Source of the DNA: a bacterium
Lineage (GTDB): Bacteria; UBP7; UBA6624
Length of the DNA: 64,000 nt
NCBI GenBank assembly: GCA_002716355.1
Contig: PBAU01000002.1
Span: forward strand, 1 to 64,000
Direction: 5' to 3'
The position numbers were made by a program, and so were the translations under genes. Positions 1 through 64,000 of this stretch are shown one piece after another (positions within the stretch are counted from its first letter, which is position 1; every line of letters starts with the position of its first letter). The notes under the pieces are model-generated. The model was not told where the DNA came from. It worked only from the letters and a program-made list of their open reading frames with translations, and searched no databases.

Positions 1-79
1 CTCCTCTGCCGCTGGGGCCTCCTCTGCCGCTGGGGCCTCCTCTGCCGCTGGGGCCTCCTCTGCCGCTGGGGCCTCCTCT
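1..79. repeat. 18-bp tandem repeat inside rpsP
   Basis: Four perfect head-to-tail copies of an 18-base unit (ctcctctgccgctggggc on the plus strand) fill 1-72, with a partial copy at 73-79. Read on the minus strand each unit adds six residues (EEAPAA). The unit is G+C-rich compared with the surrounding sequence. The array may extend past base 1. Confidence 0.95.
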
Positions 80-411
80 AACTTAACCTCTTCGATTATC
101 TCTTGAGGTGGCGCAACCTTCTTTTTTGGAACCCTTAACTCTTCTGCTTGTAGCAAAATGTCTGAAGTGTTTGCTGCTTTGTATCTGTTTATTAGCTTCC
201 TTGCCCTTTCTGTTGGTTGTGCACCTTTTGAAACCCATTCATCGTATTTGACTAAATCAACCTTTAGGGGACTACCTGGAAAACTGATTCCATATTGTCC
301 AATTACCTCTAGAGCTTTATTTGCTTTTGCGGATCTTGCTTTAGTCACTACGATACGATAGGCTGGCTGTTTTTTCCTTCCAACCCTAGCTAATCTAATT
401 TTTAATTCCAT
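1..411 (-). CDS. rpsP: 30S ribosomal protein S16, with repetitive acidic C-terminal tail (partial, runs off window)
   Basis: The first ~80 residues are a typical S16: MELKIRLARVGRKKQPAYRI at the start, followed by the conserved IGQYG and INRYK blocks. S16 is a primary assembly protein of the 30S subunit. The usual protein ends near residue 85-90. Here it continues through a Lys/Glu linker into EEAPAA hexapeptides encoded by an 18-bp tandem repeat, and the frame is still open at base 1, so the stop lies outside the window. The ATG shares one base with the TAA stop of the upstream SRP54-like gene, so the two are probably translationally coupled. ffh-rpsP adjacency is a common bacterial order. 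Confidence 0.95.
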   Translation of the reverse strand, partial: MELKIRLARVGRKKQPAYRIVVTKARSAKANKALEVIGQYGISFPGSPLKVDLVKYDEWVSKGAQPTERARKLINRYKAANTSDILLQAEELRVPKKKVAPPQEIIEEVKLEEAPAAEEAPAAEEAPAAEEAPAAEE

Positions 412-761
412 TATCTTCCTCCAGCATTCGATTTCATTGACTTGAACATTTCGAATATTGCTTTTAATTCTCTATCTTTTAAACCATTTGGTTTTGCGAT
501 CTCCTTTATCCTGTCTTTCGAGACTTTGCCCGTTCTTCTTTCCTCATCTGTCAATGCCTCTAATGCAGATTCAAAAGACTTAAGTTTTTTTGCATCAAGT
601 GCACCTGCAGGCAAGTTTTTCATCATTGGAAGCTTTTTCACCATGTTCATGCCCATTGGGCCCAATTTTCTTAAAGTCTTCAAGGCCTTTAAAACGTCAT
701 CCAATGTTGCCTTCTGCAACACAGAAGGGTCGACTTTCGGCATATTTTTTCTTCCAAACAT
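411..761 (-). CDS. Stand-alone SRP54 (Ffh) M-domain-like protein
   Basis: This 116-residue protein aligns with only the C-terminal M domain of Ffh. It has the LxxxLKxLRKLGPMG entry helix, a methionine-rich segment (GMNMVKKLPMMKNLP), the ALTDEERR block and a final amphipathic helix. The GTPase NG domain is absent: the ORF begins just before the M domain, and the 105 bases upstream hold no trace of it. The usual signal-recognition-RNA contact R-I-A-x-G-S-G is replaced by E-I-A-K-P-N-G. It sits exactly where ffh normally sits, next to rpsP. It could be a split Ffh, a regulator, or a paralogue with a full ffh elsewhere. Confidence 0.72.
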   Translation of the reverse strand: MFGRKNMPKVDPSVLQKATLDDVLKALKTLRKLGPMGMNMVKKLPMMKNLPAGALDAKKLKSFESALEALTDEERRTGKVSKDRIKEIAKPNGLKDRELKAIFEMFKSMKSNAGGR

Positions 762-866
762 AACAATATAAAAAGTGCAATAAGGGTAACAATTGTATCA
801 TCTATCAGGAAAATATGTATTTTCTAAAAAAAATTGAATATAGATACGTTTATTTTTTTTGGAAAC

Positions 867-1739
867 TTATTTTTTATAGTTGTAAAAACCCTCTCCACTT
901 TTTCGTCCTAATTTTCCCTCTTCAACCAACCTGTCTAAAAGTTTACTTGGTGCAAAAAGATCCTCATCAGGATATGCTTCATGCCAGCCATCAAGGATAA
1001 ATTTGGTTGTATCCAAGCCAACATAATCCAACAATCCCATCGGCCCCATAGGGTAACCGCAACCGAGCTTCATCGCTGCATCTATATCTTCAGCAGACGC
1101 ATCCCCCCTTTCCAGCATCCTTACAGCTTCAATAAGGTAAGGAACAAGTAGTCTATTGACAACAAAACCAGGGGTATCTTTGCATGAAACAGTTTTCTTA
1201 CCTACAGCCTCACCAAAAGTCATTAGTGCAGCATGTGTATTATCGCTTGTGTCATCTGACTTGATAACCTCAACCAGCCTCATCACTGGTACTGGATTGA
1301 AAAAATGGAGCCCTCCAATCTTGTCACTTCGACCTGTAACCTTGGCCAAATCTCTAATCGGCAATGAGGATGTGTTTGATGCAAAGATTGCATGCGAAGG
1401 GCAATTTTCATCAAGAAATTTAAAAAGTTCTTGCTTTAAATCTATGTTTTCTGTAATCGCCTCTACAACAAGATCAGCGCCTTCCGCTCCCTCTTTCCTG
1501 CTTGTTGTTGCCTTGATTCTTCCAAAAACAGTTTCGAATTCAGCATCAGCATCATCTTTATTTTCATGTTTTTTCCTGAGTACTCTTTTGAGACTTGCTG
1601 AAATCCTTTTCATTCCACCATCAATAAAATCCTGCTCTACATCAACCATTGTCACGTTGTATCCAGCATGGGCTGAGACCTGTACGATACCCGCTCCCAT
1701 TAAACCACTACCAAAAACAGTTACATTTTTTATTTCCAT
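867..1739 (-). CDS. 3-hydroxybutyryl-CoA / 3-hydroxyacyl-CoA dehydrogenase (copy 1)
   Basis: This protein interconverts 3-hydroxyacyl-CoA and 3-ketoacyl-CoA with NAD(H). It has an N-terminal Rossmann motif GSGLMGAGI (residues 11-19) and the family's SNTSSLPI and HFFNPVPVMRLVEV blocks. The C-terminal domain has DTPGFVVNRLLVPYL and GCGYPMGPMGLLDYVGLD. The length of 290 residues is normal for the short-chain Hbd/PaaH type. A strong Shine-Dalgarno (GGAGG on the minus strand, 1750-1754) precedes the ATG. A second copy is at 41614-42477 and two thiolases are also in the window, so short-chain acyl-CoA metabolism is well represented. Confidence 0.93.
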   Translation of the reverse strand: MEIKNVTVFGSGLMGAGIVQVSAHAGYNVTMVDVEQDFIDGGMKRISASLKRVLRKKHENKDDADAEFETVFGRIKATTSRKEGAEGADLVVEAITENIDLKQELFKFLDENCPSHAIFASNTSSLPIRDLAKVTGRSDKIGGLHFFNPVPVMRLVEVIKSDDTSDNTHAALMTFGEAVGKKTVSCKDTPGFVVNRLLVPYLIEAVRMLERGDASAEDIDAAMKLGCGYPMGPMGLLDYVGLDTTKFILDGWHEAYPDEDLFAPSKLLDRLVEEGKLGRKSGEGFYNYKK

Positions 1740-1784
1740 ATCAAAAAATCCTCCATTGTTAAAAAACTATTATGATTCTAAAAA

Positions 1785-2861
1785 ATGGAAGTCGGTTTTT
1801 TAACAGAAAGAATGCTACCAGGCCTTGGTGTTGATAGATTAGTGTATGAATATTCAAAAAATTTGAAAAAATTTGAAAATAATTCATTTATTCATGCTTC
1901 AATCACAGATCCTGATCTTGTTCCAGAAAACATAAAAGTCAAAACGCTTCCACCAATAAGGTCAAGAAAACCGCCTATTCAGGACCTTTGGGCTATAGAG
2001 AACATGCCTTCATTGAGTGCTAAAAAAGAAGTCAAATGGATACTTTCTACTCCACCTTATTTTGCTTTAAGTCCATTTTTGCATGATTCAACAATACTGC
2101 ATGGTGGCACTACCCCGTATCAAGGCTTGAATTTTAAAGGCAAGGCTATTTATTATTGGCGGGAAATAACTCAAAATATGCTTTATTACCCCTGTGCAAC
2201 ACGAATCGTATCATTATCTCACTTTTTAACAAACGGCTTGCCAAAACCACTTCAAGATAAATCTGAAATCATTAATCCGGGATGGGATCACTATCCTAAA
2301 AAAAATGATCAAAATACTGCTGCTTTAAAAAACAAGCTGGGTCAAAAACATGCTGCAACCATTCTTTATATGGGAAGACTAAATGCACAATATCAACCCT
2401 ATAAAGGCCTATTGAATCTTGTAAAAATGACAAAAGAAATGTCCTCTGTTGAATTAATCTGTTCGGGATATGGTGATCATAATGATGTTGCAAACCTTGA
2501 AAATCTAGGAGTGAAGGTTTTTCAAAACCACCCAAGCAACCAAATGGGTGATTTGATTGGGGCTGTTGATTTTGTTGTGATGGGAAGCGAATGGGAGGGT
2601 TACGGCCTGCCTGCTGCTGAAGCACAGTATCAAGGCACTCCTGTAATAGCTCTTGATCGAGGGGCCTTGAATGAAGTCATTGAAAACAACAAAACTGGCT
2701 TTCTTGTTGATAATTTTAAAGAAATGAAAAAACAAATAAATCGACTGCTTGAGAACAAAAACCTTTACCAGGAAGTTTCCGAAGCAGGAATTGAGCGATC
2801 TCGTAATTTCACTTGGGAGAAATCCACTAGACAGCTTGAAGATTTTTTAAAATCAAGATAA
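1785..2861 (+). CDS. Glycosyltransferase, GT4-like
   Basis: This is a retaining GT-B fold sugar transferase. The C-terminal half shows the nucleotide-sugar site: an ILYMGRL strand (approx. residues 190-196), then SEWEGYGLPAAEAQ, which matches the E-x7-E motif, and GTPVIALDRGALNEV. The N-terminal acceptor half is divergent. The protein probably acts on envelope glycolipid or polysaccharide, but the substrate cannot be read from sequence. It is a single gene divergent from the dehydrogenase upstream, and its 3' end overlaps the convergent antiporter gene by 9 bases. Confidence 0.85.
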   Translation: MEVGFLTERMLPGLGVDRLVYEYSKNLKKFENNSFIHASITDPDLVPENIKVKTLPPIRSRKPPIQDLWAIENMPSLSAKKEVKWILSTPPYFALSPFLHDSTILHGGTTPYQGLNFKGKAIYYWREITQNMLYYPCATRIVSLSHFLTNGLPKPLQDKSEIINPGWDHYPKKNDQNTAALKNKLGQKHAATILYMGRLNAQYQPYKGLLNLVKMTKEMSSVELICSGYGDHNDVANLENLGVKVFQNHPSNQMGDLIGAVDFVVMGSEWEGYGLPAAEAQYQGTPVIALDRGALNEVIENNKTGFLVDNFKEMKKQINRLLENKNLYQEVSEAGIERSRNFTWEKSTRQLEDFLKSR

Positions 2862-4376
2862 TTTGGCTTCTTCACCAAACCTGTTAAGAAGCAACCACAT
2901 TGACAAAATAGCCAAAAACAATGAAACCCAGGGGGAGAGGCCTAAGGCTACAGGGAGATAGCCAAAAATAATAGCTATTACTGCTACAAAAACTGCATAT
3001 GGCATTTGTGTTTTAACATGCTCTATGTGGTCACTACCTGCAGCAGTAGAAGAAAGAATTGTGGTGTCGGATATAGGGGAGCAATGATCACCCCACACAC
3101 TGCCAGCCAAAACAGCTGATACAGCACACAAAAATATTGGGCTAGATGGAGAAAAGCCATTACTGGCATCCAACAAACTCACAGAGAGAGGAATAACTAT
3201 TGGCATCAATATACCCATCGTGCCAAAAGATGTTCCTGTTGAAAAGGATACTGCGGCAGCAAGAATGAAAATGACCATTGGCAAAATAGCAATATGCATG
3301 CTGCTATCAATTTGGCTGATCAGATAACCAGCTGTTCCCAATTGATCACAAACGTCTTTTAAGCTCCATGCTAAAACGAGAATGCAACAAGCATGCAGCA
3401 TTGACTTCAATCCCTTTATCCAAAAATCCATAATTTTAGACATGCTAAAAGCAGACTTGCAAGCTGCCATGATGATCGCAACAAAAGATCCTGCTATAGA
3501 GGCCCAGAGCAAAGCTGCAAATGGATCTCCTTGAGACAAGATGCTTGCTACGCTTTGTTCAGAATCTGACAAGCCGGTCTTCCATAAACCCCAAAGGGTT
3601 ACAAAGACAATGGTGATTATCGGCACGAAAGCTAACCAGCCGCCTTTGTTATCGGCTCCGTTATTGGTTGTTACTTTTTCAATCCTTGTATTTAAAGCTC
3701 TTTTTTCAGCTTTAAGCATCGGGCCATAATCTAAACCTGTTTTTGCAATAAAAAAAACAAAAACCAAAGCCAATATTGGATAAAACCTATAAGGCAGAGA
3801 CTCAATGAAGAGAGAATACCCATTAGCCTGAATGCCTAAAGTGTCGATTGAATCCTGTATCAAACCCACCTCAAAACCTATCCATGAAGAAATCAAAGCT
3901 ATCGATGCAATTGGTGCAGAGGTCGAATCAACAATGTAAGCTAACTTTTCTCTTGAAATCTTATATTGATCTGAGATTCCACGCATTGTTGTGCCAACCA
4001 GGAGAGCATTAGCATAATCATCAAAAAAAACCACCATCCCGGCGAGCCATGTTTTTATCTGTATAGAGGATTTTGTTTGTTTGTGTTTTGTAATTGAATT
4101 AATTAACATTTGTGCAAAACCAGCATTGACAATAATTGAAACAACCCCTCCCAAAAACATTGTGAAAAGCAAAACCTTAACATTGTCATTATTACTTAAT
4201 GTTGGCACAATAAAATCATCAAAAGACTCAAACAAAGAAGTAAAACGTAAGCCATTGACAATGACTGAACCTAAAAAAACTCCTGCTAGAAGTGATAGAA
4301 GAACGCGTTTTGAAAAAATGGCTAGAAGTATTGCAATTATCGGTGGTAAAAGTGATAAAAAATTATTTTCCATCAT
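2853..4376 (-). CDS. nhaC: Na+/H+ antiporter, NhaC family
   Basis: This 507-residue polytopic inner-membrane protein has about a dozen hydrophobic segments. NhaC-type features are FFDDYANALLVGTTMRG near residue 118, SASVSFSTGTSFGTMGILMP-like small-residue segments, and GSVWGDHCSPISDTTILSSTA near the C terminus. The family exports Na+ in exchange for H+, which fits a saline habitat, though some members exchange organic acids. The ATG lies inside the end of the ppdK gene (14-base overlap), so the two are probably co-transcribed. Confidence 0.9.
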   Translation of the reverse strand: MMENNFLSLLPPIIAILLAIFSKRVLLSLLAGVFLGSVIVNGLRFTSLFESFDDFIVPTLSNNDNVKVLLFTMFLGGVVSIIVNAGFAQMLINSITKHKQTKSSIQIKTWLAGMVVFFDDYANALLVGTTMRGISDQYKISREKLAYIVDSTSAPIASIALISSWIGFEVGLIQDSIDTLGIQANGYSLFIESLPYRFYPILALVFVFFIAKTGLDYGPMLKAEKRALNTRIEKVTTNNGADNKGGWLAFVPIITIVFVTLWGLWKTGLSDSEQSVASILSQGDPFAALLWASIAGSFVAIIMAACKSAFSMSKIMDFWIKGLKSMLHACCILVLAWSLKDVCDQLGTAGYLISQIDSSMHIAILPMVIFILAAAVSFSTGTSFGTMGILMPIVIPLSVSLLDASNGFSPSSPIFLCAVSAVLAGSVWGDHCSPISDTTILSSTAAGSDHIEHVKTQMPYAVFVAVIAIIFGYLPVALGLSPWVSLFLAILSMWLLLNRFGEEAKLS

Positions 4377-7044
4377 GCTTTAAAACAGCCTGTGCCGCAG
4401 CCAGTCTGGCAATTGGCACTCTGAACGGACTACAGGAAACATAATCAAGGCCTGTTTGATGAAAAAACATTATTGATTTGGGATCACCACCATGCTCTCC
4501 ACACACGCCCAACTTTAAATCATTTTTAGAGTTTCTTCCCTTGCTTGAAGCCATAGAAACAAGTTCTCCAACACCATTAATATCCAAAGATGCAAAAGGG
4601 TCCTCATGTAATATTCCGCTTTCTATGTAATCAGGCAGGAATGAACTAGCATCATCCCTGGACAAACCAAAGGTTGTTTGTGTTAGGTCATTTGTGCCAA
4701 ATGAAAAAAAGTCAGCATGTTTAGCAATTTCACCGGCTGTCAATGCTGCTCTTGGTAACTCAATCATTGTGCCTATTTGGTAAGTTCCCTTAAAGGATGC
4801 TTCTTTAGCTGCATTAGATATAACTCTCTTCTGTCTCTTCAGTTCCTCCATGTGCCCAACAAGAGGAACCATGATTTCAGGATGTACATCATTAACCTTG
4901 CCTGCTGCTAAAAATAAAGCTTTTGCTTGCATCTCCGTTATCTCTGGATAAGCAAGTCCCAGCCTGCAGCCCCTATGTCCAAGCATTGGATTTGCTTCAC
5001 TCAGGTCTGCAATTCTTCTCTTAATTTCATTGACAGAAACCTTCATGATTTTTGCCATTTTCTTTGTGCCGGATACATCATGTGGTAAAAATTCATGGAG
5101 AGGTGGATCCAGCAAACGGATAGTTACCGGCTTGCCTTTCATTACTCTGAAAATTTGTTCAAAATCATTTTGCTGTAAAGGTAAGAGCCTGTCTAAAGCA
5201 TGCTGTCTAATCTTCTTGTTTTCTGCAAGGATCATCTCTCTAACTATATCAATCCTTTCTCCTTCAAAAAACATATGTTCTGTTCTACAAAGCCCAATGC
5301 CTTCAGCTCCAAAAGCTATTGCTTTTCTAGCCTGATCAGGTTGATCTACATTTGTTCTAATCTTTAGCTTTCTAATGTCATCTGCCCAATCCATAATTAA
5401 AGAATAATTTTGATAAACTTGTGAATCCTCTGGATTCAAATAACCATCTAATAAAACATTTAAAATCTCAGAGGACCTTGTTGGAAGTTCACCATCAATA
5501 ATCTGTCCGGTAGTGCCATCAAGTGAAATAAAATTTCCTTCACGTAAGATTCTTTCATTAAAAATAAGATTTTTTTCTACAACGTCTATACGGGCATTTT
5601 GACATCCAACTACACAAACCTTGCCCATTTGCCTACCTACCAAAGCAGCATGGCTGGTCATGCCTCCTCTTGAGGTTAATATACCTCTTGCAGCAGCCAT
5701 GCCTCTGATGTCTTCAGGGCTTGTTTCAGGCCTGACTAATATCACAGGCTCTCCACGACTTGCAAAATCCTCAGCTGCTTGGGCAGAAAAAACAATACGT
5801 CCAGTAGCGGCCCCTGGTCCTGCTGGGAGCCCTCGTCCCAAAAGCCTTCCGCCCCTTATGGCATTTTGTTTCTCATTAGGGTCAAAAAGTGGTTGAAGGA
5901 GGTGCCCTAAATGCTCTGGATCTATAGATAAAAGTGCATTTTCTTTTGACATTATTCCTTCATTCACTAGATCTACAGCAATTTGGACAGCTGCAAAGCC
6001 AGTTCTTTTACCCGTTCTGCACTGAAGCATCCATAATTTTTTATCCTGAATCGTAAATTCAAGATCCTGCATCTCTTTATAATGCTGTTCTAAACTTGAA
6101 CAGACATTGAGAAGATCAGAATATGCTTTAGAAAAAAAATTTTTCATTTTTTCTATTGGCAATGGGGTTCTTATTCCAGCAACCACATCTTCACCTTGAG
6201 CATTTACTAAAAATTCACCATAAACATTCGCTTTACCGGTGGCAGGATTTCTAGTAAAAGCAACCCCTGTTCCAGAATCATCATTCAGGTTGCCAAAAAC
6301 CATTGCCTGAACATTAACGGCGGTTCCCATTTCATACTTGATACCATTCAATCTTCGGTAAACAATAGCTCTTTCATTTTCCCAACTTTTAAAAACCGCA
6401 CTAATTGCTCCCCACAACTGCTCGTATGGTGCATCAGGTATAGGCCTATTGTGCTCATTGGCAATCTTTTTATACTGGAAGCAGATATCCTTAAGATCAT
6501 CAGCATTAAGCTCTGTGTCCTCCTTTACCTGCTTGTCATGCTTATAAGAGTCAAAATAATCATTAAACGGATCTCGTCCATTTTCATCTCTGATATTTAA
6601 AACAACATCGCCATACATCTGTAAAAATCGCCTATAAGCATCCCATGGAAATCGCTGATTTTCGATTTTGCTTGCCATCTCCTCAACGATTTCCTGGTTT
6701 AATCCAAGGTTGAGAATTGTGTCCATCATCCCGGGCATAGAGACTGGAGCGCCACTTCTGACGGAAATCAAAAGAGGATTTTTTTTATCCCCAAAAGATC
6801 TAGAAACCTCTGTTTCAATATTGATTACAGCCTTCTCAACTTCTGCTTTTAATTCCTGTGGGTACTGATTATTTTTTAAATACTCCAAGCAAACTGTTGT
6901 CGGTATGGTGAATCCTGGCGGAACCGGGAAACCCATGCTTGCCATTTCAGCAAGATTCGCCCCCTTGCCGCCTAGCAAGCTTTTTTTAAAAGGTCCTTTT
7001 TCACCTATGGAGCCAAAAAAATGAACATTTTTCATTTTTTTCAT
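4363..7044 (-). CDS. ppdK: Pyruvate, phosphate dikinase
   Basis: This enzyme reversibly converts pyruvate, ATP and Pi to PEP, AMP and PPi. It has an N-terminal ATP-grasp domain starting near FGSIGEKGPFKKSLLGGKGA, with the PMPGMMDTILNLGLN signature. The phosphohistidine loop GGMTSHAALVGRQMGKVCVV follows, then a C-terminal PEP-binding barrel with TEHMFF, GTNDLTQ and the catalytic-Cys motif LGVCGEHGGDP. At 893 residues it is full length with all key residues present. It is the middle gene of a tight minus-strand group (methyltransferase - ppdK - nhaC). PPDK implies PPi-based gluconeogenic or glycolytic flux. Confidence 0.98.
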   Translation of the reverse strand: MKKMKNVHFFGSIGEKGPFKKSLLGGKGANLAEMASMGFPVPPGFTIPTTVCLEYLKNNQYPQELKAEVEKAVINIETEVSRSFGDKKNPLLISVRSGAPVSMPGMMDTILNLGLNQEIVEEMASKIENQRFPWDAYRRFLQMYGDVVLNIRDENGRDPFNDYFDSYKHDKQVKEDTELNADDLKDICFQYKKIANEHNRPIPDAPYEQLWGAISAVFKSWENERAIVYRRLNGIKYEMGTAVNVQAMVFGNLNDDSGTGVAFTRNPATGKANVYGEFLVNAQGEDVVAGIRTPLPIEKMKNFFSKAYSDLLNVCSSLEQHYKEMQDLEFTIQDKKLWMLQCRTGKRTGFAAVQIAVDLVNEGIMSKENALLSIDPEHLGHLLQPLFDPNEKQNAIRGGRLLGRGLPAGPGAATGRIVFSAQAAEDFASRGEPVILVRPETSPEDIRGMAAARGILTSRGGMTSHAALVGRQMGKVCVVGCQNARIDVVEKNLIFNERILREGNFISLDGTTGQIIDGELPTRSSEILNVLLDGYLNPEDSQVYQNYSLIMDWADDIRKLKIRTNVDQPDQARKAIAFGAEGIGLCRTEHMFFEGERIDIVREMILAENKKIRQHALDRLLPLQQNDFEQIFRVMKGKPVTIRLLDPPLHEFLPHDVSGTKKMAKIMKVSVNEIKRRIADLSEANPMLGHRGCRLGLAYPEITEMQAKALFLAAGKVNDVHPEIMVPLVGHMEELKRQKRVISNAAKEASFKGTYQIGTMIELPRAALTAGEIAKHADFFSFGTNDLTQTTFGLSRDDASSFLPDYIESGILHEDPFASLDINGVGELVSMASSKGRNSKNDLKLGVCGEHGGDPKSIMFFHQTGLDYVSCSPFRVPIARLAAAQAVLKHDGK

Positions 7045-7050
7045 TCTAAA

Positions 7051-7512
7051 TTAGAAGCCTTTCTTTAAAGTTATCACAACCGTTTTTCCAGCCGATTTGA
7101 AGTGAGAAAATTTAAATTTGCTTTTTTTAAAAAAATTTAAACATTTTTCATAGTCAACAATAATCAAATAACCATTATTTTTTAAAATCCTCATGGCTTC
7201 TTGAAGGAGTATTTTTTTATTATCAACATGAGAAAAAATCCTGGAAGCGTAAACGAGAGCGCATGAATCGTTCTTGATTCCAAGTTGGCAAACATCGTTT
7301 AGCAGGAAGGTTGATTTAAACCCTCTCAATTTCTCCCTGGTGGCCTCGATAGCGCCCTGCCTATGATCAACACATATCAAATCTCTTTTTGTGTGTGTGG
7401 CTAATAATCTTGTATTAACGCCATCTCCACAGCCAAGGTCTACGATTGGACCATCTGGAAGATCGGGTGGGATTAAGTTATGTGAAAAATTCAATTTTTC
7501 CATGATCCACAA
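7051..7512 (-). CDS. Small class I SAM-dependent methyltransferase
   Basis: The protein has motif I VDLGCGDGVNTRLLA (approx. residues 25-39), an acidic residue after strand 2 (CVDH), then the NDVCQL and LVYASRIFSHVDN segments and a final LIIVDYEK strand. This is the Methyltransf_11/25 pattern. At 153 residues it is short and has no accessory substrate-binding domain, so the substrate is unknown. The gene sits 6 bases upstream of ppdK and 12 bases downstream of the M48-family gene on the same strand. Confidence 0.8.
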   Translation of the reverse strand: MWIMEKLNFSHNLIPPDLPDGPIVDLGCGDGVNTRLLATHTKRDLICVDHRQGAIEATREKLRGFKSTFLLNDVCQLGIKNDSCALVYASRIFSHVDNKKILLQEAMRILKNNGYLIIVDYEKCLNFFKKSKFKFSHFKSAGKTVVITLKKGF

Positions 7513-7524
7513 ACCAACCTTTTA

Positions 7525-9228
7525 TTAGCCTATATTTTGATACCTGCTTAAAGGGCCCATCAAACCTCTAGAAATATCACCATGTATCAGGTGTAAAAGA
7601 ATCCAATTCGAATCTATACCCCATTCTCCTGTGTTTAACTCCTCCCATATTTCAAAAATATTATCTGAAATATCCACGGGCCCCTCTGTCCCAAAAAAAG
7701 AACTTAAAATTTTTAAGCTTGCTGTTGGATACTCTTCTTCCAGCTCGCTCATGATTAAATCAGTCAAATGAAGCAAAATAGGCACGGAACAAGCATAAAT
7801 ATCCGAAACACGATACTCTTCTGGCTCCTCAAGAAGCACATCATGCATCAGTTTTGGCCAAACAAATTGATTGCCTTTACCGAACTCCCTCCATGTTGTG
7901 GCTGGATATATACATTCATACAGGTCACTATCAACTCTTTTTGCGTCCTCCCAAGAGCGATTGGTGTCTTTAAGATAATTTAACCATCTTTCAATTGCAT
8001 TTAAAGTTCCGTAAAGGATATTTTCATACTCTTCATTCCACTCGTAACTATCTTTTTCCCTTATTGGAAGATCAGTGCATTCATCATTTGTGCTTATATG
8101 TCTTTGTATCGAAAGATATATATCGTTTGTCAATCCAGGAACTCTCTTAATTTCTTTGATTTCGGAAAAAAAACCATTTTTTGAACGATAGCCAATGATT
8201 GACGCTGCTATACCAGGTGATATCTGATTGTGTTTTTCCAATCTTGCCTCATCAGCTGTATTGATGTTTATGCAGAGTCTATATATTGGAACATAAGCAT
8301 TATTCCAGGAATAATTTTGCATATTTAGTTTTTTTGGGAAACTAGGCTTTGATGACTCTGTTAACATATATCTATAGAAGTCTCCCTGGTCAAAGTGTCG
8401 GGTTTTGTATGCAGTATGTATCGCCTCCTTCACAAAGCCTCTTTCTGCCAACACCAAGCTTAGATTTTTAGTTGAATCAAAATCAGAAAGAATTTCATTG
8501 ACTTGTTGTTTGATATCATTAATTCTGTCTAAAGTTGGCGGATGCGATCTAAGGGATATTTTCATTTGTGCCTCAGGAAGGTTGGGATTTCTATCTATAA
8601 GTCGTGAATGAAAATCTGTAAAATAATGTGGATTGTATCCAGCTTTTAATGCCCAATCAGTACCGAGCCAATCCGCTCTCGCTTCTGCCACAGGGCTGTG
8701 TTCCATTTGGGCGTAAAAGCCTAATGCACCAACAAGGTCAGCCATGTCAGATGCCTGTTGATCAAAATCCCCCTCAATGAGAACTGCGAGCTGTATCAGC
8801 TGTGTTGAAAACTGTCTAGATATATTGGCAGTTACATGACCATCAGCAGTATGAGCTGCCTCATGTCCCAAAACCATTGCAACCTCATCTGTTGTTTCTG
8901 CTCCTCTCAAAAGACCGTTGTACATAAAGGTTACACCCGCACCATAATTTACAGCATTCAACACCTCCTCATTAGATATATCAAATTGATAATCTAGATT
9001 TCTAAGATCAACTGAATGCTCCGCAAGCTTGCTGCCATGATATTTAATATAAGCAACAAGGTGCGGGTTGTCAGACATGTAATTAAATTGCTTATGGCTG
9101 GTCCATGCACCATGTGCATTATCAGCTTCCATTTCCTGAATCATTCCAGTATATCCACCATTACCACAAGAAACCAATGCAAAGAGAAAACTGAATATTG
9201 TTATTTTTCGAACATCAACCTCTAACAT
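7525..9228 (-). CDS. Lipoprotein M48-family metalloprotease with a ComEA-like helix-hairpin-helix domain
   Basis: The N terminus has a hydrophobic signal with a lipobox-like LVSC (Cys 21), so it is probably a lipoprotein of the periplasmic space. The protease domain carries the zinc motif GHEAAH (H122, E123, H126) and a third ligand in EARADWLGTD near residue 182. This resembles BepA/LoiP/YcaL-type M48 enzymes that control outer-membrane quality. Unusually, residues ~319-378 form a helix-hairpin-helix repeat starting NINTADEARL and ending KRVPGL, the pattern of ComEA-like DNA-binding domains. The last ~190 residues match nothing I recognise. The full length is 567 residues. Confidence 0.85.
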   Translation of the reverse strand: MLEVDVRKITIFSFLFALVSCGNGGYTGMIQEMEADNAHGAWTSHKQFNYMSDNPHLVAYIKYHGSKLAEHSVDLRNLDYQFDISNEEVLNAVNYGAGVTFMYNGLLRGAETTDEVAMVLGHEAAHTADGHVTANISRQFSTQLIQLAVLIEGDFDQQASDMADLVGALGFYAQMEHSPVAEARADWLGTDWALKAGYNPHYFTDFHSRLIDRNPNLPEAQMKISLRSHPPTLDRINDIKQQVNEILSDFDSTKNLSLVLAERGFVKEAIHTAYKTRHFDQGDFYRYMLTESSKPSFPKKLNMQNYSWNNAYVPIYRLCININTADEARLEKHNQISPGIAASIIGYRSKNGFFSEIKEIKRVPGLTNDIYLSIQRHISTNDECTDLPIREKDSYEWNEEYENILYGTLNAIERWLNYLKDTNRSWEDAKRVDSDLYECIYPATTWREFGKGNQFVWPKLMHDVLLEEPEEYRVSDIYACSVPILLHLTDLIMSELEEEYPTASLKILSSFFGTEGPVDISDNIFEIWEELNTGEWGIDSNWILLHLIHGDISRGLMGPLSRYQNIG

Positions 9229-9252
9229 GAGTTCCTAACTATAATCGAAAAT

Positions 9253-9675
9253 ATGAGCAGACTAAGACCCTTTCATCTAGCATTTCCAGTTCGAGACCTA
9301 AAGGAGGCAAAAAGGTTCTATGTAGATTTCTTGGGTTGTGGACTTGGCAGAAGCAGTGACAAGTGGATTGATTTTGATTTTTTTGGGCATCAGGTTGTAG
9401 CCCACCTTGTAAAAGATAAAAAAAACAAAACACAAACAAGTGCAGTAGACAGCAAGAATGTTCCGGTTGAGCATTTTGGGATCATATTAAGTATGCCTGA
9501 TTGGAAAAAATTGGCGTTAAAGCTCGAAAGCAAAGGTGTAAATTTCATCATAAAACCTTATATAAGGTTTAAAAATTTACCAGGGGAACAGGCAACAATG
9601 TTTTTCTTAGACCCTTCAGGAAATGCATTGGAGTTTAAAGCATTCAAGGATGATTCAGAAATATTTAAAACTTAG
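9253..9675 (+). CDS. VOC-family (glyoxalase/dioxygenase-fold) protein
   Basis: This is a two-module beta-alpha-beta-beta-beta protein. The N-terminal module begins PFHLAFPVRDLKEAKRFYVD, with His 8 as a likely metal ligand. The second module has VEHFGIILSM and ends MFFLDPSGNALEFKAF, where the Glu is the usual last metal ligand. The length of 140 residues fits a stand-alone VOC metalloenzyme; the substrate is unknown. It stands alone, divergent from the M48 gene, and shares 4 bases with the stop of the convergent gene. Confidence 0.85.
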   Translation: MSRLRPFHLAFPVRDLKEAKRFYVDFLGCGLGRSSDKWIDFDFFGHQVVAHLVKDKKNKTQTSAVDSKNVPVEHFGIILSMPDWKKLALKLESKGVNFIIKPYIRFKNLPGEQATMFFLDPSGNALEFKAFKDDSEIFKT

Positions 9676-10250
9676 ACAAGATCTTCTGATCTCTGAGCTT
9701 CTTTGCTTTGGGGATAACTTGAAATTATTTTTTTTAAAAAAATCTTTTGCCAATTTTTATCCGCTAGCCTTTTGGCAAAAAAATCTGCCATCTTAAATAA
9801 AATACGAGGCTTAATCTCGTTATCATCAACTGAATTAAAAACTCTTACAAGCATTAGAAATCCGGCAATCATTCTCCCTGAATCAAAATGTTCGTCAACA
9901 GAAAAAAAACAAAATGAAAAATCCATCTCGCTAACGTCCTCATTAATTATCTCCAAGTAACTATCGACAGACAAAACAACCTTTAATTCCGCAAGAAGAG
10001 CCTTTTCGATATCTACAATCTCAAAACCTAAAACCTTATTGCAGGATGTTGACAAAACAGTCTTATCGTAAGCAGCTCTGTTATCTCTGTTTTTTAACAA
10101 ATCCGCACTCCATGTAACTTCACGATGTTTCAAGTTCCCTGGTCCATAACCATCATCTTCAACTTTTTCAATAGCTAGAAATCTTGCCTTTTCAACCTCC
10201 ATTGAGGTTGCAAATGGGCTGATGTTCAAACACTTATATGGATCTGTCAT
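9672..10250 (-). CDS. Protein of unknown function with degenerate J-like N terminus
   Basis: The first ~65 residues (MTDPYKCLNISPFATSMEVE, later LLKNRDNRAAYDKTV) have the spacing of a J-domain: a DPY-x-LN-I opening and an RAAYD-like end. The HPD tripeptide needed to stimulate DnaK is missing. The rest (approx. residues 75-192) is helical and unrecognised. It resembles the J-like heads that serve only as protein-interaction modules. Downstream on the same strand are the thiE-like gene and tsaD, with about 23 bases to the former. Confidence 0.55.
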   Translation of the reverse strand: MTDPYKCLNISPFATSMEVEKARFLAIEKVEDDGYGPGNLKHREVTWSADLLKNRDNRAAYDKTVLSTSCNKVLGFEIVDIEKALLAELKVVLSVDSYLEIINEDVSEMDFSFCFFSVDEHFDSGRMIAGFLMLVRVFNSVDDNEIKPRILFKMADFFAKRLADKNWQKIFLKKIISSYPQSKEAQRSEDLV

Positions 10251-10273
10251 TAATCAAAGAAAGCATTCTATGG

Positions 10274-10912
10274 TTATTTGTTCTTTTTTTTCCTATATTC
10301 AACAACAAAACTATTTAAATCTGCAAACGCCCTTACCGGACTTGAAGATTTAAGAACAGCGGAGGAAACTGCGATTCTTAAATTTTCAATATTGCAATTC
10401 TTTAAAAAAAGATTCAAGCTAGCAATACTTAAACCACCAACAAGATATGCTGGTTTTTTAGACTTGTTGACAATTTCCTGAATCAAGCTCCAATGACTCA
10501 ATTTTGCATCCTGTTTAGTTTGGCTTTTGAAAATCGCTCCAACTCCAATCATGCTCGCATTATGACGAGCTGCAAAATCGAACTGATTCAAATTTTTAAC
10601 AGTTTTTCCTATAAGAACAGAATCGTTAAAATCAGACATTTTTTTGATTTCAGGTATTGATATGTCAGACTCCCCTACCCAGACCCCATCACAGTATTTC
10701 ATTAAATGAATTTCATTGTTTATCAAGACAATTTTGACATTTTTTTTTAACTGAATTAGAGCTCGGATTATGCTGTCTTTTGATTGGTTTGTATAAGGTC
10801 TATATTCAATGATTTCAAGGCCGTTGTCAACCATCTCTTTAATTAATGTGATATCTATTGCTTTCCTGCCCGGCCAAATCAAAAGAACATTAGTGGCAAA
10901 ATTAATATTCAT
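10274..10912 (-). CDS. Divergent thiamine-phosphate-synthase-like (ThiE/TenI) barrel
   Basis: At 212 residues this fits a ThiE/TenI TIM barrel. Recognisable blocks are GLEIIEYRPY (barrel strand with the pyrimidine-binding Arg position), VLINNEIHLMKYCDGVWVGE (the 'GVHLGQ' loop, here GVWVGE), IGVGAIFKSQTKQDAK (the phosphate/thiazole loop) and AYLVGGLSIASL. Several catalytic positions differ from E. coli ThiE, so it may act on another substrate or be a TenI-like paralogue. It overlaps the tsaD stop by 4 bases, indicating an operon. Confidence 0.6.
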   Translation of the reverse strand: MNINFATNVLLIWPGRKAIDITLIKEMVDNGLEIIEYRPYTNQSKDSIIRALIQLKKNVKIVLINNEIHLMKYCDGVWVGESDISIPEIKKMSDFNDSVLIGKTVKNLNQFDFAARHNASMIGVGAIFKSQTKQDAKLSHWSLIQEIVNKSKKPAYLVGGLSIASLNLFLKNCNIENLRIAVSSAVLKSSSPVRAFADLNSFVVEYRKKKNK

Positions 10913-11916
10913 TTTTTAGATTTAAATCTGGAGTAAACTCCTGTCAAAAATGATGTTTCTATCTCACCATTCAGCATTTTCTCAGCAACAATAGCTGGCA
11001 TGGCGCCATTATCTGTTGACAGTTTTAACGGTGGAGCAAAAAAACATAAAGAATGATCTTGAGCCAAAGATTGAAATTGTTTTCTCAATTTTTGATTTGC
11101 AGAAACCCCTCCAACTATAGCAATTCCATGATATTGCTTTAGGCTCAACTGTTTTTCAGATTGATCTAAAAGGTGATCAAAAGCTGCTTTTTGGAAGCTA
11201 GCGCAAAAATCTGCTAAATTTAATTCATCATGTTCTCTAATTTTTTTTCTCGCTTCGGTCTTCAATCCAGAAAAAGAAAATCCCGTCTTGTTGCGCATCG
11301 GCACAGTGAACCTGTAAGAAAGTTCGTCTTTTGCTTGCTCTGCATGACGTTCTATCTCAGGACCTCCAGGGAATCCTAAATTTAACATGGTGGCAACCTT
11401 GTCTAATGCTTCTCCAGCTGAATCATCTCTTGTATTGAAGATCCTCTTAAATGCTTTTGGGTAACTCCAATCTAGCAACATTGTGTGACCGCCACTTGCC
11501 AGCAAAACCAAAACAGGGAACTTTTTAGGTTTTTCATCACTGAAAAAAAGGGTAAAAACATGCCCTTCCAGATGATTGATTCCGTAAATGGGAAGGTTAA
11601 GATTTTGAGACAACCCTAATGCCCATGAGGCTCCAACAGCAAGGGAGCCAATCAGGCCAGGACCTGAGGTGACTCCAATTGCAGAAATCTCTTCAATCTC
11701 AATTCCGGCACCATCTAGGCATGACTGAAAAAGCGAATTAATTTCTCTTAAATGCTCTTGAGCTGCAATTTGCGGAACAACCCCATTAGTGTTTTGATGA
11801 ATTCCTTGTGAGCTTTTTTCAAAAGCAACAATTTCACCATTGGAAACAATTGCCAATCCGGTATCATCGCAAGAGGTTTCTATACCAAGAATATATGTAT
11901 TTTTAACAGTTGCCAC
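10909..11916 (-). CDS. tsaD: tRNA N6-threonylcarbamoyladenosine transferase TsaD
   Basis: TsaD transfers the threonylcarbamoyl group to A37 of ANN-decoding tRNAs together with TsaB and TsaE. It opens ILGIETSCDDTGLAIV, has the iron-binding pair in INHLEGHVF (H-x3-H), then VLLASGGHTMLL, FPGGPEIERHA, KTGFSFSGLKT and IVGGVSANQKLR. The length of 335 residues is normal. Its start lies inside the 3' end of the upstream membrane-anchored gene (14-base overlap). Confidence 0.98.
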   Translation of the reverse strand: MATVKNTYILGIETSCDDTGLAIVSNGEIVAFEKSSQGIHQNTNGVVPQIAAQEHLREINSLFQSCLDGAGIEIEEISAIGVTSGPGLIGSLAVGASWALGLSQNLNLPIYGINHLEGHVFTLFFSDEKPKKFPVLVLLASGGHTMLLDWSYPKAFKRIFNTRDDSAGEALDKVATMLNLGFPGGPEIERHAEQAKDELSYRFTVPMRNKTGFSFSGLKTEARKKIREHDELNLADFCASFQKAAFDHLLDQSEKQLSLKQYHGIAIVGGVSANQKLRKQFQSLAQDHSLCFFAPPLKLSTDNGAMPAIVAEKMLNGEIETSFLTGVYSRFKSKK

Positions 11917-12709
11917 TTTGTTTGGACCACAAAACCCTCATTGCAGATTCAAAATCTTGGCTGTTGAGTTCTTCTTCTGAAATTTTTGACATTCTGACCA
12001 ATTCAAATTCTGGCTTTGCTGTGAATTCTAGAAAAATGTAATCCGTGATCAGCTTGCCAACCTGTTTGGCAAACCAGCCTGAAATTGCCGAAACAACCTC
12101 GCCTGCTGTACCATCAATTGCATCCTCTGGAAGCTTCCAGCTTGCCAAATGCTCCTCTAAAGGCATCTGCAAAATACCTTCGGCTAGCTTAAGCCCTTCG
12201 GGAGTTGTTGCAACAATTAAACAGTCCCAAAAACTTATTGGACGATTGTTATTTTTTTCAAAATGATAAAATCTGCCACTACCAATCATTAAAACCTCAC
12301 CAAGTAAAAAACTGGCTTCGACAGACTTGATGTCTGTTAAAAGTGGCTGTACGTCCAGGTTCAGCCTGAAAGCATCGATTTGATTATCCTTGTTTGAGAT
12401 GTTTGCCATACCCTCATTTGCAGAAAACTGCAAACCTTGCCCGAATGGCGCAGCACCCTTTATAGAAATTTCCGGCATGGTGATGCTGATGTGTTGATCT
12501 TTGTAAGAAGCGTTCTTTAATGTAGCATTTGTCATCAATGAACCGGTGGCTCTCATGTATTCAAAACCAGAAATATTTACTGTATCAGCCAAGAAATAAG
12601 GAAGAGCTGCCCAGATAGAAAAAACAATCAGTACATTAAAAAGAATCCCAAAAAAATTTGAATGAAAAACGGATTTTTGATTCTTTTTCTTCCTTTTTTG
12701 TTTTGGCAT
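11903..12709 (-). CDS. Membrane-anchored protein of unknown function
   Basis: A Lys-rich N terminus is followed by one transmembrane segment (FFGILFNVLIVFSIWAALPYF, approx. residues 20-40). The remaining ~225 residues are predicted outside the cytoplasm, with alternating beta-rich segments. It may belong to an AsmA/GspN-like envelope family, but no diagnostic motif is visible. It lies 26 bases downstream of another anchored protein of similar architecture (12735-14312) and overlaps tsaD, so the two may act together in the envelope. Confidence 0.6.
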   Translation of the reverse strand: MPKQKRKKKNQKSVFHSNFFGILFNVLIVFSIWAALPYFLADTVNISGFEYMRATGSLMTNATLKNASYKDQHISITMPEISIKGAAPFGQGLQFSANEGMANISNKDNQIDAFRLNLDVQPLLTDIKSVEASFLLGEVLMIGSGRFYHFEKNNNRPISFWDCLIVATTPEGLKLAEGILQMPLEEHLASWKLPEDAIDGTAGEVVSAISGWFAKQVGKLITDYIFLEFTAKPEFELVRMSKISEEELNSQDFESAMRVLWSKQSGNC

Positions 12710-12734
12710 ATATATTTATTATGCTCAGAATTGT

Positions 12735-14312
12735 CTAATTTGGGTTTTGTTTAGCTCTTTTTTCCAAGCAATCCAGTAACGAAAGGTCTTTGCACCCTGT
12801 CCAACGTGTTGGCATCTCTGACATTGATATTTTTGGGTCATCAAGAGTGCCTTTTATATCCACTGGGATTTGAAACACCTGCTTGTCGTAGTCAGACCCA
12901 GCAAAAAGAGCGAGTAGTGATTTGACCTCGGTTCCAAAAAACTGAATGATGGCATCTGACTGAGTGGCTACTTTTCCAGTTGCAAATACCCCTTTTTCAA
13001 GAGATGCGTTTAAATCTTTTGCGACTAAAACCAATGGTGGGTCTAAAAACCTCAAAAGCAGCGAGGGGGAGGTGTATGTGCCATCATTCTTTATTTCAAA
13101 AAAATTTTCAAATGAGTCTAGCTCAACATCTATATCCATTAGGCTCATTTTTGCCGGACCTTTCACCTGAATGTCTCCAACAATTGAACCATTTGTGAAC
13201 TTTAAATAACCATCAAAAACACCACGAGGCCACCAGGTAAAAATTTTAGGCAACAGCCATGAAAAATCCTGAAAGGTGATTTCAAACCCTTCATTGCCGT
13301 CAAAAACCCATTCAAAACCTTCAAAAGATTTCGAATTTTTATTCATTAACCTCCCAAAACCTTTGGCAATGTCTATTTGATGAAAGTATTCGCCTTTTTC
13401 TGGGTTCAAAACAACCAAACCATTACTGATGGAAAAATTTCCCTTTTCGCCAAAAAGAACATCAGCTAGTAAATAATTAGAATTCAACAAAATACTCCAA
13501 TCAACCCCTGTCCAATTTCCATTTAAATAATGATTGTCTGATTTCAAACCAATAAAACCACTTGGTCCAATGGGAATGCTGGCAGACCAATCACCATCAG
13601 GATAAATCGAACCAAGAACCTCAACGTCATCAAATAAATCTGAATTTAAGTCGCTCAAAACAAATCTTCCCTGTTTTTCAGCGGTTTCGCCCTCATCAAA
13701 ATGCCAATCAACATAAAGATGCCCAAATCCAGGATTTAAGCCTAAAAATAACCACCAAGGGCTTGTTTTTTCGATATTGGCCTGAAGTCCTACGGCGCGC
13801 CCTTCCCGAAACCATGCTTGAATATTCTCACCCTGCTCAAAAACAAGCTCCATAGATCCATCTTCACTCATAACATCCCAATCACCATGAAGTTGTGCGA
13901 CCAGGCTATCAGTGCCTGCTTTTGCTTGCATTTGCTCAGTTAGCTTAATGTCAATTTGACAATTATCTGATTTAATTACTGTTGACTGCATTGCAGATGC
14001 TAAATTAAATATTGAAAAATCATTCAAATCCATTTTCAACAAACAATTTTTGACTTCAATAAATTCTGAAATTGAAAAAAATGGACCAGAAATTTGAATT
14101 CGATCAGTCATAAAAAATTCCAAATCACCCAAAAACAAATTTCCACCAACACTGAATCCCCGTATTGGATTTCCCTGGATATTAAAACTCTTTCCTACGG
14201 AAAGGGTGTTTGGGATTCGAGACAGCAAATAACCTCCGCCCCAATCAAAAACATATAAAAAAAAGATAAAAAGGATAAAAATGGGAAAAAGTAATTTTTT
14301 GTTTTGTTTCAT
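12735..14312 (-). CDS. Large anchored envelope protein, AsmA/GspN-like, unknown function
   Basis: Starting at the ATG at 14312, a signal-anchor (KLLFPIFILFIFFLYVFDWG) precedes ~500 residues of beta-rich, Gly/Asn/Asp-rich sequence of the kind seen in AsmA-like and other bridge-type envelope proteins. An upstream ATG at 14360 adds 16 residues but would overlap the divergent mazG start and push the anchor inward, so I prefer 14312. Late motifs include FQIPVDIKGTLDDPKIS, which is similar to the closing repeat of AsmA-like domains. A role in outer-membrane lipid traffic is an inference only. Confidence 0.6.
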   Translation of the reverse strand: MKQNKKLLFPIFILFIFFLYVFDWGGGYLLSRIPNTLSVGKSFNIQGNPIRGFSVGGNLFLGDLEFFMTDRIQISGPFFSISEFIEVKNCLLKMDLNDFSIFNLASAMQSTVIKSDNCQIDIKLTEQMQAKAGTDSLVAQLHGDWDVMSEDGSMELVFEQGENIQAWFREGRAVGLQANIEKTSPWWLFLGLNPGFGHLYVDWHFDEGETAEKQGRFVLSDLNSDLFDDVEVLGSIYPDGDWSASIPIGPSGFIGLKSDNHYLNGNWTGVDWSILLNSNYLLADVLFGEKGNFSISNGLVVLNPEKGEYFHQIDIAKGFGRLMNKNSKSFEGFEWVFDGNEGFEITFQDFSWLLPKIFTWWPRGVFDGYLKFTNGSIVGDIQVKGPAKMSLMDIDVELDSFENFFEIKNDGTYTSPSLLLRFLDPPLVLVAKDLNASLEKGVFATGKVATQSDAIIQFFGTEVKSLLALFAGSDYDKQVFQIPVDIKGTLDDPKISMSEMPTRWTGCKDLSLLDCLEKRAKQNPN

Positions 14313-14350
14313 TGCTTTTTTATTTTCTAACTCTAAAATAAATAATACAC

Positions 14351-14749
14351 ATGTGTACAAAAAAAGTGAAATTCGATAAAAAAAGGCCTTTTGATTCAGT
14401 TTACGAGCTCTTCACATATTTGAGAGGTCCCAAGGGTTGCCCTTGGGATAAAGAACAGGGTTTTGATGATTATTTAACATATTTAAAAGGCGAAATTCAA
14501 GAATTGGAAAATTCCGAGACAGGATCAGAAAAAATTGAAGAAAGCTTGGATGTTTTTTTTAATGCATTGATGCTTTTAATCTGTATTGATGATGAAGAGG
14601 GGGTACCAATATCAAAACAACTTTCTCTGTTGTATCAAAAATATTTTGAACGCCATCCACATGTGTTTGGAGGCGAAAAAGCATCCACGCCTGCGGATGT
14701 TGAGAAAATATGGCAACAGGTAAAAGATAAAGAGAGGACTGACAGATAA
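14351..14749 (+). CDS. mazG: MazG-like nucleoside triphosphate pyrophosphohydrolase, single domain
   Basis: MazG enzymes cleave NTPs or modified dNTPs to NMP and PPi. The diagnostic opening LRGPKGCPWDKEQGFDDYLT, the acidic metal-site helices (GEIQELE, then EESLDVFFNALM) and the closing ERHPHVFGGEKA are all present. At 132 residues it equals one half of the ~260-residue E. coli-type two-domain MazG. The stop codon overlaps the ATG of topA (TAATG), so the genes are coupled. Confidence 0.88.
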   Translation: MCTKKVKFDKKRPFDSVYELFTYLRGPKGCPWDKEQGFDDYLTYLKGEIQELENSETGSEKIEESLDVFFNALMLLICIDDEEGVPISKQLSLLYQKYFERHPHVFGGEKASTPADVEKIWQQVKDKERTDR

Positions 14750-17118
14750 TGAATTTGGTTATTGTTGAATCAGGCGCAAAGGGAAAGACCATCCAAAATT
14801 ACCTTGGTAAAAATTTTATTGTTGAATCATGTCAGGGTCATTTTGATGACATCAAAAATATCAAATATGGACCCGCTGGAATTCCAAATTTAGGTTGGAG
14901 CTATATAGATAAAAAATCGCAAACCCTAATCAAGAAAATAGAAAAAATCATCAGGTCTAAAAAAATAAAAAAAATTTATGCTGCTTCAGACCCTGATAGA
15001 GAGGGTGAACTGATAGCCGAAAGATTAGAAGAAAGATTGTCAAAGCATGCCCCGGTTGTCAGGATGACATTTCAAGAAATAACAAAAAAAGCAGTTATCG
15101 AGAGCTTGGAAAGGGCTGATTCACAAGGTACTATAGACAGGAACCTTACCACAAGTGCAAAAATCAGAAAGCTGGCAGATAGAGATGTTGGATTCAGGGC
15201 ATCAAGAATGGCGCAATTTCAACTTAACAAAAAAACATTGGGGATGGGTAGGGTCCAAACACCTACTCTAGGTTTTGCAGCCAGTAGAGAAAAAGAAATA
15301 TGTAAACATAAACCTGAAGATTATTTTGAATTTCGCATTGAAGCAAATAACTTGACATTTAAAGCGGTTTTTGAAAAACCCTACAAAAAAAACAAACACC
15401 AAACCAAAAGCTTAAAGGAATTGCAACATATTGAAAAGTTAATTGAAAACAAAACACCCTTGATAATAAAATCAGAGAGTGAAAAAGGTGGTCAATCTTC
15501 TCCGCCTGCACCTTTTTCAACTGATTCATTCATACAGGCAGCTGGCGGCCAGGGAATACCGCCAGCTGCAGCTCAGAGCGCTGCTCAAAAGTTATATCAA
15601 AATGGATTCATTACCTATATGAGAACTGACTCCAATCGAATAAATCCGGCATTTCGATCACAAGCAAGATCCTTTATTGAAAGCAATTTTTCAACTCAAT
15701 ATCTTTCTTCGGCCAAAGCGGTAAAGAAAACCAAGGGGAAGGTTCAAGATGCACATGAGGCAATTAGACCTACAGGAACAATTCGAAATCCAAAAAATCT
15801 CCCAGAGGGAACAAAAAGAGTTTATCAGATTATTTGGAATCGAACTATTGCAAGCGAGATGGCTGCCTCAAAACATAAAACTACAACATGGCAGGCATCA
15901 CTGGGAAATGTGCAGTTTGTTGCAAGTCAAAAATACATTACCTTTCCTGGCTATCAGCATATATATGGAAAAAATGTAGAAGAAAAATCAAAAATCAAAA
16001 TTAATCAAGACTTGCCTCGCTTCAAACATTATAAAGATTCAAAAAAAACAAAACCACCTGCAAGATATAAAGAGTATACCCTTATTCAAAAAATGAAAAA
16101 TACAGGGATAGGGAGGCCTTCAACATATGTTAGCACCATCCAAACGCTTACAAAACACGGTTATTTAGAAAAGAAAAAGGGTGAATTAAAGATAACCCCT
16201 CTTGGTATTGATTTACACGGTATTGCGACCATAATTGGACATTATCCAGGTGGATTGTTTAATGAAGGTTTTACAGCTGATTTTGAACAATTTCTTGACC
16301 ATGTTGAATCTGGGAGGCAGAAAGATCCATGGGATGCCTTTGGATCTTTTCGAAATAGTGCTGATGGTATTTTCAAACTCGCTTATACAAAACCAACGGT
16401 CAAGCAAACAGCTTATGTTGTAAACCTTCTTGACACTTGGCGGGAAAAAAATAACCTTGACTCATGCGTAAAAACCTGCAAACAAGCCAAAATAGAAGAA
16501 GAAAACGTAAATCAAGCATGGTCTATTGCCCAAAGCAAAGACTACCCTGAATCAAAAGGTATATGCAAAAAAATACTGCTGTGGGATATTGCTGTACTGT
16601 TGTTTGGAGGCTTCATGCACATAAGAAAAGATGACATCAAACCTCTTTTTGATCAAGAAACAGATCAAAAAATGACCGAAAAGCAACAAAACTTTATACG
16701 TAAATTAATCGATCAGAAAATCGGTGGAAGCGACCTGTTGAAAAGCGCGTTCAAAGAGGTTGGGGTTAAAAATATTGCTGATCTTCCAAGAAATAACCCG
16801 ATAATTAAAAACCTAATGGCTCTCAAGAATGACCCTGGAAAAGAACCGAAAATAACAACCAAACAAGAGAAAACTATTTCGAATCTATCATGCGGGACAG
16901 CAAAAAACCCTGACCCATGCGGTGTAAAGGCAAAATGGGTTCAACTATCTTCTGACCAGCTAAAAGAACATGTAACAAAAGATATTTTGGGTGTAAATAA
17001 ACCAACAAGCAGCTTGACACTGGGGGAAGCATCTAAAATTATTGGGTGCTTGATGACAAACCTTAAGAGAAAAAGGAAAAAGAAAGATTGGAAATTTGAT
17101 AGCGGTATATGCAAGTAA
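14749..17118 (+). CDS. topA: DNA topoisomerase I (type IA), C-terminal zinc ribbons absent
   Basis: This enzyme relaxes negative supercoils. The Toprim domain has VIVESGAKGKTIQ and AASDPDREGE (residues 79-87). The catalytic tyrosine is Y290 in FITYMRTDSNRI, and GRVQTPTLG and GIGRPSTY are also present. The conserved core ends near residue 560. The C-terminal ~230 residues lack the CxxC zinc-ribbon repeats of most bacterial TopA. In their place are helical repeats of the form TEKQ-x-FIRKLI and LTLGEASKIIGCL. The catalytic core is intact at 789 residues in total. Confidence 0.95.
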   Translation: MNLVIVESGAKGKTIQNYLGKNFIVESCQGHFDDIKNIKYGPAGIPNLGWSYIDKKSQTLIKKIEKIIRSKKIKKIYAASDPDREGELIAERLEERLSKHAPVVRMTFQEITKKAVIESLERADSQGTIDRNLTTSAKIRKLADRDVGFRASRMAQFQLNKKTLGMGRVQTPTLGFAASREKEICKHKPEDYFEFRIEANNLTFKAVFEKPYKKNKHQTKSLKELQHIEKLIENKTPLIIKSESEKGGQSSPPAPFSTDSFIQAAGGQGIPPAAAQSAAQKLYQNGFITYMRTDSNRINPAFRSQARSFIESNFSTQYLSSAKAVKKTKGKVQDAHEAIRPTGTIRNPKNLPEGTKRVYQIIWNRTIASEMAASKHKTTTWQASLGNVQFVASQKYITFPGYQHIYGKNVEEKSKIKINQDLPRFKHYKDSKKTKPPARYKEYTLIQKMKNTGIGRPSTYVSTIQTLTKHGYLEKKKGELKITPLGIDLHGIATIIGHYPGGLFNEGFTADFEQFLDHVESGRQKDPWDAFGSFRNSADGIFKLAYTKPTVKQTAYVVNLLDTWREKNNLDSCVKTCKQAKIEEENVNQAWSIAQSKDYPESKGICKKILLWDIAVLLFGGFMHIRKDDIKPLFDQETDQKMTEKQQNFIRKLIDQKIGGSDLLKSAFKEVGVKNIADLPRNNPIIKNLMALKNDPGKEPKITTKQEKTISNLSCGTAKNPDPCGVKAKWVQLSSDQLKEHVTKDILGVNKPTSSLTLGEASKIIGCLMTNLKRKRKKKDWKFDSGICK

Positions 17119-17723
17119 ACAAGACATCAAAAGTTGAGTATTTAAAACTTATTACCATTTTTTTCATCTCTTGGGGTATTGTTGAACTAAACCTTCCATT
17201 TTGGTTAGGTTTTTTACTTTTTTTCTATATTTTCAAAATCAATATTCCTTCAATGTCACTAGCCTGGGTCGCTGTATTTATGTTCTTAAGATCTTTGCAG
17301 ATCGCAACACAGGGAATATTTACCGAGACACCTCTCATACACACTCATATGTACATTGCATTGGGCTTGCTTTGCTTGTATCTAGATGCAAGCATTAAAA
17401 AAGAACAAAAAAATCAATGGGGAGGGTTGTTAAAATCCCTATTGGGTATCCTGGTTGCAACATTCTTATTGGCTTACATAATGAGTGATACATCGATTAT
17501 GGGCTTTCTGGTCGCGCTTCCAATAGCGAGCATTTTTATTTCTAAGGGTTGGAGAAGTTATCTTTGTTGCTCAGCCTTTATGATCTATATAAAAACAAAC
17601 TATATTACAGCAATGCTGCCTGCCGATGAACGAATTTTATGGCTTGTTTTGGTGAGCTGTTTAACTTGGGGTTTATCAGAATTAATTTCACAAATAAACT
17701 TTAAAAAAGCAACGCATCCATAA
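17109..17723 (+). CDS. Multi-pass membrane protein of unknown function
   Basis: The 204 residues contain about six hydrophobic segments separated by short loops (for example ITIFFISWGIVELNLPFWLG near the start and LLGILVATFLLAYIM mid-protein). No family motif is recognised. It overlaps the topA stop by 10 bases and shares one base with the next gene, forming a tight plus-strand series that leads to prfB. The position between topA and the thioredoxin-fold protein suggests a small envelope operon. Confidence 0.7.
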   Translation: MQVNKTSKVEYLKLITIFFISWGIVELNLPFWLGFLLFFYIFKINIPSMSLAWVAVFMFLRSLQIATQGIFTETPLIHTHMYIALGLLCLYLDASIKKEQKNQWGGLLKSLLGILVATFLLAYIMSDTSIMGFLVALPIASIFISKGWRSYLCCSAFMIYIKTNYITAMLPADERILWLVLVSCLTWGLSELISQINFKKATHP

Positions 17724-18967
17724 TGTTTATTGCTCTTTCGTTTTTGCTACTTTTGGGACAGGGGCTGGGGTTTCAAAACAGCTGGCAGGACCCAACACCA
17801 GGTGATTTTGAATTACCGGTTTTTACAACATTTGATTACAAATGGCAAGATTATCAACAGTCAGATCTTGAACAAGAATCAATAATCTATATTTTTCATC
17901 CACTGGACAATACTGCTGCAAGAGTTAGAGAACGCAATTTGAAAGAGCTAAATGCGATTAACAATATTCTTCCGGTTTTTGCTATAACTCAAGAAGGGAA
18001 CTGGGGTAGTAATAGAGAAATTGAAAAACGTATTAAACCCCAATATCCTGTATTGTTTTCACAACCTGATTTAAAACTTGAAACATGGGTTAAAACATGG
18101 AAAAAAAGTATCCCGGCAGCTCTATTGGTTCAAAACGGTAAAATTGTCGCACATGGCGAACCGTTTGCTATGCTGATGTTAGTACTTGATTTAAAAAACA
18201 ACATTGAGATACCGACATTTGCTAATTCTGGCTTATTGGGCTTTTGGTCACAGTCCCCATTTTCAACAAGTAAATCTGACCAGGCCGAAGCAGGCACGAA
18301 TATTGCTGATTGGATGCAGTGGAAAGAGCTTAACTCAAAAGAGGCTTCTTCGGCAAATGTAAAAGAAGAAGGCATCTTGATGCTCAAATGGAGCTCTACG
18401 GTTGAAAAGGATGCTAAAAAAAACCTTATTGCAGGCTGGCTTAACCGCGTCATTAAAACAAAACCGCCCGAGGGTCAAACGATTGACTCGTGGCTTTTGG
18501 AGCCACTGGCTGAAGTTCAAAACATAAAAATGCTCAACCATAATTCTTATGGTTGGATTAATTTTTTAAATCAAAATTTTGAACAAGCTTCTGTTTTTTT
18601 TGAAGAAGAAGCTATGCTTCAAGAGGGGTTCATGGCGTCGATTTCAAAGGTGAACAGCCTATTAAGCAAAAGCTTAAATCCGGATTTAGAAAACCCAGAT
18701 AAAATTTTGCCTGCTTACTTTCAGGCAATATTTGAAGAAGCTCCTGCCTCTATACGAGCACCACTATTTGGATATTTGAATTCCATGGTGGAAAAACAAT
18801 CCCAATGGTGGCCTGGCTCACAACCCCCATTGCAGTGGTTCTTTTTACAAGGTGTGGGAGCATATTTTGGAGAAGATCAGGAAAGTGCCAATATGCATTT
18901 TGAAAAAATCAAACAAAATCCAGATTGGATGAATATATTAGAACAATGGGGAATCAATGATCTTTAA
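17723..18967 (+). CDS. Exported thioredoxin-fold (TlpA/AhpC-like) protein lacking redox cysteines
   Basis: An N-terminal hydrophobic segment (MFIALSFLLLLGQGLGF) looks like a signal peptide or anchor. Residues ~25-150 follow the AhpC/TSA-TlpA pattern: GDFELPVF, SIIYIFHPLDNTAARVRERN where the catalytic Cys motif should be, PVFAITQEGNWGS, and IPAALLVQNGKIVAHGEP near the cis-Pro region. No cysteine occurs at the catalytic position, so it cannot be a dithiol oxidoreductase. Residues ~200-414 are helical and TPR-like. A scaffold role is possible. Confidence 0.6.
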   Translation: MFIALSFLLLLGQGLGFQNSWQDPTPGDFELPVFTTFDYKWQDYQQSDLEQESIIYIFHPLDNTAARVRERNLKELNAINNILPVFAITQEGNWGSNREIEKRIKPQYPVLFSQPDLKLETWVKTWKKSIPAALLVQNGKIVAHGEPFAMLMLVLDLKNNIEIPTFANSGLLGFWSQSPFSTSKSDQAEAGTNIADWMQWKELNSKEASSANVKEEGILMLKWSSTVEKDAKKNLIAGWLNRVIKTKPPEGQTIDSWLLEPLAEVQNIKMLNHNSYGWINFLNQNFEQASVFFEEEAMLQEGFMASISKVNSLLSKSLNPDLENPDKILPAYFQAIFEEAPASIRAPLFGYLNSMVEKQSQWWPGSQPPLQWFFLQGVGAYFGEDQESANMHFEKIKQNPDWMNILEQWGINDL

Positions 18968-19391
18968 ATTGATTTTTACCGCATGTCTTCTGTGGTTAGT
19001 TTTATCTGTTGGAAAAATCAATATCCTTAAAGAGGAGATTGCACAGGCAAAACAAAATACAAAAAAATTGAAAGAGGAAATGGTAAGCGTCCTGGGTGAC
19101 ATCGCTGCACTTAAGAATCAAGATCTGGGTTATGAGGATGGGGGCAGATTGGCTCTAAACTCCTTGATGCTGATTGCAAAAAAGCCAATTAATGAACAGG
19201 AAAAACTTATTTATGAATTTTTAGGCGAAAATTTAAACGAACACTATAAAATTTTAATAAAGGAACAAATAGAACTATCTCAAAAAATTACAGCTACAAA
19301 AAAAATGGAGTCTATGCTAATTAAAAGGTTAAAAAAAATAAATTCATCATTTTGGCTTGACCCACTGAATGCGGGTAAAAAATGGAGCTAG
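18957..19391 (+). CDS. Small anchored coiled-coil protein of unknown function
   Basis: One N-terminal transmembrane segment (FKLIFTACLLWLVLSVG) is followed by charged heptad-rich helices (KEEIAQAKQNTKKLKEEMVS and, later, KEQIELSQKITATKK). The length is 144 residues. It overlaps the previous gene by 11 bases and prfB by 10, so the three envelope genes between topA and prfB form one transcription unit. It is not clearly FtsB/FtsL, and I cannot assign a family. Confidence 0.6.
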   Translation: MIFKLIFTACLLWLVLSVGKINILKEEIAQAKQNTKKLKEEMVSVLGDIAALKNQDLGYEDGGRLALNSLMLIAKKPINEQEKLIYEFLGENLNEHYKILIKEQIELSQKITATKKMESMLIKRLKKINSSFWLDPLNAGKKWS

Positions 19392-20476
19392 ACATTCTTG
19401 TAGAACTGTTTGGATTAATAAAAAATCTGTATAAGCGGGTTTTAAAAACCGTGAATGAAGAAGCTCTTATTGGGGAAATCAACACCATCCAGGAAAAGTT
19501 ATCCCGAGAAGAATATTGGAGCGACTCCAAAAAATCAATACCTCTGCAGAAAAACCTTTCTGTTTTACAAAAAAAACAAGAAGTTCTAATAAATTTAAAA
19601 TCAGAATTTACTGACGTCTCTGACAATTGCGAATTGCTATCACTCGAGCCTGACCAAAAAATGCTTGAAATTGCAATTGAATCAGCAAAAGAGCTTCAAG
19701 AAAAACTAGAGAAGCTGGAAATTGAATTCTTGTTTCAAAAACCAGAAGACAAGAATGATTGCATTTTGACGATTAACGCAGGTGCTGGTGGCGTGGATGC
19801 GCAGGATTGGGCCAATATGCTTTTGAGAATGTACACAAGATGGTCTGAAATTATGGGCTTCAAAACAAAACAAATCTCAAAAACAGCCGGGACCGAAGCA
19901 GGGATACTCTCATCAACAATTGTGATCCAGGGACTTTGGGCCTCAGGCTGGTTGAGTGCTGAGGCTGGAGTGCACCGCTTGGTTAGATTATCTCCTTTTG
20001 ATTCTGCAAAACGTAGACATACATCATTTGCCAATATTGAAATAACACCTAAGATTGAAGAATCCCAAGATTCTGATCTTGACATGAAGGAGATAGATGT
20101 GTCTTTTTTCAAAAGTGGAGGCCCAGGGGGGCAACACGCAAACAAGACATCATCAGCAGTTAGGGCCATCCATAAACCTTCAGGAATAGTTGTTACGTGT
20201 TCGAATGAGAGAAGTCAACATCAAAATAAATCTATTGCCCTGGCTATTTTGAAAAGCAGATTAATCCAGTTAAGAAAAAACGAGGAGCTGGGACGTAGGT
20301 CAAAAAGCCAAAAAGTAGAAATAGCTTGGGGCAATCAGATTCGATCTTACGTTTTGCACCCTTACCAAATGGTTAAAGATACTCGAACCGGTTCAGAGTC
20401 AGGCAATGTGCAAAAAATACTAGATGGTGAATTAATTGGAATGATGAGGGATTTCCTTTTACAGGCCAATGCTTAA
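19382..20476 (+). CDS. prfB: Peptide chain release factor 2
   Basis: RF2 terminates translation at UGA and UAA. The stop-reading tripeptide SPF (residues 204-206, in VRLSPFDSAKRRHTS) marks it as RF2 rather than RF1. The peptidyl-hydrolysis loop is SGGPGGQHANKTSSAV with GGQ at 249-251. At 364 residues the reading frame is continuous from ATG, so the programmed +1 frameshift used in many bacterial prfB genes is not needed here. The start is inside the preceding gene. Confidence 0.98.
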   Translation: MELDILVELFGLIKNLYKRVLKTVNEEALIGEINTIQEKLSREEYWSDSKKSIPLQKNLSVLQKKQEVLINLKSEFTDVSDNCELLSLEPDQKMLEIAIESAKELQEKLEKLEIEFLFQKPEDKNDCILTINAGAGGVDAQDWANMLLRMYTRWSEIMGFKTKQISKTAGTEAGILSSTIVIQGLWASGWLSAEAGVHRLVRLSPFDSAKRRHTSFANIEITPKIEESQDSDLDMKEIDVSFFKSGGPGGQHANKTSSAVRAIHKPSGIVVTCSNERSQHQNKSIALAILKSRLIQLRKNEELGRRSKSQKVEIAWGNQIRSYVLHPYQMVKDTRTGSESGNVQKILDGELIGMMRDFLLQANA

Positions 20477-21077
20477 AAAAATACCATTAATTATCTATCT
20501 TATTTGCTGCAATGTCTGGTTTGCAAAAGCCTTAAACTGCCCACAAAACAAATTAACAGAAAATGCATTTGCTGACTCAGTGTATCAATCTTTTTATGAG
20601 GCTGAAGAAAAAACTGATATTATTTTTGCTCTAAATGATGAAGGGGTTGAGGATATAAACTTTTTTAAAAAATCCTTCCGAGCAAAAATACTGCTACAAA
20701 AAATCAAAGAAGAGGATTTTTTAAAATCATCTGTAATTAGTGGTGCTATTTTTATGCAAAATGCTCTTGGCTCAACAGACATACATATAATCGGAACGAC
20801 GGAGATGGGTGCCATTGCATCATTTTCACCAAGCCCAAATCAAATAATTACAATTAGTTTTAGTGAAAAATTTCAAACAGCCTTTTTTCCTAAGAAAAAC
20901 TTCTCTGATCCGGTGATTGAAAACCTTCAAGGATCAAAGGTTGTTGAAAAATTTCCACAGTTGCTTAACAAGGAAATGCTTTTAAGCAACATCGAGCTCA
21001 AGGAAAAAATGGCAACAGAGATTGTTAAAAGATCCGCTGAAGCAATGTGTTTTAGGTACCAGGGGGCTCCAGGATGA
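20469..21077 (+). CDS. Exported protein of unknown function
   Basis: The N terminus (MLKKIPLIIYLICCNVWFAKA) is a classic signal peptide, with cleavage likely after AKA. The mature 180 residues contain two cysteines near the ends (CPQNK at the start, AMCFRYQG at the end) that could form a disulfide, and no motif I recognise. It overlaps prfB by 8 bases and shares ATGA with surE, so all three are probably co-translated. Confidence 0.6.
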   Translation: MLKKIPLIIYLICCNVWFAKALNCPQNKLTENAFADSVYQSFYEAEEKTDIIFALNDEGVEDINFFKKSFRAKILLQKIKEEDFLKSSVISGAIFMQNALGSTDIHIIGTTEMGAIASFSPSPNQIITISFSEKFQTAFFPKKNFSDPVIENLQGSKVVEKFPQLLNKEMLLSNIELKEKMATEIVKRSAEAMCFRYQGAPG

Positions 21078-21865
21078 TCATCCTGACCAATGATGATGGT
21101 GCTCACTCTCCTGCACTAACAACAACATTAGATGCTTTGTCTGATAAAAAAATTCTACCGGTGGTGCCGTCTCGAGATGTTTCGGGTTGTTCAATGTGCA
21201 TCACGATAGATCGACCAATCAGTGTAGAAAAAATAATGATTAACAAGCATGAAGTTTTTGCCTGTGATGGAAAGACTGCAGACTGTGTTTTGCTTGCAAA
21301 AACAATAGCCAAAGAACCCATTTCTGCCTTGATTAGTGGTATTAACACTGGGCCAAACCTAGGTGTTGACGTGTTGTATTCTGGAACGATAGCGGGAGCT
21401 AGGAAAGGGACGCTCCTAAATATACCATCTGTTGCTATTTCTATTGAAAAAAACTACAAGAAACAAGAAAAAATGCATTATGAATCAGCTGGTTTAATAC
21501 TCAGGCTAATTAAAGATTTAATCATTAACAACCCGCCTCCAAAAAGACATTTTGTAAATGTGAACATCCCTAACCAGCCAATAAAAAAGATTCGTGGGGC
21601 TTTAAGCACGATTTTGGGGAGAAGGGGATATGTTGACAGGATGAAAAAAATAAATAATAAAACTGGAAAAATGAGTTTTATCTGTGAAGATGAAGAGGTT
21701 CGTGAGGATTTCACGCCACAAACAGATTCATGGGCAATAAGTGAAAAATTTATTTCCTTAACGCTGTTAAAAGATATGATTAATGATTCTGTTAGTAATT
21801 GGAGTTTGGACCCATGGATCCAAGCCATAAATACTTTCTTGGAGGGAAGAGATGAAAAAATATGA
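21074..21865 (+). CDS. surE: 5'/3'-nucleotidase SurE
   Basis: SurE dephosphorylates nucleoside monophosphates. It begins MIILTNDDGAHSPALTT with the metal-binding NDDG, followed by VVPSRDVSGCSMCIT, FACDGKTADCVLLA, SGINTGPNLGVDVLYSGTIAGA and FVNVNIP. These are the standard SurE blocks. The length of 263 residues is normal. The ATG overlaps the TGA of the exported protein upstream, and the stop overlaps the start of the His-rich micro-protein. Confidence 0.97.
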   Translation: MIILTNDDGAHSPALTTTLDALSDKKILPVVPSRDVSGCSMCITIDRPISVEKIMINKHEVFACDGKTADCVLLAKTIAKEPISALISGINTGPNLGVDVLYSGTIAGARKGTLLNIPSVAISIEKNYKKQEKMHYESAGLILRLIKDLIINNPPPKRHFVNVNIPNQPIKKIRGALSTILGRRGYVDRMKKINNKTGKMSFICEDEEVREDFTPQTDSWAISEKFISLTLLKDMINDSVSNWSLDPWIQAINTFLEGRDEKI

Positions 21866-22043
21866 ATTACAAACTTTTCAATTAGTAGTTGGTTTATTTG
21901 TAGTGTTTTTTGTTGTCAGAGCAATTTCTGCAGGCATCAGTGGGACAAGGGGTCCTGATATCCCCGTAAAGCAAATTTCCCATGACGATCACGGACATGA
22001 CGATCACGGACATGACGATCACGGACATAGCGAGGGTCATTAA
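21852..22043 (+). CDS. Histidine-rich single-pass membrane micro-protein
   Basis: This 63-residue protein has one transmembrane segment (LQTFQLVVGLFVVFFVVRAI) and a C-terminal tail made of three HDDHG repeats ending HSEGH. That gives eight histidines and seven acidic residues within about 20 positions. Such tails bind Zn, Ni, Co or Cu in metal chaperones and transporters. No other domain is present. It starts inside surE (14-base overlap) and stops 3 bases before the next gene. Confidence 0.75.
   Translation: MKKYELQTFQLVVGLFVVFFVVRAISAGISGTRGPDIPVKQISHDDHGHDDHGHDDHGHSEGH
21981..22025 (+). repeat. Three perfect 15-bp tandem repeats (HDDHG codons)
   Basis: The unit catgacgatcacgga occurs three times head-to-tail in frame with the micro-protein, giving HDDHG x3. 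The copies are identical at every third-codon position, which suggests recent expansion by slippage or strong homogenisation. Confidence 0.97.
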
Positions 22044-22046
22044 TTT

Positions 22047-22895
22047 TTGTTTGAATATGTAATTTGCGGGCTGGGCTCAATGGGTATCGCTATTGCTGAA
22101 ATTTTAAAAAGTAAAAAAATTCCATTCAAGGTTTTAAGAACCAAAAACAATATAAGCAAAATTGCAGAACTTGGTTATGACGATATAGCTACAGAATGCT
22201 TGGATGCCTCAAAACCTCTTGTTCTCTTTTTATGCTATCCCGACCTTGTAACAACAAGCAAAAAATGGATAGCGTCGTTAAACTCAAATAAAGTTTTTTT
22301 TGTATGCTTAACAGGTTGGCCAATCATTAATAGAAAGTGGCCAAGCAAAAGTAACGTTATCATGTATGCTCCAAAAGCAATTGCGTCAAAGTTAAAGCCG
22401 AAAAAATGCCTAATTGCCTTGAACGTGCACCAAGAAACAAATGAAGAAGCTCAGTTATTGATTAAATTAAATAAAATTTTTGAACCAAAACAAACAATAG
22501 CAGTTAGCCCTTTGGAGGAAACAAAATCGGACCTTTTAAGCGAACAGGTTTTACTTTGCGGATGGGCCCCATTGATAGCTTTATTGACTTATAAAAAACT
22601 TATAAAATCTGGAATATCAAAAGAACTTGCATGGGAGGAGTGCACCAGAGAGGCAAGTTACATTTTTGAAACTCTGGCCAATCTTGGTCCAGATGGATTT
22701 TCTAAAAAAATTAGCTCTTTGGCATTGCGAGGTGGATACAAGGCTATGAAAAAATTCCCCATACGCGAATGGGACAGAATGATTGATAAAATGTATTCCG
22801 AAATTGATAATGGAAATATTTTCAAATCAACGAACACAAGCCTTCCGTCCGAATCGGAAGCTCAAAAATTTTGGGAGGAATTAAACAATGAATGA
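22047..22895 (+). CDS. Ketol-acid reductoisomerase-like protein (IlvC family, divergent), TTG start
   Basis: The Rossmann opening is VICGLGSMGIAIAEIL, and VIMYAPK corresponds to the KARI MVAPK loop. The knotted helical domain is recognisable: SDLLSEQVLLCGW (residues 161-173, keeping the Mg-binding Asp and Glu) and EECTREASYIFETL (both Glu positions of KARI helix 8). The catalytic His loop is replaced (LTGWPI). At 282 residues it is shorter than class I KARI (~330), so the native substrate may differ from acetolactate. The only fitting start is TTG at 22047, directly after the micro-protein stop. It overlaps the LeuA-like gene. Confidence 0.7.
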   Translation: MFEYVICGLGSMGIAIAEILKSKKIPFKVLRTKNNISKIAELGYDDIATECLDASKPLVLFLCYPDLVTTSKKWIASLNSNKVFFVCLTGWPIINRKWPSKSNVIMYAPKAIASKLKPKKCLIALNVHQETNEEAQLLIKLNKIFEPKQTIAVSPLEETKSDLLSEQVLLCGWAPLIALLTYKKLIKSGISKELAWEECTREASYIFETLANLGPDGFSKKISSLALRGGYKAMKKFPIREWDRMIDKMYSEIDNGNIFKSTNTSLPSESEAQKFWEELNNE

Positions 22896-24246
22896 TCTTT
22901 ACATTGATCCAAAAAAATATACCAATAAAAATAGTTTTCCAAATCCAAAAACAATAAAAGTCTACGACACAACCTTGCGTGATGGTGAACAAACCCCTGG
23001 TGTGGCATATTCTCCAGAACAAAAATACGAAGTGACAAAAATGCTTTCTGATACAGGTGTGCATATTATTGATATAGGCTTTCCGTTTGTGGCCCCATCA
23101 GAACGTCAAGCGTTACAAAAAATTATTGCTGGCAAAAGAAATGGCGAGATAAGAAAAGACCTCGAAATCTTGGTGATGTGCAGGGCAAATAAAAATGATG
23201 TTGATGCAACATTAAAAACATTAGAAAAAGTAGGTGCAGAGCCATCAGAAATAACTTTTTTGACCTTCACTTCTGCAAGTGATCTTCACATTAAAGTCAA
23301 GCTTGGACCAACTCTACTTAAAAGAGAGGGTAAAACCAGGTTCATTGAAGATGTGCAATGGTACAGGGAAGCTAATTGTAAAATGATGGAAGAAATTTGC
23401 TCTTATATTAAGTCCCATGGTGTAAAAAAAATAGAACTTGGTACAGAAGATGCAAGCAGATCAGATATCTCTTATTTAAAGGAGCTGATAGATCGCTCTG
23501 TCTCCAAAGGTGCAAACAGATACATATTTCCGGACACGACCGGATCACTAACACCCGAGTCAACAAGGTACTATGCTAGGGAGTTGAGAAAGGCGTTTCC
23601 TAAGCTTGCAATGGTGAGTCATTTCCATAACGACTTCGATCTAGCAGCAATTAACACTATAGTGGCACTGCAAGAAGGTATGGAGGGTTTTAGTGTTTCC
23701 GTCAATGGAATAGGTGAAAGAGCCGGTAATGCAGCATTACACAATGTGGCTGTAACATTAAAAGTGTTATACGGGATTCAAATCCCAAATTTCCGTTATG
23801 ACAAATTGAAGGAGCTTTCTGAATTGGTTGAATCTTATTCAGGAATGCCAATTAGACCTAATGAACCAGCTGTAGGTAGGAATGTTTTTGCTCACGAATC
23901 CGGAATCCACACACATGGCATGCTTAAAGATCCTCAAACATATGAACCTATACCGCATGATTTACTTGGTGTTAAAACAAGGTTTGTCTACGGCAAACAC
24001 ACGGGTATGGCTTTGGTTGAAGACTTGTTCAAGAAGTATGCAAAAGATATATCAGATAAAAATATTGAAGTTACCAAAAGGTTAAAAACCAACGTACTTC
24101 AAAAAATAAAAGAAAAACGTGAAAAAATGGCAGAAAGAGAGGTTGCGTCTAAAGCCATAAATAAATATAGAAAAATACTAACTGAAATTGAACTTGATGA
24201 AAATGAAGTTTTAGAAATAATATACTCCTTAGGAGATGGAAAATGA
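22888..24246 (+). CDS. 2-isopropylmalate / homocitrate synthase family protein
   Basis: This protein condenses acetyl-CoA with a 2-oxo acid. The HMGL-like barrel has DTTLRDGEQTPGV (residues 27-39) with the metal-binding Asp, the HFHNDFDLAAINT metal motif, GIGERAGNAALHNVAVTL, and the flexible-loop motif HESGIHTHGML. At 452 residues the C-terminal part after ~390 is short and Lys/Glu-rich, so the Leu-binding regulatory domain of LeuA is reduced or absent. Homocitrate, citramalate or isopropylmalate synthesis cannot be separated by eye. The flanking genes are reductoisomerase-like and thiolase, all overlapping. Confidence 0.88.
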   Translation: MNDLYIDPKKYTNKNSFPNPKTIKVYDTTLRDGEQTPGVAYSPEQKYEVTKMLSDTGVHIIDIGFPFVAPSERQALQKIIAGKRNGEIRKDLEILVMCRANKNDVDATLKTLEKVGAEPSEITFLTFTSASDLHIKVKLGPTLLKREGKTRFIEDVQWYREANCKMMEEICSYIKSHGVKKIELGTEDASRSDISYLKELIDRSVSKGANRYIFPDTTGSLTPESTRYYARELRKAFPKLAMVSHFHNDFDLAAINTIVALQEGMEGFSVSVNGIGERAGNAALHNVAVTLKVLYGIQIPNFRYDKLKELSELVESYSGMPIRPNEPAVGRNVFAHESGIHTHGMLKDPQTYEPIPHDLLGVKTRFVYGKHTGMALVEDLFKKYAKDISDKNIEVTKRLKTNVLQKIKEKREKMAEREVASKAINKYRKILTEIELDENEVLEIIYSLGDGK

Positions 24247-25421
24247 TACATAAACTGAATGAGCCAGTTGCAATTATTGGAGCGAAAAGAACGCCTGTGG
24301 GTAAATTTGGTGGAGGCCTGGCGTCCTTGGCAGCAACCGAATTAGGCTCTATAGCGGCAAAAGCAGCAATAAAACAATCTGGTGTTGCATTACAAGACAT
24401 ATCTTTATCAATTTTTGGTCAAGTGCTACAAGCTGGCTGCGGACAAAATCCAGCACGACAAGTCGCACTTGGTGCTGGCCTTCAAGAAAGTAGCATTGCT
24501 TTTACATTAAACATGGTGTGTGGTAGTGGGCTAAAAGCAATACATACAGCAGCTCAATCCATAAGGGGAGGGGAGCATGATTTTGCAGTGGCAGGTGGTA
24601 TTGAATCAATGTCAAGATCTCCCTATTATTCAAAAAAAAGTCGTTGGGGTGTTGGGTATGGAAACATGTCCCTTGAAGATGGCATGCTTGTTGATGGCTT
24701 GACAGATGCATATAGTAAAAAACATATGGGCGAAGCTGCTGAGTGGGTTGCTGAAACATACAAAATTTCAAGATCAGCAATGGATGAATATGCCTTAAAC
24801 AGTCATAAAAAATCATTATCTAGTCGAAAAAAACTAAGACGTGAAATCATTCACGTGCACACTAGGAAAAAAAGTATAAATGAAGATGAGGGCCCCCGTG
24901 ATACATCTATTGAAAAACTTGAATCGCTAAAAGCTGTTTTTAAAAGGGATGGATCAGTAACTGCTGGAAACTCATCATCAATAAATGATGGTGGAGCAGC
25001 TGTTGTTTTGGCATCTAAAAAAACTGTTGAAGAAAGAGGTTTAAAGCCGTTATGCTGGATCAGAGATTCTGTTGATGGTGGAGTGAAGCCAGAACAGGTT
25101 CTCATGAGTCCTGTTTCTGTTTTCAAAAGGATGAGACTTACTTTTGGTTTAGGTGTGAAAGATTTTGATGTCATTGAAATAAATGAAGCGTTTTCGTGCC
25201 AGATGGTTGCCCTTCAGAGAGAATTGAAAATTAATCAAAATCAATTAAACCCTTTGGGTGGCGCTGTTGCCCTTGGACATCCTATTGGTTGCTCAGGTGG
25301 GAGAATTGCTGTTTCCCTGCCGTATCAACTGGAAAACTCGGCAAATGGCATGGGTTTTGCTGCGTTATGTCTGGGTGGCGGTAATGGTACGGGTTTGATT
25401 TTTCAGAGGAGTTTGAATTAA
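24243..25421 (+). CDS. Acetyl-CoA acetyltransferase (thiolase), copy 1
   Basis: This is a Claisen thiolase. The nucleophilic Cys is in NMVCGSGLKAIHTAA (C92 region), the second triad motif is VIEINEAFSCQM, and the C-terminal GHPIGCSGGR and CLGGGNGTGLIFQ carry His and the second catalytic Cys. The length of 392 residues is standard. It probably makes acetoacetyl-CoA or cleaves 3-ketoacyl-CoA. The start ATG overlaps the LeuA-like stop (ATGA). A paralogue is at 33252-34421. Confidence 0.95.
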   Translation: MIHKLNEPVAIIGAKRTPVGKFGGGLASLAATELGSIAAKAAIKQSGVALQDISLSIFGQVLQAGCGQNPARQVALGAGLQESSIAFTLNMVCGSGLKAIHTAAQSIRGGEHDFAVAGGIESMSRSPYYSKKSRWGVGYGNMSLEDGMLVDGLTDAYSKKHMGEAAEWVAETYKISRSAMDEYALNSHKKSLSSRKKLRREIIHVHTRKKSINEDEGPRDTSIEKLESLKAVFKRDGSVTAGNSSSINDGGAAVVLASKKTVEERGLKPLCWIRDSVDGGVKPEQVLMSPVSVFKRMRLTFGLGVKDFDVIEINEAFSCQMVALQRELKINQNQLNPLGGAVALGHPIGCSGGRIAVSLPYQLENSANGMGFAALCLGGGNGTGLIFQRSLN

Positions 25422-25445
25422 TCTGTTAGAATTGCTCATTACGTA

Positions 25446-25586
25446 ATGAGTACATTAAGAACATATCAGCCTAAAAAAAGGCACAGAAAGCGTGTACATG
25501 GATTCAGAAAGAGAATGCTGCGCCCAGGTGGAAGAGCTGTTGTTAGAGCAAGAAGGCGTAAGGGCAGAGCCAGACTCACTCATTAA
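25446..25586 (+). CDS. rpmH: 50S ribosomal protein L34
   Basis: This is a 46-residue, extremely basic protein: [20 protein letters not shown] followed by [26 protein letters not shown], an exact L34 pattern. The usual rpmH-rnpA-yidD-yidC order follows. In many bacteria this cluster lies beside dnaA, but here it is ~15 kb away. Confidence 0.98.
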
Positions 25587-25587
25587 A

Positions 25588-25920
25588 TTGTCGAAAAGCT
25601 CTTTATGGAACCACAGCCTTAAAGGATGGGCATACTTTAATCCTAGAAAAACTCGTAGAAAAACCATCAAGCTGCAAAAAAATGTGGATTTTTCATTATT
25701 GGAGCTAAAAACTAAAGTACCAAAAATTGGTATTGTTCTGACGAAAAAATGTGGAAAAGCTGTTGTTAGAAACCGAACCAAGAGGCAGGTCAGAGCGTGG
25801 TTTTTAAAAAACACAAGTCACCTCTCACCTAAAGCAAGAATATTGCGTTTCCATGGGGAGTCCGCAGGACCATTGACGGAAATTCTAAAATCCGTATCGA
25901 GACATTGGGATGATAAGTAA
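25588..25920 (+). CDS. rnpA: Ribonuclease P protein component
   Basis: RnpA binds the RNase P RNA for 5' maturation of tRNA. The signature is IGIVLTKKCGKAVVRNRTKR, with the RNR motif of the central cleft. A TTG one base after the rpmH stop gives a 110-residue protein of normal size. The open frame actually continues upstream through rpmH to 25492 in another frame, so a longer product that overlaps rpmH, as described in Thermus, cannot be excluded. It overlaps yidD by 11 bases. Confidence 0.9.
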   Translation: MSKSSLWNHSLKGWAYFNPRKTRRKTIKLQKNVDFSLLELKTKVPKIGIVLTKKCGKAVVRNRTKRQVRAWFLKNTSHLSPKARILRFHGESAGPLTEILKSVSRHWDDK

Positions 25921-26122
25921 AATTTTTATTTCTCTAATTAAGTGTTATAGAAAAAACATAAGTCACCTTTTTCCTCCATCGTGCCGTTTTTCTCCAACTT
26001 GTTCAAAATATTGCCTTGAAGCATTTGAAAAATACAATCCAATAAAAGCTTTTGTTCTATCTTGTTCTAGAATTTTAAGATGTAACCCTTTGTGTAAGGG
26101 TGGGGATGATCCTTTAACATGA
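25910..26122 (+). CDS. yidD: Membrane protein insertion efficiency factor YidD
   Basis: This 70-residue protein has the YidD (DUF37) pattern: YRKNISHLFPPSCRFSPTCS, then YCLEAFEKYNPIKAF, RILRCNPLCKGGDDP. The conserved Cys and Pro residues are all there. It sits between rnpA and yidC, as in most bacteria, and its stop overlaps the yidC ATG. Confidence 0.97.
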   Translation: MISKIFISLIKCYRKNISHLFPPSCRFSPTCSKYCLEAFEKYNPIKAFVLSCSRILRCNPLCKGGDDPLT

Positions 26123-26868
26123 CAGAGTCGTTAGCTAAAGCTTTTTTTGCATTAATTGAAATATTGCATTCATTCACAAATGCTTATGGCTTTGATTTAA
26201 TAATATTGACGATCATTGTAAAAACAGCTCTTTACCCATTAACAATGCAACAAATGCGTAATCAGAGGTTGATGCAGAAGATGGCACCAGAATTGAAGAA
26301 ACTAGACCATCTCAAAAACAAAAACCCTCAAGAGTATCAACAAAAAACAATGGATTTATACAAGAAATACAAGACAAACCCTTTGGCTGGGTGCTTGCCA
26401 ATGTTTATCCAGTTTCCAATAATTATTGCATTGTTCAGAATGTTAAGAGATCACTCAATAAATAATGGGGTTTTTTTAACTGAAAATCTGTTTGGCGTAA
26501 ACCTTGGGGCAACCCCAGTTGCAACAGTTGTGTCCCTTTCAGAGGCACAAAGGCTAACTGGCTCAACAGCTCTACCATCACCATGGGGGAATGACCCAAC
26601 CTTTATTAGCTTTTATTGGCCAGCCTTAATTCTTTTAGCTTTCTACCTCGGGACAACAGTTCTTTATCAAAACCAAATGATGCCAGCAAAAAAGGAAGGT
26701 GAGGACAGCATGCCTCAGCCTTTTAATCCAAAAATATTTACATTCATGATTTTAATTTGGGGATTATTTTTCCCAGCTGGTTTAATTTTTTACTTCATTG
26801 TTTTTAATGTTGTAAGCATTTTTCAAACAAAAATGATCTATAAAAAATTAGATGCAGAAAATGCTTAA
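26119..26868 (+). CDS. yidC: Membrane protein insertase YidC, short form without P1 domain
   Basis: YidC inserts and folds inner-membrane proteins. The 249 residues correspond to the conserved core only. The first helix and the VKTALYPLTMQQMRNQRLMQ segment carry a basic residue at the hydrophilic-groove position, followed by the cytoplasmic hairpin (KMAPELKKL...YKKYKTNPLAGCLPMFIQ) and the remaining membrane helices, ending LFFPAGLIFYFIVFNVVSIF. There is no N-terminal P1 domain and no lipobox. This is the form typical of non-proteobacterial lineages. Confidence 0.95.
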   Translation: MTESLAKAFFALIEILHSFTNAYGFDLIILTIIVKTALYPLTMQQMRNQRLMQKMAPELKKLDHLKNKNPQEYQQKTMDLYKKYKTNPLAGCLPMFIQFPIIIALFRMLRDHSINNGVFLTENLFGVNLGATPVATVVSLSEAQRLTGSTALPSPWGNDPTFISFYWPALILLAFYLGTTVLYQNQMMPAKKEGEDSMPQPFNPKIFTFMILIWGLFFPAGLIFYFIVFNVVSIFQTKMIYKKLDAENA

Positions 26869-27736
26869 AAAAAACCAAAAAACTGACCAGGGCAAAAAAA
26901 TTCATTATTTCTTCAGTGGTCCAACAGGTAGACTTGCTTGGATACTATTTGCATTATTTATCTTTCTGGCAATACCACAAAAAAACAAAACGGCCAAGTT
27001 AAGTATGGTTAAAAACGATTTAACTCTTTCTGAAAATTTTTACGAACTTCATATTTTTCCTGAAGAAAAAATGCTTGATCTTGATACTGGAAGTTTTGAA
27101 GAAGCTGTAACAATGCTTGATTTTTTTCTTTCATATTCCGATTTATACAAAATAAAAATTGCATTGCCTGAAAATTATCAACTAATTGATGATTTAAGGT
27201 TGTTTTTAATAAGTTTTGTTAACGAGGAAATTGAATTTGACTTCATTGAATACCCAGAAAAAGATTATGCTGCTGGGGGGTTTGTGCTGTGGACCGATTC
27301 AAAATCTACCTTTAACGAAAAGCTGTCTATCAAAAAATCCATGGAAAATCTTAAAGAAGAGGAGTACAGGTTGCTTGAATCAACCTGGTTAACCGCTGCA
27401 CAAAAAACCAAAAGTCCCGTTTCGTCAATTCAAAATGGTTGGATTTTTATTGAGCACCCTTACAGAAATCCAAAAGAAGAATTTCTAATTATGGATAATG
27501 TTTCTTTTGTGGAGTTGGATATGGGTATTGATGCTGATTTTCTTAAAAAGAATAAACGAGTTTGGAAGGGCAGCATAAAGCCAAGTGCTTTAAGACTCAT
27601 TATTGGTTCTTTCTGTTTTTCTTTTTGCAGTGATGGTGAGGTTATGCCTAATTTACCAATCGTGATTAAAATCACAAATGGCATGACAACTCATTGGTCT
27701 TCAGGGTACCCGCAACAAGGGTGGTTAAATCATTGA
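26852..27736 (+). CDS. Single-pass membrane protein of unknown function downstream of yidC
   Basis: A basic N terminus and a transmembrane segment (LAWILFALFIFLAIP, approx. residues 29-43) precede ~250 residues of mixed alpha/beta sequence. It occupies the position where jag/khpB often follows yidC, but shows no KH or R3H signature. It starts inside yidC (17-base overlap; a second ATG at 26861 is also possible) and its TGA overlaps the TTG of cmk. The function is unknown. Confidence 0.65.
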   Translation: MQKMLKKNQKTDQGKKIHYFFSGPTGRLAWILFALFIFLAIPQKNKTAKLSMVKNDLTLSENFYELHIFPEEKMLDLDTGSFEEAVTMLDFFLSYSDLYKIKIALPENYQLIDDLRLFLISFVNEEIEFDFIEYPEKDYAAGGFVLWTDSKSTFNEKLSIKKSMENLKEEEYRLLESTWLTAAQKTKSPVSSIQNGWIFIEHPYRNPKEEFLIMDNVSFVELDMGIDADFLKKNKRVWKGSIKPSALRLIIGSFCFSFCSDGEVMPNLPIVIKITNGMTTHWSSGYPQQGWLNH

Positions 27737-28389
27737 ACAGTCAAATTCTCTCTATAGATGGCCCTGCCGGTTCTGGAAAAACTACAGTTACAAAATGTTT
27801 GGCTGAAAAAATTCAAGGCGCGTCCATAAGCAGTGGTCTTGTATATCGAGTTTTGGCTTTCATCTGCAATGAAGATTCGGAACTGGCTGAAACAATCCAT
27901 AATGTAAATGATTTTAAATCTGCCATCGAATGTTTAGGGTTTAAATTCCGGAACGGGTGCACGATTAAAAATTCAAAAAATCAAGACATTACTGAAATCT
28001 TCTATACAAAAACAATAGACCGAATCAGTAGCCGAATTGCAAAAAAGAAAGAGAATCGATTGATAGTGAGTGGTTTTCTTGCCTTTTTTGTTAAAGAATC
28101 ATGGGCAAAAAATTTTGATACCATTATTATTGAGGGAAGGGACATAGGGTCTGTAGTTTTTCCCGACGCTAAATGGAAAATCTATCTTGATGCATCTGTA
28201 GAGGCAAGAGTGTTGAGGAGGAATCAAGAGCGTGATGGCGCTGGTGATGACATCTCAAAAAGAGACAGGTCTGACAAGGATCGAAAAAACAGTCCGCTTG
28301 TTGTCCCCTCTGGAGCATTAATTATTGATTCAACTAGCTTGAACCTTAAGGAAGTTATTGCGTTAATATTAGAACACATCCATGAATAA
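27733..28389 (+). CDS. cmk: Cytidylate kinase, probable TTG start
   Basis: This enzyme phosphorylates CMP and dCMP. The P-loop is SIDGPAGSGKTTVTKCL, followed by SSGLVYRVLA, IEGRDIGSVVFPDA and a lid with RNQERD and RDRSDKDR, all standard CMK blocks. TTG at 27733 overlaps the TGA of the upstream gene and puts the P-loop at the usual distance. GTG 27721 or ATG 27694 would add 4 or 13 residues. The cmk-plsC adjacency matches many genomes. Confidence 0.92.
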   Translation: MNSQILSIDGPAGSGKTTVTKCLAEKIQGASISSGLVYRVLAFICNEDSELAETIHNVNDFKSAIECLGFKFRNGCTIKNSKNQDITEIFYTKTIDRISSRIAKKKENRLIVSGFLAFFVKESWAKNFDTIIIEGRDIGSVVFPDAKWKIYLDASVEARVLRRNQERDGAGDDISKRDRSDKDRKNSPLVVPSGALIIDSTSLNLKEVIALILEHIHE

Positions 28390-29074
28390 AAACAAAAAAT
28401 ACCCGTTTAGCATTCCGTCATATTGGTTTGCTGTCAACATATGTAAATTTTTTTTATTTTGCTGCAATTCGTTTCGATTTACAAAAAAAGACAAATTCAA
28501 AAACAAAAAACCTGTTATATTTGTTGCAAACCACACAAGTCATTTTGATCCACCACTAATAGTCAGTTCAAGAAAAAGGCCTGTAAGGTTTTTGGCGAAA
28601 TCATCCTTATTTAAGGGTTTGCTAGGAGCAGGTATGAAATCTTGGGGTCAAGTACCTGTTTATAGAACTGGAAAGATGGCAGGAATAAGCGTAATTAAAA
28701 TTGCAATTGATGTGGTATTAGCTGGATGGGATATTTGCCTGTTTGTAGAGGGTACGAGAAGCACAGACGGAATCTTTAAACCACATCGTGCTAAAACAGG
28801 AGCAGCGACCATAGCACACAAATCAAAAGCTTTTGTTGTGCCTGTTGGAATCATTGGTTCACATAATGCCTTTCCAAAAGGAAGCAAATTGCCAAAAAGA
28901 TGTCATTTAGATATAGTTTTTGGTGATCCGATTGAAACTGAAGAATTCTTTAGCGGCAAGCTGAACTCTCAAACCGCCAAAGTGTTTACAGAAAAAATTG
29001 TCAGAAGCATTGATGAGCTTTTGCCCGAAAATCAAAAAGCACTGTCAGAATCATGGAAAAGGTTTAAGGGTTAA
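28382..29074 (+). CDS. plsC: 1-acyl-sn-glycerol-3-phosphate acyltransferase
   Basis: This enzyme makes phosphatidic acid from lysophosphatidate. The catalytic H-x4-D is in VANHTSHFDPP, the glycerol-phosphate motif is FVEGTRSTDG, and VPVGIIGSHNAFPKGS is the third block. The length of 230 residues is normal for PlsC. It overlaps cmk by 8 bases and ends 11 bases before the first tRNA-Arg. Confidence 0.95.
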   Translation: MNKNKKYPFSIPSYWFAVNICKFFLFCCNSFRFTKKDKFKNKKPVIFVANHTSHFDPPLIVSSRKRPVRFLAKSSLFKGLLGAGMKSWGQVPVYRTGKMAGISVIKIAIDVVLAGWDICLFVEGTRSTDGIFKPHRAKTGAATIAHKSKAFVVPVGIIGSHNAFPKGSKLPKRCHLDIVFGDPIETEEFFSGKLNSQTAKVFTEKIVRSIDELLPENQKALSESWKRFKG

Positions 29075-29085
29075 AATGCTCTTTT

Positions 29086-29158
29086 GCGCTCGTAGCTCAA
29101 CTGGCAGAGCGTCGGCTTGCGGAGCCGAAGGTTGTAGGTTCAAGTCCTACCGGGCGTG
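29086..29158 (+). tRNA. tRNA-Arg (anticodon GCG)
   Basis: A complete cloverleaf can be drawn. The acceptor is GCGCTCG (29086-29092) against CGGGCGT (29151-29157), with G1:U72 and a U:G pair inside. The D-stem is GCTC/GAGC and the anticodon stem TCGGC/GCCGA with loop TTGCGGA. The T-stem is GTAGG/CCTAC with loop TTCAAGT, and the discriminator is G. The anticodon at 34-36 is GCG (29119-29121), reading CGC and by wobble CGU. CCA is not encoded. Confidence 0.9.
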
Positions 29159-29175
29159 TATACACAACTGAACAA

Positions 29176-29248
29176 GCGCTCGTAGCTCAACAGGCAGAGC
29201 GAGGCCCTCCTAAGGCCTAGGCTAGAGGTTCGAGTCCTCTCGAGCGTG
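29176..29248 (+). tRNA. tRNA-Arg (anticodon CCT)
   Basis: The acceptor GCGCTCG (29176-29182) pairs with CGAGCGT (29241-29247), again with G1:U72. The D-stem is GCTC/GAGC and the anticodon stem AGGCC/GGCCT with loop CTCCTAA, giving anticodon CCT (29209-29211) for AGG. The T-stem is AGAGG/CCTCT with loop TTCGAGT, and the discriminator is G. It lies 17 bases after the other tRNA-Arg with a nearly identical 5' half, suggesting tandem duplication and anticodon divergence. Confidence 0.93.
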
Positions 29249-29249
29249 T

Positions 29250-30350
29250 TCAGTTAAGTATTTTTGATTCTGTTTTTGCAAAATGGAAACTTTTAGGCAA
29301 ACCTAAAATTCCCAACATACGATTTCCACTTAAGGCATGTTGTAGTTGTTTGTAATTTTTATTTGATGGCTTTCTGTCAAACGCACCGTCAATTCTGGTG
29401 GGCTGACTTGGAATCTGATAGCCCTCTTCTCTAAATTCTGGAAACCACTCATTCGCTTTGTCCTTTAGAATTTTATGGATTCTTCTTTTAGCAAACATTG
29501 AACTGGCAAACCATGCATCGTCAAACCAGGCACCCACAAAAACACGCCTACCTTCTTTTGCGGGTGAGTCTGAATCACCCATTCTCATACAGCCAACAAT
29601 AAGGTTTTCATCGATCGGAGCTGCTTCTGGTATTGCTTGAGATATATGAAACTCTCCTGAATGCTTTCCGTTAGCAGAACCGACAATTTGAACAAACCTT
29701 GATTGTGGCCAACCCATCTTTTTGCCTATCGCATCGGTAGAAATATTACAATTGCTGATATTGGCTTCATCAACTACAGATCCACCTGATGCCTTCCATA
29801 AACTTTCCACTTCTGATCTCCATGTTTGAACATTAAGCATCATCCATGGTTTGATATCTTGCTTTAACAATTCAGCCACACCAGTTAATCTGTTTTCAGA
29901 CGGTTGACTAGAGCCTGTTGCAACAAGCAATAATTGCATCCATTTTACCCAGTTTGAATTTTTATGTGTTTCAAACCTGTATTCCTTCATGGGTGGAAAA
30001 AAGGAAAAACTTCTATCTAGTGGTATCCCGGCTTTTTGAGCCAGGTATTCAAGGGTGTGTTTATCCCAATCACGAGTTTGTGCAGCAACCAAAAGGTCAG
30101 AAATCTCTTCTGGAGAACCTTCAATCTCCTGAACTTTAGAGCAAAACTGAACCGGATCAGAACAGACATCAAGTGATTTGTCTCCAAGATGCAATTTTGT
30201 CTTGAGGTATTGGTGTGCAATGCCAGTGGGTGGCGTTCCAAGAAAAACATAAGGCTCTTGTGGGTGCCTTGTTTTTTTTTCTTTGGTTTTTTTAAGCCAG
30301 AAGCCTGGCTTGTGTTTGGCAACGATGCTTTGAGCGGCATAAACCGCCAA
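29250..30350 (-). CDS. Protein of unknown function, TTG start, same frame as the upstream porin
   Basis: I recognise no family in this ~366-residue protein. It has Trp-rich and polar segments (for example VFVGAWFDDAWFASSMFAKR and KEYRFETHKNSNWVKWMQLL) and no signal peptide or membrane helix. No ATG exists at the N terminus. TTG at 30350, preceded by an AGGG-type Shine-Dalgarno, is the best start. The open frame reaches back to the TAG stop of the SLH porin gene and is in the same frame as it. The 3' end lies 1 base from the convergent tRNA-Arg. Confidence 0.6.
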   Translation of the reverse strand: MAVYAAQSIVAKHKPGFWLKKTKEKKTRHPQEPYVFLGTPPTGIAHQYLKTKLHLGDKSLDVCSDPVQFCSKVQEIEGSPEEISDLLVAAQTRDWDKHTLEYLAQKAGIPLDRSFSFFPPMKEYRFETHKNSNWVKWMQLLLVATGSSQPSENRLTGVAELLKQDIKPWMMLNVQTWRSEVESLWKASGGSVVDEANISNCNISTDAIGKKMGWPQSRFVQIVGSANGKHSGEFHISQAIPEAAPIDENLIVGCMRMGDSDSPAKEGRRVFVGAWFDDAWFASSMFAKRRIHKILKDKANEWFPEFREEGYQIPSQPTRIDGAFDRKPSNKNYKQLQHALSGNRMLGILGLPKSFHFAKTESKILN

Positions 30351-30383
30351 AGCATCATCACCCTGTATGTTTCTATTCAGGAA

Positions 30384-31721
30384 CTAAAAGCTGCCTTTTA
30401 CATTCCATGACAGTTGCCAATTGTTGTCATTGTTGCCCGATTCATTACCCCAGTCAAGCACCCAAGACATCTTTACATTATCAGCAGCCTGTCTGGATAA
30501 ACCTAATGATAGGTAGTCAACATTGTTTCGGAAAGAACCAAACATGTTTGATGTAACGCCTGTTTTCCTCCACGCAATGCTTCCATCCCAGCCGTCAAGC
30601 AAGTTTATATTTGTCTTGATCTCATAGCTGCTGTCGCCACTGTTTTGTGATGCAGCATCCCAGAGATAAGTAATATTAAGATCTTTGTTTATAAGATTTA
30701 ATGTAGACGCAATGCTTCCAACCTTACCACCTGCATTTTCAGTCCAACCAAAAGTGCCAGGAAGGCCGAAGACCAATGAATCTGATGTTGCTTGCAGGAA
30801 TGTAATCTCACTCATCGTGCTTGCATTGTTATCATCCATCCAACCTGTAACAAATCTATAATCCTTCAATTCACCGCCTATCACAGCACCCTCGAATGCC
30901 TGGTAAGGATTCCATGAGAAATTGGACTGTGTCCAGAAAGGTTCAAACCTTCCAACTACATAATCCAAACCATTTGCAGATGATTTGCCGTTGTAAACCA
31001 TGTATGTTTCATGAAGGTCAAAAGCCCAATTCCTTGAATCACCGTTTACGTTTCCATCAAAATCATTTGATGTTACAGGTACCCATGGCCCCCCTCTCAT
31101 AAACATGTTTCTTCCGCCGACAGCCATGTCGTCCATTTCGGTTTGCAAAGACATTCCGAACATGAAGTCACCTGATTCATGGGCCATATCCATTCTCATG
31201 TGACCCCATAGGTTTTCTGTATTGTTGCCCCCGCCTTGCTGTTCGCTCAATTCAAAACCATAAGTAAAAGCAAAACCTGGACCGCCACCTGGGCCAATCC
31301 TGCTGATTCTGTCATCAAGATTCTCAACCTCACTCCAGAGGTCCATAACCTCACCAGAAAGAGCATCGATTCTCAATTCATTAGCGGCAATTGCAGCCCT
31401 AACTTCATCAAGCTCAGCGTCAAATTCACTTCTCAACATGGCCATTAGGCCAGAAACGTCATCAGGGGTTCCACCCTCGCTTCCGCCAAATCGCATAGCC
31501 AGGTCTCTTTCAAGCCTTGCAAGCATAACTGCCCATTCGTATCTTGTCATTTTCTCATCGCCTTTAAACTCCTCATCAGGGTATCCAATCACATAGCCTT
31601 TTGCTGCAAGGTATTCAACAGCATCGTATGCCCAATGATCTACAGGAACATCATCAAAAGCTCCTGCCTTCAGGTTAAAAGAAAACACAAATGCTAGTGC
31701 TATCAATAAGATATTTTTCAT
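30384..31721 (-). CDS. SLH-domain outer-membrane porin (OmpM/SlpA-like)
   Basis: The N terminus is a signal peptide (MKNILLIALAFVFSFNLKAG). Residues ~22-75 form one SLH domain (FDDVPVDHWAYDAVEYLA...GYPDEEFKGDEKMTRYEWAV) that would bind pyruvylated cell-wall polymer. Residues ~95-140 form a coiled coil, and the remainder is a predicted beta-barrel ending in the aromatic terminal signature NVKGSF. This architecture tethers the outer membrane to the wall in Thermus/Deinococcus, Cyanobacteria and Negativicutes. The gene has its own ~60-base upstream gap with a GGAGG-like Shine-Dalgarno and is likely highly expressed. Confidence 0.92.
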   Translation of the reverse strand: MKNILLIALAFVFSFNLKAGAFDDVPVDHWAYDAVEYLAAKGYVIGYPDEEFKGDEKMTRYEWAVMLARLERDLAMRFGGSEGGTPDDVSGLMAMLRSEFDAELDEVRAAIAANELRIDALSGEVMDLWSEVENLDDRISRIGPGGGPGFAFTYGFELSEQQGGGNNTENLWGHMRMDMAHESGDFMFGMSLQTEMDDMAVGGRNMFMRGGPWVPVTSNDFDGNVNGDSRNWAFDLHETYMVYNGKSSANGLDYVVGRFEPFWTQSNFSWNPYQAFEGAVIGGELKDYRFVTGWMDDNNASTMSEITFLQATSDSLVFGLPGTFGWTENAGGKVGSIASTLNLINKDLNITYLWDAASQNSGDSSYEIKTNINLLDGWDGSIAWRKTGVTSNMFGSFRNNVDYLSLGLSRQAADNVKMSWVLDWGNESGNNDNNWQLSWNVKGSF

Positions 31722-31784
31722 AGTTCACAAACCTCCAAAAAAATAGTTACTCTATTAGATTATAGGGATATATTTGTTTTCTGG

Positions 31785-32105
31785 TTATTTTTTAAAGGGA
31801 AACAAAAGAAAGATTGAGTTAAATATAGCGCAAAAGCTTCCCAAACCTAACAAATCGACTGAGTTGCGACTGATAACCAATGTTGATCCAATGTTGAGAC
31901 AGACTGAGAAAAAAAGCAACCACGACATTAATGTAAGGTTTTTGTCTTCTTTGTAATTTTTAGCTATAGCCAGTACTACACAAGACACTATCAAAAGCAC
32001 CTTAACTGCTGAAGTTTCATTTAGTGTTGTGCTGCTGTACCATGGAAGAAAACCGCCAAGCAAGCTAATTACAAGTGATGTGATTGTTTTTTTATTCACT
32101 TTCAC
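31785..32105 (-). CDS. Small membrane protein of unknown function
   Basis: The 106 residues contain about four hydrophobic stretches (ITSLVISLLGGFLPW, VKVLLIVSCVVLAIA, LMSWLLFFSVCLNIGSTLVI and LLGLGSFCAIFNSIFLLFPF). No motif is recognised. It overlaps the pgeF stop by 14 bases, so it is expressed with it. Most likely a real but uncharacterised inner-membrane protein. Confidence 0.55.
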   Translation of the reverse strand: MKVNKKTITSLVISLLGGFLPWYSSTTLNETSAVKVLLIVSCVVLAIAKNYKEDKNLTLMSWLLFFSVCLNIGSTLVISRNSVDLLGLGSFCAIFNSIFLLFPFKK

Positions 32106-32676
32106 TAATTTCCATTTTTATCCAATTAAAACCTTTCTTATAGCCTCTCTTGGAGGCAAAACCTGTTGAACAAATTGTACATTCCTGATTGAAGCTTATA
32201 TTTTCACCTAGTTGACTCCTTAAAATTTTACCCATGTTGAGAAAAGATTTATTGTCTCGATTAATCAAGAAGGGTTTTCCAAAGTGTTCCATGCCTTGTT
32301 TTTTTCCAAATTCATAACAGCACTCTTTAGCAAAAGGGAAAACATGTATATCAACCTCTCCGTTAAAAAAACCTTGCATCTTTTGGCATATTCCGGAAGC
32401 AATGCCCCTCCAGCCTGCGTGAACTATTCCTGCAGATTTTGCCCCAACAAATGCAACGCAAGTGCAATCTGCAGTTTTAATCCAATACCGTCCTGCCTTG
32501 GTTGCAAAAATACCATCAGCAGCTAAATTGTTATGTTGCGGGTTTTTTAATATTTTAGTTTCATGTTTTTGCTGCAACCTTATACCTTCTTTTGGCATAT
32601 ATGGTGGCAAATAGAGCGAAAAGGTAACCTTTTTATTCAGTTTGGAAAACCATTTCATCATTATGGATATTATCAT
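32092..32676 (-). CDS. pgeF: Laccase-domain purine nucleosidase / peptidoglycan editing factor
   Basis: This is the YfiH/DUF152 family, linked to peptidoglycan fidelity and purine metabolism. The metal-site motifs are TADCTCVAF (Cys) and AGIVHAGWRGIASGI (His), and a second pair lies in PFAKECCYEFG near residue 125. At 194 residues it is somewhat shorter than the usual ~240 because the N terminus is reduced. ATGs at 32676 or at 32661/32658 are all possible starts. Confidence 0.9.
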   Translation of the reverse strand: MIISIMMKWFSKLNKKVTFSLYLPPYMPKEGIRLQQKHETKILKNPQHNNLAADGIFATKAGRYWIKTADCTCVAFVGAKSAGIVHAGWRGIASGICQKMQGFFNGEVDIHVFPFAKECCYEFGKKQGMEHFGKPFLINRDNKSFLNMGKILRSQLGENISFNQECTICSTGFASKRGYKKGFNWIKMEISESE

Positions 32677-32687
32677 TTAATATTGCT

Positions 32688-32770
32688 GCCGGTGTGGCGG
32701 AATGGTAGACGCGACGGACTTAAAATCCGTTGTCCGCAAGGACGTGGGGGTTCGAGTCCCTTCGCCGGCA
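32688..32770 (+). tRNA. tRNA-Leu (anticodon TAA)
   Basis: This is a class II tRNA with a long variable arm. The acceptor GCCGGTG (32688-32694) pairs with CGCCGGC (32763-32769), the discriminator is A, and the anticodon stem is ACGGA/TCCGT with loop CTTAAAA, giving TAA for UUA. The variable arm is formed by TGTCCGCAAGGACG and the T-loop by TTCGAGT. The 3' end directly abuts the reading frame of the XRE-type regulator. Confidence 0.97.
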
Positions 32771-32781
32771 TGCTTAATATT

Positions 32782-33255
32782 ATGGATGTTTTAATTGGGC
32801 AAAAACTTGCAAAACTAAGGCAACAAAAGGGTCTTACCCTAAATGATGTTGCCAAAGAGGTGGGGATATCTGCTGTATACATCTCTCTATTGGAAAGAGG
32901 GTTAAGAAAAAACCCAAGCAAAGAAGTCTTGAAAAGATTGGTTAGCCTTTATGGTGTCTCTGAAACAAGCTTGCTTAAGCCAGGATCCTCGTCGCCACCT
33001 GTTGAGGATGATTCTGGTGGTGTTGATTACACACAAACTCAAGTAACACCTGGAGCTATACCGAAAAATCCTCAGGGTATTCCTGTATCTGTTCGTCGTT
33101 TTTTAGAGAGTGAAGATGCTGATTTCCTAAGGCCAAGTGCCGGTGAAATACGAATCCTCGTTGCATGGGCGAGAAAAAACCACCATGCATCCCCTGAAGA
33201 AGTTATGTTTTATCTTATTGAGAAAGTGAGGCCATCACTACCAAAACAATTTTGA
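32782..33255 (+). CDS. XRE-family helix-turn-helix protein
   Basis: Residues ~5-60 are a Cro/CI-type HTH: GQKLAKLRQQKGLTLNDVAK, then EVGISAVYISLLERG and the closing KEVLKRLVSLYGVSE. A ~45-residue Pro/Ser/Gly-rich linker leads to a short C-terminal helical domain. ATG 32782 begins MDVLIGQKL; an earlier in-frame ATG at 32770 uses the last base of tRNA-Leu and is less likely. The gene is only 11 bases after the tRNA and overlaps the thiolase start (TTGA), so all three are probably on one transcript. Confidence 0.85.
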   Translation: MDVLIGQKLAKLRQQKGLTLNDVAKEVGISAVYISLLERGLRKNPSKEVLKRLVSLYGVSETSLLKPGSSSPPVEDDSGGVDYTQTQVTPGAIPKNPQGIPVSVRRFLESEDADFLRPSAGEIRILVAWARKNHHASPEEVMFYLIEKVRPSLPKQF

Positions 33256-34421
33256 AATCTGTTTGGATTGTTTCTGCCCAGAGGACGCCGATTGGAAAAT
33301 TTGGTGGTGGTTTTAAGGATTTTAATGCTGTTGACCTGGGTGTGCTGGCAACACAAAAAACCATTGCGCAAAGTGTTTTTGATGCAAAGGATGTTGATTT
33401 AACAATTTTTGGACATGGAAGACAGGGTGGAAGCGGACCAAATCCCTCAAGGCAAATTGCAATTCGATCTGGTTTGAATGAATCGACAACCTCATACACC
33501 GTAAATCAAGCTTGTGCATCTAGTCTTTTAGCAATAAAACATGCTTTTTATGAACTTCAAAATGGTAACTCTAAAGCAATAATTGCTGGCGGTATAGAGT
33601 CAATGAGCTCTCTTCCCCATTACCTATTTGAATCCAGATGGGGCAAGGGTTACGGAAACATCAAGGGTTGGGATGCCAACTATAAAGATGGATTCTTTTG
33701 CCCTTTAGCAAATCAACTAATGGGTTTAACGGCTGAAACACTTGCAAAAGAGGCTCAAATAGACAGGCGGATGCAAGAAGAATTTGCTATTCAAAGCCAC
33801 AACAAAGCACAAAACGCTTCCAATAATGGAATTTTTAAAAATGAAATGTTCGATGTAAAAACAAAAAAATCAACAATCACAAAAGACGAAACGATTCGAG
33901 AGAATCCAGATCCCAAAAAATTAGCAAAATTACCCACTGTTTTCTTAAGTCAAGAAAAAGGTGGAACTGTCACTGCTGGAACCAGCTGTTCTATGGCAGA
34001 TGGAGCTGCGTCAATGCTTCTTGTTGGCGACATATCTCCTCCACCTGGCGCTTTAGCTAAAATTGTTGGATTTTGTGACACTGGTGTGGCGCCAACACAT
34101 ATGGGAATTGGACCTGTGTCAACATGTCAAAAATTAGAAAAGATAACCAATTGGAAAACCTCTAGTTACCAACATGTTGAGCTTAATGAGGCGTTCGCTG
34201 CGCAGGTTTTAGCATGTCAACAACACCTTAACATAAAAAAGAACAGACTGAACCCTTATGGTGGCGCGATAGCTCTTGGACACCCTATTGGATGTACTGG
34301 TGCAAGAATTGCCACAACATTGTCACACTCAATAAAAAGAATGGGCAAGGGCACGCGTGGCTTGGCAACATTATGTGTAAGTGGCGGCATGGGTTTTGCT
34401 CTTGCCCTTGAAAGCTGCTAG
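33252..34421 (+). CDS. Acetyl-CoA acetyltransferase (thiolase), copy 2, TTG start
   Basis: This is a second Claisen thiolase. The catalytic Cys is in NQACASSLLAIKHA, followed by VELNEAFAAQVLA, GHPIGCTGARIATT and CVSGGMGFALALE. The length of 389 residues is normal. The start is a TTG overlapping the TGA of the HTH gene. It differs substantially from copy 1 (24243-25421), so the two are old paralogues rather than a recent duplication. The 3' end shares a CTAG with the convergent MraY-like gene. Confidence 0.94.
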   Translation: MKSVWIVSAQRTPIGKFGGGFKDFNAVDLGVLATQKTIAQSVFDAKDVDLTIFGHGRQGGSGPNPSRQIAIRSGLNESTTSYTVNQACASSLLAIKHAFYELQNGNSKAIIAGGIESMSSLPHYLFESRWGKGYGNIKGWDANYKDGFFCPLANQLMGLTAETLAKEAQIDRRMQEEFAIQSHNKAQNASNNGIFKNEMFDVKTKKSTITKDETIRENPDPKKLAKLPTVFLSQEKGGTVTAGTSCSMADGAASMLLVGDISPPPGALAKIVGFCDTGVAPTHMGIGPVSTCQKLEKITNWKTSSYQHVELNEAFAAQVLACQQHLNIKKNRLNPYGGAIALGHPIGCTGARIATTLSHSIKRMGKGTRGLATLCVSGGMGFALALESC

Positions 34422-35302
34422 GGTAAAACACTTAAGGCAAAACTTGTTGTTAACCATGTTATAAACATGAAAACAACCACCGTACCCATTTCACCATGTT
34501 TTTGTTTGAAGATATGGTGAATGTGTCTTTGATCAGGTTGGGATATTTTTTTAAATAATTTTAAAAGTGTTCTTTTTTCCCCTTTCCTGAAGGGGGCCCT
34601 TCTTATAATAGCCCAAAAAACATCCAGGAAAGGCAAAAAGAAAAACAAAATAAAAAATTGAAAATGAATATCTGGATCAAATAATTCAGGTCCTCCAATT
34701 TGTGTAATTGAAATCCAAAATGCTATTGATCCGAGCAACAATGATCCGGAATCACCAAGATAAATGTGTTTATTTTTCAAACTTGAATAACCAGCCCCCA
34801 AAACAATAAAAGAAATTGCGAAATGCTGTCCTGACTGAAGGAATAAAACAAAACACAAAAGGGGCAGTAAACCATTAACACCGTCTAGAAAGTTAAACCC
34901 GTTAATGACTAACAACCCTAAAAGCAACAAAAAAACTAACTGATTTAAATTTAAATCGAAATTAGACAAAAACCAACAAATAACAATGGCTTGTAAAAAC
35001 AATTTTTTTAAAGCTTTCATGTCGTGCAAATCGTCAAAAAAACCTATCATGAAAAACCCAAGAAATAAAAATGGCACATAAGGTGTTAAGAGCTGTATAT
35101 CGATGCTGAGACTGTCATAAATGAAAAAACATGCAAATAAACCAAACACAATTGCCCAGCCTCCTACAAGTCTTCCGGGGTTGTTCTTGTTTCCTGTTTG
35201 TCTTTGTTTGAAAATGTCTGCATCCTTAGAGCTCTTAGAAAAATAAAAAGACAGACATGTTGTCAGGGTGAATGAGAAAATTGCGGTAAAAAAATCAGTC
35301 AT
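34418..35302 (-). CDS. Phospho-sugar transferase, MraY/WecA family
   Basis: This polytopic protein (about nine hydrophobic segments) transfers a sugar-1-phosphate from a UDP-sugar to undecaprenyl phosphate. Family motifs are FGIGFFDDLHDMKALKK-like (the Asp-rich site is GFFDDLHD), FNFLDGVNGL and KHIYLGDSGSLLLG. A late cytoplasmic His cluster (QRHIHHIF) corresponds to the HIHH motif of WecA-type enzymes. At 294 residues it is shorter than MraY. Most likely it initiates O-antigen, wall-polymer or polysaccharide synthesis. Confidence 0.88.
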   Translation of the reverse strand: MTDFFTAIFSFTLTTCLSFYFSKSSKDADIFKQRQTGNKNNPGRLVGGWAIVFGLFACFFIYDSLSIDIQLLTPYVPFLFLGFFMIGFFDDLHDMKALKKLFLQAIVICWFLSNFDLNLNQLVFLLLLGLLVINGFNFLDGVNGLLPLLCFVLFLQSGQHFAISFIVLGAGYSSLKNKHIYLGDSGSLLLGSIAFWISITQIGGPELFDPDIHFQFFILFFFLPFLDVFWAIIRRAPFRKGEKRTLLKLFKKISQPDQRHIHHIFKQKHGEMGTVVVFMFITWLTTSFALSVLP

Positions 35303-35326
35303 TATTTGGTTTTTGGCTGAAAAAAA

Positions 35327-37375
35327 TCAAATATCTATATTCATTACTTTTGTTGCATTTTTCTGAATGAAAATTTTTCTTTCTGAAACGTCTTTGCCCA
35401 TCAGGGATGTAAATGTGTTTTCGGCATCCACAACATCTTCAACCTTTACTCTTTCTAAAATTCTTGTTTCCGGATCCATGGTGGTTTCCCAAAGTTCATC
35501 TGCATCCATCTCACCCAAACCTTTAAACCTCATAATGGTGGGGTTTCTTCCTTCCCACTTTTCCAAAAGAGCTTCCTTTTCCCTTTCATCTATAACATAC
35601 TTTTCATCTTTGCCTGCTCTTATTTTGTACAACGGGGGTCGGGCTGCATATATATGTCCATTTTCAATCAATGACGGCATGTGTCTGTAAAAAAATGTTA
35701 GCAAAAGTGTTTTAATATGTGCACCATCAACATCCGCATCGGTCATAAATATAATCTTGTTGTATCTCAACTTTTGTGCGTTAACCCCTGTTTGTGCAAT
35801 TGATGCTCGTTCGCTTAATGGGAAAATTCTTCGAACTGTTTTTGCTCCCTCTTGCATTTCAGCATCTGGGAACTCTTGTTCAAAATCCTCATCACTCATG
35901 TATTCAGTCCTTGGCGTAAACCCTATGCCTATTGCCTGGATGAGAGCTTTGATCTCTTCATTGTTAAGCCATCTCGATTCAGTGTTGGCTTTTTCAACAT
36001 TTAAAATTTTACCCCTGAGCGGTAAAACAGCTTGGAAATGGGGATCGCGAGCTTGTTTGGAGTTGCCGCCTGCGGAGTCACCCTCGACAATAAAGAGTTC
36101 TGTTCTTGTTCTATCTTTTGAAATGCAGTCTGTAAGTTTTCCTGGAAGAACCCCGCTTCCCAGGTTCTCCTTGCTTCTTTCCAGGTCAAAAGCCTTTTTG
36201 GCTCTTTGGCTGGCTTTAGCGATGGTCACAGCGAGTAAAACAATTTTTCTGGCCTCTTGCGGGTGTTGTTCCAACCATCTGTAAAAATCACCAGAGACAG
36301 TTGAGTGAACAGCGCCTTTCGCAACAGTGCTACCGAGTTTACCTTTTGTCTGTCCTTCAAATTGTGGTTCATGCAAGCGTACAGTCACAATTGCTTGCAT
36401 TCCATATCTAATTGATTCACCGTCAACAGAAACATCCTTATCTTCCAATTTGTAATCTTTCATGTATTTCAATAAAGTTCTTGTTACACCTGTGTTTAAA
36501 CCAGTAACATGCGTTCCTCCACCTTGTGTTCGAATATTGTTAACAAAAGACAACGTTTCGCCTCTTTTTTGTGTTAAAAACTGAAGTGTTAGCTCCACGT
36601 GTACAACTGGTCCATTTTTAGTCTTAGCTTCTTTTGCACAAAAAAACGGTGTTGTTAATAGTGTGGTGTCGTTTTCTGTTAAGTCTTCTATGTATTCAGC
36701 TATGCCGCCCTCGTGGATGAATTCTTCAATGTAAACATCCACATCCCTTAGGTCCTCAAGGATGATCTTTAATCCAGGATTAAGGTAAGCCAGCTCTTTT
36801 AATCTTCTTTTTAAAGTTTTTACATTGAAGATAATTCCTTCTTTGAAAATTTGACTGTCTGGAAAAAATTGTATCTTTGTGCCTCTTGCTTTAGTTTTTC
36901 CTACCTCTTTTAAGGATGAGGTTAACTGTCCTCTTGAATAATCGATTTCATATTCCTTGCCATCCCTATAAACCCTTGCTTTCAGCCATTCCGAAAGAGC
37001 ATTCACACATGAAACACCAACACCATGCAAGCCACCTGAAACTTTATAGGTTTTATCATCAAACTTACCACCTGCATGTAGGGTTCCCAGAACCAGCTCT
37101 ATTGCTGGAACTTTTTTAATTTTGTGCATGTCAACAGGGATGCCTCGACCGTTATCCTCGACTTCACATGAACCATCTTCCATAAGCCTTACAGTAATTT
37201 GAGTACACTCGCCTGCCATTGCTTCGTCTATAGAGTTGTCAACAACCTCCCAAACCAAATGATGCAAACCGGCTTCTGCAGTGTCGCCTATGTACATAGC
37301 TGGACGCTTTCTTACTGCCTCCAAGCCCTCTAAAACTGTTATTTGATCGGAAGTGTATTTGTTATTTTTTGCCAT
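35327..37375 (-). CDS. gyrB: DNA gyrase subunit B
   Basis: This is the ATPase subunit of gyrase. The GHKL ATPase domain has LEGLEAVRKRPAMYIGD, EVVDNSIDEAMAG, DNGRGIPVD and VSGGLHGVGVSCVNALS. The Toprim domain has EGDSAGGNSKQARD, PLRGKILNVEKA and MTDADVDGAHIKTLLLTFFYR, and the tail has RFKGLGEMDADELWETTMDP. At 682 residues it is slightly longer than the compact ~640 form, with no large insertion. It is at the left end of the dnaA-dnaN replication block. Confidence 0.98.
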   Translation of the reverse strand: MAKNNKYTSDQITVLEGLEAVRKRPAMYIGDTAEAGLHHLVWEVVDNSIDEAMAGECTQITVRLMEDGSCEVEDNGRGIPVDMHKIKKVPAIELVLGTLHAGGKFDDKTYKVSGGLHGVGVSCVNALSEWLKARVYRDGKEYEIDYSRGQLTSSLKEVGKTKARGTKIQFFPDSQIFKEGIIFNVKTLKRRLKELAYLNPGLKIILEDLRDVDVYIEEFIHEGGIAEYIEDLTENDTTLLTTPFFCAKEAKTKNGPVVHVELTLQFLTQKRGETLSFVNNIRTQGGGTHVTGLNTGVTRTLLKYMKDYKLEDKDVSVDGESIRYGMQAIVTVRLHEPQFEGQTKGKLGSTVAKGAVHSTVSGDFYRWLEQHPQEARKIVLLAVTIAKASQRAKKAFDLERSKENLGSGVLPGKLTDCISKDRTRTELFIVEGDSAGGNSKQARDPHFQAVLPLRGKILNVEKANTESRWLNNEEIKALIQAIGIGFTPRTEYMSDEDFEQEFPDAEMQEGAKTVRRIFPLSERASIAQTGVNAQKLRYNKIIFMTDADVDGAHIKTLLLTFFYRHMPSLIENGHIYAARPPLYKIRAGKDEKYVIDEREKEALLEKWEGRNPTIMRFKGLGEMDADELWETTMDPETRILERVKVEDVVDAENTFTSLMGKDVSERKIFIQKNATKVMNIDI

Positions 37376-37401
37376 TATTTTTATTGTACCGGTTTTTAAA
37401 T

Positions 37402-38679
37402 TTATTTTTTTATTTGTTCTAAGAGATCATGCTCCATTTGCTGTAGAGTGGATTTTTTTTCCGCCTCCATTGTTACCTCTATACGAGAATGTTCTTCTGT
37501 GTTTGCCCAAAACCAAGATCCATTTTCATAGTCTGTCCTGATCCCCTGAAGGTCTCTGACACTCACAAGAGGTGAACCTGCAAGGTTCATAACTGGTTCT
37601 TCTCGAAAAAAATTTTTCAATCTAACATGTTCTGATTTTTCCAACTGCAAGATCAAAGTTCTCTTGATGCCCTTTCCGTACTTGTCAGAAATTGAAATTC
37701 TTGTTTTTGAGAGAGGTTCTGATGTTTTTTGGAGATGATTCATTAGTGAAATTATGCAATAAAGTGCGTCTGGTACCGTATTATGCAAAAACGGTATAGT
37801 TATGTTTCCTCTCTTTACAGCCATCAAGCCATTTGTTTTTTTAAGAGCATTGTGCAAGTCCTTCTCACGAGTGGTTGTGAATACAATTTTTTGATTTAAC
37901 TCTTTGGCGATCTTCTGAAAAATATTGCTTGTGTTAACAGCGCAAACGATTGCACCATTTCTTTTTTCAAGCTCTGCTTTGTATAAGAAGGCTTGTATCC
38001 ATTCGCCAGGCCACACAAAACCTTTATCGTCTATGATGAAAAATCTTTCGCCACTGTCATCCAAGACAAAACCCAAATCACAATTTTCACCTACAACATG
38101 CCTTGCAACATCATCAACCCTGTGCTTGTATGGTTTGTTTTTATCAACTTGCAATGTAAAAACCGTGTGTGTATCAAATATTTTTTTAGCTATTTTTTCC
38201 ACAACCGGATTGGAGGTTTGAATTGTTATCTTTTTGGGCTTTTGTCGTTTTCGGATTGAAAGCAGTTCGTTTAGCTGTGTTGTTGGAATATTTTTTATTT
38301 TTACTTTTTTTTCATTGTCAAAACCATTTAACCCAACCTCGGGATGTGGGTTACCTTTTTCATCAAAAACCTTAAAACCCATCATTGCTTGCGGTGAAGA
38401 TCCTGCAGTAATGATTATCGAGCAAAAATCATTTTTAACAGCCTCCCTTACAGCAAATGGTGTTAATGTTTCTTGTTTGGTTTCACAAACATTTAAACCC
38501 CAAGAATTCAACTCACCCAGGATTGCTTCTTTTACCCGTTTCCCCATAAACCTTGCCCCGTCCTCTGCAAGCAAATATTTCCTACTAGGATCAAGTGTTA
38601 TTCGTAACTGTTTTAAAATTTTATTTAAGGTTAGGTCTCTACCCCATTTTCCATAAAAATAATTATCTTTAATTTTCAT
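37402..38679 (-). CDS. Degenerate phosphohexomutase-like protein (PGM/PMM fold)
   Basis: The overall pattern follows alpha-D-phosphohexomutases: a FYGKWGRDLTLNKIL start, a TPFAVREAVKN block, and the four active-site loops in order. All four loops are altered. The phosphoserine loop TASHNP is TAGSSP (residues 91-96), the metal loop DGDxDR is DDSGER (207-212), the sugar loop GExSGH is replaced by KRGNITIPF, and the phosphate loop RxSxTEP is WFWANTEE. It may be a pseudoenzyme or have shifted chemistry. It lies 3 bases from the dciA-like gene, inside the replication block. Confidence 0.65.
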   Translation of the reverse strand: MKIKDNYFYGKWGRDLTLNKILKQLRITLDPSRKYLLAEDGARFMGKRVKEAILGELNSWGLNVCETKQETLTPFAVREAVKNDFCSIIITAGSSPQAMMGFKVFDEKGNPHPEVGLNGFDNEKKVKIKNIPTTQLNELLSIRKRQKPKKITIQTSNPVVEKIAKKIFDTHTVFTLQVDKNKPYKHRVDDVARHVVGENCDLGFVLDDSGERFFIIDDKGFVWPGEWIQAFLYKAELEKRNGAIVCAVNTSNIFQKIAKELNQKIVFTTTREKDLHNALKKTNGLMAVKRGNITIPFLHNTVPDALYCIISLMNHLQKTSEPLSKTRISISDKYGKGIKRTLILQLEKSEHVRLKNFFREEPVMNLAGSPLVSVRDLQGIRTDYENGSWFWANTEEHSRIEVTMEAEKKSTLQQMEHDLLEQIKK

Positions 38680-38682
38680 TTC

Positions 38683-38973
38683 TTACTGCAGTGTAATTTT
38701 ATTTATTTTTATCTTTTGATTTGAAAGTTTTTCGATTATCGATTTTTTATTTTTGTTAAGTGTTTTTTTAATAATTGGGTGACTTTTTTTAACACTAACA
38801 AACAACTCTTGGTTTTTAAGGTTTTTTACCTCTGATTTTTTATAGGTTGGTTCTATTTTTTTTTTCCACACACCCCTAACCAACAAGAGTTCATTTAAGC
38901 CTGGACTGATCTTATTGATTATTTTTTGAATTTCTTTTTTGGGTTTTATACTTTGTTTAAAAATATTTTTCAC
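38683..38973 (-). CDS. DUF721 / DciA-like protein
   Basis: This is a small, very basic 96-residue protein with the DUF721 pattern: a hydrophobic LLLVRGVWKKKIEP (equivalent to the xxxWxxIVG block), then a KNQELFVSV strand and IIKKTLNKNKKSIIEKL helix, ending KINKITL. DciA-type proteins load the replicative helicase DnaB in bacteria without DnaC/DnaI. The location between dnaN and gyrB, where recF or dciA commonly sits, supports the assignment. The ATG overlaps the dnaN stop by 4 bases. Confidence 0.7.
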   Translation of the reverse strand: MKNIFKQSIKPKKEIQKIINKISPGLNELLLVRGVWKKKIEPTYKKSEVKNLKNQELFVSVKKSHPIIKKTLNKNKKSIIEKLSNQKIKINKITLQ

Positions 38974-40100
38974 CCTTCTATTTTAGGGTGCTTCAAAGTC
39001 ATTAAAAAATATTTGTAACTGCTATCCTCGGGGTCTGAAAAAAGACAAGAAGAATGCGGATCTTCAAAACTGAAATTCACCTTATCGCTTTTTACAATTT
39101 TCAAAAAATCCAACATGAAGGAACTGTTCAAACAAACCAAAAAATCACCATCTTCAAAATCTTCTGCTGACAAAGTTTCCTCACCTTGGCCCCTTGCTGT
39201 ATCATCTGTTGTTATGAGTATCTCTCCTTTATCAATCTTGATCAACGATGCATTATTGAGTTCCTGGTACTTACCAAACTGCTGCAACCTTTCAAGAGCT
39301 TTTGTAAATTCTTTTTTATTTAAAGTAACCTTTTTAGTATGTTTCCTTTCTAGTATTTTTTCATAGTCTGGGTATGTTGGCGTCAATATTGTCGCAAAAA
39401 ATTTCACACCCTCATGAACAAACATGACATGATCACCTCTAACCTTTCCTTCCAAGATTCCAGTCCTTCCTGACAAGCCTTTCAATATACTTTTCAATGA
39501 ATTTGTATCAACTTGAATCTTTCTTTCAATGCCACTGTGATCATCGATGCTTACTATAGCCATACGAAAACCATCAGTGTTCACAATTCTTAAAGAACTA
39601 CCTCTAAAATCCAATAAAGTACCGCCAGAATACCCTTGGGAAGAGCCACCTCTAGCAACAATTAAAACCTTTTCAAGAAGTGCTACAAGGTCTTCTGTTT
39701 TGATCTCAAAAACTTCATCAGAACCTTTATCGTTAAAGGGAAAGCTGGTATGAGTTTGTGGAACTATAGATTTAAGGGTGTACCTGGAGCCTGAATTCTT
39801 TAAATGCAGAGCTCCGTCTTGATCGATATCCATTAGAACATCTCCCTCCATTCTTCTGAAAAGCTCCCTCATTTCTGCAATAGGGTAAAAGGTGTTTTCG
39901 GTTTCTTCTGATATGTTTTTATCCCTGATGGTTAGTGAACAGCCAGATACATTATTAAATGTTTCCAGGATCAAGCTTTTAGATTCATATCTTAGTCCTA
40001 CATGGGATATCCCCCTTAACCCCAACAAAGCATCTCCTGCACATGCAGAAACCGTTGTCAGGCTGTCATGCAACAATGTAGAGGATATTTTTATAGCCAT
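38970..40100 (-). CDS. dnaN: DNA polymerase III beta subunit (sliding clamp)
   Basis: The clamp has three repeats. Identifiers include the second-domain NTDGFRMAIV block (the common 'TDGHRLA' motif), the third-domain QGEETLSAEDFEDGDFLVCLN and the C-terminal SSYKYFLMTLKHP, equivalent to the usual YVIMPMR ending. The length of 376 residues is normal. It lies 85 bases downstream of dnaA on the same strand. Confidence 0.96.
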   Translation of the reverse strand: MAIKISSTLLHDSLTTVSACAGDALLGLRGISHVGLRYESKSLILETFNNVSGCSLTIRDKNISEETENTFYPIAEMRELFRRMEGDVLMDIDQDGALHLKNSGSRYTLKSIVPQTHTSFPFNDKGSDEVFEIKTEDLVALLEKVLIVARGGSSQGYSGGTLLDFRGSSLRIVNTDGFRMAIVSIDDHSGIERKIQVDTNSLKSILKGLSGRTGILEGKVRGDHVMFVHEGVKFFATILTPTYPDYEKILERKHTKKVTLNKKEFTKALERLQQFGKYQELNNASLIKIDKGEILITTDDTARGQGEETLSAEDFEDGDFLVCLNSSFMLDFLKIVKSDKVNFSFEDPHSSCLFSDPEDSSYKYFLMTLKHPKIEG

Positions 40101-40185
40101 AAAAGTTATTTTAAAGAATAAATAGGATATTTGTTATTTGATTAATTAAATTAATTTTTATAAAAAACTACTTCTACTACTATTG
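40101..40185. other. A+T-rich gap between dnaA and dnaN
   Basis: These 85 bases are almost entirely A/T, with short palindromic runs such as gattaattaaattaattttt. No canonical DnaA box (TTATNCACA) is visible on either strand. The gap could contain a dnaN promoter or part of the origin, as this gap does in some bacteria. Confidence 0.5.
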
Positions 40186-41496
40186 TTAAAAAAGAGTTAA
40201 ATTACCATTATTTTCAGGGTTAACATCTTGGTTAGAAAAATCTAAAGATATACCATGATTAATAGCAATTGATTTAACCTGACTTTTGAAAAAAGAATCT
40301 TTTTTAAGCTTTTCTTTACCCTTTTTTAACGAATATGTTATTGCAGATTTTTTAACATTTAAAACACGTGATGATGAGGCCTTGCAACCATTCGGACGAT
40401 TGCACAAAAGAACAGAAGCAGCCTGTCTAGCTAAAACAACCTCCCTGGATCTTGATCCAGAAAGTAGTGATGATTTTGAAACATTAAAAACATTGCAAAT
40501 TTCGTCTAATAGCGATGAACCAGGTAACGATGTGTCTGTAGACAATGCAAACGAAACAGAGTAGTCTTCAGGGTTTCCAATTGATTTTGACCAAAGAAAC
40601 CTGGTTGCAATCCCTTTTAGAGCCCTAACGTCAGCAGGTAGTTTTTGAAACAGGTTTGTAGGTATGGTGTCTGAATTTTTTTCTTTGATTATTTTTGAAA
40701 GCAATATTTCACGTTCTTTTTCTAAAGGCGGTGACATTTTTATTACCAGGCCAGCAGTCAGCCTGCTTATTAATCTTGGACTGAATTCACGAATTGTTCT
40801 TGGGTGTCTATCGGCAACTATAACAATAGGCCGTGATCTTGTTAAAAAGGAATCGAAAACATTAAAAAACTCTTGAAGTGTTCTTTTTCTCCCAATGAAC
40901 TTTTGTATATCGTCAACAAGCAAAGATGATTGGGAAAAAAAGTAAGATTTAAAACTGTTTAGATCTTTTTTTTCAACTGAATCAACCAACTTTTGTGTGA
41001 ACTCGTCAGACGTGAAAACCCTATCGTCAAGGTTTTTTGCTGCGATATTTAGAAGATGGGTTTTTCCAATACCGGGAGGTCCGTATAAAAATATTGGAAA
41101 CAATTGATTTTCTAACTTGTTTGTTGTTGTCGAAGCGATTGCCCTAAATGCATTTTCAACCCCTCTGTAAGGGTGAAAATCGTTAAAAATCTCTTTTTTC
41201 GCACGAGGTTTTTTTTTGGTAATGATAGGAACATTTTTTGGTATTTTCTTTGAAGAGATCGATTCGATTAATTTGAAATCTTTGTAATTCAAATTGATAA
41301 TAATTTTCTTCAACAGGCCGAAGTTTTTTTCTGCAACTTTAAAATTGTATCTACCTGAAGCAGCAAGAATAACAGTGTTTTCCTGAAAGGTGATTTTTGA
41401 AGTTCTCAAAAGCGATGTTAACAAAAAGAAATTGGGTTCTAGCTTGATTTTTTGGATTATTTTTTCTTTTAGTTTTTTGCTTTTTGAAATTTCCAT
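40186..41496 (-). CDS. dnaA: Chromosomal replication initiator DnaA (divergent domain IV)
   Basis: This is the AAA+ initiator ATPase. Walker A GPPGIGKT is at 139-146, Walker B LLVDDI at 192-197, and the HPRTIREFSPRLISRLTAGL segment carries the sensor/Arg-finger region. In the DNA-binding domain the basic-loop helix RSREVVLARQAASVLL (349-364) is present. However, the recognition signature GGRDHSTV is replaced by VLNVKKSAITYS (378-389). Domain I is short and divergent. At 436 residues it is near normal. Altered recognition residues predict non-classical DnaA boxes. Confidence 0.94.
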   Translation of the reverse strand: MEISKSKKLKEKIIQKIKLEPNFFLLTSLLRTSKITFQENTVILAASGRYNFKVAEKNFGLLKKIIINLNYKDFKLIESISSKKIPKNVPIITKKKPRAKKEIFNDFHPYRGVENAFRAIASTTTNKLENQLFPIFLYGPPGIGKTHLLNIAAKNLDDRVFTSDEFTQKLVDSVEKKDLNSFKSYFFSQSSLLVDDIQKFIGRKRTLQEFFNVFDSFLTRSRPIVIVADRHPRTIREFSPRLISRLTAGLVIKMSPPLEKEREILLSKIIKEKNSDTIPTNLFQKLPADVRALKGIATRFLWSKSIGNPEDYSVSFALSTDTSLPGSSLLDEICNVFNVSKSSLLSGSRSREVVLARQAASVLLCNRPNGCKASSSRVLNVKKSAITYSLKKGKEKLKKDSFFKSQVKSIAINHGISLDFSNQDVNPENNGNLTLF

Positions 41497-41613
41497 GAAG
41501 AGTGATTTTAAACATCAAAAAAATAATATATTTTTTTTAAAAAAGGTAACAAAAGAAAACCTAACCAACGTTATTCAACGATAAAAAAAAGATTTATCGT
41601 TTATTATTTTTTC
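41497..41613. other. Candidate replication origin region (divergent dnaA upstream gap)
   Basis: This 117-base gap separates minus-strand dnaA-dnaN-gyrB from a plus-strand run of genes beginning at 41614. That strand switch is typical of an origin. The gap is very A+T-rich (long A and T tracts) and contains a 9-bp inverted repeat and nearby AACG/CGTT motifs. No classical TTATNCACA box is visible. It must also hold promoters for dnaA and the divergent gene. Origin assignment is an inference from gene order and strand bias. Confidence 0.5.
41577..41601. repeat. 9-bp inverted repeat AACGATAAA / TTTATCGTT
   Basis: AACGATAAA at 41577-41585 is followed, after a 7-base spacer, by its exact reverse complement at 41593-41601. 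A related AACGTTATT lies just upstream at 41567. Placed between two divergent starts, it is more likely a protein-binding site (initiator or regulator) than a terminator. Confidence 0.85.
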
Positions 41614-42477
41614 ATGAAAAAAACAACAATGAAAAAACAAAAAATATTAGTCATAGGCTGTGGCCAAATGGGATCCGGGATTGCGCAAACAGCCGCAGAG
41701 CATAATCATTCTGTTTTTTTGGGAGATTTGAATAAAAGATACGTGAAACAGGCAATTGAAAAAATTCACCAAAGATGGAACATGGCTGCAGACAAGGGCA
41801 AAAGGCAAAAAGAAGAAATCAGCTGCTTCAAATCTGATTTGCATGTTTTTGAAGATGGGAATTACCAAGGTTTTGATTTCATAATTGAAGCTGTGTCCGA
41901 AGATGAAAAGGTAAAAAAACAAATATTTAAAAAAATAGGCCAAGAATCTTCAGAACACACCATCTTGGGATCCAACACGTCGTCAATATCCATAAACACC
42001 CTTGGAGCAGCAAGCGGCTTTGCGGAAAGGACGATAGGGATTCACTTCATGAATCCGGTACCGGTTATGGAGCTGGTTGAGGTGATAGAGGGGGACAAAA
42101 CCAACATTGACACAATTCAGAAAACTCTAGACTTCATCAAAAGCATAAAAAAGATTCCAGCAAAAAGCAAAGACAGACCGGGTTTTATAAGCAACAAGAT
42201 TCTGATGCCAATGATTAACGAAGCCATACTCACACTCGAATCAGGAACAGGGTCAAAAGAGGATATAGATACCGTAATGGAGTTAGGGATGAAACACCCC
42301 ATGGGCCCTTTAAAACTTGCGGATCTCATAGGCCTTGATACATGCTTGGCTATTATGAATGTTTTGCATTCTGGCTTTAAAGAAGAAAAATATAAACCAG
42401 CAAAGTTATTGGTGGAAAAAGTTGACAATAATGAGCTTGGTAGAAAAACAGGAATCGGTTTCTACAAATACAATTAA
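41614..42477 (+). CDS. 3-hydroxyacyl-CoA dehydrogenase (copy 2)
   Basis: The NAD-binding motif is VIGCGQMGSGIAQTAAEH, followed by LGSNTSSISI, GIHFMNPVPVMELVEVIEG, DRPGFISNKILMPMINEAI and MKHPMGPLKLADLIGLD. The length of 287 residues is standard. It is a clear paralogue of 867-1739, with a more Lys-rich N terminus and two possible start ATGs (41614 and 41629). It begins the plus-strand arm next to the presumed origin and ends just before the LeuC-like gene. Confidence 0.92.
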   Translation: MKKTTMKKQKILVIGCGQMGSGIAQTAAEHNHSVFLGDLNKRYVKQAIEKIHQRWNMAADKGKRQKEEISCFKSDLHVFEDGNYQGFDFIIEAVSEDEKVKKQIFKKIGQESSEHTILGSNTSSISINTLGAASGFAERTIGIHFMNPVPVMELVEVIEGDKTNIDTIQKTLDFIKSIKKIPAKSKDRPGFISNKILMPMINEAILTLESGTGSKEDIDTVMELGMKHPMGPLKLADLIGLDTCLAIMNVLHSGFKEEKYKPAKLLVEKVDNNELGRKTGIGFYKYN

Positions 42478-42481
42478 ACTT

Positions 42482-43747
42482 ATGAGTCAAACATTGGTAC
42501 AAAAAATAATTGCTGAAAAATCTGAAAAAAATAATGTTAACGTCGGTGAGATCGTCATGGCTAAAGTTGATAGAGCAATGGGTCATGACATCACGGGTCC
42601 AGCTGCAGCAGCACTGCTAAGGGAGGCTGGCATCAACAAGGTTTGGAACAAAGACAAGGTTGTTCTTGTTGCCGATCATTTTGTGCCAGCTAAGGATTTG
42701 GCCGCTGCAAAGCTGGGAAAAGAGTTGAGAATTTTTGCAGAAGAGTATGAAGTGGGTCATTACTTTGGTGAAGGCAAAGGCGGAATTTGTCATGTTGTCA
42801 TGCCGGAAGAGGGACTTGTTGCTCCTGGTGAGATTGTTATTGGTGCTGATAGCCACACATGCACAAATGGAGCTGTAGGCTGTCTTGCAACCGGTGTTGG
42901 ACACACGGATCTGGCTGCAGTTTTAGCAACAGGCAAAGTTTGGTTAAGGGTTCCTGAAACCATCAAGGTTGTTTTCAAGGGTTCACCACCACCAGAGGTA
43001 ACACCTAAAGATATGTCTTTGGCTCTTGGAAAGATATTGACTGTTAGCGGTGGCAACTATAAAGTTTTAGAGCTCCATGATAATACCGATACAGGTATAG
43101 ATATGGAGGGTAGATTAACCATTTCAAACATGGCAATAGAGTGGGGTGCTAAAGCTGGAATATTTGTACCAGATGCTATTACCGAAACCTTCACACAAGA
43201 ACGCGTTCAGCATTCTGACTGGAAAATGTTGCAACCTGATGAAAATGCTTCTTACTGCCAGAAAATCACCATAGACACAACCACATTGGAACCATTGGTT
43301 GCTATGCCTTTCAGCCCTGATAATGTAACAACCGTAAGGGAGGTTGAAAAACAAAAGGTAAAAATAGACCAAGTGTTTATTGGTTCATGCACCAATGCTC
43401 GAATCGGAGATCTTAGAGAGGTTCATGGTGTTTTTAAGAACAATCCGAATAAACAAAAAAAAGTCCCTCGTGTTGTTGTTATACCCGGTGATCAAAAAAC
43501 TTACTTAACAGCAATTAGCGAAGGCATAGCAACAGAATGCATATCAAGAGGCTGTGTTTTTTCCACCCCAACATGTGGACCCTGTCTAGGGGGCCATTCA
43601 GGAGTTATGGCTGCTGAGGAGGTGTGTTTGTCCACAAGTAATAGAAACTTTCATGGAAGAATGGGTCATCCAGATTCATTGGTTTATTTAAGTTCCCCCC
43701 TTGTTGCAGCGCATTCCGCTCTTAAAGGTTATATCTCTGCACCGTAA
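42482..43747 (+). CDS. leuC: 3-isopropylmalate dehydratase / homoaconitase large subunit-like
   Basis: This is an aconitase-family hydro-lyase large subunit. It opens with TLVQKIIAEKS and has the GADSHTCTNGAVGCLATGVG block, IGSCTNARIGDLRE (first cluster Cys) and TPTCGPCLGGHSG (the other two cluster Cys), so its [4Fe-4S] site is intact. At 421 residues it is the archaeal/bacterial LeuC2/HacA type. No small subunit is adjacent, so LeuD is probably elsewhere. ATG 42482 lies 2 codons after the dehydrogenase stop. It could pair with the LeuA-like enzyme at 22888-24246. Confidence 0.88.
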   Translation: MSQTLVQKIIAEKSEKNNVNVGEIVMAKVDRAMGHDITGPAAAALLREAGINKVWNKDKVVLVADHFVPAKDLAAAKLGKELRIFAEEYEVGHYFGEGKGGICHVVMPEEGLVAPGEIVIGADSHTCTNGAVGCLATGVGHTDLAAVLATGKVWLRVPETIKVVFKGSPPPEVTPKDMSLALGKILTVSGGNYKVLELHDNTDTGIDMEGRLTISNMAIEWGAKAGIFVPDAITETFTQERVQHSDWKMLQPDENASYCQKITIDTTTLEPLVAMPFSPDNVTTVREVEKQKVKIDQVFIGSCTNARIGDLREVHGVFKNNPNKQKKVPRVVVIPGDQKTYLTAISEGIATECISRGCVFSTPTCGPCLGGHSGVMAAEEVCLSTSNRNFHGRMGHPDSLVYLSSPLVAAHSALKGYISAP

Positions 43748-44365
43748 TTGAAAACTATTTTTCACAATTTTCAACAAAAAAGCTGGATAGACAGTTACTA
43801 CCTGCAGCTACAAGCTACTGAGGATGCTAGAAGGAATGTCGAACATGTATTTTTTTTTGAACATAAAAATGTTATCACCTTAGGAACATCTTCAACCAAA
43901 AGTGATATACCAAATACAGCCAATATTAGGCGTAAAAATATTAGTATTTTTAAAACAAACAGAGGTGGTGAAGCAACCTGGCATGGTGCCGGACAACTTG
44001 TTTTTTATCCAGTTTTAAACATAAAGAAAAGACGGATCAAAGCAACAGAGTTAGTGAAAATAGTGTTACAAGCAACACAAGATGCATTGTTAAAAAAACA
44101 AATTGAAACCTCTATAAACCTCAAGAAACCTGGCTTGTATATTCAAAATAAGAAAATCGTTTCTTTCGGCATGACGATTCAAAAAGGGATAACCATGCAT
44201 GGCGTGTCAGTGAATGTGAACAACAATAATAAAGGATTTGCAGAAATCAAACCTTGTGGGATGCCGCCAAACACTGTTTCTTCCATCAAAGCTGAAACAG
44301 GTAGCAATGAAAGTATAGAATCAATTGCTCAAGAGGTTAAGCTTCATTTGAAAAAGATTTTATGA
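43748..44365 (+). CDS. lipB: Octanoyl-[acyl-carrier-protein] transferase LipB, TTG start
   Basis: LipB transfers octanoate to E2/GcvH lipoyl domains. Family blocks are FFEHKNVITLGTSS, TNRGGEATWHGAGQLVFYPV (the RGG..T.HGPGQ motif), KIVSFGMTIQKGITMHGVSV with the catalytic Lys region, and PCGM with the catalytic Cys. The length of 205 residues is normal. TTG directly follows the LeuC stop. It overlaps lipA by 4 bases. lipB-lipA upstream of the E1-E2-E3 genes supplies their cofactor. Confidence 0.96.
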   Translation: MKTIFHNFQQKSWIDSYYLQLQATEDARRNVEHVFFFEHKNVITLGTSSTKSDIPNTANIRRKNISIFKTNRGGEATWHGAGQLVFYPVLNIKKRRIKATELVKIVLQATQDALLKKQIETSINLKKPGLYIQNKKIVSFGMTIQKGITMHGVSVNVNNNNKGFAEIKPCGMPPNTVSSIKAETGSNESIESIAQEVKLHLKKIL

Positions 44366-45204
44366 CACAACATCCTAATTGGACAAAGATTCAAATCAAG
44401 CCTGGTTCTACAAAATCTCTCATTGACCTTTTTGCTGAACCGGAAGAGTTTAAGATAACCACTGTTTGCGAAGAGGCATGTTGTCCCAATTTGCCAGAAT
44501 GCTGGGGCAAGGGTACAGCCACATTTATGTTGCTTGGAGATACCTGCACAAGAGGTTGTCGTTACTGTTCGGTCAAAAAAGGAATACCTGAACCACCTGA
44601 TCCCAATGAACCCGGGGATTTAGCTGAAACCATTCAAAAAATGAATGCAAAATACATTGTTTTAACAATGGTTGATAGAGATGATCTGATCGATGCCGGT
44701 GTCAGTCACATCATGGACACGGTAAACTCTATAAAGAGAATCAACCCCACAACAAAAATAGAATTACTTGTGGGTGATCTGAATGGTGAACCTGAGCTGA
44801 TTAAAGAGGTTGCCCAATCAAACATAAATGTTTTTTCTCACAATATTGAAACTGTAGAAAGGTTGTATCCAAAACTAAGACCACAAGGCAGTTACCAACG
44901 CGCATTAAAAGTTTTAAGAGAGGCAAAAAAAACAGGTTGCCAAACAAAAACTAGCCTGATTGCCGGGATGGGGGAAACAACAGACGAGGTACTGTCTTTT
45001 TTGAAGGATATTAAAACGATTGAAGTGGATATTTTTACATCAGGACAATACTTGAGACCGTCACAAAACCAAGCACCGGTTATAAAACATCGCAGTCCAG
45101 AATGGTTTGAATTTATTGAACAGCAAGCAGAAATGTTAGGGATTAAATCCAAGTGCGGACCCCTGGTAAGATCCAGCTACATGGCTGAAACTCTATATAA
45201 ATAA
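44362..45204 (+). CDS. lipA: Lipoyl synthase LipA
   Basis: This radical-SAM enzyme inserts two sulfurs into octanoyl groups. The auxiliary cluster ligands are in CEEACCPNLPEC, the SAM-cluster motif is CTRGCRYC (C-x3-C-x2-C), and the C-terminal auxiliary-cluster serine is in RSSYMAE. Other blocks are GTATFMLLG and VFSHNIETVERLYP. The length of 280 residues is normal. Its iron-sulfur ligands are all intact, in contrast to the Hdr-like operon 6 kb downstream. Confidence 0.98.
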   Translation: MTQHPNWTKIQIKPGSTKSLIDLFAEPEEFKITTVCEEACCPNLPECWGKGTATFMLLGDTCTRGCRYCSVKKGIPEPPDPNEPGDLAETIQKMNAKYIVLTMVDRDDLIDAGVSHIMDTVNSIKRINPTTKIELLVGDLNGEPELIKEVAQSNINVFSHNIETVERLYPKLRPQGSYQRALKVLREAKKTGCQTKTSLIAGMGETTDEVLSFLKDIKTIEVDIFTSGQYLRPSQNQAPVIKHRSPEWFEFIEQQAEMLGIKSKCGPLVRSSYMAETLYK

Positions 45205-45233
45205 TACCCCCCCAGGGTATAGTTATTTTTTTT
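45204..45233 (+). terminator. Possible intrinsic terminator or attenuator between lipA and E1alpha
   Basis: ATACCC (45204-45209) and GGGTAT (45215-45220) form a 6-bp stem with a 5-base loop, closely followed by an eight-T run. Just beyond, GTTATTTTTTT and AAAAAAATAAC (45222-45244) make an 11-bp inverted repeat. The stem is short, so termination may be partial. Confidence 0.4.
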
Positions 45234-45245
45234 AAAAAAATAACA

Positions 45246-45251
45246 TATAAT
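45246..45251 (+). promoter_or_regulatory. Perfect -10 hexamer (TATAAT) close to the E1alpha ATG
   Basis: TATAAT ends 8 bases before the ATG at 45260, and no Shine-Dalgarno is visible there. Initiation 6-8 bases downstream of the hexamer would give a nearly leaderless mRNA. The -35 position falls in a T-rich stretch and is weak. Confidence 0.4.
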
Positions 45252-45259
45252 TACCAGTT

Positions 45260-46399
45260 ATGAATTCGAAAAAAATAAATCAGAAACAAAAAAAATCATT
45301 TGGGGTCGATCAACAAACAGCATTTGAAGTTCTGTATCATCCATTATTGAAAGCCAGGTTGCTTGACGAAAGAATGGTCAAGCTTTTTAATCAAGGTAGA
45401 TTTGGTGGTACATATTTTAGTGGTTGTGGTCAAGAGGCAACAAATGTTGGTGCAGGTGTTCACATGGTTGAAGGTGACATACTTGCTCCATCACATAGGC
45501 AACTAGGGGCCATGGTTGCTAGAGGTATAACCGCTAAAAGAGTGTTAGCACAAGTTTATTCAACAGCTGAATCGCCAGATGGAGCTCAGCAGCACCCATG
45601 TCACTTTGGAGACCCGGAACTTGATATTGTTAGTCCCACAGGACATGTGGCGATACAGGTTGTTTTAGCTGCAGGTTCAGCCTACGCATATCTTTTAGAT
45701 GCGTACAGAAAAGGCGATGTGAAAATCAATTGGGACAAAGATGGAATCGTATGGGCTGGAAACTGGACGCTTAAAAAGGGATCCAAGCTCAATTGCGCTT
45801 TTGCATTTTTTGGAGATGGCGCAACAGCAAAAGGGGATTTTCATGAGTCTGTGAATTTTGCTGGAATACACAAATTACCAGTAATTTACATGGCTGAAAA
45901 TAATATATGGGCAGAGTCTGTTCACGTTACCGAGAATGTGCCTGTTGAGAGGTTAAGCGATAGAGCAGCTGCATATGGAATGCCCGGAGTTACTGTTGAT
46001 GGTCAGAATGTTTTTGAGGTTTATCACGCAGTGCAGGAGGCAGTTGAACGTGCTCGCTCTGGTGGCGGGCCAACCCTTGTTGAATGCTTGACTTATCGTT
46101 ACCATGGACATTCCATGATTGATCCAGCTGATTATCGAACAGATGAAGAGGTTGAAAAATGGAAAAAGAGAGATCCTTTAATTGTTTTTGAACAGGTAGC
46201 TAAAGAGGATGGGATTTGGAGCGATAAACTCGCAAAGGAAACAGAAGACAGAATCAATAATGAGATTGAAGAGGCGATTGATTGGGTTGAAGATGAATCA
46301 ACTAAACCCAAACCCGATCAATTCATTGATGTAACCTTTAGAGATCCAAAATTTAATGATGCAATTCGCAAGAGATGGGAGAAGAGAAAAAATGTCTAG
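45260..46399 (+). CDS. 2-oxo acid (pyruvate-type) dehydrogenase E1 component, alpha subunit
   Basis: The ThDP-binding motif is FFGDGATAKGDFHESVNFAG through MAENN, followed by YRYHGHSMIDPADYRTDEEV (the phosphorylation-loop region in eukaryotic homologues). The length of 379 residues fits heterotetrameric E1 of the pyruvate or branched-chain complex; the substrate cannot be resolved. It is the first gene of E1alpha-E1beta-E2-E3. The next ATG overlaps its stop by 8 bases. Confidence 0.93.
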   Translation: MNSKKINQKQKKSFGVDQQTAFEVLYHPLLKARLLDERMVKLFNQGRFGGTYFSGCGQEATNVGAGVHMVEGDILAPSHRQLGAMVARGITAKRVLAQVYSTAESPDGAQQHPCHFGDPELDIVSPTGHVAIQVVLAAGSAYAYLLDAYRKGDVKINWDKDGIVWAGNWTLKKGSKLNCAFAFFGDGATAKGDFHESVNFAGIHKLPVIYMAENNIWAESVHVTENVPVERLSDRAAAYGMPGVTVDGQNVFEVYHAVQEAVERARSGGGPTLVECLTYRYHGHSMIDPADYRTDEEVEKWKKRDPLIVFEQVAKEDGIWSDKLAKETEDRINNEIEEAIDWVEDESTKPKPDQFIDVTFRDPKFNDAIRKRWEKRKNV

Positions 46400-47423
46400 T
46401 AAAAATATTAGTTATATCCAGGCAATTACAGACACAATGTGGTCTGAAATGGAAATTGATGAAACGGTTTTTGTCTTAGGTCAAGATTGTGGAAGATATG
46501 GAGGCGTGTTTAAAGCCACAGCCTGGAGGTCGGAAAAAGACGGCAAACCTGATTTAAGTAAAAAAATGTATGATGAATTTGGACCATTGAGAGTTCTTGA
46601 TGCACCTTTGGCAGAAAATGCAATCATCGGTGGTGCAATTGGTGCCGCTTTGTCTGGTTATAGGCCAATTGCTGAGATTCAATTTATGGATTTTATTGAT
46701 TGTGCTATGGGCCATATCGTGAACCAAGCAGGCACTATCTCTTTTAAGACTAATGGTAGTTGGTGTTGCCCAATTACAATTCGCACCCCTTATGGTGGAG
46801 GTATTGGCGGTGGTATGACCCATAGCCAAAGCAATGAAGCTTGGTTTTGTCATGCTGGTGGTCTAGTTGTAACCGCACCCAGCACACCAAGAGATGCAGC
46901 AGGGCTTTTAAGATCCTGCATTAGGGCAGATGATCCTTGTGTGTATATTGAGCACAAAGGTTTATATCGAGCTATAACTGGTGATGTGCCTGATGATCCC
47001 AACTTCACTATTGAATTAGGAAAAGGAAAAGTTGTTCGAGAGGGTAGTGATATTACATTGATTTCTTATGGCGCCATGTTGCACAAATGCTTAAGTGTTG
47101 CAGAAAAACTTGAATCTGAAGGCGCCAGTGTTGAGATTATTGATCCTCGAACATTATGGCCAATGGATGAAGATTTAATGATTAACTCTGCTTGTAAAAC
47201 AGGCAGGTGTGTGGTTGTTGCTGAGTCACATGCGGCGTATGGTTTCACTAGCGAGGTTGCCGCAAGAGTGCAAGAGGGTGCCTTTTGGAACCTATTAACA
47301 CCAATTCGTACTATTGCAGGACCAGACACACCCTTCCCTTTTGAACCGGGAATGGAGGCTGCTTATCTGCCTTCAGATGATGAAATATACAACTCTTGTA
47401 AAAGAGCGTTGGGGGACGGATAA
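46392..47423 (+). CDS. 2-oxo acid dehydrogenase E1 component, beta subunit
   Basis: This is the transketolase-like partner of E1alpha. It has EMEIDETVFVLGQDCGRYGG, DAPLAENAIIGGAIGAALSG, EIQFMDFIDCAMGHIVNQAG, RTPYGGGIGGGMTHSQS and VEIIDPRTLWPMDEDLM. I use ATG 46392 (MSSKNISYIQAITDTMWSEM), preceded by a GAAGAG Shine-Dalgarno. An upstream ATG at 46356 would run far into E1alpha. The resulting protein is 343 residues. Confidence 0.94.
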   Translation: MSSKNISYIQAITDTMWSEMEIDETVFVLGQDCGRYGGVFKATAWRSEKDGKPDLSKKMYDEFGPLRVLDAPLAENAIIGGAIGAALSGYRPIAEIQFMDFIDCAMGHIVNQAGTISFKTNGSWCCPITIRTPYGGGIGGGMTHSQSNEAWFCHAGGLVVTAPSTPRDAAGLLRSCIRADDPCVYIEHKGLYRAITGDVPDDPNFTIELGKGKVVREGSDITLISYGAMLHKCLSVAEKLESEGASVEIIDPRTLWPMDEDLMINSACKTGRCVVVAESHAAYGFTSEVAARVQEGAFWNLLTPIRTIAGPDTPFPFEPGMEAAYLPSDDEIYNSCKRALGDG

Positions 47424-48661
47424 TGCCAATTAAAGTTCCAGTTCCCGATCTAGGTGTTTCTGTTGTTGAAGCCAAAGTGGCCGAATGGAAGAAAAAAATA
47501 GGTGATGATGTTGTTCGTGATGAAGAGATTGGTATATTGGAAACAGACAAGATAACAACCCCAATTACAGCATTCAAAGAAGGGAAACTTGTAGCACTTT
47601 TTGCAAAACCTGGGGATACCGTTCCCGTGGGACAAACTATAGCAATTATCCAAAAAGTTGGAGAAAATTTATCCCAAGAAGATATTGATAAGTTGAATCC
47701 ACATGGTTCAAAACCGACACCGGAACCGACACCGGAACCGACACCGGAACCCATTAAAACAACTGTTGACACCAAACGTCAAGGCTCAAATCCCCAAACC
47801 CTTAAAACCAGTCCAGCTGTTAGAAGGTATGCGAGTGAGAATGACATTAACCTGGTTGATGTTCAAGGCACTGGCTCTAATGGAAGAATCCAAATGGCTG
47901 ATGTTTTAGCGTTTAAAAAACCAATCAAATCTACGGGTTTAAATTTAGAACCTGATAATACTGAATCCAGAAGTCCTGTCAGCAGCTCCATGGCTGTTAT
48001 GGCAAAACATATGGTTCACTCAGTGTCAACCAGCCCGCATTTTTTAATTGTTGATGAACTTGACATGACTGAAACATTGGCTGTATATAAGAATTTAAAA
48101 CCAAAATTGCAAGAAAGCGGAATCAGGTTAACACTCATGAGCTTTTTTGTCAGAGCAGCAGCACAAGCGCTTAAGGATTTTCCAAGAATGAATGTTTCTC
48201 TTGAAAAAGACACTTTGATAACCAAGAATTATAGAAATATAGGAATGGCAGCTAGTGTTGGGGAAAGTTTGATAGTGCCTGTTATCAAGAATGCTGATCT
48301 TTTAAATATTGAAAATCTTGCAGCTGAAATCAACAGATTGTCTATTGCCGCTCAGGAAAACAAATTAACAATGCAAGACATTACAGGTGGAACATTCACA
48401 ATCACCAATGCAGGCATGTTTGGAGGCCCGTTATTTTCAGCACCTATTATCAATCAGCCTGAAGCGGCTATATTGGGTATTCACACAGTGAAAGAAAGAG
48501 CTGTTGTTGAGAATGGAAATATTGTTGTAAAACCAATGGTTTATGTATCCCTTTCAAGTGATCACAGAATGGTAGATGGCGTTTTAGCTGTTAGGTTTTT
48601 ATGCAGGGTTAAAGAGTTGCTTCAGCATCCAGGCTTAATGGCAACTGGACCTCTTTTATGA
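47423..48661 (+). CDS. Dihydrolipoamide acyltransferase (E2 component)
   Basis: Residues 1-75 form one lipoyl domain, with the lipoylated Lys 43 in ILETDKITTPI. A repetitive Pro-Thr-Glu linker is followed by a peripheral-subunit-binding domain (AVRRYASENDINLVDVQGTG, approx. residues 132-165) and the catalytic core, which ends with the active site SLSSDHRMVDGVLAVRFL. At 412 residues it is a normal one-lipoyl E2. The ATG overlaps the E1beta stop by one base, and the E2 stop overlaps the E3 ATG. Confidence 0.95.
   Translation: MPIKVPVPDLGVSVVEAKVAEWKKKIGDDVVRDEEIGILETDKITTPITAFKEGKLVALFAKPGDTVPVGQTIAIIQKVGENLSQEDIDKLNPHGSKPTPEPTPEPTPEPIKTTVDTKRQGSNPQTLKTSPAVRRYASENDINLVDVQGTGSNGRIQMADVLAFKKPIKSTGLNLEPDNTESRSPVSSSMAVMAKHMVHSVSTSPHFLIVDELDMTETLAVYKNLKPKLQESGIRLTLMSFFVRAAAQALKDFPRMNVSLEKDTLITKNYRNIGMAASVGESLIVPVIKNADLLNIENLAAEINRLSIAAQENKLTMQDITGGTFTITNAGMFGGPLFSAPIINQPEAAILGIHTVKERAVVENGNIVVKPMVYVSLSSDHRMVDGVLAVRFLCRVKELLQHPGLMATGPLL
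47714..47749 (+). repeat. Three 12-bp tandem repeats in the E2 linker (PTPE codons)
   Basis: The unit ccgacaccggaa repeats three times in frame, giving PTPE x3 between the lipoyl and subunit-binding domains. Such repeats lengthen the swinging arm and are prone to copy-number change. Confidence 0.95.
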
Positions 48662-50034
48662 AATATGACTTGGTTGTGATAGGTGCTGGCCCAGGTGGCT
48701 ATGTGTGTGCTTTACGGGCAGCACAACTCGGCTTAAAGGTAGCTGTTGTTGAAAAGAAAAAAGCGGGTGGAACATGTTTGAATGTTGGTTGCATACCATC
48801 TAAAGCTTTATTGGATTCAACAGAAATTTTTTCTGAAATTTCACCAGGGAACGAACATGGAATAGAGGTCAGCAAAGCTAACATTAACTGGTCGACCCTG
48901 CAATCCAGAAGGGAAAAAATTGTTACCCAATTAACAGGTGGTGTTGAATTTCTTTTAAAAAAGGCTAAGGTTGATTATTATCAAGGATTTGCAGATGTGA
49001 AATCTTGTTATACGGTTGTTGTTGGCAGGAATAATCTTGCAACTAAAAATGTTGTTTTGGCCACCGGATCCACACCTGTAGAAATTCCATTTTTGCCATT
49101 TGATGGAGAACATGTTATAAGTTCAACCGAAGCTCTTAATCAATTCAATATACCCAAAAGTCTTATTGTTGTTGGAGGAGGTTATATAGGGTTAGAAATG
49201 GCCAGTGTTTACAGCCGAATCGGAACCCATGTCACAGTAATTGAGATGATGGATCGGATTGTTCCATTGATGGATACAGATATAAGCAAGCAGTTGCAAA
49301 AATCATTAAGAAAACAAGGCATCAAGTTTAAAACATCAACCAAGGTGACCGATTGCAAGAAAACAAAAAATAAAATTATTTTAAATTTAGAAAAAAACAA
49401 AAAAACAAGCACACAGGAGGCTGATCAAGTTCTTGTTGCTGTAGGTCGTCGGCCTAATGCAGGGGGTATTAACCTCAATGCTTTAGGAGTCACAATGGAT
49501 GAGAGGGGGTTTGTTTCTGTAAATCAAAACATGGAAACATCCATACCTGGTATTTATGCCATAGGCGATTTGGTTCCAGGTCCCATGCTTGCACATAAAG
49601 CCAGTGAGGAAGGGGTGGTTGTTGCCGAAAGAATTGCTGGCAAGCAAACAACACTTGACTATAGCTTGATTCCATCTGTAGTTTACACACACCCTGAAGG
49701 CGCTTCTATTGGTAGAACCGCAGATGAGCTTAAAAAAGCCAACGTAGAATTTAAAACAGGTATGTTTCCGTTTTCTGCATCCGGAAGAGCTATGGCTATA
49801 GGTTGTACTGAAGGTTTTGTTAAGGTGTTAGCAGATTCCAAAACCGATAAGGTTTTAGGGGTCCATATATTAGGGCCGAAAGCTTCAGAATTAATATCTG
49901 AAGCAGCAATGGTGATGGGCTTCTGTGGCACTGCTGAAGACATAGGTGTGTTTATTCACGCGCACCCAACACTTTCGGAAGCATTAAAAGAAGCCGCTCT
50001 TGAAGCTTCTGGTCATGGTGCGATTCATACCTAA
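48658..50034 (+). CDS. lpdA: Dihydrolipoamide dehydrogenase (E3)
   Basis: This flavoprotein disulfide reductase reoxidises dihydrolipoamide with NAD+. FAD binding is VIGAGPGGYVCALRAAQLG, the redox disulfide is GGTCLNVGCIPSKAL, the NAD site is VVGGGYIGLEMASVYSRIG, the second FAD motif is IYAIGDLVPGPMLAHKA, and the base is in FIHAHPTLSEAL. The length of 458 residues is normal. Confidence 0.98.
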   Translation: MKYDLVVIGAGPGGYVCALRAAQLGLKVAVVEKKKAGGTCLNVGCIPSKALLDSTEIFSEISPGNEHGIEVSKANINWSTLQSRREKIVTQLTGGVEFLLKKAKVDYYQGFADVKSCYTVVVGRNNLATKNVVLATGSTPVEIPFLPFDGEHVISSTEALNQFNIPKSLIVVGGGYIGLEMASVYSRIGTHVTVIEMMDRIVPLMDTDISKQLQKSLRKQGIKFKTSTKVTDCKKTKNKIILNLEKNKKTSTQEADQVLVAVGRRPNAGGINLNALGVTMDERGFVSVNQNMETSIPGIYAIGDLVPGPMLAHKASEEGVVVAERIAGKQTTLDYSLIPSVVYTHPEGASIGRTADELKKANVEFKTGMFPFSASGRAMAIGCTEGFVKVLADSKTDKVLGVHILGPKASELISEAAMVMGFCGTAEDIGVFIHAHPTLSEALKEAALEASGHGAIHT

Positions 50035-50044
50035 GGAGAAAACA

Positions 50045-50224
50045 ATGTTTGGATTTATTTTTGCTTTAGGACCAACAGAAATTGCTTTAATTGCAGTTGT
50101 TGTTTTGGTTCTTTTTGGACCCAAAAAAGTTACAGAATTCGCAAGATCTCTAGGAAGAACTAGTGGTGAATTCAAAAAAGGACTTGAAGAGGGTAAAAAG
50201 ACAACAAAAGATAAAGAGGAGTAA
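50045..50224 (+). CDS. tatA: Twin-arginine translocase subunit TatA
   Basis: This 59-residue protein has a short N-terminal membrane helix (LGPTEIALIAVVVLVLF), the FGPKK hinge, an amphipathic helix (VTEFARSLGRTSGEFKKGLE) and a charged tail. These are the TatA/E hallmarks. The start is ATG 50045, preceded by an AGGAG Shine-Dalgarno (50034-50038) that overlaps the E3 stop. No separate TatB is visible in the window. Confidence 0.95.
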   Translation: MFGFIFALGPTEIALIAVVVLVLFGPKKVTEFARSLGRTSGEFKKGLEEGKKTTKDKEE

Positions 50225-50233
50225 AGCTGCTGT

Positions 50234-50944
50234 ATGCAAGACAAAAAAATGCCTCTGTCCGAGCATTTTGCTGATCTGCAAAAAACTTTATTAAACAGTC
50301 TTCTTTATTGTTTTTTTGCCTCTGTTTTGCTGTCCTTTTTTCATAAGGAATTATTAATTGCTTTTCAAAAACCACTAAACAATGTCGGAATTACTGCGTT
50401 AAATGTTTTATCTCCACAAGAGGGGTTCCTCATCCCCATCAAGTTGGTTTTAATGTGTGGTTTAATTGTGGCAACACCTTTGATTGTTAGAGAGGTTACC
50501 TTATTTGCCTGGCCCGCATTAAGGCAAAATGAAAAACAAATACTTCAAACTTTTGTAATCCCAAGTTTTTTAATTGCACTTGTTGCAGCGTTTTTTGCTT
50601 GGCAGGTTTTAATACCAATATCAATTGAATTTCTGCTCAAGGCAACAACAAACAATAACCTACAAGCAACATGGACATTGCAATATTGGTTTGTTTTTGT
50701 TCAATCTATGTTGATTGCCTCTGTGGCTGCTTTTCAACTGCCAATAGTCATGGGGGTTTTAGCTAAATTCGGCTTAATTGACTCACATACGGTCCGGGAA
50801 AAAGGCCCACATGCAATTATTGGGCTATTGATATTATCTGGTTTTATAACCCCTCCAGATGTTGTCACGCAGATCATTATCGCCATACCATTAATCCTTC
50901 TGTTTTATTTCAGTATTTTCATAGTCAAGGCAAACGAGGATTAA
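50234..50944 (+). CDS. tatC: Sec-independent translocase TatC
   Basis: This six-helix protein recognises twin-arginine signals. It opens PLSEHFADLQKTLLNSLLYC (the 'HLxELRxR' segment), has NVLSPQEGFLIPIKLVLMCG with the conserved Glu of the periplasmic cap, and ends GFITPPDVVTQIIIAIPLILLFYFSI. The length of 236 residues is normal. It lies 9 bases after tatA. Confidence 0.96.
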   Translation: MQDKKMPLSEHFADLQKTLLNSLLYCFFASVLLSFFHKELLIAFQKPLNNVGITALNVLSPQEGFLIPIKLVLMCGLIVATPLIVREVTLFAWPALRQNEKQILQTFVIPSFLIALVAAFFAWQVLIPISIEFLLKATTNNNLQATWTLQYWFVFVQSMLIASVAAFQLPIVMGVLAKFGLIDSHTVREKGPHAIIGLLILSGFITPPDVVTQIIIAIPLILLFYFSIFIVKANED

Positions 50945-51001
50945 ATCTAAAATTAATTCAGGTTTTTCAATAGAATTAAAAAGTTGTAGATTTGTACAAA
51001 T

Positions 51002-51006
51002 GGAGG
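51002..51006 (+). promoter_or_regulatory. Strong Shine-Dalgarno (GGAGG) before the Hdr-like operon
   Basis: GGAGG lies 7 bases before the ATG at 51014, the best spacing. It supports active translation of the first gene of the operon. Confidence 0.8.
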
Positions 51007-51013
51007 AAAAATT

Positions 51014-53335
51014 ATGGCACGAATAGGTGTTTTTCTTAGCAAAGAGGGAAAAGGTTTAGATCCGCTTAACCTACAAACCATTGCTGACAGATTGGTTGAG
51101 GAAGTGCAGGAGATAAACCATGTTTTTATACATGAAGACCTCAACACAGTTCAAGGTTTGGAAGCAATATCACAAGAGATCAAAAATCAAGATATTGGCT
51201 ATGTTGTTATCGGTTGTGGCTCTATTGATCAAAGGGAAGAGAATATCAGAAAAACATTGAATACAGCTGGCATTAACGAATACCTTTTGGAGGTTGTTAA
51301 TCTTAAAGAAATGGTAGCTAACGTGCATTCAGAAGAGCCCGAGAAAGCCAATGAAAAAGCTTTTCAGCTATTGAAAACAGCAGTTATCAAGGTTGAGCAA
51401 AGTAAACCTTTAGAAAAAACACCAATGAGGGTGGAACAACAAGTTTTAGTTGTTGGCGGCGGTGTTGCAGGCATGACTGCTTCTTTGAGAATTGCAGATG
51501 CTGGCTACAGTGTTGTTTTAGTTGAAAAGTCACCTGCATTAGGTGGAAAAGTTGCCTCTCTCAAAAATCTTTGGCCAAAACTCGAAGAGGCAGATGACTT
51601 AATGAGGAATCTTTCAATCAGTTGTCATCAACATGAAAATATAGTTATTTATGATTATTCAGAAGTTAAATCTATAGACGGAGTTCGTGGGGATTTTGAT
51701 GTTGAAATAGTCAGAAAACCAAGATTTGTTCAAAGTCAAAAAATTGTAAATTTTGAAAAAATTACAGAATCATTAAAAACGGATTTTCCAAATAAGCACA
51801 CCGGAGGCAGGACGGTGAACAAGGTTCTTTATCAACCATACGCAGGCTGTGTCCCACCATTGTTTTTGATAGACCCAGAAAATATAAATCATCCAGATGT
51901 CAAAAAGTTAATCACACTTGTTCCTGATGGAACTGTGAATCAGAACGAAAAGGAAAAAATCGTTCATGAAAAAGCAGGTGCTGTGATTATGGCTTTTGGA
52001 GCTGGGATGATGGATTGTTCTGGCTTAACAAATTTAACTGCTGCAAATAGTGAAAATGTACACAGTGCTAGTGATTTTGAATTTTTGAATTTCAAAAAAG
52101 ACGAAGAAATGTCGTTGTTATGGGTTGCAGATGCAGGAAGCAATGATCCCAAGAACGGTGTTGCTTACGCTTCCGAAGTGCCTTTGATGACCTGTGTCAA
52201 ACAGGCTATTTTTGCTAAAAAAATGTCTAATGGAAAAATTCACACAACAGTTGTTTACTCAGATAGGAGATCCAGAACAAAAGGATATGAAGAATTTATC
52301 AAAACCGCTGAGGAAAAATACCAGGTACAGATGGTTAGAGGCGCTGTTTCAAATGTAACTTCAAAGTCAAACGGGTTGTCTGTCAGCTTGCACGATTTAA
52401 TACAGGGCAAAGAGCAAAAGGTATCAGTTGACAAGGTTGTTTTGGCACAAGAGGTTGTTGCACACGATGATTCACAACATCTAGCAAGTATTGTTGATAT
52501 AGGTCGTGACGAAACAGGCTTTCTTGCTGAAACCCATCCTTCTCTGGAGCCATGTTCAACCAGTAATTCTGGAGTTTTTGTTTGTGGAGACTGTGCGTCT
52601 CCCGGTGATATCAGAGCTGCTGTTTTGACAGCTGAATCAGCAGTTGCTAAAGCTATGGCCGTTTTGGCCCAAAAAACAAGTGAGCCCTACAGGTTAAAAC
52701 AAAAAGATGAGCAACTTGCACGATTTGATGCTCCAGCAAAAGAGGTTTCTCCTGAGAGCTTTCAAACAAATGATGAAGGTGGCATGAATTACACAAGATT
52801 AAATAATGTTTTTGGTAAAACTGAAAGCGGTGTGTCCATACCAGCCTCACCAACCAGAAACATTGAACTTGCTGGTTGGGAGCTTTCTAAGTCAATTGCA
52901 GAAATTGAAAATATTTGGACAGATGCAAAAAATGACAACTGGGAACCAAGAATAACAGGATTTGCATCACAGTATGGTGGTTATCCACTTTTGGAAACAC
53001 TTGGAAGAGAGGAGGTTTCTTATTCATCTTGTTTTAGATTTCTGAGAGTGCGCTCAACAGCACATCTGGATCCACTCCTTGTCCTCAAAAGCTTCTTTAA
53101 TGGTGCAGATGGTGTGTTTATTATTGGTGGACCTTTAGGCAAAGGCAAGTTTCACAACGACAACTACCTTGCAAAAAGAAGATTTAAAGCATTAGAAGGG
53201 GTGCTTGATGCTGGTGGGATTGAGCCAGATAGAGTCAAGATTTTATTTGTAGATTCTCACCAAATTGATGAAGTTGCTGATCAGTTGCAAAAATTCCATA
53301 ATGCTGTCTCTAGCTTAGGCCCTTTAGGTATTTGA
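51014..53335 (+). CDS. HdrA-MvhD-like fusion protein lacking iron-sulfur ligand cysteines
   Basis: The domain order follows heterodisulfide reductase subunit A fused to an MvhD/FlpD-type C terminus. The FAD site is preserved: VLVVGGGVAGMTASLRIADAG (144-164), VVLVEKSPALGGKVA, and a second FAD motif near SGVFVCGDCASPGDIRAAV. The cluster sites are gone. The N-terminal RIGVFxCHCG is RIGVFLSKEG (3-12), and the FPTxDCxxC region is LWPKLEEADDLMRNL (186-200). The ferredoxin CTGCGxC is KIVNFEKITESL (243-254), and the second ferredoxin region (~575-610) has no Cys. In the MvhD part C-x-W-C-S-Y is FASQYGGY (650-657), and GCHPGDCHY is GGPLGKGKFH (705-714). Only 9 Cys remain in 773 residues, and just one pair (C524, C527) is close together, not at a known cluster site. 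Confidence 0.82.
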   Translation: MARIGVFLSKEGKGLDPLNLQTIADRLVEEVQEINHVFIHEDLNTVQGLEAISQEIKNQDIGYVVIGCGSIDQREENIRKTLNTAGINEYLLEVVNLKEMVANVHSEEPEKANEKAFQLLKTAVIKVEQSKPLEKTPMRVEQQVLVVGGGVAGMTASLRIADAGYSVVLVEKSPALGGKVASLKNLWPKLEEADDLMRNLSISCHQHENIVIYDYSEVKSIDGVRGDFDVEIVRKPRFVQSQKIVNFEKITESLKTDFPNKHTGGRTVNKVLYQPYAGCVPPLFLIDPENINHPDVKKLITLVPDGTVNQNEKEKIVHEKAGAVIMAFGAGMMDCSGLTNLTAANSENVHSASDFEFLNFKKDEEMSLLWVADAGSNDPKNGVAYASEVPLMTCVKQAIFAKKMSNGKIHTTVVYSDRRSRTKGYEEFIKTAEEKYQVQMVRGAVSNVTSKSNGLSVSLHDLIQGKEQKVSVDKVVLAQEVVAHDDSQHLASIVDIGRDETGFLAETHPSLEPCSTSNSGVFVCGDCASPGDIRAAVLTAESAVAKAMAVLAQKTSEPYRLKQKDEQLARFDAPAKEVSPESFQTNDEGGMNYTRLNNVFGKTESGVSIPASPTRNIELAGWELSKSIAEIENIWTDAKNDNWEPRITGFASQYGGYPLLETLGREEVSYSSCFRFLRVRSTAHLDPLLVLKSFFNGADGVFIIGGPLGKGKFHNDNYLAKRRFKALEGVLDAGGIEPDRVKILFVDSHQIDEVADQLQKFHNAVSSLGPLGI

Positions 53336-53338
53336 AAC

Positions 53339-54232
53339 ATGAATGAAATGAGAATAACAATCCAACGAGAAGCCAGAAGGCTTTTACAGCTGCAAAAAGT
53401 CAGCGTTGTTATAGGTTATGAGGTTGGTCCATACCCTGGCACGACCGCTCCCTGTTTCGCTTTCACCCCAGATGACGCTCAAAGAATTGTTTTCAATAGC
53501 TTTTCGTCTATCAATTTAGCCGTTTATCTTCCAGGCATTACTGGAAATGTTGGCATAGTGGCCACACCTGCAACTGTAAGATCCATCAAAGAGCTCGAAA
53601 AAGACGGCTTGGTGAATCGTAAAAATCTGCATATTATTGGTGTGAAATTTCCAGGAATATTAGATCCTCGACATTTAAATGTTGACAGAGAGAACGAAAA
53701 TACGTTATCAGTCAATGAGCATCCAGAAGCTTTATGGGAGTGGGCACTTCATGATCTTTACGAGGAGCCAGAAGATTATGACATACTTGTTGAGCCCAGG
53801 TGGATGAATGACCTCAGTAAAGCCGGCAAACTAAAAAAACCCACCCCAAACCGTACCAGCGTTGAAAGGTTAGAGCAGATGACTCATCACGAAAGAAGGC
53901 TATACTGGATGAGTTATTTTGAAAAACATAGGCATTCAGACCATAATAAAAATTTATTTCCTTCCACTTATGCGGGAGGAGACCATTTAGAAAAGTTTAA
54001 ATATATCAAATCTGCATATAGCTCGAACGAGCTTTTTTACGAACATCTTTCATGGGTTTACCAATCGATGGGTCGAGCTTCTGGCTTCGATCTCTCAGAC
54101 CTTACAGAGGACATGAATCAAATACCCCTTTCAACAATTCGAGCTTGGGCTGCTAGAGAGTTTAGAAAAAATTTTAATTACAGGCCAGGTGGGGAAGAGC
54201 CAAATCCATTACTGAAAAAGGAAAACATATAA
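53339..54232 (+). CDS. FrhB/HdrB-associated iron-sulfur protein homologue with all ligands lost
   Basis: The fold pattern is that of the FrhB-like dicluster subunits beside HdrA in anaerobes: RRLLQLQKVSVVIGYEVG, VRSIKELEKDGLVNRKNLHI, and VERLEQMTHHERRLYWMSYF just before the first cluster. Where those have RCxRCYACRNACPLCYC, this one has KHRHSDHNKNLFPSTYA (196-212). Where they have GRCVDCGACERACPxGIPL, it has GRASGFDLSDLTEDMNQIPL (245-264). GVPCxGM is GVKFPGI. One Cys (C39) remains in 297 residues. The gene is intact and starts 3 bases after the HdrA-like stop. Confidence 0.75.
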   Translation: MNEMRITIQREARRLLQLQKVSVVIGYEVGPYPGTTAPCFAFTPDDAQRIVFNSFSSINLAVYLPGITGNVGIVATPATVRSIKELEKDGLVNRKNLHIIGVKFPGILDPRHLNVDRENENTLSVNEHPEALWEWALHDLYEEPEDYDILVEPRWMNDLSKAGKLKKPTPNRTSVERLEQMTHHERRLYWMSYFEKHRHSDHNKNLFPSTYAGGDHLEKFKYIKSAYSSNELFYEHLSWVYQSMGRASGFDLSDLTEDMNQIPLSTIRAWAAREFRKNFNYRPGGEEPNPLLKKENI

Positions 54233-54233
54233 C

Positions 54234-55256
54234 ATGAGCGACTATATTTTGTCAAAAGCTAAATTGAAATATTGGTTAGAGGATGTCAGAAAACGAAATG
54301 AACTATGGGCACCCGTTGGATCCAAAGGCGCTGTAAGTTATTTGAAAAATCCAAAAGGTGAAAATGTTGCAACAGATTTTACAAATAGTTTGGATTGTCC
54401 AAAGTATATATTTTGCCCACAGCAAGATGCCATATGCAACTATGAGATACAAGGAAGAGGCAAGGTTGCTATTGAGGAAGTTGAGCTCGATGTGACTCCT
54501 AGAGTTGTATTTGGCTTACGGCCACCAGACATTAGAGGCATCGAAATTCTCGATGCTTACCTGTTGAAAGATCAAATTGATCGGAGATACGAGGCAAGGC
54601 GAAAAAATACAATAAATATTTGTCTTGGTTACCATAACCCACCTCCTTGCTGTTTCGCAGAGTCTGTAGGTGTCGATCTTTTTCCCAAGAGTGGCTCTGA
54701 CATTTTGTTAACTGATATTGGTAGGAGTTATTATGTTGAAACACTTTCTGAAAAAGGAGATAGCCTGATCTCGGAACATTTCAATGAAGCTGATGATATT
54801 GTTCGAAATGAAGCCTGGGATATACAGAAGGGAAGTGAAGGAAAAACAAATTTTGATTTAAATTTGAATCGTTGGCAGGATTTCACTGATACTGAAATTT
54901 ACACTTTGCCGTATTGGGATGAAATTTATTTGGGCATTATTGCTGATTCTGTCGCAACCAGGTATTTTTACTCAGGAACTTATTTTAAGATTGTTGATGT
55001 TAACAGTGGAAACAAGGGCACAAGGTATAAAACCTGGACAACAATGTATTCTCCAGGCTTTTCAACATTGGCAAATGGTTATGACTACAAGCCAAGCCTC
55101 AAGGAAAAATTTAAAGATTGGATATTAGAAATGTTTCATTTTTTTCCAAAAAGACATGGTTTTATTGGCTGTTCAGGTGCGCACAGGTGCATTGCAGGCA
55201 TGACCACCAAGCATGACCTGAGAAAAATTATTTCTAATGTGGACTTTGGAATATGA
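54234..55256 (+). CDS. HydB / anaerobic sulfite reductase A-like protein, cluster ligands mostly lost
   Basis: This resembles the 4Fe-4S dicluster beta subunits of sulfhydrogenase and AsrA (~340 residues). GIRPCDARAI is GLRPPDIRGI (94-103), and the ITEKGxxLL-type block is ETLSEKGDSLI (169-179). The first ferredoxin, CLGCGxCTxVCPTCYCFDI, is YLGIIADSVATRYFYSGTYF (232-251) with no Cys. RxWDSCMFPxF is KTWTTMYSPGF. The second ferredoxin keeps two of four ligands: GCSGAHRCIAGMTTKHDL (312-329), with C313 and C319. The length is conserved at 340. It is one base from the previous stop, and its stop overlaps the next ATG. Confidence 0.75.
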   Translation: MSDYILSKAKLKYWLEDVRKRNELWAPVGSKGAVSYLKNPKGENVATDFTNSLDCPKYIFCPQQDAICNYEIQGRGKVAIEEVELDVTPRVVFGLRPPDIRGIEILDAYLLKDQIDRRYEARRKNTINICLGYHNPPPCCFAESVGVDLFPKSGSDILLTDIGRSYYVETLSEKGDSLISEHFNEADDIVRNEAWDIQKGSEGKTNFDLNLNRWQDFTDTEIYTLPYWDEIYLGIIADSVATRYFYSGTYFKIVDVNSGNKGTRYKTWTTMYSPGFSTLANGYDYKPSLKEKFKDWILEMFHFFPKRHGFIGCSGAHRCIAGMTTKHDLRKIISNVDFGI

Positions 55257-56029
55257 ATTTAGTACCAAAGATAGCAAATATAAAAAATACAGAACGGGAT
55301 GGTCGTTTAGGGTCAATATCATTTGATTTTGATGGGGACCTGAAGGCCGGACAGGTTTTCAAGATAGGGACCTTTGGAAAAGGAGAAACAACTGCTTGGG
55401 TCATAGATGCGGAAGATAAAACCGTAACCGTTTCGTTTCTGGATAACAACCCTGTCACACATAAAATCATGCTCCTTCCCACAGATGAATGCATTACTGT
55501 AAGAGGGCCATTTGGCAATGGTTTTTCACTTTTAGATGAAAGAAATATTTTATTAATTAGTCAAGATGATGGAATATTAAGCCAAAAGAAACTTATTAAT
55601 GATTTGCTCCAAAATGGTAATCAGGTCAGCTTGCTCCACTTCACCTCTTTTCCAAAAGATATATTTATGAGCTCTTCACTTAAAAAAGCTGTATCAGATG
55701 ACTCTCCTATCAATGGTGAAATTATCGATATGACAAAAAAAGGACCACAGGATTTAGATACGTTTATCAAATCTTGCATCAAGGCAAGTTACACCTCCGG
55801 AATAAACGCAGTGGCTCTATCAGGCAATGAGAATTTTCAGCAGTCTGTGTCGAGGGTTCTGGAGAAAACAATGATTAAAGATAAAAGCATACAAATTTTA
55901 TTTAATCGTAATTTTGTTTCAGGAATGGGTTGGTCTAACAAGGATCTTTACGGTACCACAAACATATGGAAAGAAGGGCCAGTATTTACATTAGATCAGG
56001 TTCGAAGATTCCCAGGTGTATTCATTTAA
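55253..56029 (+). CDS. HydG/AsrB-like flavoprotein homologue lacking the [2Fe-2S] ligands
   Basis: This matches the ferredoxin-reductase-like gamma subunits (258 residues, family ~270). GDxVGVRGPYGNGFP is DECITVRGPFGNGF (78-91), and the C-terminal C-D-GPVF-like end is WKEGPVFTLDQV (239-250). The [2Fe-2S] motif CGVGxCGxC...C is VSGMGWSNKDLYGTTNIW (222-239) with no Cys. The FAD motif RxYSxSS is AWVIDA, and the NAD GGxGxAP motif is SQDDGILS, so the flavin and nucleotide sites are also eroded. It shares ATGA with the upstream gene and overlaps the convergent rsmA by 8 bases. Confidence 0.72.
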   Translation: MNLVPKIANIKNTERDGRLGSISFDFDGDLKAGQVFKIGTFGKGETTAWVIDAEDKTVTVSFLDNNPVTHKIMLLPTDECITVRGPFGNGFSLLDERNILLISQDDGILSQKKLINDLLQNGNQVSLLHFTSFPKDIFMSSSLKKAVSDDSPINGEIIDMTKKGPQDLDTFIKSCIKASYTSGINAVALSGNENFQQSVSRVLEKTMIKDKSIQILFNRNFVSGMGWSNKDLYGTTNIWKEGPVFTLDQVRRFPGVFI

Positions 56030-56795
56030 TACTGCTATTTTTTGACAGCATCATTCCTAGTTCAGGATCAATGTCTTCGGCCCGAAAGCCATCAGGTATC
56101 CTTTCCAGCGTGCCATCAGGCACAAAACCCCTCAGTAGCTTTTTGGCATTCTTCCTTCTTTGAGAGAATATTTTTTTATTTAATTGCAAATATTGATATG
56201 AATATTGAAAATCCTCCGTTTTTTCCTTATTCGTTAAGGTGATAATCGCACTGTCAATTTTTGGTTTTGGAAAGAATGCATTTTTTGAAATTTTTTTTTC
56301 AATCTTACATGAATAAAAAAATTGCAATGGCCCAGAAAGAAGACCGTATGATTTAGAGCTGGTTTGAGAGCAGATGCGCTCGGCAACTTCTTTTTGAACG
56401 GTGAATATGGCGTTTTTTATCTTTTCTGGCCATCTTGCAACCAGCCATAAAATTCTCCCTGAAAGATAGTAAGGCAAATTGCCTACCAGCATGCCATTAT
56501 TTTCAGCATTTTCAGGTTGCCATTTTCGAACATCCGTCTCGATGTTGATTGATGGAAATTTGTTTTTTAAAAAGGAATTGAGGTGTTCGTCAACCTCATA
56601 AACAGTTAGTCTATTTCTATAGGATATTTTTTCTGTTAGGAAGCCCAGGCCACCGCCAATTTCAATTGTCCAGTCACTTTCTTTTTCTTTAATTATGTTT
56701 GACAAAAAATCAAGATTTGACTTATTTGTCATGAAGTTTTGACCACGATGTTTTTTGGGTGGATGATTACGGAAGTAATCAATCGCTAGCGACAT
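56022..56795 (-). CDS. rsmA: 16S rRNA dimethyladenosine transferase RsmA (KsgA)
   Basis: RsmA dimethylates A1518/A1519 of 16S rRNA. It has HRGQNFMTNKSNLDFL, the SAM motif TIEIGGGLGFLTEKI, the catalytic VGNLPYYLSGRIL (NLPY) and a C-terminal helical domain with FFPKPKIDSAIITL and QRRKNAKKLLRG. The length of 257 residues is normal. Rossmann and NLPY residues are intact. Confidence 0.97.
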   Translation of the reverse strand: MSLAIDYFRNHPPKKHRGQNFMTNKSNLDFLSNIIKEKESDWTIEIGGGLGFLTEKISYRNRLTVYEVDEHLNSFLKNKFPSINIETDVRKWQPENAENNGMLVGNLPYYLSGRILWLVARWPEKIKNAIFTVQKEVAERICSQTSSKSYGLLSGPLQFFYSCKIEKKISKNAFFPKPKIDSAIITLTNKEKTEDFQYSYQYLQLNKKIFSQRRKNAKKLLRGFVPDGTLERIPDGFRAEDIDPELGMMLSKNSSIK

Positions 56796-56819
56796 TAAAC
56801 TTTTTTCAGATTGGCTTAT

Positions 56820-57035
56820 TTAGACTTCCTCGTAGAGGATTAATGCACCCGATACAAACATTGGGGTCCTAACATCATCTTCTTTTGACGCATCCATGGT
56901 TACACTAGAGCCATATTTGATGTCAATAATTTTTACTTTAGATTTGTTTGCCTTTAACCACTCGTTGATTTCTCGATCAAGCGGGGGTGTTCTATAGCTC
57001 CCTAAGCTAGATTCCATAAAATGTTTTACTTTCAT
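56820..57035 (-). CDS. Small soluble protein of unknown function
   Basis: Starting at ATG 57035, this 71-residue protein has LDREINEWLKANKSKVKIID, a strand-like IKYGSSVTM and a hydrophobic C terminus (VSGALILYEEV). This resembles small DUF proteins whose members end in an IIYE strand. No function can be given. It lies 24 bases upstream of rsmA on the same strand. Confidence 0.5.
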   Translation of the reverse strand: MKVKHFMESSLGSYRTPPLDREINEWLKANKSKVKIIDIKYGSSVTMDASKEDDVRTPMFVSGALILYEEV

Positions 57036-57130
57036 AAGCAAATCTTAATTCCAAAAACAAACAAACCTAACCCAAGAACAGCAGATTCAAAAATTAATAT
57101 CTAATTATTCAGATATAAAATTAAAAATAT

Positions 57131-58054
57131 ATGAATCGTTTAAAAAGCATAAATCTACGTTTTTTGTTGATGCCCTTTGTTCTGGCTTTTATTTTTGCTT
57201 TTGAGGATATTGACACTAAAGAGAAGTCAAGCGAGGAGTTATGGGTTGTAAATTTTTTAGCTGAAGGAGTGGTTTTACCACCCGGTCAGATAGATTTGCC
57301 AAAAATAACTATCGATTACACAAAAACTGACCATGCCAAAATTGCTAAGAATCTTTTGGGTGCAGACATAGAGGCAGAAACCTCTGTCGGTTTAACCAGA
57401 GTTATCGATCAGGGTTTTCAAACATATGCAACCGAGGACGGCCGAGAATTATTGGTTTTTCCTCATGGTGGAATCACATTTAACCATCCTTTTGCCGGGG
57501 TGCATGAGTTGTTCCCATTAACCCGCACACAGGCAGAAAGTGTTCTGGATATTTTTAATAACAATTTTAATTATTTTCCAGAAGATGCCTCACTGGTCAA
57601 TACAGGAGAAATTAAACATCCAGAATATCAGTCTTTCAACAACAGTCAAGGATTACCGTTTGGTTACATTTATGAATATGGGCGTTATTTTAAAAATGTT
57701 CTCATTAAAAATGATGTAGTCAGGGCTTTAGTGGTTGGCGGAAGAGTTTGGGAATTTTCATTTTCCTGGGGCGATCAGCCTGTTGAGATTGAAGACACTG
57801 AGGCAACAATAATCCCAGCATGGTCTGCAGTTAAGGATGCCATCGAGTATGCGTATAGGAATTTTTACGCTGGAGAATATTACGCAGATGTATTTGTTAC
57901 CAAGGTTCAACTTGTTTATACTTTTGATGGCCTACAGGAGGCATGGAAAAAGGATGAACCAAAAAGATTAGTTCCGGCATGGGTGGTCCAGATAAATAAA
58001 TCGAATGAAATTATCTTAGAAGCTTTCACCGGTCAAGTTATTCCCATTTATTAA
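57131..58054 (+). CDS. Exported or anchored protein of unknown function
   Basis: The N terminus has one hydrophobic segment (LRFLLMPFVLAFIFAF), probably a signal anchor. The ~280-residue outer part is acidic and beta-rich. The C terminus, LVPAWVVQINKSNEIILEAF followed by TGQVIPIY, resembles the closing strands of PepSY/YycI-like domains, but I cannot assign a family. A TATAAA hexamer lies 11 bases before the ATG, without a Shine-Dalgarno. Its stop overlaps the likely ATT start of glycerate kinase. Confidence 0.6.
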   Translation: MNRLKSINLRFLLMPFVLAFIFAFEDIDTKEKSSEELWVVNFLAEGVVLPPGQIDLPKITIDYTKTDHAKIAKNLLGADIEAETSVGLTRVIDQGFQTYATEDGRELLVFPHGGITFNHPFAGVHELFPLTRTQAESVLDIFNNNFNYFPEDASLVNTGEIKHPEYQSFNNSQGLPFGYIYEYGRYFKNVLIKNDVVRALVVGGRVWEFSFSWGDQPVEIEDTEATIIPAWSAVKDAIEYAYRNFYAGEYYADVFVTKVQLVYTFDGLQEAWKKDEPKRLVPAWVVQINKSNEIILEAFTGQVIPIY

Positions 58055-59213
58055 AAATACAAAGAATTTTTTAATTGCTTTAGATAGCTTTAAGGGAACC
58101 ATGAGTTCCACCGAAGCAGGAGATGTTGTTGCCCAGGCTATACTTCAAAAATACCCTAAATCAAATGTATTTGTTAAGAATTTTGCAGATGGTGGTGAGG
58201 GAACGGCAGATGTCCTGTTGGATTATTTCGATCATGAAGCTCACAAGGTTAAAACCCAAGGTGCCAACGGGAAGGATATTGATGCTTATTGGTATTTTTT
58301 GAAAAAAGAAAAAGTAGCCCTGCTAGAAATGGCTTCAATTGTCGGGATTTCAATGATTCCCAAGTCCGAATTAGATCCAGAGGCTTTAAGCACTTGCGGT
58401 CTTGCTCCAGTTATTATTGACATTCTTGAAAAAGGTATTAGAAAAATCTGGTTTACTGTTGGCGGAACCTCAACGGTTGATGCTGGACTTGGCTTGCTGA
58501 AAGGGATGGGCGTTTCCACACGGGAAGGGACATTTCCTAATTCATTATTAGCAGTAAAGAAAGATATTTTTTTTGATTTTAAAAATTTAGATTCGATGAT
58601 TTCAGATCTTAAAATACACCCAGCAAAAGGCAGCTGTTTGTTTCCTGATGTTTTTTTTGATATAATAGCTGATGTTCGCGCTCCTCTTTTAGGTAAGCGA
58701 GGTGCTGTTTTGGCTTTTGGCAAGCAAAAGGGTGCTACCCCTAAAAATATTCCTATTTTGGAACAAGGGATGGCTGATTTTGCTTGTATGGTTGAAGCCA
58801 AAGTCGAGGACTCGACCTTTTTGCAAACAAAAGGTTTGGGTGCTGCTGGCGGCATCGCTCTTGGGCTGGCCTTGCTTTTTAACGTGAATATTAAAAATGG
58901 AGCTGATTTTGTTATTGACAAAATGGGGCTCAGGGACGAGATGAGTAATTTTGATTTTGTGATAACAGGAGAGGGACAGTTTAACTCTCAAACCAAACAA
59001 GGGAAAGGGCCATGGTCTATTGCATCACTAGCTGTAAGTAATAGCACCCCAGTTTTGATTATTAGTGGTTTGAAAATTAAAGAAAGAAACAAAACAAAAG
59101 ATTTTTCTTTCTTGGAGGTTTCTCAGACAGTCCCAAGAAACAAAAAAGAGGCACAATTAAATCTTTTCCAAGCTATGAGTGGATGGCTTGATGATAATGA
59201 GGTGAAAAAATGA
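58050..59213 (+). CDS. Glycerate kinase (type 1, GarK/GlxK-like), probable ATT start
   Basis: This enzyme phosphorylates D-glycerate. The conserved N terminus FLIALDSFKGTMSSTEAGDV, FADGGEGTADVLLDYF, FTVGGTSTVDAGLGLLKGMG and FVITGEGQFNSQTKQGKGP are family blocks. ATG 58101 would remove the essential first strand and the DSFKG motif. In the open frame between the TAG at 58017 and 58101 there is no ATG, GTG or TTG. ATT at 58050, overlapping the upstream stop, is the best start (ATT 58074 is the alternative). The length is then about 387 residues, as usual for the family. Confidence 0.88.
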   Translation: MKNTKNFLIALDSFKGTMSSTEAGDVVAQAILQKYPKSNVFVKNFADGGEGTADVLLDYFDHEAHKVKTQGANGKDIDAYWYFLKKEKVALLEMASIVGISMIPKSELDPEALSTCGLAPVIIDILEKGIRKIWFTVGGTSTVDAGLGLLKGMGVSTREGTFPNSLLAVKKDIFFDFKNLDSMISDLKIHPAKGSCLFPDVFFDIIADVRAPLLGKRGAVLAFGKQKGATPKNIPILEQGMADFACMVEAKVEDSTFLQTKGLGAAGGIALGLALLFNVNIKNGADFVIDKMGLRDEMSNFDFVITGEGQFNSQTKQGKGPWSIASLAVSNSTPVLIISGLKIKERNKTKDFSFLEVSQTVPRNKKEAQLNLFQAMSGWLDDNEVKK

Positions 59214-62074
59214 AACAAAACAAAGTAATTGATATGGGTTTGATTATTACTGAAACCTTTGCAGGTATTATGCAGAAAAATATTGCAAAAGCAGGAACTT
59301 TAAAAGATCTAGAAGCCAGTTTTTTAGAATATGAGGATGCTATTGGTTTAGATGCAAAAATATTTGTTAAAAGATATGCTATGAAGTTTTTATCAAATTG
59401 TGCTTTTATAAAAAAATGGGATGATGGTTGGGTTTTAGTTCCTCATAAGCTAAAAGCACACAAGCTAGCAAGAGAAATACTAGAAGAAAGCGGATCTTTT
59501 ATGTTGGAATCCAAAATAAGAAGCCAAGTTGCTAAGCGACTCGGACAGAAAGTTAGTGAGACAAAGTTATATCTAGATATAGATGATGATTTTTCATTGG
59601 CGGAAGGCTTAAGGCAGGAAGATCAAATAGGCAGAGGTGCCATTTGGGGTTTGTGTGAATGGGTTTTGATTAATAATTTAGCAAAAACCCTTATTGAATC
59701 CCGAGGTCCAATGAAAGAAAAAAGAATCATCAGCACATTGATCGAGAATGATTTAGTTACACAGGAAAAACAACCTGTTTTTTGCCCGCAGATAGACAAG
59801 AGATTTATAGCTGAATCAGGTAATTCATGGGATGTAGGAAAGGCAAAAAAGCAACCCCTTCAGACACCTAAAACCGGAGCTTTGGAGACCAAGATAAGAG
59901 AGGAGATAACAAGCAAGGTAGAAAGATTGCTGGAGAATCAGGCATCAGACAAGAGTTTTTCAAAACAGGAGATTACAACTGCCCTGATTGGTAGTGCAAA
60001 AAGTTCTAAAGGTTCTCATTACCAGGACATGCTGGACGAGATCCTTTCTGTTTTTGAGAAATCTAAAAAGATAACCAAGGTTCGATTCGAACTTAAAAAC
60101 CCATATTGGATTAAGTCTGAAAGCCTGCCAAAGATAGATGTAAAAAAATTAGATCTAATTTTTCCACTCCCATATTCCGAACATCAGCTTTTGGGAGACG
60201 ATATATTTAATGAAAATCTTTTTGCAAATCTCTCTGATCCAGCTTTGTATTGGTTGGACGGGGATTTTTCCGAACAGGGTTTTCCTGAGGTGGAGCCATT
60301 GTTTATTTTAACTTTCAATGACTTTGTAAATGACGAGTTAAACTACATATCACAACCATTGGTTAATGCTATTCAGGCTTCATTGCTTGCATCTAATGAG
60401 TGGGGTGAATTTGTTTTACAAACACCCGACAAGCAAGAGCTTTCTATTTTGATTAATTTTAAGCATCAAATAATTTCAGGTATGGCATCCTGGGTTAATG
60501 GCTATGCCCAACCTGGTGATGTTTACAATTTCGAATATCTCGGATCATCTACTTTCAGGCTTGTAAAAAATAAAGAGATTAAAAATCCATCACTAGATGA
60601 CGATGAACTAGAAAGATTACTCTCCTTACAGGCAGAGAGCAAACTAACACTCAAAAAACTTGTAATTGAAGTTTTAAAACATCACCCAGGTGGTTTAACC
60701 TTCAGCGGTATATTTAATCGCTTAATGTTTATAAGAAGAATTTCAAGAAGATCTTTAATGAGTGAGTTGACAAAATTCTTTTGTTTTGATTGTAAAGATG
60801 ATAAATGGAAATATTATGAAAAAAGATCTGACCTAGGAGAAAAGTTTTCTGCTAGCTCTTTTCCAATTGCTGGTTTAAATACCAATTGTTGGATATTGCG
60901 TGAGGAAATGCAGCCCGAAGTTGGGGATTCATTGAATATGGTTTATGGGAAAGCAGCACATAATGATTTGTTTTGCATTGTTAATCCAAAAAATCAACTT
61001 ACCAGTGTGTTTCGATTAGCCGTTAAAGGTAAAAAATGCACAATTCAAGATATTACAAGCTGTGAGCCAATGCCTTTAGATAATTTTGATATCCCAAAAG
61101 CAGGTCTGAATCAGATTGAGAATTCAGTTTTTTGTGACATTAACGAAGAGCTTGAAAGGGAGGTTTTGGATTCCGAAGTTTACGCAGGAATTAAGCAGGC
61201 CTTCACGACATTTGAACCTAATCCAAGTGTAAACCAGGAGGTTACAAGAAGCTTAGAGGAGCTAGAGAGTCTTTTGGAGGATTCTGGTTCCGTTAGTCCA
61301 TTCGGTGGCTTGGCATGGCAACTTCAGCAAAAATTTACCTGGCAGGAATTTCAAAAAGTTTTAGACTCAAAGATTTATTCTCAAGAGCATGAGGACCGTT
61401 TGGATGCAGGCAAGTTTGCAAGCTGGATGGCGAAAAGACCAATAGCATGGGACTCCGAATCGATTGTTTATCCAGCTGGACATGGGGAATTGTCAATCTG
61501 CATTCTGGAAGCATTGATTTCCATAATGCAAAATGCTGATTACACCATAGAGGAAGATTCACTTAACATTAGAACAGCCCTTAATAGCGATTTTGTTTTT
61601 AACTGGAGCAAACTGTTGTCAGACCAAAGAAGAATCAAGAAGATTGTTGACATGGAAGATAGTTTTGAATTAGTTGAATTTTTATCTGGCTGGTTTAGAC
61701 GAGTAGCCAAGATTATTGAACCTAGAAAATTAGAAAGTGTAATTAACAGGTTAAGTTTTCACCTGAAAGGTATCGGATCTGTCGATATTAGCGATAAGGA
61801 TTTGCCAGAATATTTAAAATCAGAAAAATCTTCCCTGACAGGTCTAAGTCTTTCTGGAGACAAGCAAGAAAAATCTGCAACTTTGTTTGCAGATTTTAGA
61901 GGATTTTCAAAAGCCAAGATTAAGAAAACATTAAGCCTAGCACCTTCAGTTCTTGTTGATGGGGGACTGCTTGTTTTTGTTTCATTTGAAAATCAAAAAG
62001 TAAACTTTAAAAATGGAAAGCTAGAGGACCAGATCTCAATGGGTTCAATAGTTGCTAAATCTTATATCGTTTAA
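59210..62074 (+). CDS. Large (954-residue) protein of unknown function with winged-helix-like segments
   Basis: I do not recognise this family. Residues ~60-130 and ~480-560 contain helix-turn-helix or winged-helix-like patterns (for example LTLKKLVIEVLKHHPGGLTF followed by SGIFNRLMFIRRISRRSLMS), similar in style to HARE-HTH modules. Residues ~170-330 are charged, and the C terminus (LSGDKQEKSATLFADFRGFS to VDGGLLVFVSFEN) is beta-rich. There is no signal peptide or membrane helix. The ATG overlaps the glycerate kinase stop, and the stop overlaps the convergent amidase by 20 bases. Confidence 0.6.
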   Translation: MKQNKVIDMGLIITETFAGIMQKNIAKAGTLKDLEASFLEYEDAIGLDAKIFVKRYAMKFLSNCAFIKKWDDGWVLVPHKLKAHKLAREILEESGSFMLESKIRSQVAKRLGQKVSETKLYLDIDDDFSLAEGLRQEDQIGRGAIWGLCEWVLINNLAKTLIESRGPMKEKRIISTLIENDLVTQEKQPVFCPQIDKRFIAESGNSWDVGKAKKQPLQTPKTGALETKIREEITSKVERLLENQASDKSFSKQEITTALIGSAKSSKGSHYQDMLDEILSVFEKSKKITKVRFELKNPYWIKSESLPKIDVKKLDLIFPLPYSEHQLLGDDIFNENLFANLSDPALYWLDGDFSEQGFPEVEPLFILTFNDFVNDELNYISQPLVNAIQASLLASNEWGEFVLQTPDKQELSILINFKHQIISGMASWVNGYAQPGDVYNFEYLGSSTFRLVKNKEIKNPSLDDDELERLLSLQAESKLTLKKLVIEVLKHHPGGLTFSGIFNRLMFIRRISRRSLMSELTKFFCFDCKDDKWKYYEKRSDLGEKFSASSFPIAGLNTNCWILREEMQPEVGDSLNMVYGKAAHNDLFCIVNPKNQLTSVFRLAVKGKKCTIQDITSCEPMPLDNFDIPKAGLNQIENSVFCDINEELEREVLDSEVYAGIKQAFTTFEPNPSVNQEVTRSLEELESLLEDSGSVSPFGGLAWQLQQKFTWQEFQKVLDSKIYSQEHEDRLDAGKFASWMAKRPIAWDSESIVYPAGHGELSICILEALISIMQNADYTIEEDSLNIRTALNSDFVFNWSKLLSDQRRIKKIVDMEDSFELVEFLSGWFRRVAKIIEPRKLESVINRLSFHLKGIGSVDISDKDLPEYLKSEKSSLTGLSLSGDKQEKSATLFADFRGFSKAKIKKTLSLAPSVLVDGGLLVFVSFENQKVNFKNGKLEDQISMGSIVAKSYIV

Positions 62075-62570
62075 TTTTAGACCATGGAAATAATGGTCCA
62101 GGGTCCATTTTTCTTCCTGGAGCAATTTCGTTATGGCCTACAACATGCTTACATTGAGGATGTTGGCTGCGGATCCACAATAAAAGGGTATTAAGTGAAT
62201 TTAATTGTTGGCGAGGCCAGTTGCCCCATTTTCTTCCCGCTTGCACACTCCAGCCATATCGCCAAAAAGATTTTTTTTTATAAAAGCCAGGATTTATCAA
62301 TTCAATACCTATTGAAAAATCATTAACATTATCACGATCTTGAAAGCAAGAGGCCCCTGCGTGCCAGGCTTTCTTCTCGGTATCTAGCAACTGAAAAATT
62401 TTTCCATTATGGCTTAAAACAAAATGAACTGAAAGCCTTCTTGCATTAAGGATGTGTAATGTTTGAGCCATTGAAGTTGTTGCTGTGTAATGCAAAACAA
62501 CTAACTCAGGTTTAATTTCCATGTTTGGATGATGCGCTGTTGGTTTTTGGTGAGCGTTCTTGTAAATCAT
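62055..62570 (-). CDS. N-acetylmuramoyl-L-alanine amidase (AmpD-like, Amidase_2)
   Basis: This amidase cleaves the sugar-peptide amide bond of muropeptides. Zinc ligands are in VVLHYTATTS (first His), the second His and the catalytic pair are in HVVGHNEIAPGRKMDPGPLF, and SVHFVLSHNGKIFQLLDTEK and AWHAGAS are also present. Start ATG 62570 gives 171 residues. The longer frame to 62648 would overlap the divergent permease start. It is probably cytoplasmic and involved in muropeptide recycling, since no signal peptide is visible. Confidence 0.9.
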   Translation of the reverse strand: MIYKNAHQKPTAHHPNMEIKPELVVLHYTATTSMAQTLHILNARRLSVHFVLSHNGKIFQLLDTEKKAWHAGASCFQDRDNVNDFSIGIELINPGFYKKKSFWRYGWSVQAGRKWGNWPRQQLNSLNTLLLWIRSQHPQCKHVVGHNEIAPGRKMDPGPLFPWSKIKRYKI

Positions 62571-62621
62571 CTTAGTGTCAATTTTATTCAGATTGTCTTG
62601 AATAAAATAGAATAAGCAACA

Positions 62622-64000
62622 ATGAGCAACCCCCAAAAAGGCCAACATGAAGAACTAGCAAGAACATTAGGACTTTATGACGTTACCATGATTGGCGTTG
62701 CTGCCATGATTGGTGCTGGCATTTTTGTTTTAACAGGAAAGGCCGCAGGCATTGCGGGTCCAGCTTTTCTATTGGCATTTTTTTTAAATGGCATTGTTGC
62801 AATGCTTACTGCTGGCGCATATGCAGAACTAGGAGCATCCTTTCCAGAAGCGGGAGGTGCTTTTATGTGGGTCGCCCAGGGTTACCGGAAAGTGGTTTCC
62901 TTTATTGCTGGGTGGATAGGATGGTTTAGTCATGTTGTAGCTGTTGCTGTTTATTCATTGGGCTTCGGTGTCTATATCTTAGAACTATTTAATTTTTTTG
63001 GATTGGTGGATCATCCAGAGGAAATGGGGTCCAGCTATCAGCTCTATGTCAAGCTTGGAGCAATAGCAATTTGTGTAATTTTATCTTGGGTCAATTTTGT
63101 TGGAGTGTCCGAAACTGGAAAATTTGGATCAATAATGAGCACAGCAAAAGTTGTCATCTTGCTTTTGTTTGCAGTTTTTGGATTCATGCGTATTTTTCAA
63201 ACTGATGGTTTTGTTCATTATGAACCTTTCTTTTTATCCACAGAAGAACACGCAAGTGCAATATTGGTTTTATTTGCAATGGGTATTACATATATGGCAT
63301 TTGAGGGTTATGAGGTAATTGTCCAAGCAAGCGAGGAAGTAAAAAATCCTGAAAAAAATATACCTAAAGCTATATTTCTGTCTATTTTAGTTGTACTGCC
63401 AGTTTATTTATTGGTCGGTGGAGCTTCGCTTGGAGCATTAAACATTGATGAGATTTCACCTTCTTTAAGTGCAGGTTTTTATGGCCTGGTTGAATCTTCT
63501 CAACAACCTGCAACCAATTACAATTTAATGGCATTTTTGGGCGAAAGGGCAGTCGTTGAATCTGCTAATCAATTTGTTCTGCCTTTCCCTTTTCCTGGCT
63601 CTAACTACACTGTGGGCATGTTTCTTGTTATATTAGCAGGCATAGCTTCAACAACATCAGCACTTAACGGAACACTGTTTTCTTCCAGCAGGGTTGCATT
63701 TGCAATGGGCAGGGAGGGTTTATTGCCTTCGATTCTTGGAAAAATTCATCATGTTAAACGAACGCCATATATGGGTTTATTTTTTACTGCATTAATTGTT
63801 CTTGTGATCGTGGTTGCATTACCGCTTTCAGCAGTGTCTGCAGCGGCAAATGTTATGTTTCTTTTATTGTTTACATTAGTGAACATGACTTTAATCAAGC
63901 TTAGAAAAACCAAACCAAAAGTGGCAAGGCCATTCAGGATGCCATTGGTTCCTCTGTTGCCATTTTTAGCCATAGTTTTACAGATAGTTATAGCTATTGG
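62622..64000 (+). CDS. APC-family amino acid permease (partial, cut by window end)
   Basis: The frame from ATG 62622 is open to the window edge (~460 residues). It begins LARTLGLYDVTMIGVAAMIG and AGIFVLTGKAAGIAGPAFLL, the APC helix-1 signature with the unwound GAGIF segment. It continues with AYAELGASFPEAGGAF, GYEVIVQASEEVKNPEKNIP and ASTTSALNGTLFSSSRVAFA. This is the CAT/YfnA-like group that imports amino acids with protons. The substrate is unknown and the 3' end is missing. Confidence 0.93.
   Translation, partial: MSNPQKGQHEELARTLGLYDVTMIGVAAMIGAGIFVLTGKAAGIAGPAFLLAFFLNGIVAMLTAGAYAELGASFPEAGGAFMWVAQGYRKVVSFIAGWIGWFSHVVAVAVYSLGFGVYILELFNFFGLVDHPEEMGSSYQLYVKLGAIAICVILSWVNFVGVSETGKFGSIMSTAKVVILLLFAVFGFMRIFQTDGFVHYEPFFLSTEEHASAILVLFAMGITYMAFEGYEVIVQASEEVKNPEKNIPKAIFLSILVVLPVYLLVGGASLGALNIDEISPSLSAGFYGLVESSQQPATNYNLMAFLGERAVVESANQFVLPFPFPGSNYTVGMFLVILAGIASTTSALNGTLFSSSRVAFAMGREGLLPSILGKIHHVKRTPYMGLFFTALIVLVIVVALPLSAVSAAANVMFLLLFTLVNMTLIKLRKTKPKVARPFRMPLVPLLPFLAIVLQIVIAI

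Follow-up and report, generated by a model that had tools for sequence, protein, structure and literature searches.

Background

The operon described here raises the question of what a complex of Hdr- and Flx-type subunits can do once the cysteines that would hold its iron-sulfur clusters have been replaced, and whether such an operon encodes a working system, a relic or an artefact. It lies in a 64,000-nucleotide stretch of DNA (the window) on contig C2; the assembly, from the uncultured bacterial candidate phylum UBP7, is 1.26 Mb long and 87% complete. An initial annotation had read the locus as an Hdr/hydrogenase-like operon devoid of nearly all its cluster ligands, retained for a non-redox, single-flavin or structural role, perhaps in an O2-exposed or iron-poor habitat.

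Results and discussion

Gene layout and family assignment

Four intact open reading frames were found on the forward strand at exactly the positions first given for the operon, 51014-56029, and the strong Shine-Dalgarno that had been claimed is present before hdrA as a GGAGG region at 50991..51013 (tggaggaaaaattATG). The genes had been described as overlapping, which holds for the last pair only (4 nt); the other two junctions are gaps of 3 and 1 nt. The sister genus has a 4-nt overlap at all four junctions, that between tatC and hdrA included.

The first gene (51014..53335) encodes HdrA (residues 1-640; NCBIfam HdrA2, E 4e-116; PDB 5odc_A, E 3e-68) fused to FlxD/MvhD (residues 641-773; PDB 5odc_D, the MvhD chain, E 2e-18). 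The second (53339..54232) has no significant match in family searches of Pfam and NCBIfam; its profile matches the gene's counterparts in 25 genomes from beyond UBP7, and in many genomes these matches sit between mvhD and hydB. The third (54234..55256), which is HydB/AsrA-like, matches NCBIfam ShyB/HydB and the sulfhydrogenase beta subunit (PDB 9nez_B, E 3e-13), and the fourth (55253..56029), which is HydG/AsrB/PyrK-like, matches NCBIfam PyrK/AsrB, the HydG families and PDB 9nez_C (E 5e-6).

Ilyobacter polytropus carries, in order, hdrB, hdrC, hdrA, mvhD, two genes for 4Fe-4S proteins and one for an FAD/NAD(P)-binding protein. Its hdrA-mvhD pair is matched by the first UBP7 gene along its length, and its last three genes are matched one to one by the second, third and fourth, at the FlxC, FlxB and FlxA positions (BLASTP 1e-15, 3e-28 and 8e-9, respectively). 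The same hdrA-flxD-flxC-flxB-flxA block is found in most other genomes compared, and in Desulfovibrio vulgaris the same subunit set occurs with FlxC and FlxD fused (PMC10920352). The second gene is called FlxC here by position and size. By gene order and subunit matches the operon is thus best read as the hdrA-flxDCBA half of a FlxABCD-HdrABC NADH/disulfide oxidoreductase, without HdrB and HdrC, in place of the hydrogenase-like operon first proposed; the names HdrA-MvhD, HydB/AsrA-like and HydG/AsrB-like stand by homology, and it is the 'FrhB-like' gene that holds the FlxC position.

Each UBP7 gene has its counterpart in the FlxABCD-HdrABC block, in the same order, but HdrA and FlxD are fused, the cluster ligands and the FlxA NAD motifs are lost, and HdrB and HdrC are missing from the operon in all three UBP7 genomes in which it occurs. 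No gene for a CCG-domain protein was found in the window genome or in UBA7824, both incomplete; the third genome, NIOZ-UU106, has a 348-amino-acid frame for a CCG/4Fe-4S protein that is unlinked to the operon (C44:18325-19302; L149, L150). The described HdrA classes differ in the number and place of their Fe-S clusters (PMC12054007). With type Ia HdrA, the HdrA-MvhD fusion of HdrA2, the UBP7 protein shares its domain order, its best NCBIfam match and the E356/K409 equivalents, yet it lacks any canonical ligand set. The FlxB- and FlxA-type subunits likewise resemble by sequence the beta and gamma subunits of sulfhydrogenase (HydB/HydG, PDB 9nez) and AsrA/AsrB, but no hydrogenase large subunit adjoins them and their ligands are lost; the sole hydrogenase-family match in the window genome is below cut-off and lies near nuoB. 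In a tree of FlxB, the UBP7 sequences fall among operon-type sequences on a long stem, the backbone being poorly supported. In other phyla, HdrA-like open frames of about 1000-1490 amino acids, of partial similarity only to ordinary HdrA, adjoin flxDCB (L139 (G176), L133 (G219), L145, L146, L144).

Loss of the iron-sulfur ligand cysteines

The three UBP7 proteins of each subunit were aligned with a reference set from ordinary operons (10 HdrA, 12 MvhD/FlxD, 14 FlxC, 13 FlxB and 10 FlxA), and a column was counted as a conserved cysteine column when at least 85% of the ordinary homologues have cysteine there. There are 67 such columns: 26 in HdrA, 5 in FlxD, 16 in FlxC, 15 in FlxB and 5 in FlxA. 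Over the three genomes, cysteine is kept in 10 of 201 cells, against 529 of 1131 (47%) at other, equally conserved columns (Fisher p = 4e-35, indicative only, since related genomes do not supply independent cells). The loss is thus specific to the ligands and not a product of general divergence. By subunit, the kept cysteine cells are 1/78 in HdrA, 0/15 in FlxD, 0/48 in FlxC, 9/45 in FlxB and 0/15 in FlxA, against 312/588, 50/129, 57/105, 36/93 and 74/216, respectively, for the other conserved residues. The near-total replacement first noticed in one genome is thus confirmed across three.

In HdrA-FlxD, 30 of 31 cysteine columns are lost in all three genomes, the remaining one being Cys in NIOZ-UU106 only; all 16 are lost in FlxC, all 5 in FlxA and 12 of 15 in FlxB, where C140, C313 and C319 are kept and two new cysteines, C130 and C139, are invariant across the three genomes. 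The three kept FlxB columns cannot form a canonical four-cysteine cluster. Relatives in other phyla keep their cysteines, among the matches examined.

These remaining residues bear on the idea that metal is still bound, through other ligands: a new mononuclear or Zn site in FlxB, of which H134, C139, C140, C313, H317 and C319 may be part, or clusters held by Asp, Ser, His or Glu. All six FlxB residues are invariant across the three genomes, and at 11 of the 67 former ligand columns all three have Cys, His, Asp or Glu. Most former ligand positions, however, are now Ser, Ala, Gly, Phe, Leu or Ile, and the canonical set of four cysteines survives nowhere; we regard such sites as improbable.

Distribution and selection

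The operon is present in all three UBP7 genomes (the window genome, UBA7824 and NIOZ-UU106), which represent two genera, and in each it is flanked by tatC on one side and by a convergent rsmA-like gene on the other. Protein identity between the genera is 36-60% across the subunits. For the pair formed by the window genome and UBA7824, the four genes in order have dN/dS values of 0.040, 0.020, 0.033 and 0.036, beside 0.038 for the neighbouring dihydrolipoyl dehydrogenase, 0.070 for rsmA and 0.181 for glycerate kinase; with synonymous change at 0.9-2.5 per site, near saturation, these values are low but approximate, and comparison with the sister genus meets full saturation at synonymous sites.

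At values of 0.02-0.04 the operon is not decaying. Pseudogenes, an artefact of sequencing or binning, and a recoded cysteine codon would each give a trivial account of the missing cysteines, and we found no evidence in support of them; the low dN/dS, which rules out pseudogenes, the absence of internal stops and the same gene order in three separate assemblies leave this kind of explanation a negligible chance. Recoding was rejected on the further grounds that the replacements are of many kinds and that the host's other Fe-S proteins have ordinary cysteines. The genes are retained, as had been held from the one sequence.

Former cysteine columns with neither a gap nor Cys number 63, and at 39 of them both genera have the same replacement; from genus to genus, replacement residues are conserved to the same degree as other residues. 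The cluster-free state is therefore most likely older than the split of the two genera. No cysteine-poor relatives were seen outside UBP7 among the matches examined from 386 sampled genomes, nor in two small phyla that have close ordinary relatives; when about 85,000 species were scanned with just two peptide patterns, UBP7 alone came back, but the patterns are specific to UBP7 and the result is weak evidence of absence. A literature search, which did not reach subscription papers, likewise found no cluster-free Hdr/Flx complex, in agreement with the earlier statement that none was known to have been described, and in the literature searched UBP7 is mentioned as a phylum only in passing.

Iron-sulfur proteins of the host

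The window genome encodes six radical SAM proteins, NuoB of complex I (by family match), ferredoxin-domain proteins and a haem-copper oxidase. The cysteine motifs of its SdhB-like protein, its lipoyl synthase and its IPMI/aconitase-family protein are in place; those of NuoB were read in UBA7824 only. On this evidence host-wide avoidance of Fe-S proteins was rejected, and the iron-poor habitat proposed at first is not borne out. An O2-exposed habitat is plausible; alone it does not explain a loss that is confined to this operon.

The flavin and nucleotide sites

Retention of conserved residues in HdrA is uneven: 67% in the FAD Rossmann region, 57% in the thioredoxin-reductase-like part, 46% in the N-terminal domain, 39% in the inserted ferredoxin and, lowest of all, 24% in the C-terminal ferredoxin. 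E356 and K396 of the UBP7 protein do not vary across eight aligned sequences, UBP7 and ordinary HdrA together; they align with E356 and K409, to which stabilisation of FAD N5 is ascribed and which are reported as a hallmark of bifurcating HdrA (PMC12054007). A GD motif, common in flavoproteins, stands where ordinary HdrA has GxCQ or similar. The flavin site had been thought retained, and the FAD motifs and the E356/K396 pair bear this out: at the level of sequence, both features of a flavin-bifurcating HdrA are present, and the UBP7 protein probably binds FAD. The Fe-S cluster next to the FAD, a further feature of such enzymes, would be lacking. Cysteines 373, 386, 390 and 391, beside the HdrA lysine, are D, A, P and L in all three genomes; from their position beside K409, they would be the ligands of the flavin-proximal cluster.

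In FlxA the NAD(P)-binding GG and GPP motifs are lost: GG at 104-105 and PP at 192-193 are replaced in all three genomes, save for one D105-type position, and as read from sequence the usual NAD(P)H site is absent. The RGPxGN motif is kept, and the FAD S-S-P motif has probably gone as well. AlphaFold models from three-row alignments are of too low confidence to use, with a mean pLDDT of 28 for FlxB and 43 for HdrA-FlxD.

The losses in FlxA lend some weight to the view that the proteins are pseudoenzymes, making up a cofactor-free structural or regulatory complex in which the HdrA FAD is absent or is unused in turnover. FlxA has lost its NAD and cluster motifs and probably its FAD motif, the ferredoxin domains persist in chain length only, and the other conserved columns of FlxB and FlxA are kept at just 34-39%. 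The residues of the HdrA FAD site, E356 and K396 included, have nevertheless been kept over long divergence, and we consider a purely structural role unlikely. Among the roles offered by the initial annotation we favour, by a little better than an even chance, that of a single-flavin enzyme.

Gene neighbourhood

Upstream of the operon on the same strand, Pfam and NCBIfam identify a run (43748..50944) of lipB, lipA, the E1 alpha, E1 beta, E2 and E3 (dihydrolipoyl dehydrogenase) genes, tatA and tatC; the sister genus keeps the order of its lipA-tatC part (L033). The genes downstream of the operon are conserved too, so a connection with lipoate chemistry is no more than a lead; the linkage may be one of conserved gene order only, and the lipB-tatC run is given as context. 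An IPMI/homoaconitase-family large subunit (42359-43747) adjoins the lipoate genes and scores above the NF001614 and TIGR01343 family cut-offs and below the LEU2 and LeuC equivalog cut-offs. A 307-amino-acid protein (57131-58054) and a 954-amino-acid protein (59210-62074), both conserved across UBP7, are without a match in Pfam at E 1e-5 or in NCBIfam at E 1e-8.

The sHdr sulfur-oxidation systems combine Hdr-type genes with lipoate-binding proteins (PMC6067878). The UBP7 locus is alike in having an Hdr-type flavoprotein gene near genes for lipoate and dihydrolipoyl dehydrogenase, and differs in that its lipoate genes, with LipA and LipB, form part of a 2-oxoacid dehydrogenase cluster and that HdrB/C genes are absent from the cluster.

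A proposed single-flavin complex

On the reading that we prefer, the operon encodes a derived FlxABCD-HdrA complex that became fixed in the UBP7 lineage, in which the HdrA FAD would be the only likely redox centre and would limit the complex to two-electron chemistry. The subunits would still fold and assemble, no canonical [4Fe-4S] or [2Fe-2S] cluster could form, and the usual NAD(P) binding by FlxA would be gone. A single HdrA flavin, presumed to be occupied by FAD, would then carry out two-electron chemistry, with FlxD, FlxC, FlxB and FlxA acting as scaffold and as substrate-binding surfaces. Since the one-electron wires are missing, neither electron bifurcation nor transfer to ferredoxin would be possible. 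Against the single-flavin reading, the retention of K409/E356 fits one-electron bifurcation more naturally, though the wires for it are missing.

More tentatively, and with rather less confidence than we place in the single-flavin reading, it is possible that a whole bifurcation-type complex was converted from Fe-S wiring to a single-flavin enzyme before the genera split, and that its electron partners may be thiols or lipoyl groups in the upstream 2-oxoacid dehydrogenase. Single subunits that have lost a cluster are known from other systems. If the conversion took place, it would be, to our knowledge, the first case in which clusters were removed wholesale and the assembly was retained. We found no description of near-total removal of clusters from every subunit of an electron-relay complex, with the flavin site kept and the genes held under strong selection. 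The UBP7 operon is a natural experiment in the capacities of Hdr/Flx scaffolds that lack Fe-S relays, and in the ways in which anaerobic machinery is turned to new use where a lineage has a terminal oxidase.

Follow-up and report, generated by a model that had tools for sequence, protein, structure and literature searches.

A possible cluster-free, flavin-retaining descendant of an FlxABCD-HdrA type complex in the bacterial lineage UBP7

The UBP7 locus described here shares HdrA, MvhD (FlxD), a ferredoxin-type subunit and HydB/AsrA-like and HydG/AsrB-like subunits with the FlxABCD-HdrABC complex, the NADH dehydrogenase/heterodisulfide reductase of the anaerobes Desulfovibrio, Bilophila and Syntrophomonas and the presumed parent type (PMC6687939, PMC12125255), unlike which it has neither Fe-S ligand sets nor the NAD and FAD motifs of the entry subunit, and its host is aerobic. 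A second relative is the HdrA-MvhD fusion HdrA2 of Methanosarcina acetivorans (PMC5296606), with the same domain order including the fused MvhD; the UBP7 protein differs in having no cluster ligands and no HdrB2C2. In the ANME archaea, HdrA paralogues have kept the FAD residues and lost some cluster cysteines or domains, and tandem HdrA proteins were proposed to complement these partial losses (PMC9012536), whereas in UBP7 the loss is complete, spans four subunits and concerns a single HdrA. The sHdrA of sulfur oxidisers (6tjr, Hyphomicrobium), a Foldseek match, also combines a FAD-binding HdrA core with an aerobic organism, but the UBP7 operon has no sHdr gene set and its HdrA is full-length and carries the MvhD tail. 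Finally, the beta and gamma subunits of Pyrococcus furiosus sulfhydrogenase I (9nez, 9nf0) match two of the UBP7 subunits, beta by fold (TM 0.85) and gamma by a weak sequence match, with the difference that the UBP7 beta clusters and the gamma FAD, NAD and [2Fe-2S] motifs are gone and that hydrogenase subunits are missing. The open-licence papers that we found describe no fully stripped complex.

The locus lies in a window of 64,000 nucleotides (contig PBAU01000002.1 of assembly GCA_002716355.1, positions 1 to 64,000), where four genes follow one another on the same strand, the last three (53339-56029) spaced by no more than 3 bases or slightly overlapping:

51014-53335, plus strand: HdrA-MvhD fusion protein of 773 aa, with no Fe-S ligand set and with the FAD site kept
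53339-54232, plus strand: 297-aa subunit, homologue of the ferredoxin-type subunit in intact Flx-like operons, cluster cysteines 0/16
54234-55256, plus strand: sulfhydrogenase-beta/AsrA (HydB)-like subunit, here called beta, cluster cysteines 3/15
55253-56029, plus strand: sulfhydrogenase-gamma/AsrB (HydG)-like subunit, here called gamma, FAD, NAD and [2Fe-2S] motifs lost

The three downstream genes are, judged by alignment, homologues of the other Flx-type subunits and make up a complete FlxABCD-type partner set, and the order of the four genes is that of the intact operons of L034, L035, L043 and L044. No hdrB or hdrC gene was found in the UBP7 operon, and the CCG (HdrB) domain is absent from two genomes (G000 and G002), which are incomplete and whose unassembled parts could encode partners; a 348-aa protein with two CCG domains (L117/L118, G001:C44) occurs in the second UBP7 genus only, unlinked to the operon. 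A promoter scan of 43500-57200 gave sites no more numerous than in shuffled sequence.

The product of 51014-53335 has HdrA2 as its top NCBIfam model, matched over the full length with an E value of 3.7e-116, and stays below the curated NCBIfam cut-off of the HdrA equivalog (389 vs 1100 bits). Pfam places FAD folds at residues 143-229 and a FlpD/MvhD domain at residues 647-769 (PF02662, 85 bits vs a cut-off of 22.3), and the nearest PDB sequences are the HdrA and the MvhD of 5odc. An AlphaFold2 model (mean pLDDT 76.5, pTM 0.59) was matched by Foldseek to 5odc_A with a TM of 0.75 of the target, that is, an HdrA fold, and its TrxR-like FAD domain bears the GGGxAG and VEK...GG motifs expected of an HdrA. 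The FAD site comprises the following elements:

51455-51475, plus strand: GGGVAGM dinucleotide-binding (FAD) motif, residues 148-154
51521-51556, plus strand: VEKSPALGGKVA, FAD ribose/pyrophosphate region, residues 170-181
52079-52081, plus strand: Glu356, in an invariant column, counterpart of E356 at the flavin N5 in the HdrA of M. thermolithotrophicus
52199-52201, plus strand: Lys396, by alignment the counterpart of K409 at the flavin N5

Within the first two elements, G148, G150 and G153 as well as E171, G177 and G178 are invariant across the intact and UBP7 HdrA sequences, and G520 and G525 are further FAD-site invariants that the window HdrA has kept. In the M. thermolithotrophicus enzyme, the residues at the flavin N5 are E356 and K409 (PMC12054007), the latter being the lysine of CCMYAMK in the PDB alignment, which matches K396, and hence the N5-facing glutamate and lysine are both kept in the window protein. 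We suggest keeping the weight of this pair modest, given that 52% of the near-invariant residues are kept anyway and the retention of E356 and K396 is by itself weak evidence. The FAD loop of the UBP7 HdrA carries a TrxR-like "GD" (GDC, 525-527) where the usual HdrA residue differs, with C524 and C527 flanking it. From the motifs and the predicted fold together, we infer that the window HdrA binds FAD.

The cysteines tell a different story from the near-invariant residues around them. When the protein was aligned with 27 intact relatives from the wider bacterial sample, counting columns with at least 90% Cys, the intact HdrA sequences showed 26 near-invariant cysteine columns, namely 4 N-terminal, 2 in the FAD domain (which may include the dimer-partner ligand), 8 in the inserted ferredoxin, 4 central and 8 in the C-terminal ferredoxin, and on nearly every one of them all 27 relatives have Cys. 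The window protein and its congener have none of the 26, and the HdrA of the second UBP7 genus has a single one (aligned to residue 575 of the window protein) and no set of four. Other near-invariant columns are kept in 59 of 113 cases vs 0 of 26 for Cys (Fisher p 8e-8). The former cluster domains are still recognizable:

51734-51940, plus strand: remnant of the inserted ferredoxin domain, residues 241-309, Cys 0/8
52703-52876, plus strand: former C-terminal ferredoxin domain, now a poorly ordered stretch (pLDDT below 50), residues 564-621, Cys 0/8
52952-53320, plus strand: MvhD/FlxD-like tail, residues 647-769, its five Cys columns now S652, G655, S681, G706 and G711

The central-cluster cysteines near K396 are now D373, A386, P390 and L391, and none of the five [2Fe-2S] ligand columns of MvhD has Cys in the window tail. 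The nine leftover cysteines (68, 204, 279, 335, 394, 514, 524, 527 and 673) are all off the ligand columns. The initial annotation had read the GGGVAGM and VEKSPALGGKVA motifs as intact, the N-terminal, central, ferredoxin and MvhD sites as devoid of ligands and the remaining cysteines, C524 and C527 among them, as lying away from cluster sites, and all of this is borne out. It had also placed the loss in the HdrA-like subunit, where it is real, but it does not stop there, since the next three genes are stripped too.

In these partner subunits, the 297-aa protein, for which a PDB sequence search found no relative, has lost all of its 16 cluster cysteines, and beta has kept only C140, C313 and C319; in both, the loss of Cys exceeds that of other near-invariant residues (p 2e-4 and 5e-3, respectively). 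Nearly all relatives of the two subunits from other families have full Cys sets, with 15/15 in 26 of 27 for intact beta relatives, and among the handful of sequences with low counts are fragments, for example L079, and a diverged beta, L116. The predicted structure of beta (pLDDT 89) keeps the sulfhydrogenase beta fold, with a TM of 0.85 to 9nf0_B, and thus HdrA and beta are both predicted to retain their folds. Gamma has none of its four [2Fe-2S] cysteines and lacks the GEATFCIASSPT flavin segment, the GGGIGLAPL loop and CGPP, and is not an intact NADH- and FAD-binding entry subunit with a [2Fe-2S] cluster. Over the whole complex, 63 of 66 conserved cluster cysteines are lost (HdrA 26, MvhD 5, 297-aa subunit 16, beta 12 of 15, gamma 4), and to judge from these alignments every Fe-S site is without its ligand set.

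The lineage is described as marine (PMC10834958), and the host is aerobic, with a haem-copper oxidase subunit I in 3/3 UBP7 genomes. LipA in the window keeps its cysteines, NuoH is present in 3/3 UBP7 genomes, and a complex I operon in L122 has NuoB and NuoI with their Cys motifs; thus, the organism makes Fe-S proteins, and the loss is specific to the four-gene complex. Genome-wide absence of Fe-S proteins is ruled out on these grounds, and so is a reassignment of the Cys codon, given that the replacing residues are varied and that Cys is normal elsewhere, for example in LipA. Three MAGs with the same neighbourhood likewise rule out contamination or misassembly of the locus. As separate observations, the complex I operon (L122:8180-17558, G000:C3) encodes NuoA-D and NuoH-M without NuoE, F and G, and NuoF domains were found in none of the three UBP7 genomes in which they were sought; the UBP7 complex I may be an 11-subunit form with an unknown electron donor. 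The window also encodes, at 30384-31721 on the minus strand, an outer-membrane protein that resembles porins and has an SLH domain at its N-terminus, an arrangement shared with several deep-branching diderm phyla, and an ORF at a contig start (L004:223-1065, DLTY01000002.1) fuses a CcdA-like membrane segment to the C-terminal part of PDH E2, which probably reflects chimeric assembly at the end of the contig.

The age of the loss was approached with three incomplete MAGs from two genera, that is, two independent lineages, one of them UBP7_UBA7824 (DLTY01000002.1), and the four-gene operon is present in 3/3 of them. Against the congener, dN/dS is 0.040 for HdrA, 0.020 for the 297-aa subunit, 0.033 for beta and 0.036 for gamma, with dS near or above 1 and the ratios therefore approximate; the neighbouring genes gave similarly approximate values of 0.038 (PDH E3), 0.031 (tatC) and 0.07-0.18 (some others). 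By this measure, the four genes are under strong purifying selection. Identity to the second genus is 51% for HdrA, 60% for the 297-aa subunit, 56% for beta and 37% for gamma, and the losses are alike. Since the stripped state is found in the second genus and selection is purifying, the loss is older than the split of the genera and the genes are not decaying. In the HdrA tree (midpoint rooting), the three UBP7 sequences form one clade with support 100 on a stem of 1.04 substitutions per site, which fits rapid change during the conversion followed by constraint. Among 386 sampled genomes, most families being represented by one genome or a few, the best-scoring matches from other families that we inspected nearly all have clusters, and no fully stripped complex was among them. 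On the side, the long-branched HdrA of L030 shows a mild partial loss, lacking the two Cys columns aligned to residues 192 and 195 of the window protein with the others kept, and HdrA genes of other families (L013, L015, L017 and others) contain in-frame TGA codons, which fits the known selenocysteine-containing HdrA.

Taken together, we regard it as an even call that the four genes encode a cluster-free, flavin-only descendant of an FlxABCD-HdrA type NADH-linked electron-bifurcating complex. Bifurcation needs two electron exit paths via Fe-S clusters from one flavin, and cluster ligand sets were found in no subunit; the best reading of these sequences is that the complex would no longer relay or bifurcate electrons, and it has probably been put to a new use. 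The four proteins would still form one complex, with FAD in its HdrA subunit and Fe-S clusters few or absent, in which the former relay subunits would serve as scaffold and the HdrA flavin would carry out local two-electron chemistry or redox sensing, a substrate or protein reaching it directly. We are less sure of this last function, to which we give somewhat under even confidence. The earlier proposal that the flavin still works and the cluster relay does not thus stands in its second half, as the clusters cannot assemble, and the FAD-site residues are indeed kept; that the flavin works is a conjecture, as the loss of the clusters and of the gamma cofactor motifs leaves the HdrA flavin with no recognisable electron source or sink.

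It is this missing electron path, with the gamma FAD and NAD motifs and all clusters lost, that makes a purely structural or regulatory role the main rival, in which the complex would be a scaffold only, any bound FAD would be structural, and the proteins might serve to control or tether a neighbour, for example pyruvate dehydrogenase or the Tat system. The MvhD-like tail, a former relay interface, agrees with this in being among the best conserved parts (68-80% identity between the genera at residues 651-725), and the PDH genes, tatC and the four-gene operon run in one direction in both genera. That the PDH, lipoate and tatC genes lie next to the operon hints at co-expression; however, it is no evidence of a functional link, because the two UBP7 genera are collinear over almost all of the region compared and the PDH neighbourhood is therefore unspecific. 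Moreover, a structural FAD would not need the N5-facing glutamate and lysine. We consider this role possible and lean against it.

A different fate of the cluster sites is suggested by two groups of residues in beta that are common to both UBP7 genera:

54621-54653, plus strand: C130/H134/C139/C140, candidate metal site at a former cluster site, beta residues 130-140
55155-55214, plus strand: H308/C313/H317/C319/H327, candidate metal site at a former ferredoxin site, beta residues 308-327

All nine Cys and His of beta that the genera share sit in these two former cluster segments, and H317 stands for a glycine invariant in intact relatives, so that the clusters might have been exchanged for zinc or another metal on new Cys/His sets. 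Nevertheless, conservation is general in both segments, the comparison spans just two independent lineages, and similar sets occur in none of the other three subunits, which makes the exchange improbable. That clusters are still held by other ligands or at protein-protein interfaces is less probable still: Fe-S clusters can in principle be ligated by residues other than Cys, and at one former site beta retains two Cys, but most of the replacing residues (G, A, S, I, L, V, P, F) are non-ligating and the genera differ at several columns. A leftover anaerobic complex decaying into pseudogenes in an aerobic lineage would explain why the catalytic motifs are lost from all four genes and is ruled out by intact frames, dN/dS of 0.02-0.04 and the conservation of the four genes in two genera.

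In its most far-reaching form, our preferred reading, that of a flavin-only descendant, would mean that a whole bifurcating complex was converted subunit by subunit to an iron-free machine with one flavin, possibly zinc-type sites and a new function under selection in a lineage that is aerobic and of marine type, which we hold as a tentative and somewhat unlikely proposal. Redox proteins that have lost a single cluster are known; the coordinated loss of 63 of 66 cluster cysteines over four subunits, with fold and strong selection kept, is new with respect to the literature found and the relatives sampled. Such a stripped complex separates the structural role of these subunits from their electron wiring and offers a natural experiment on the ability of the HdrA flavin to act by itself, and it may show the rebuilding of an anaerobic enzyme for life with oxygen.
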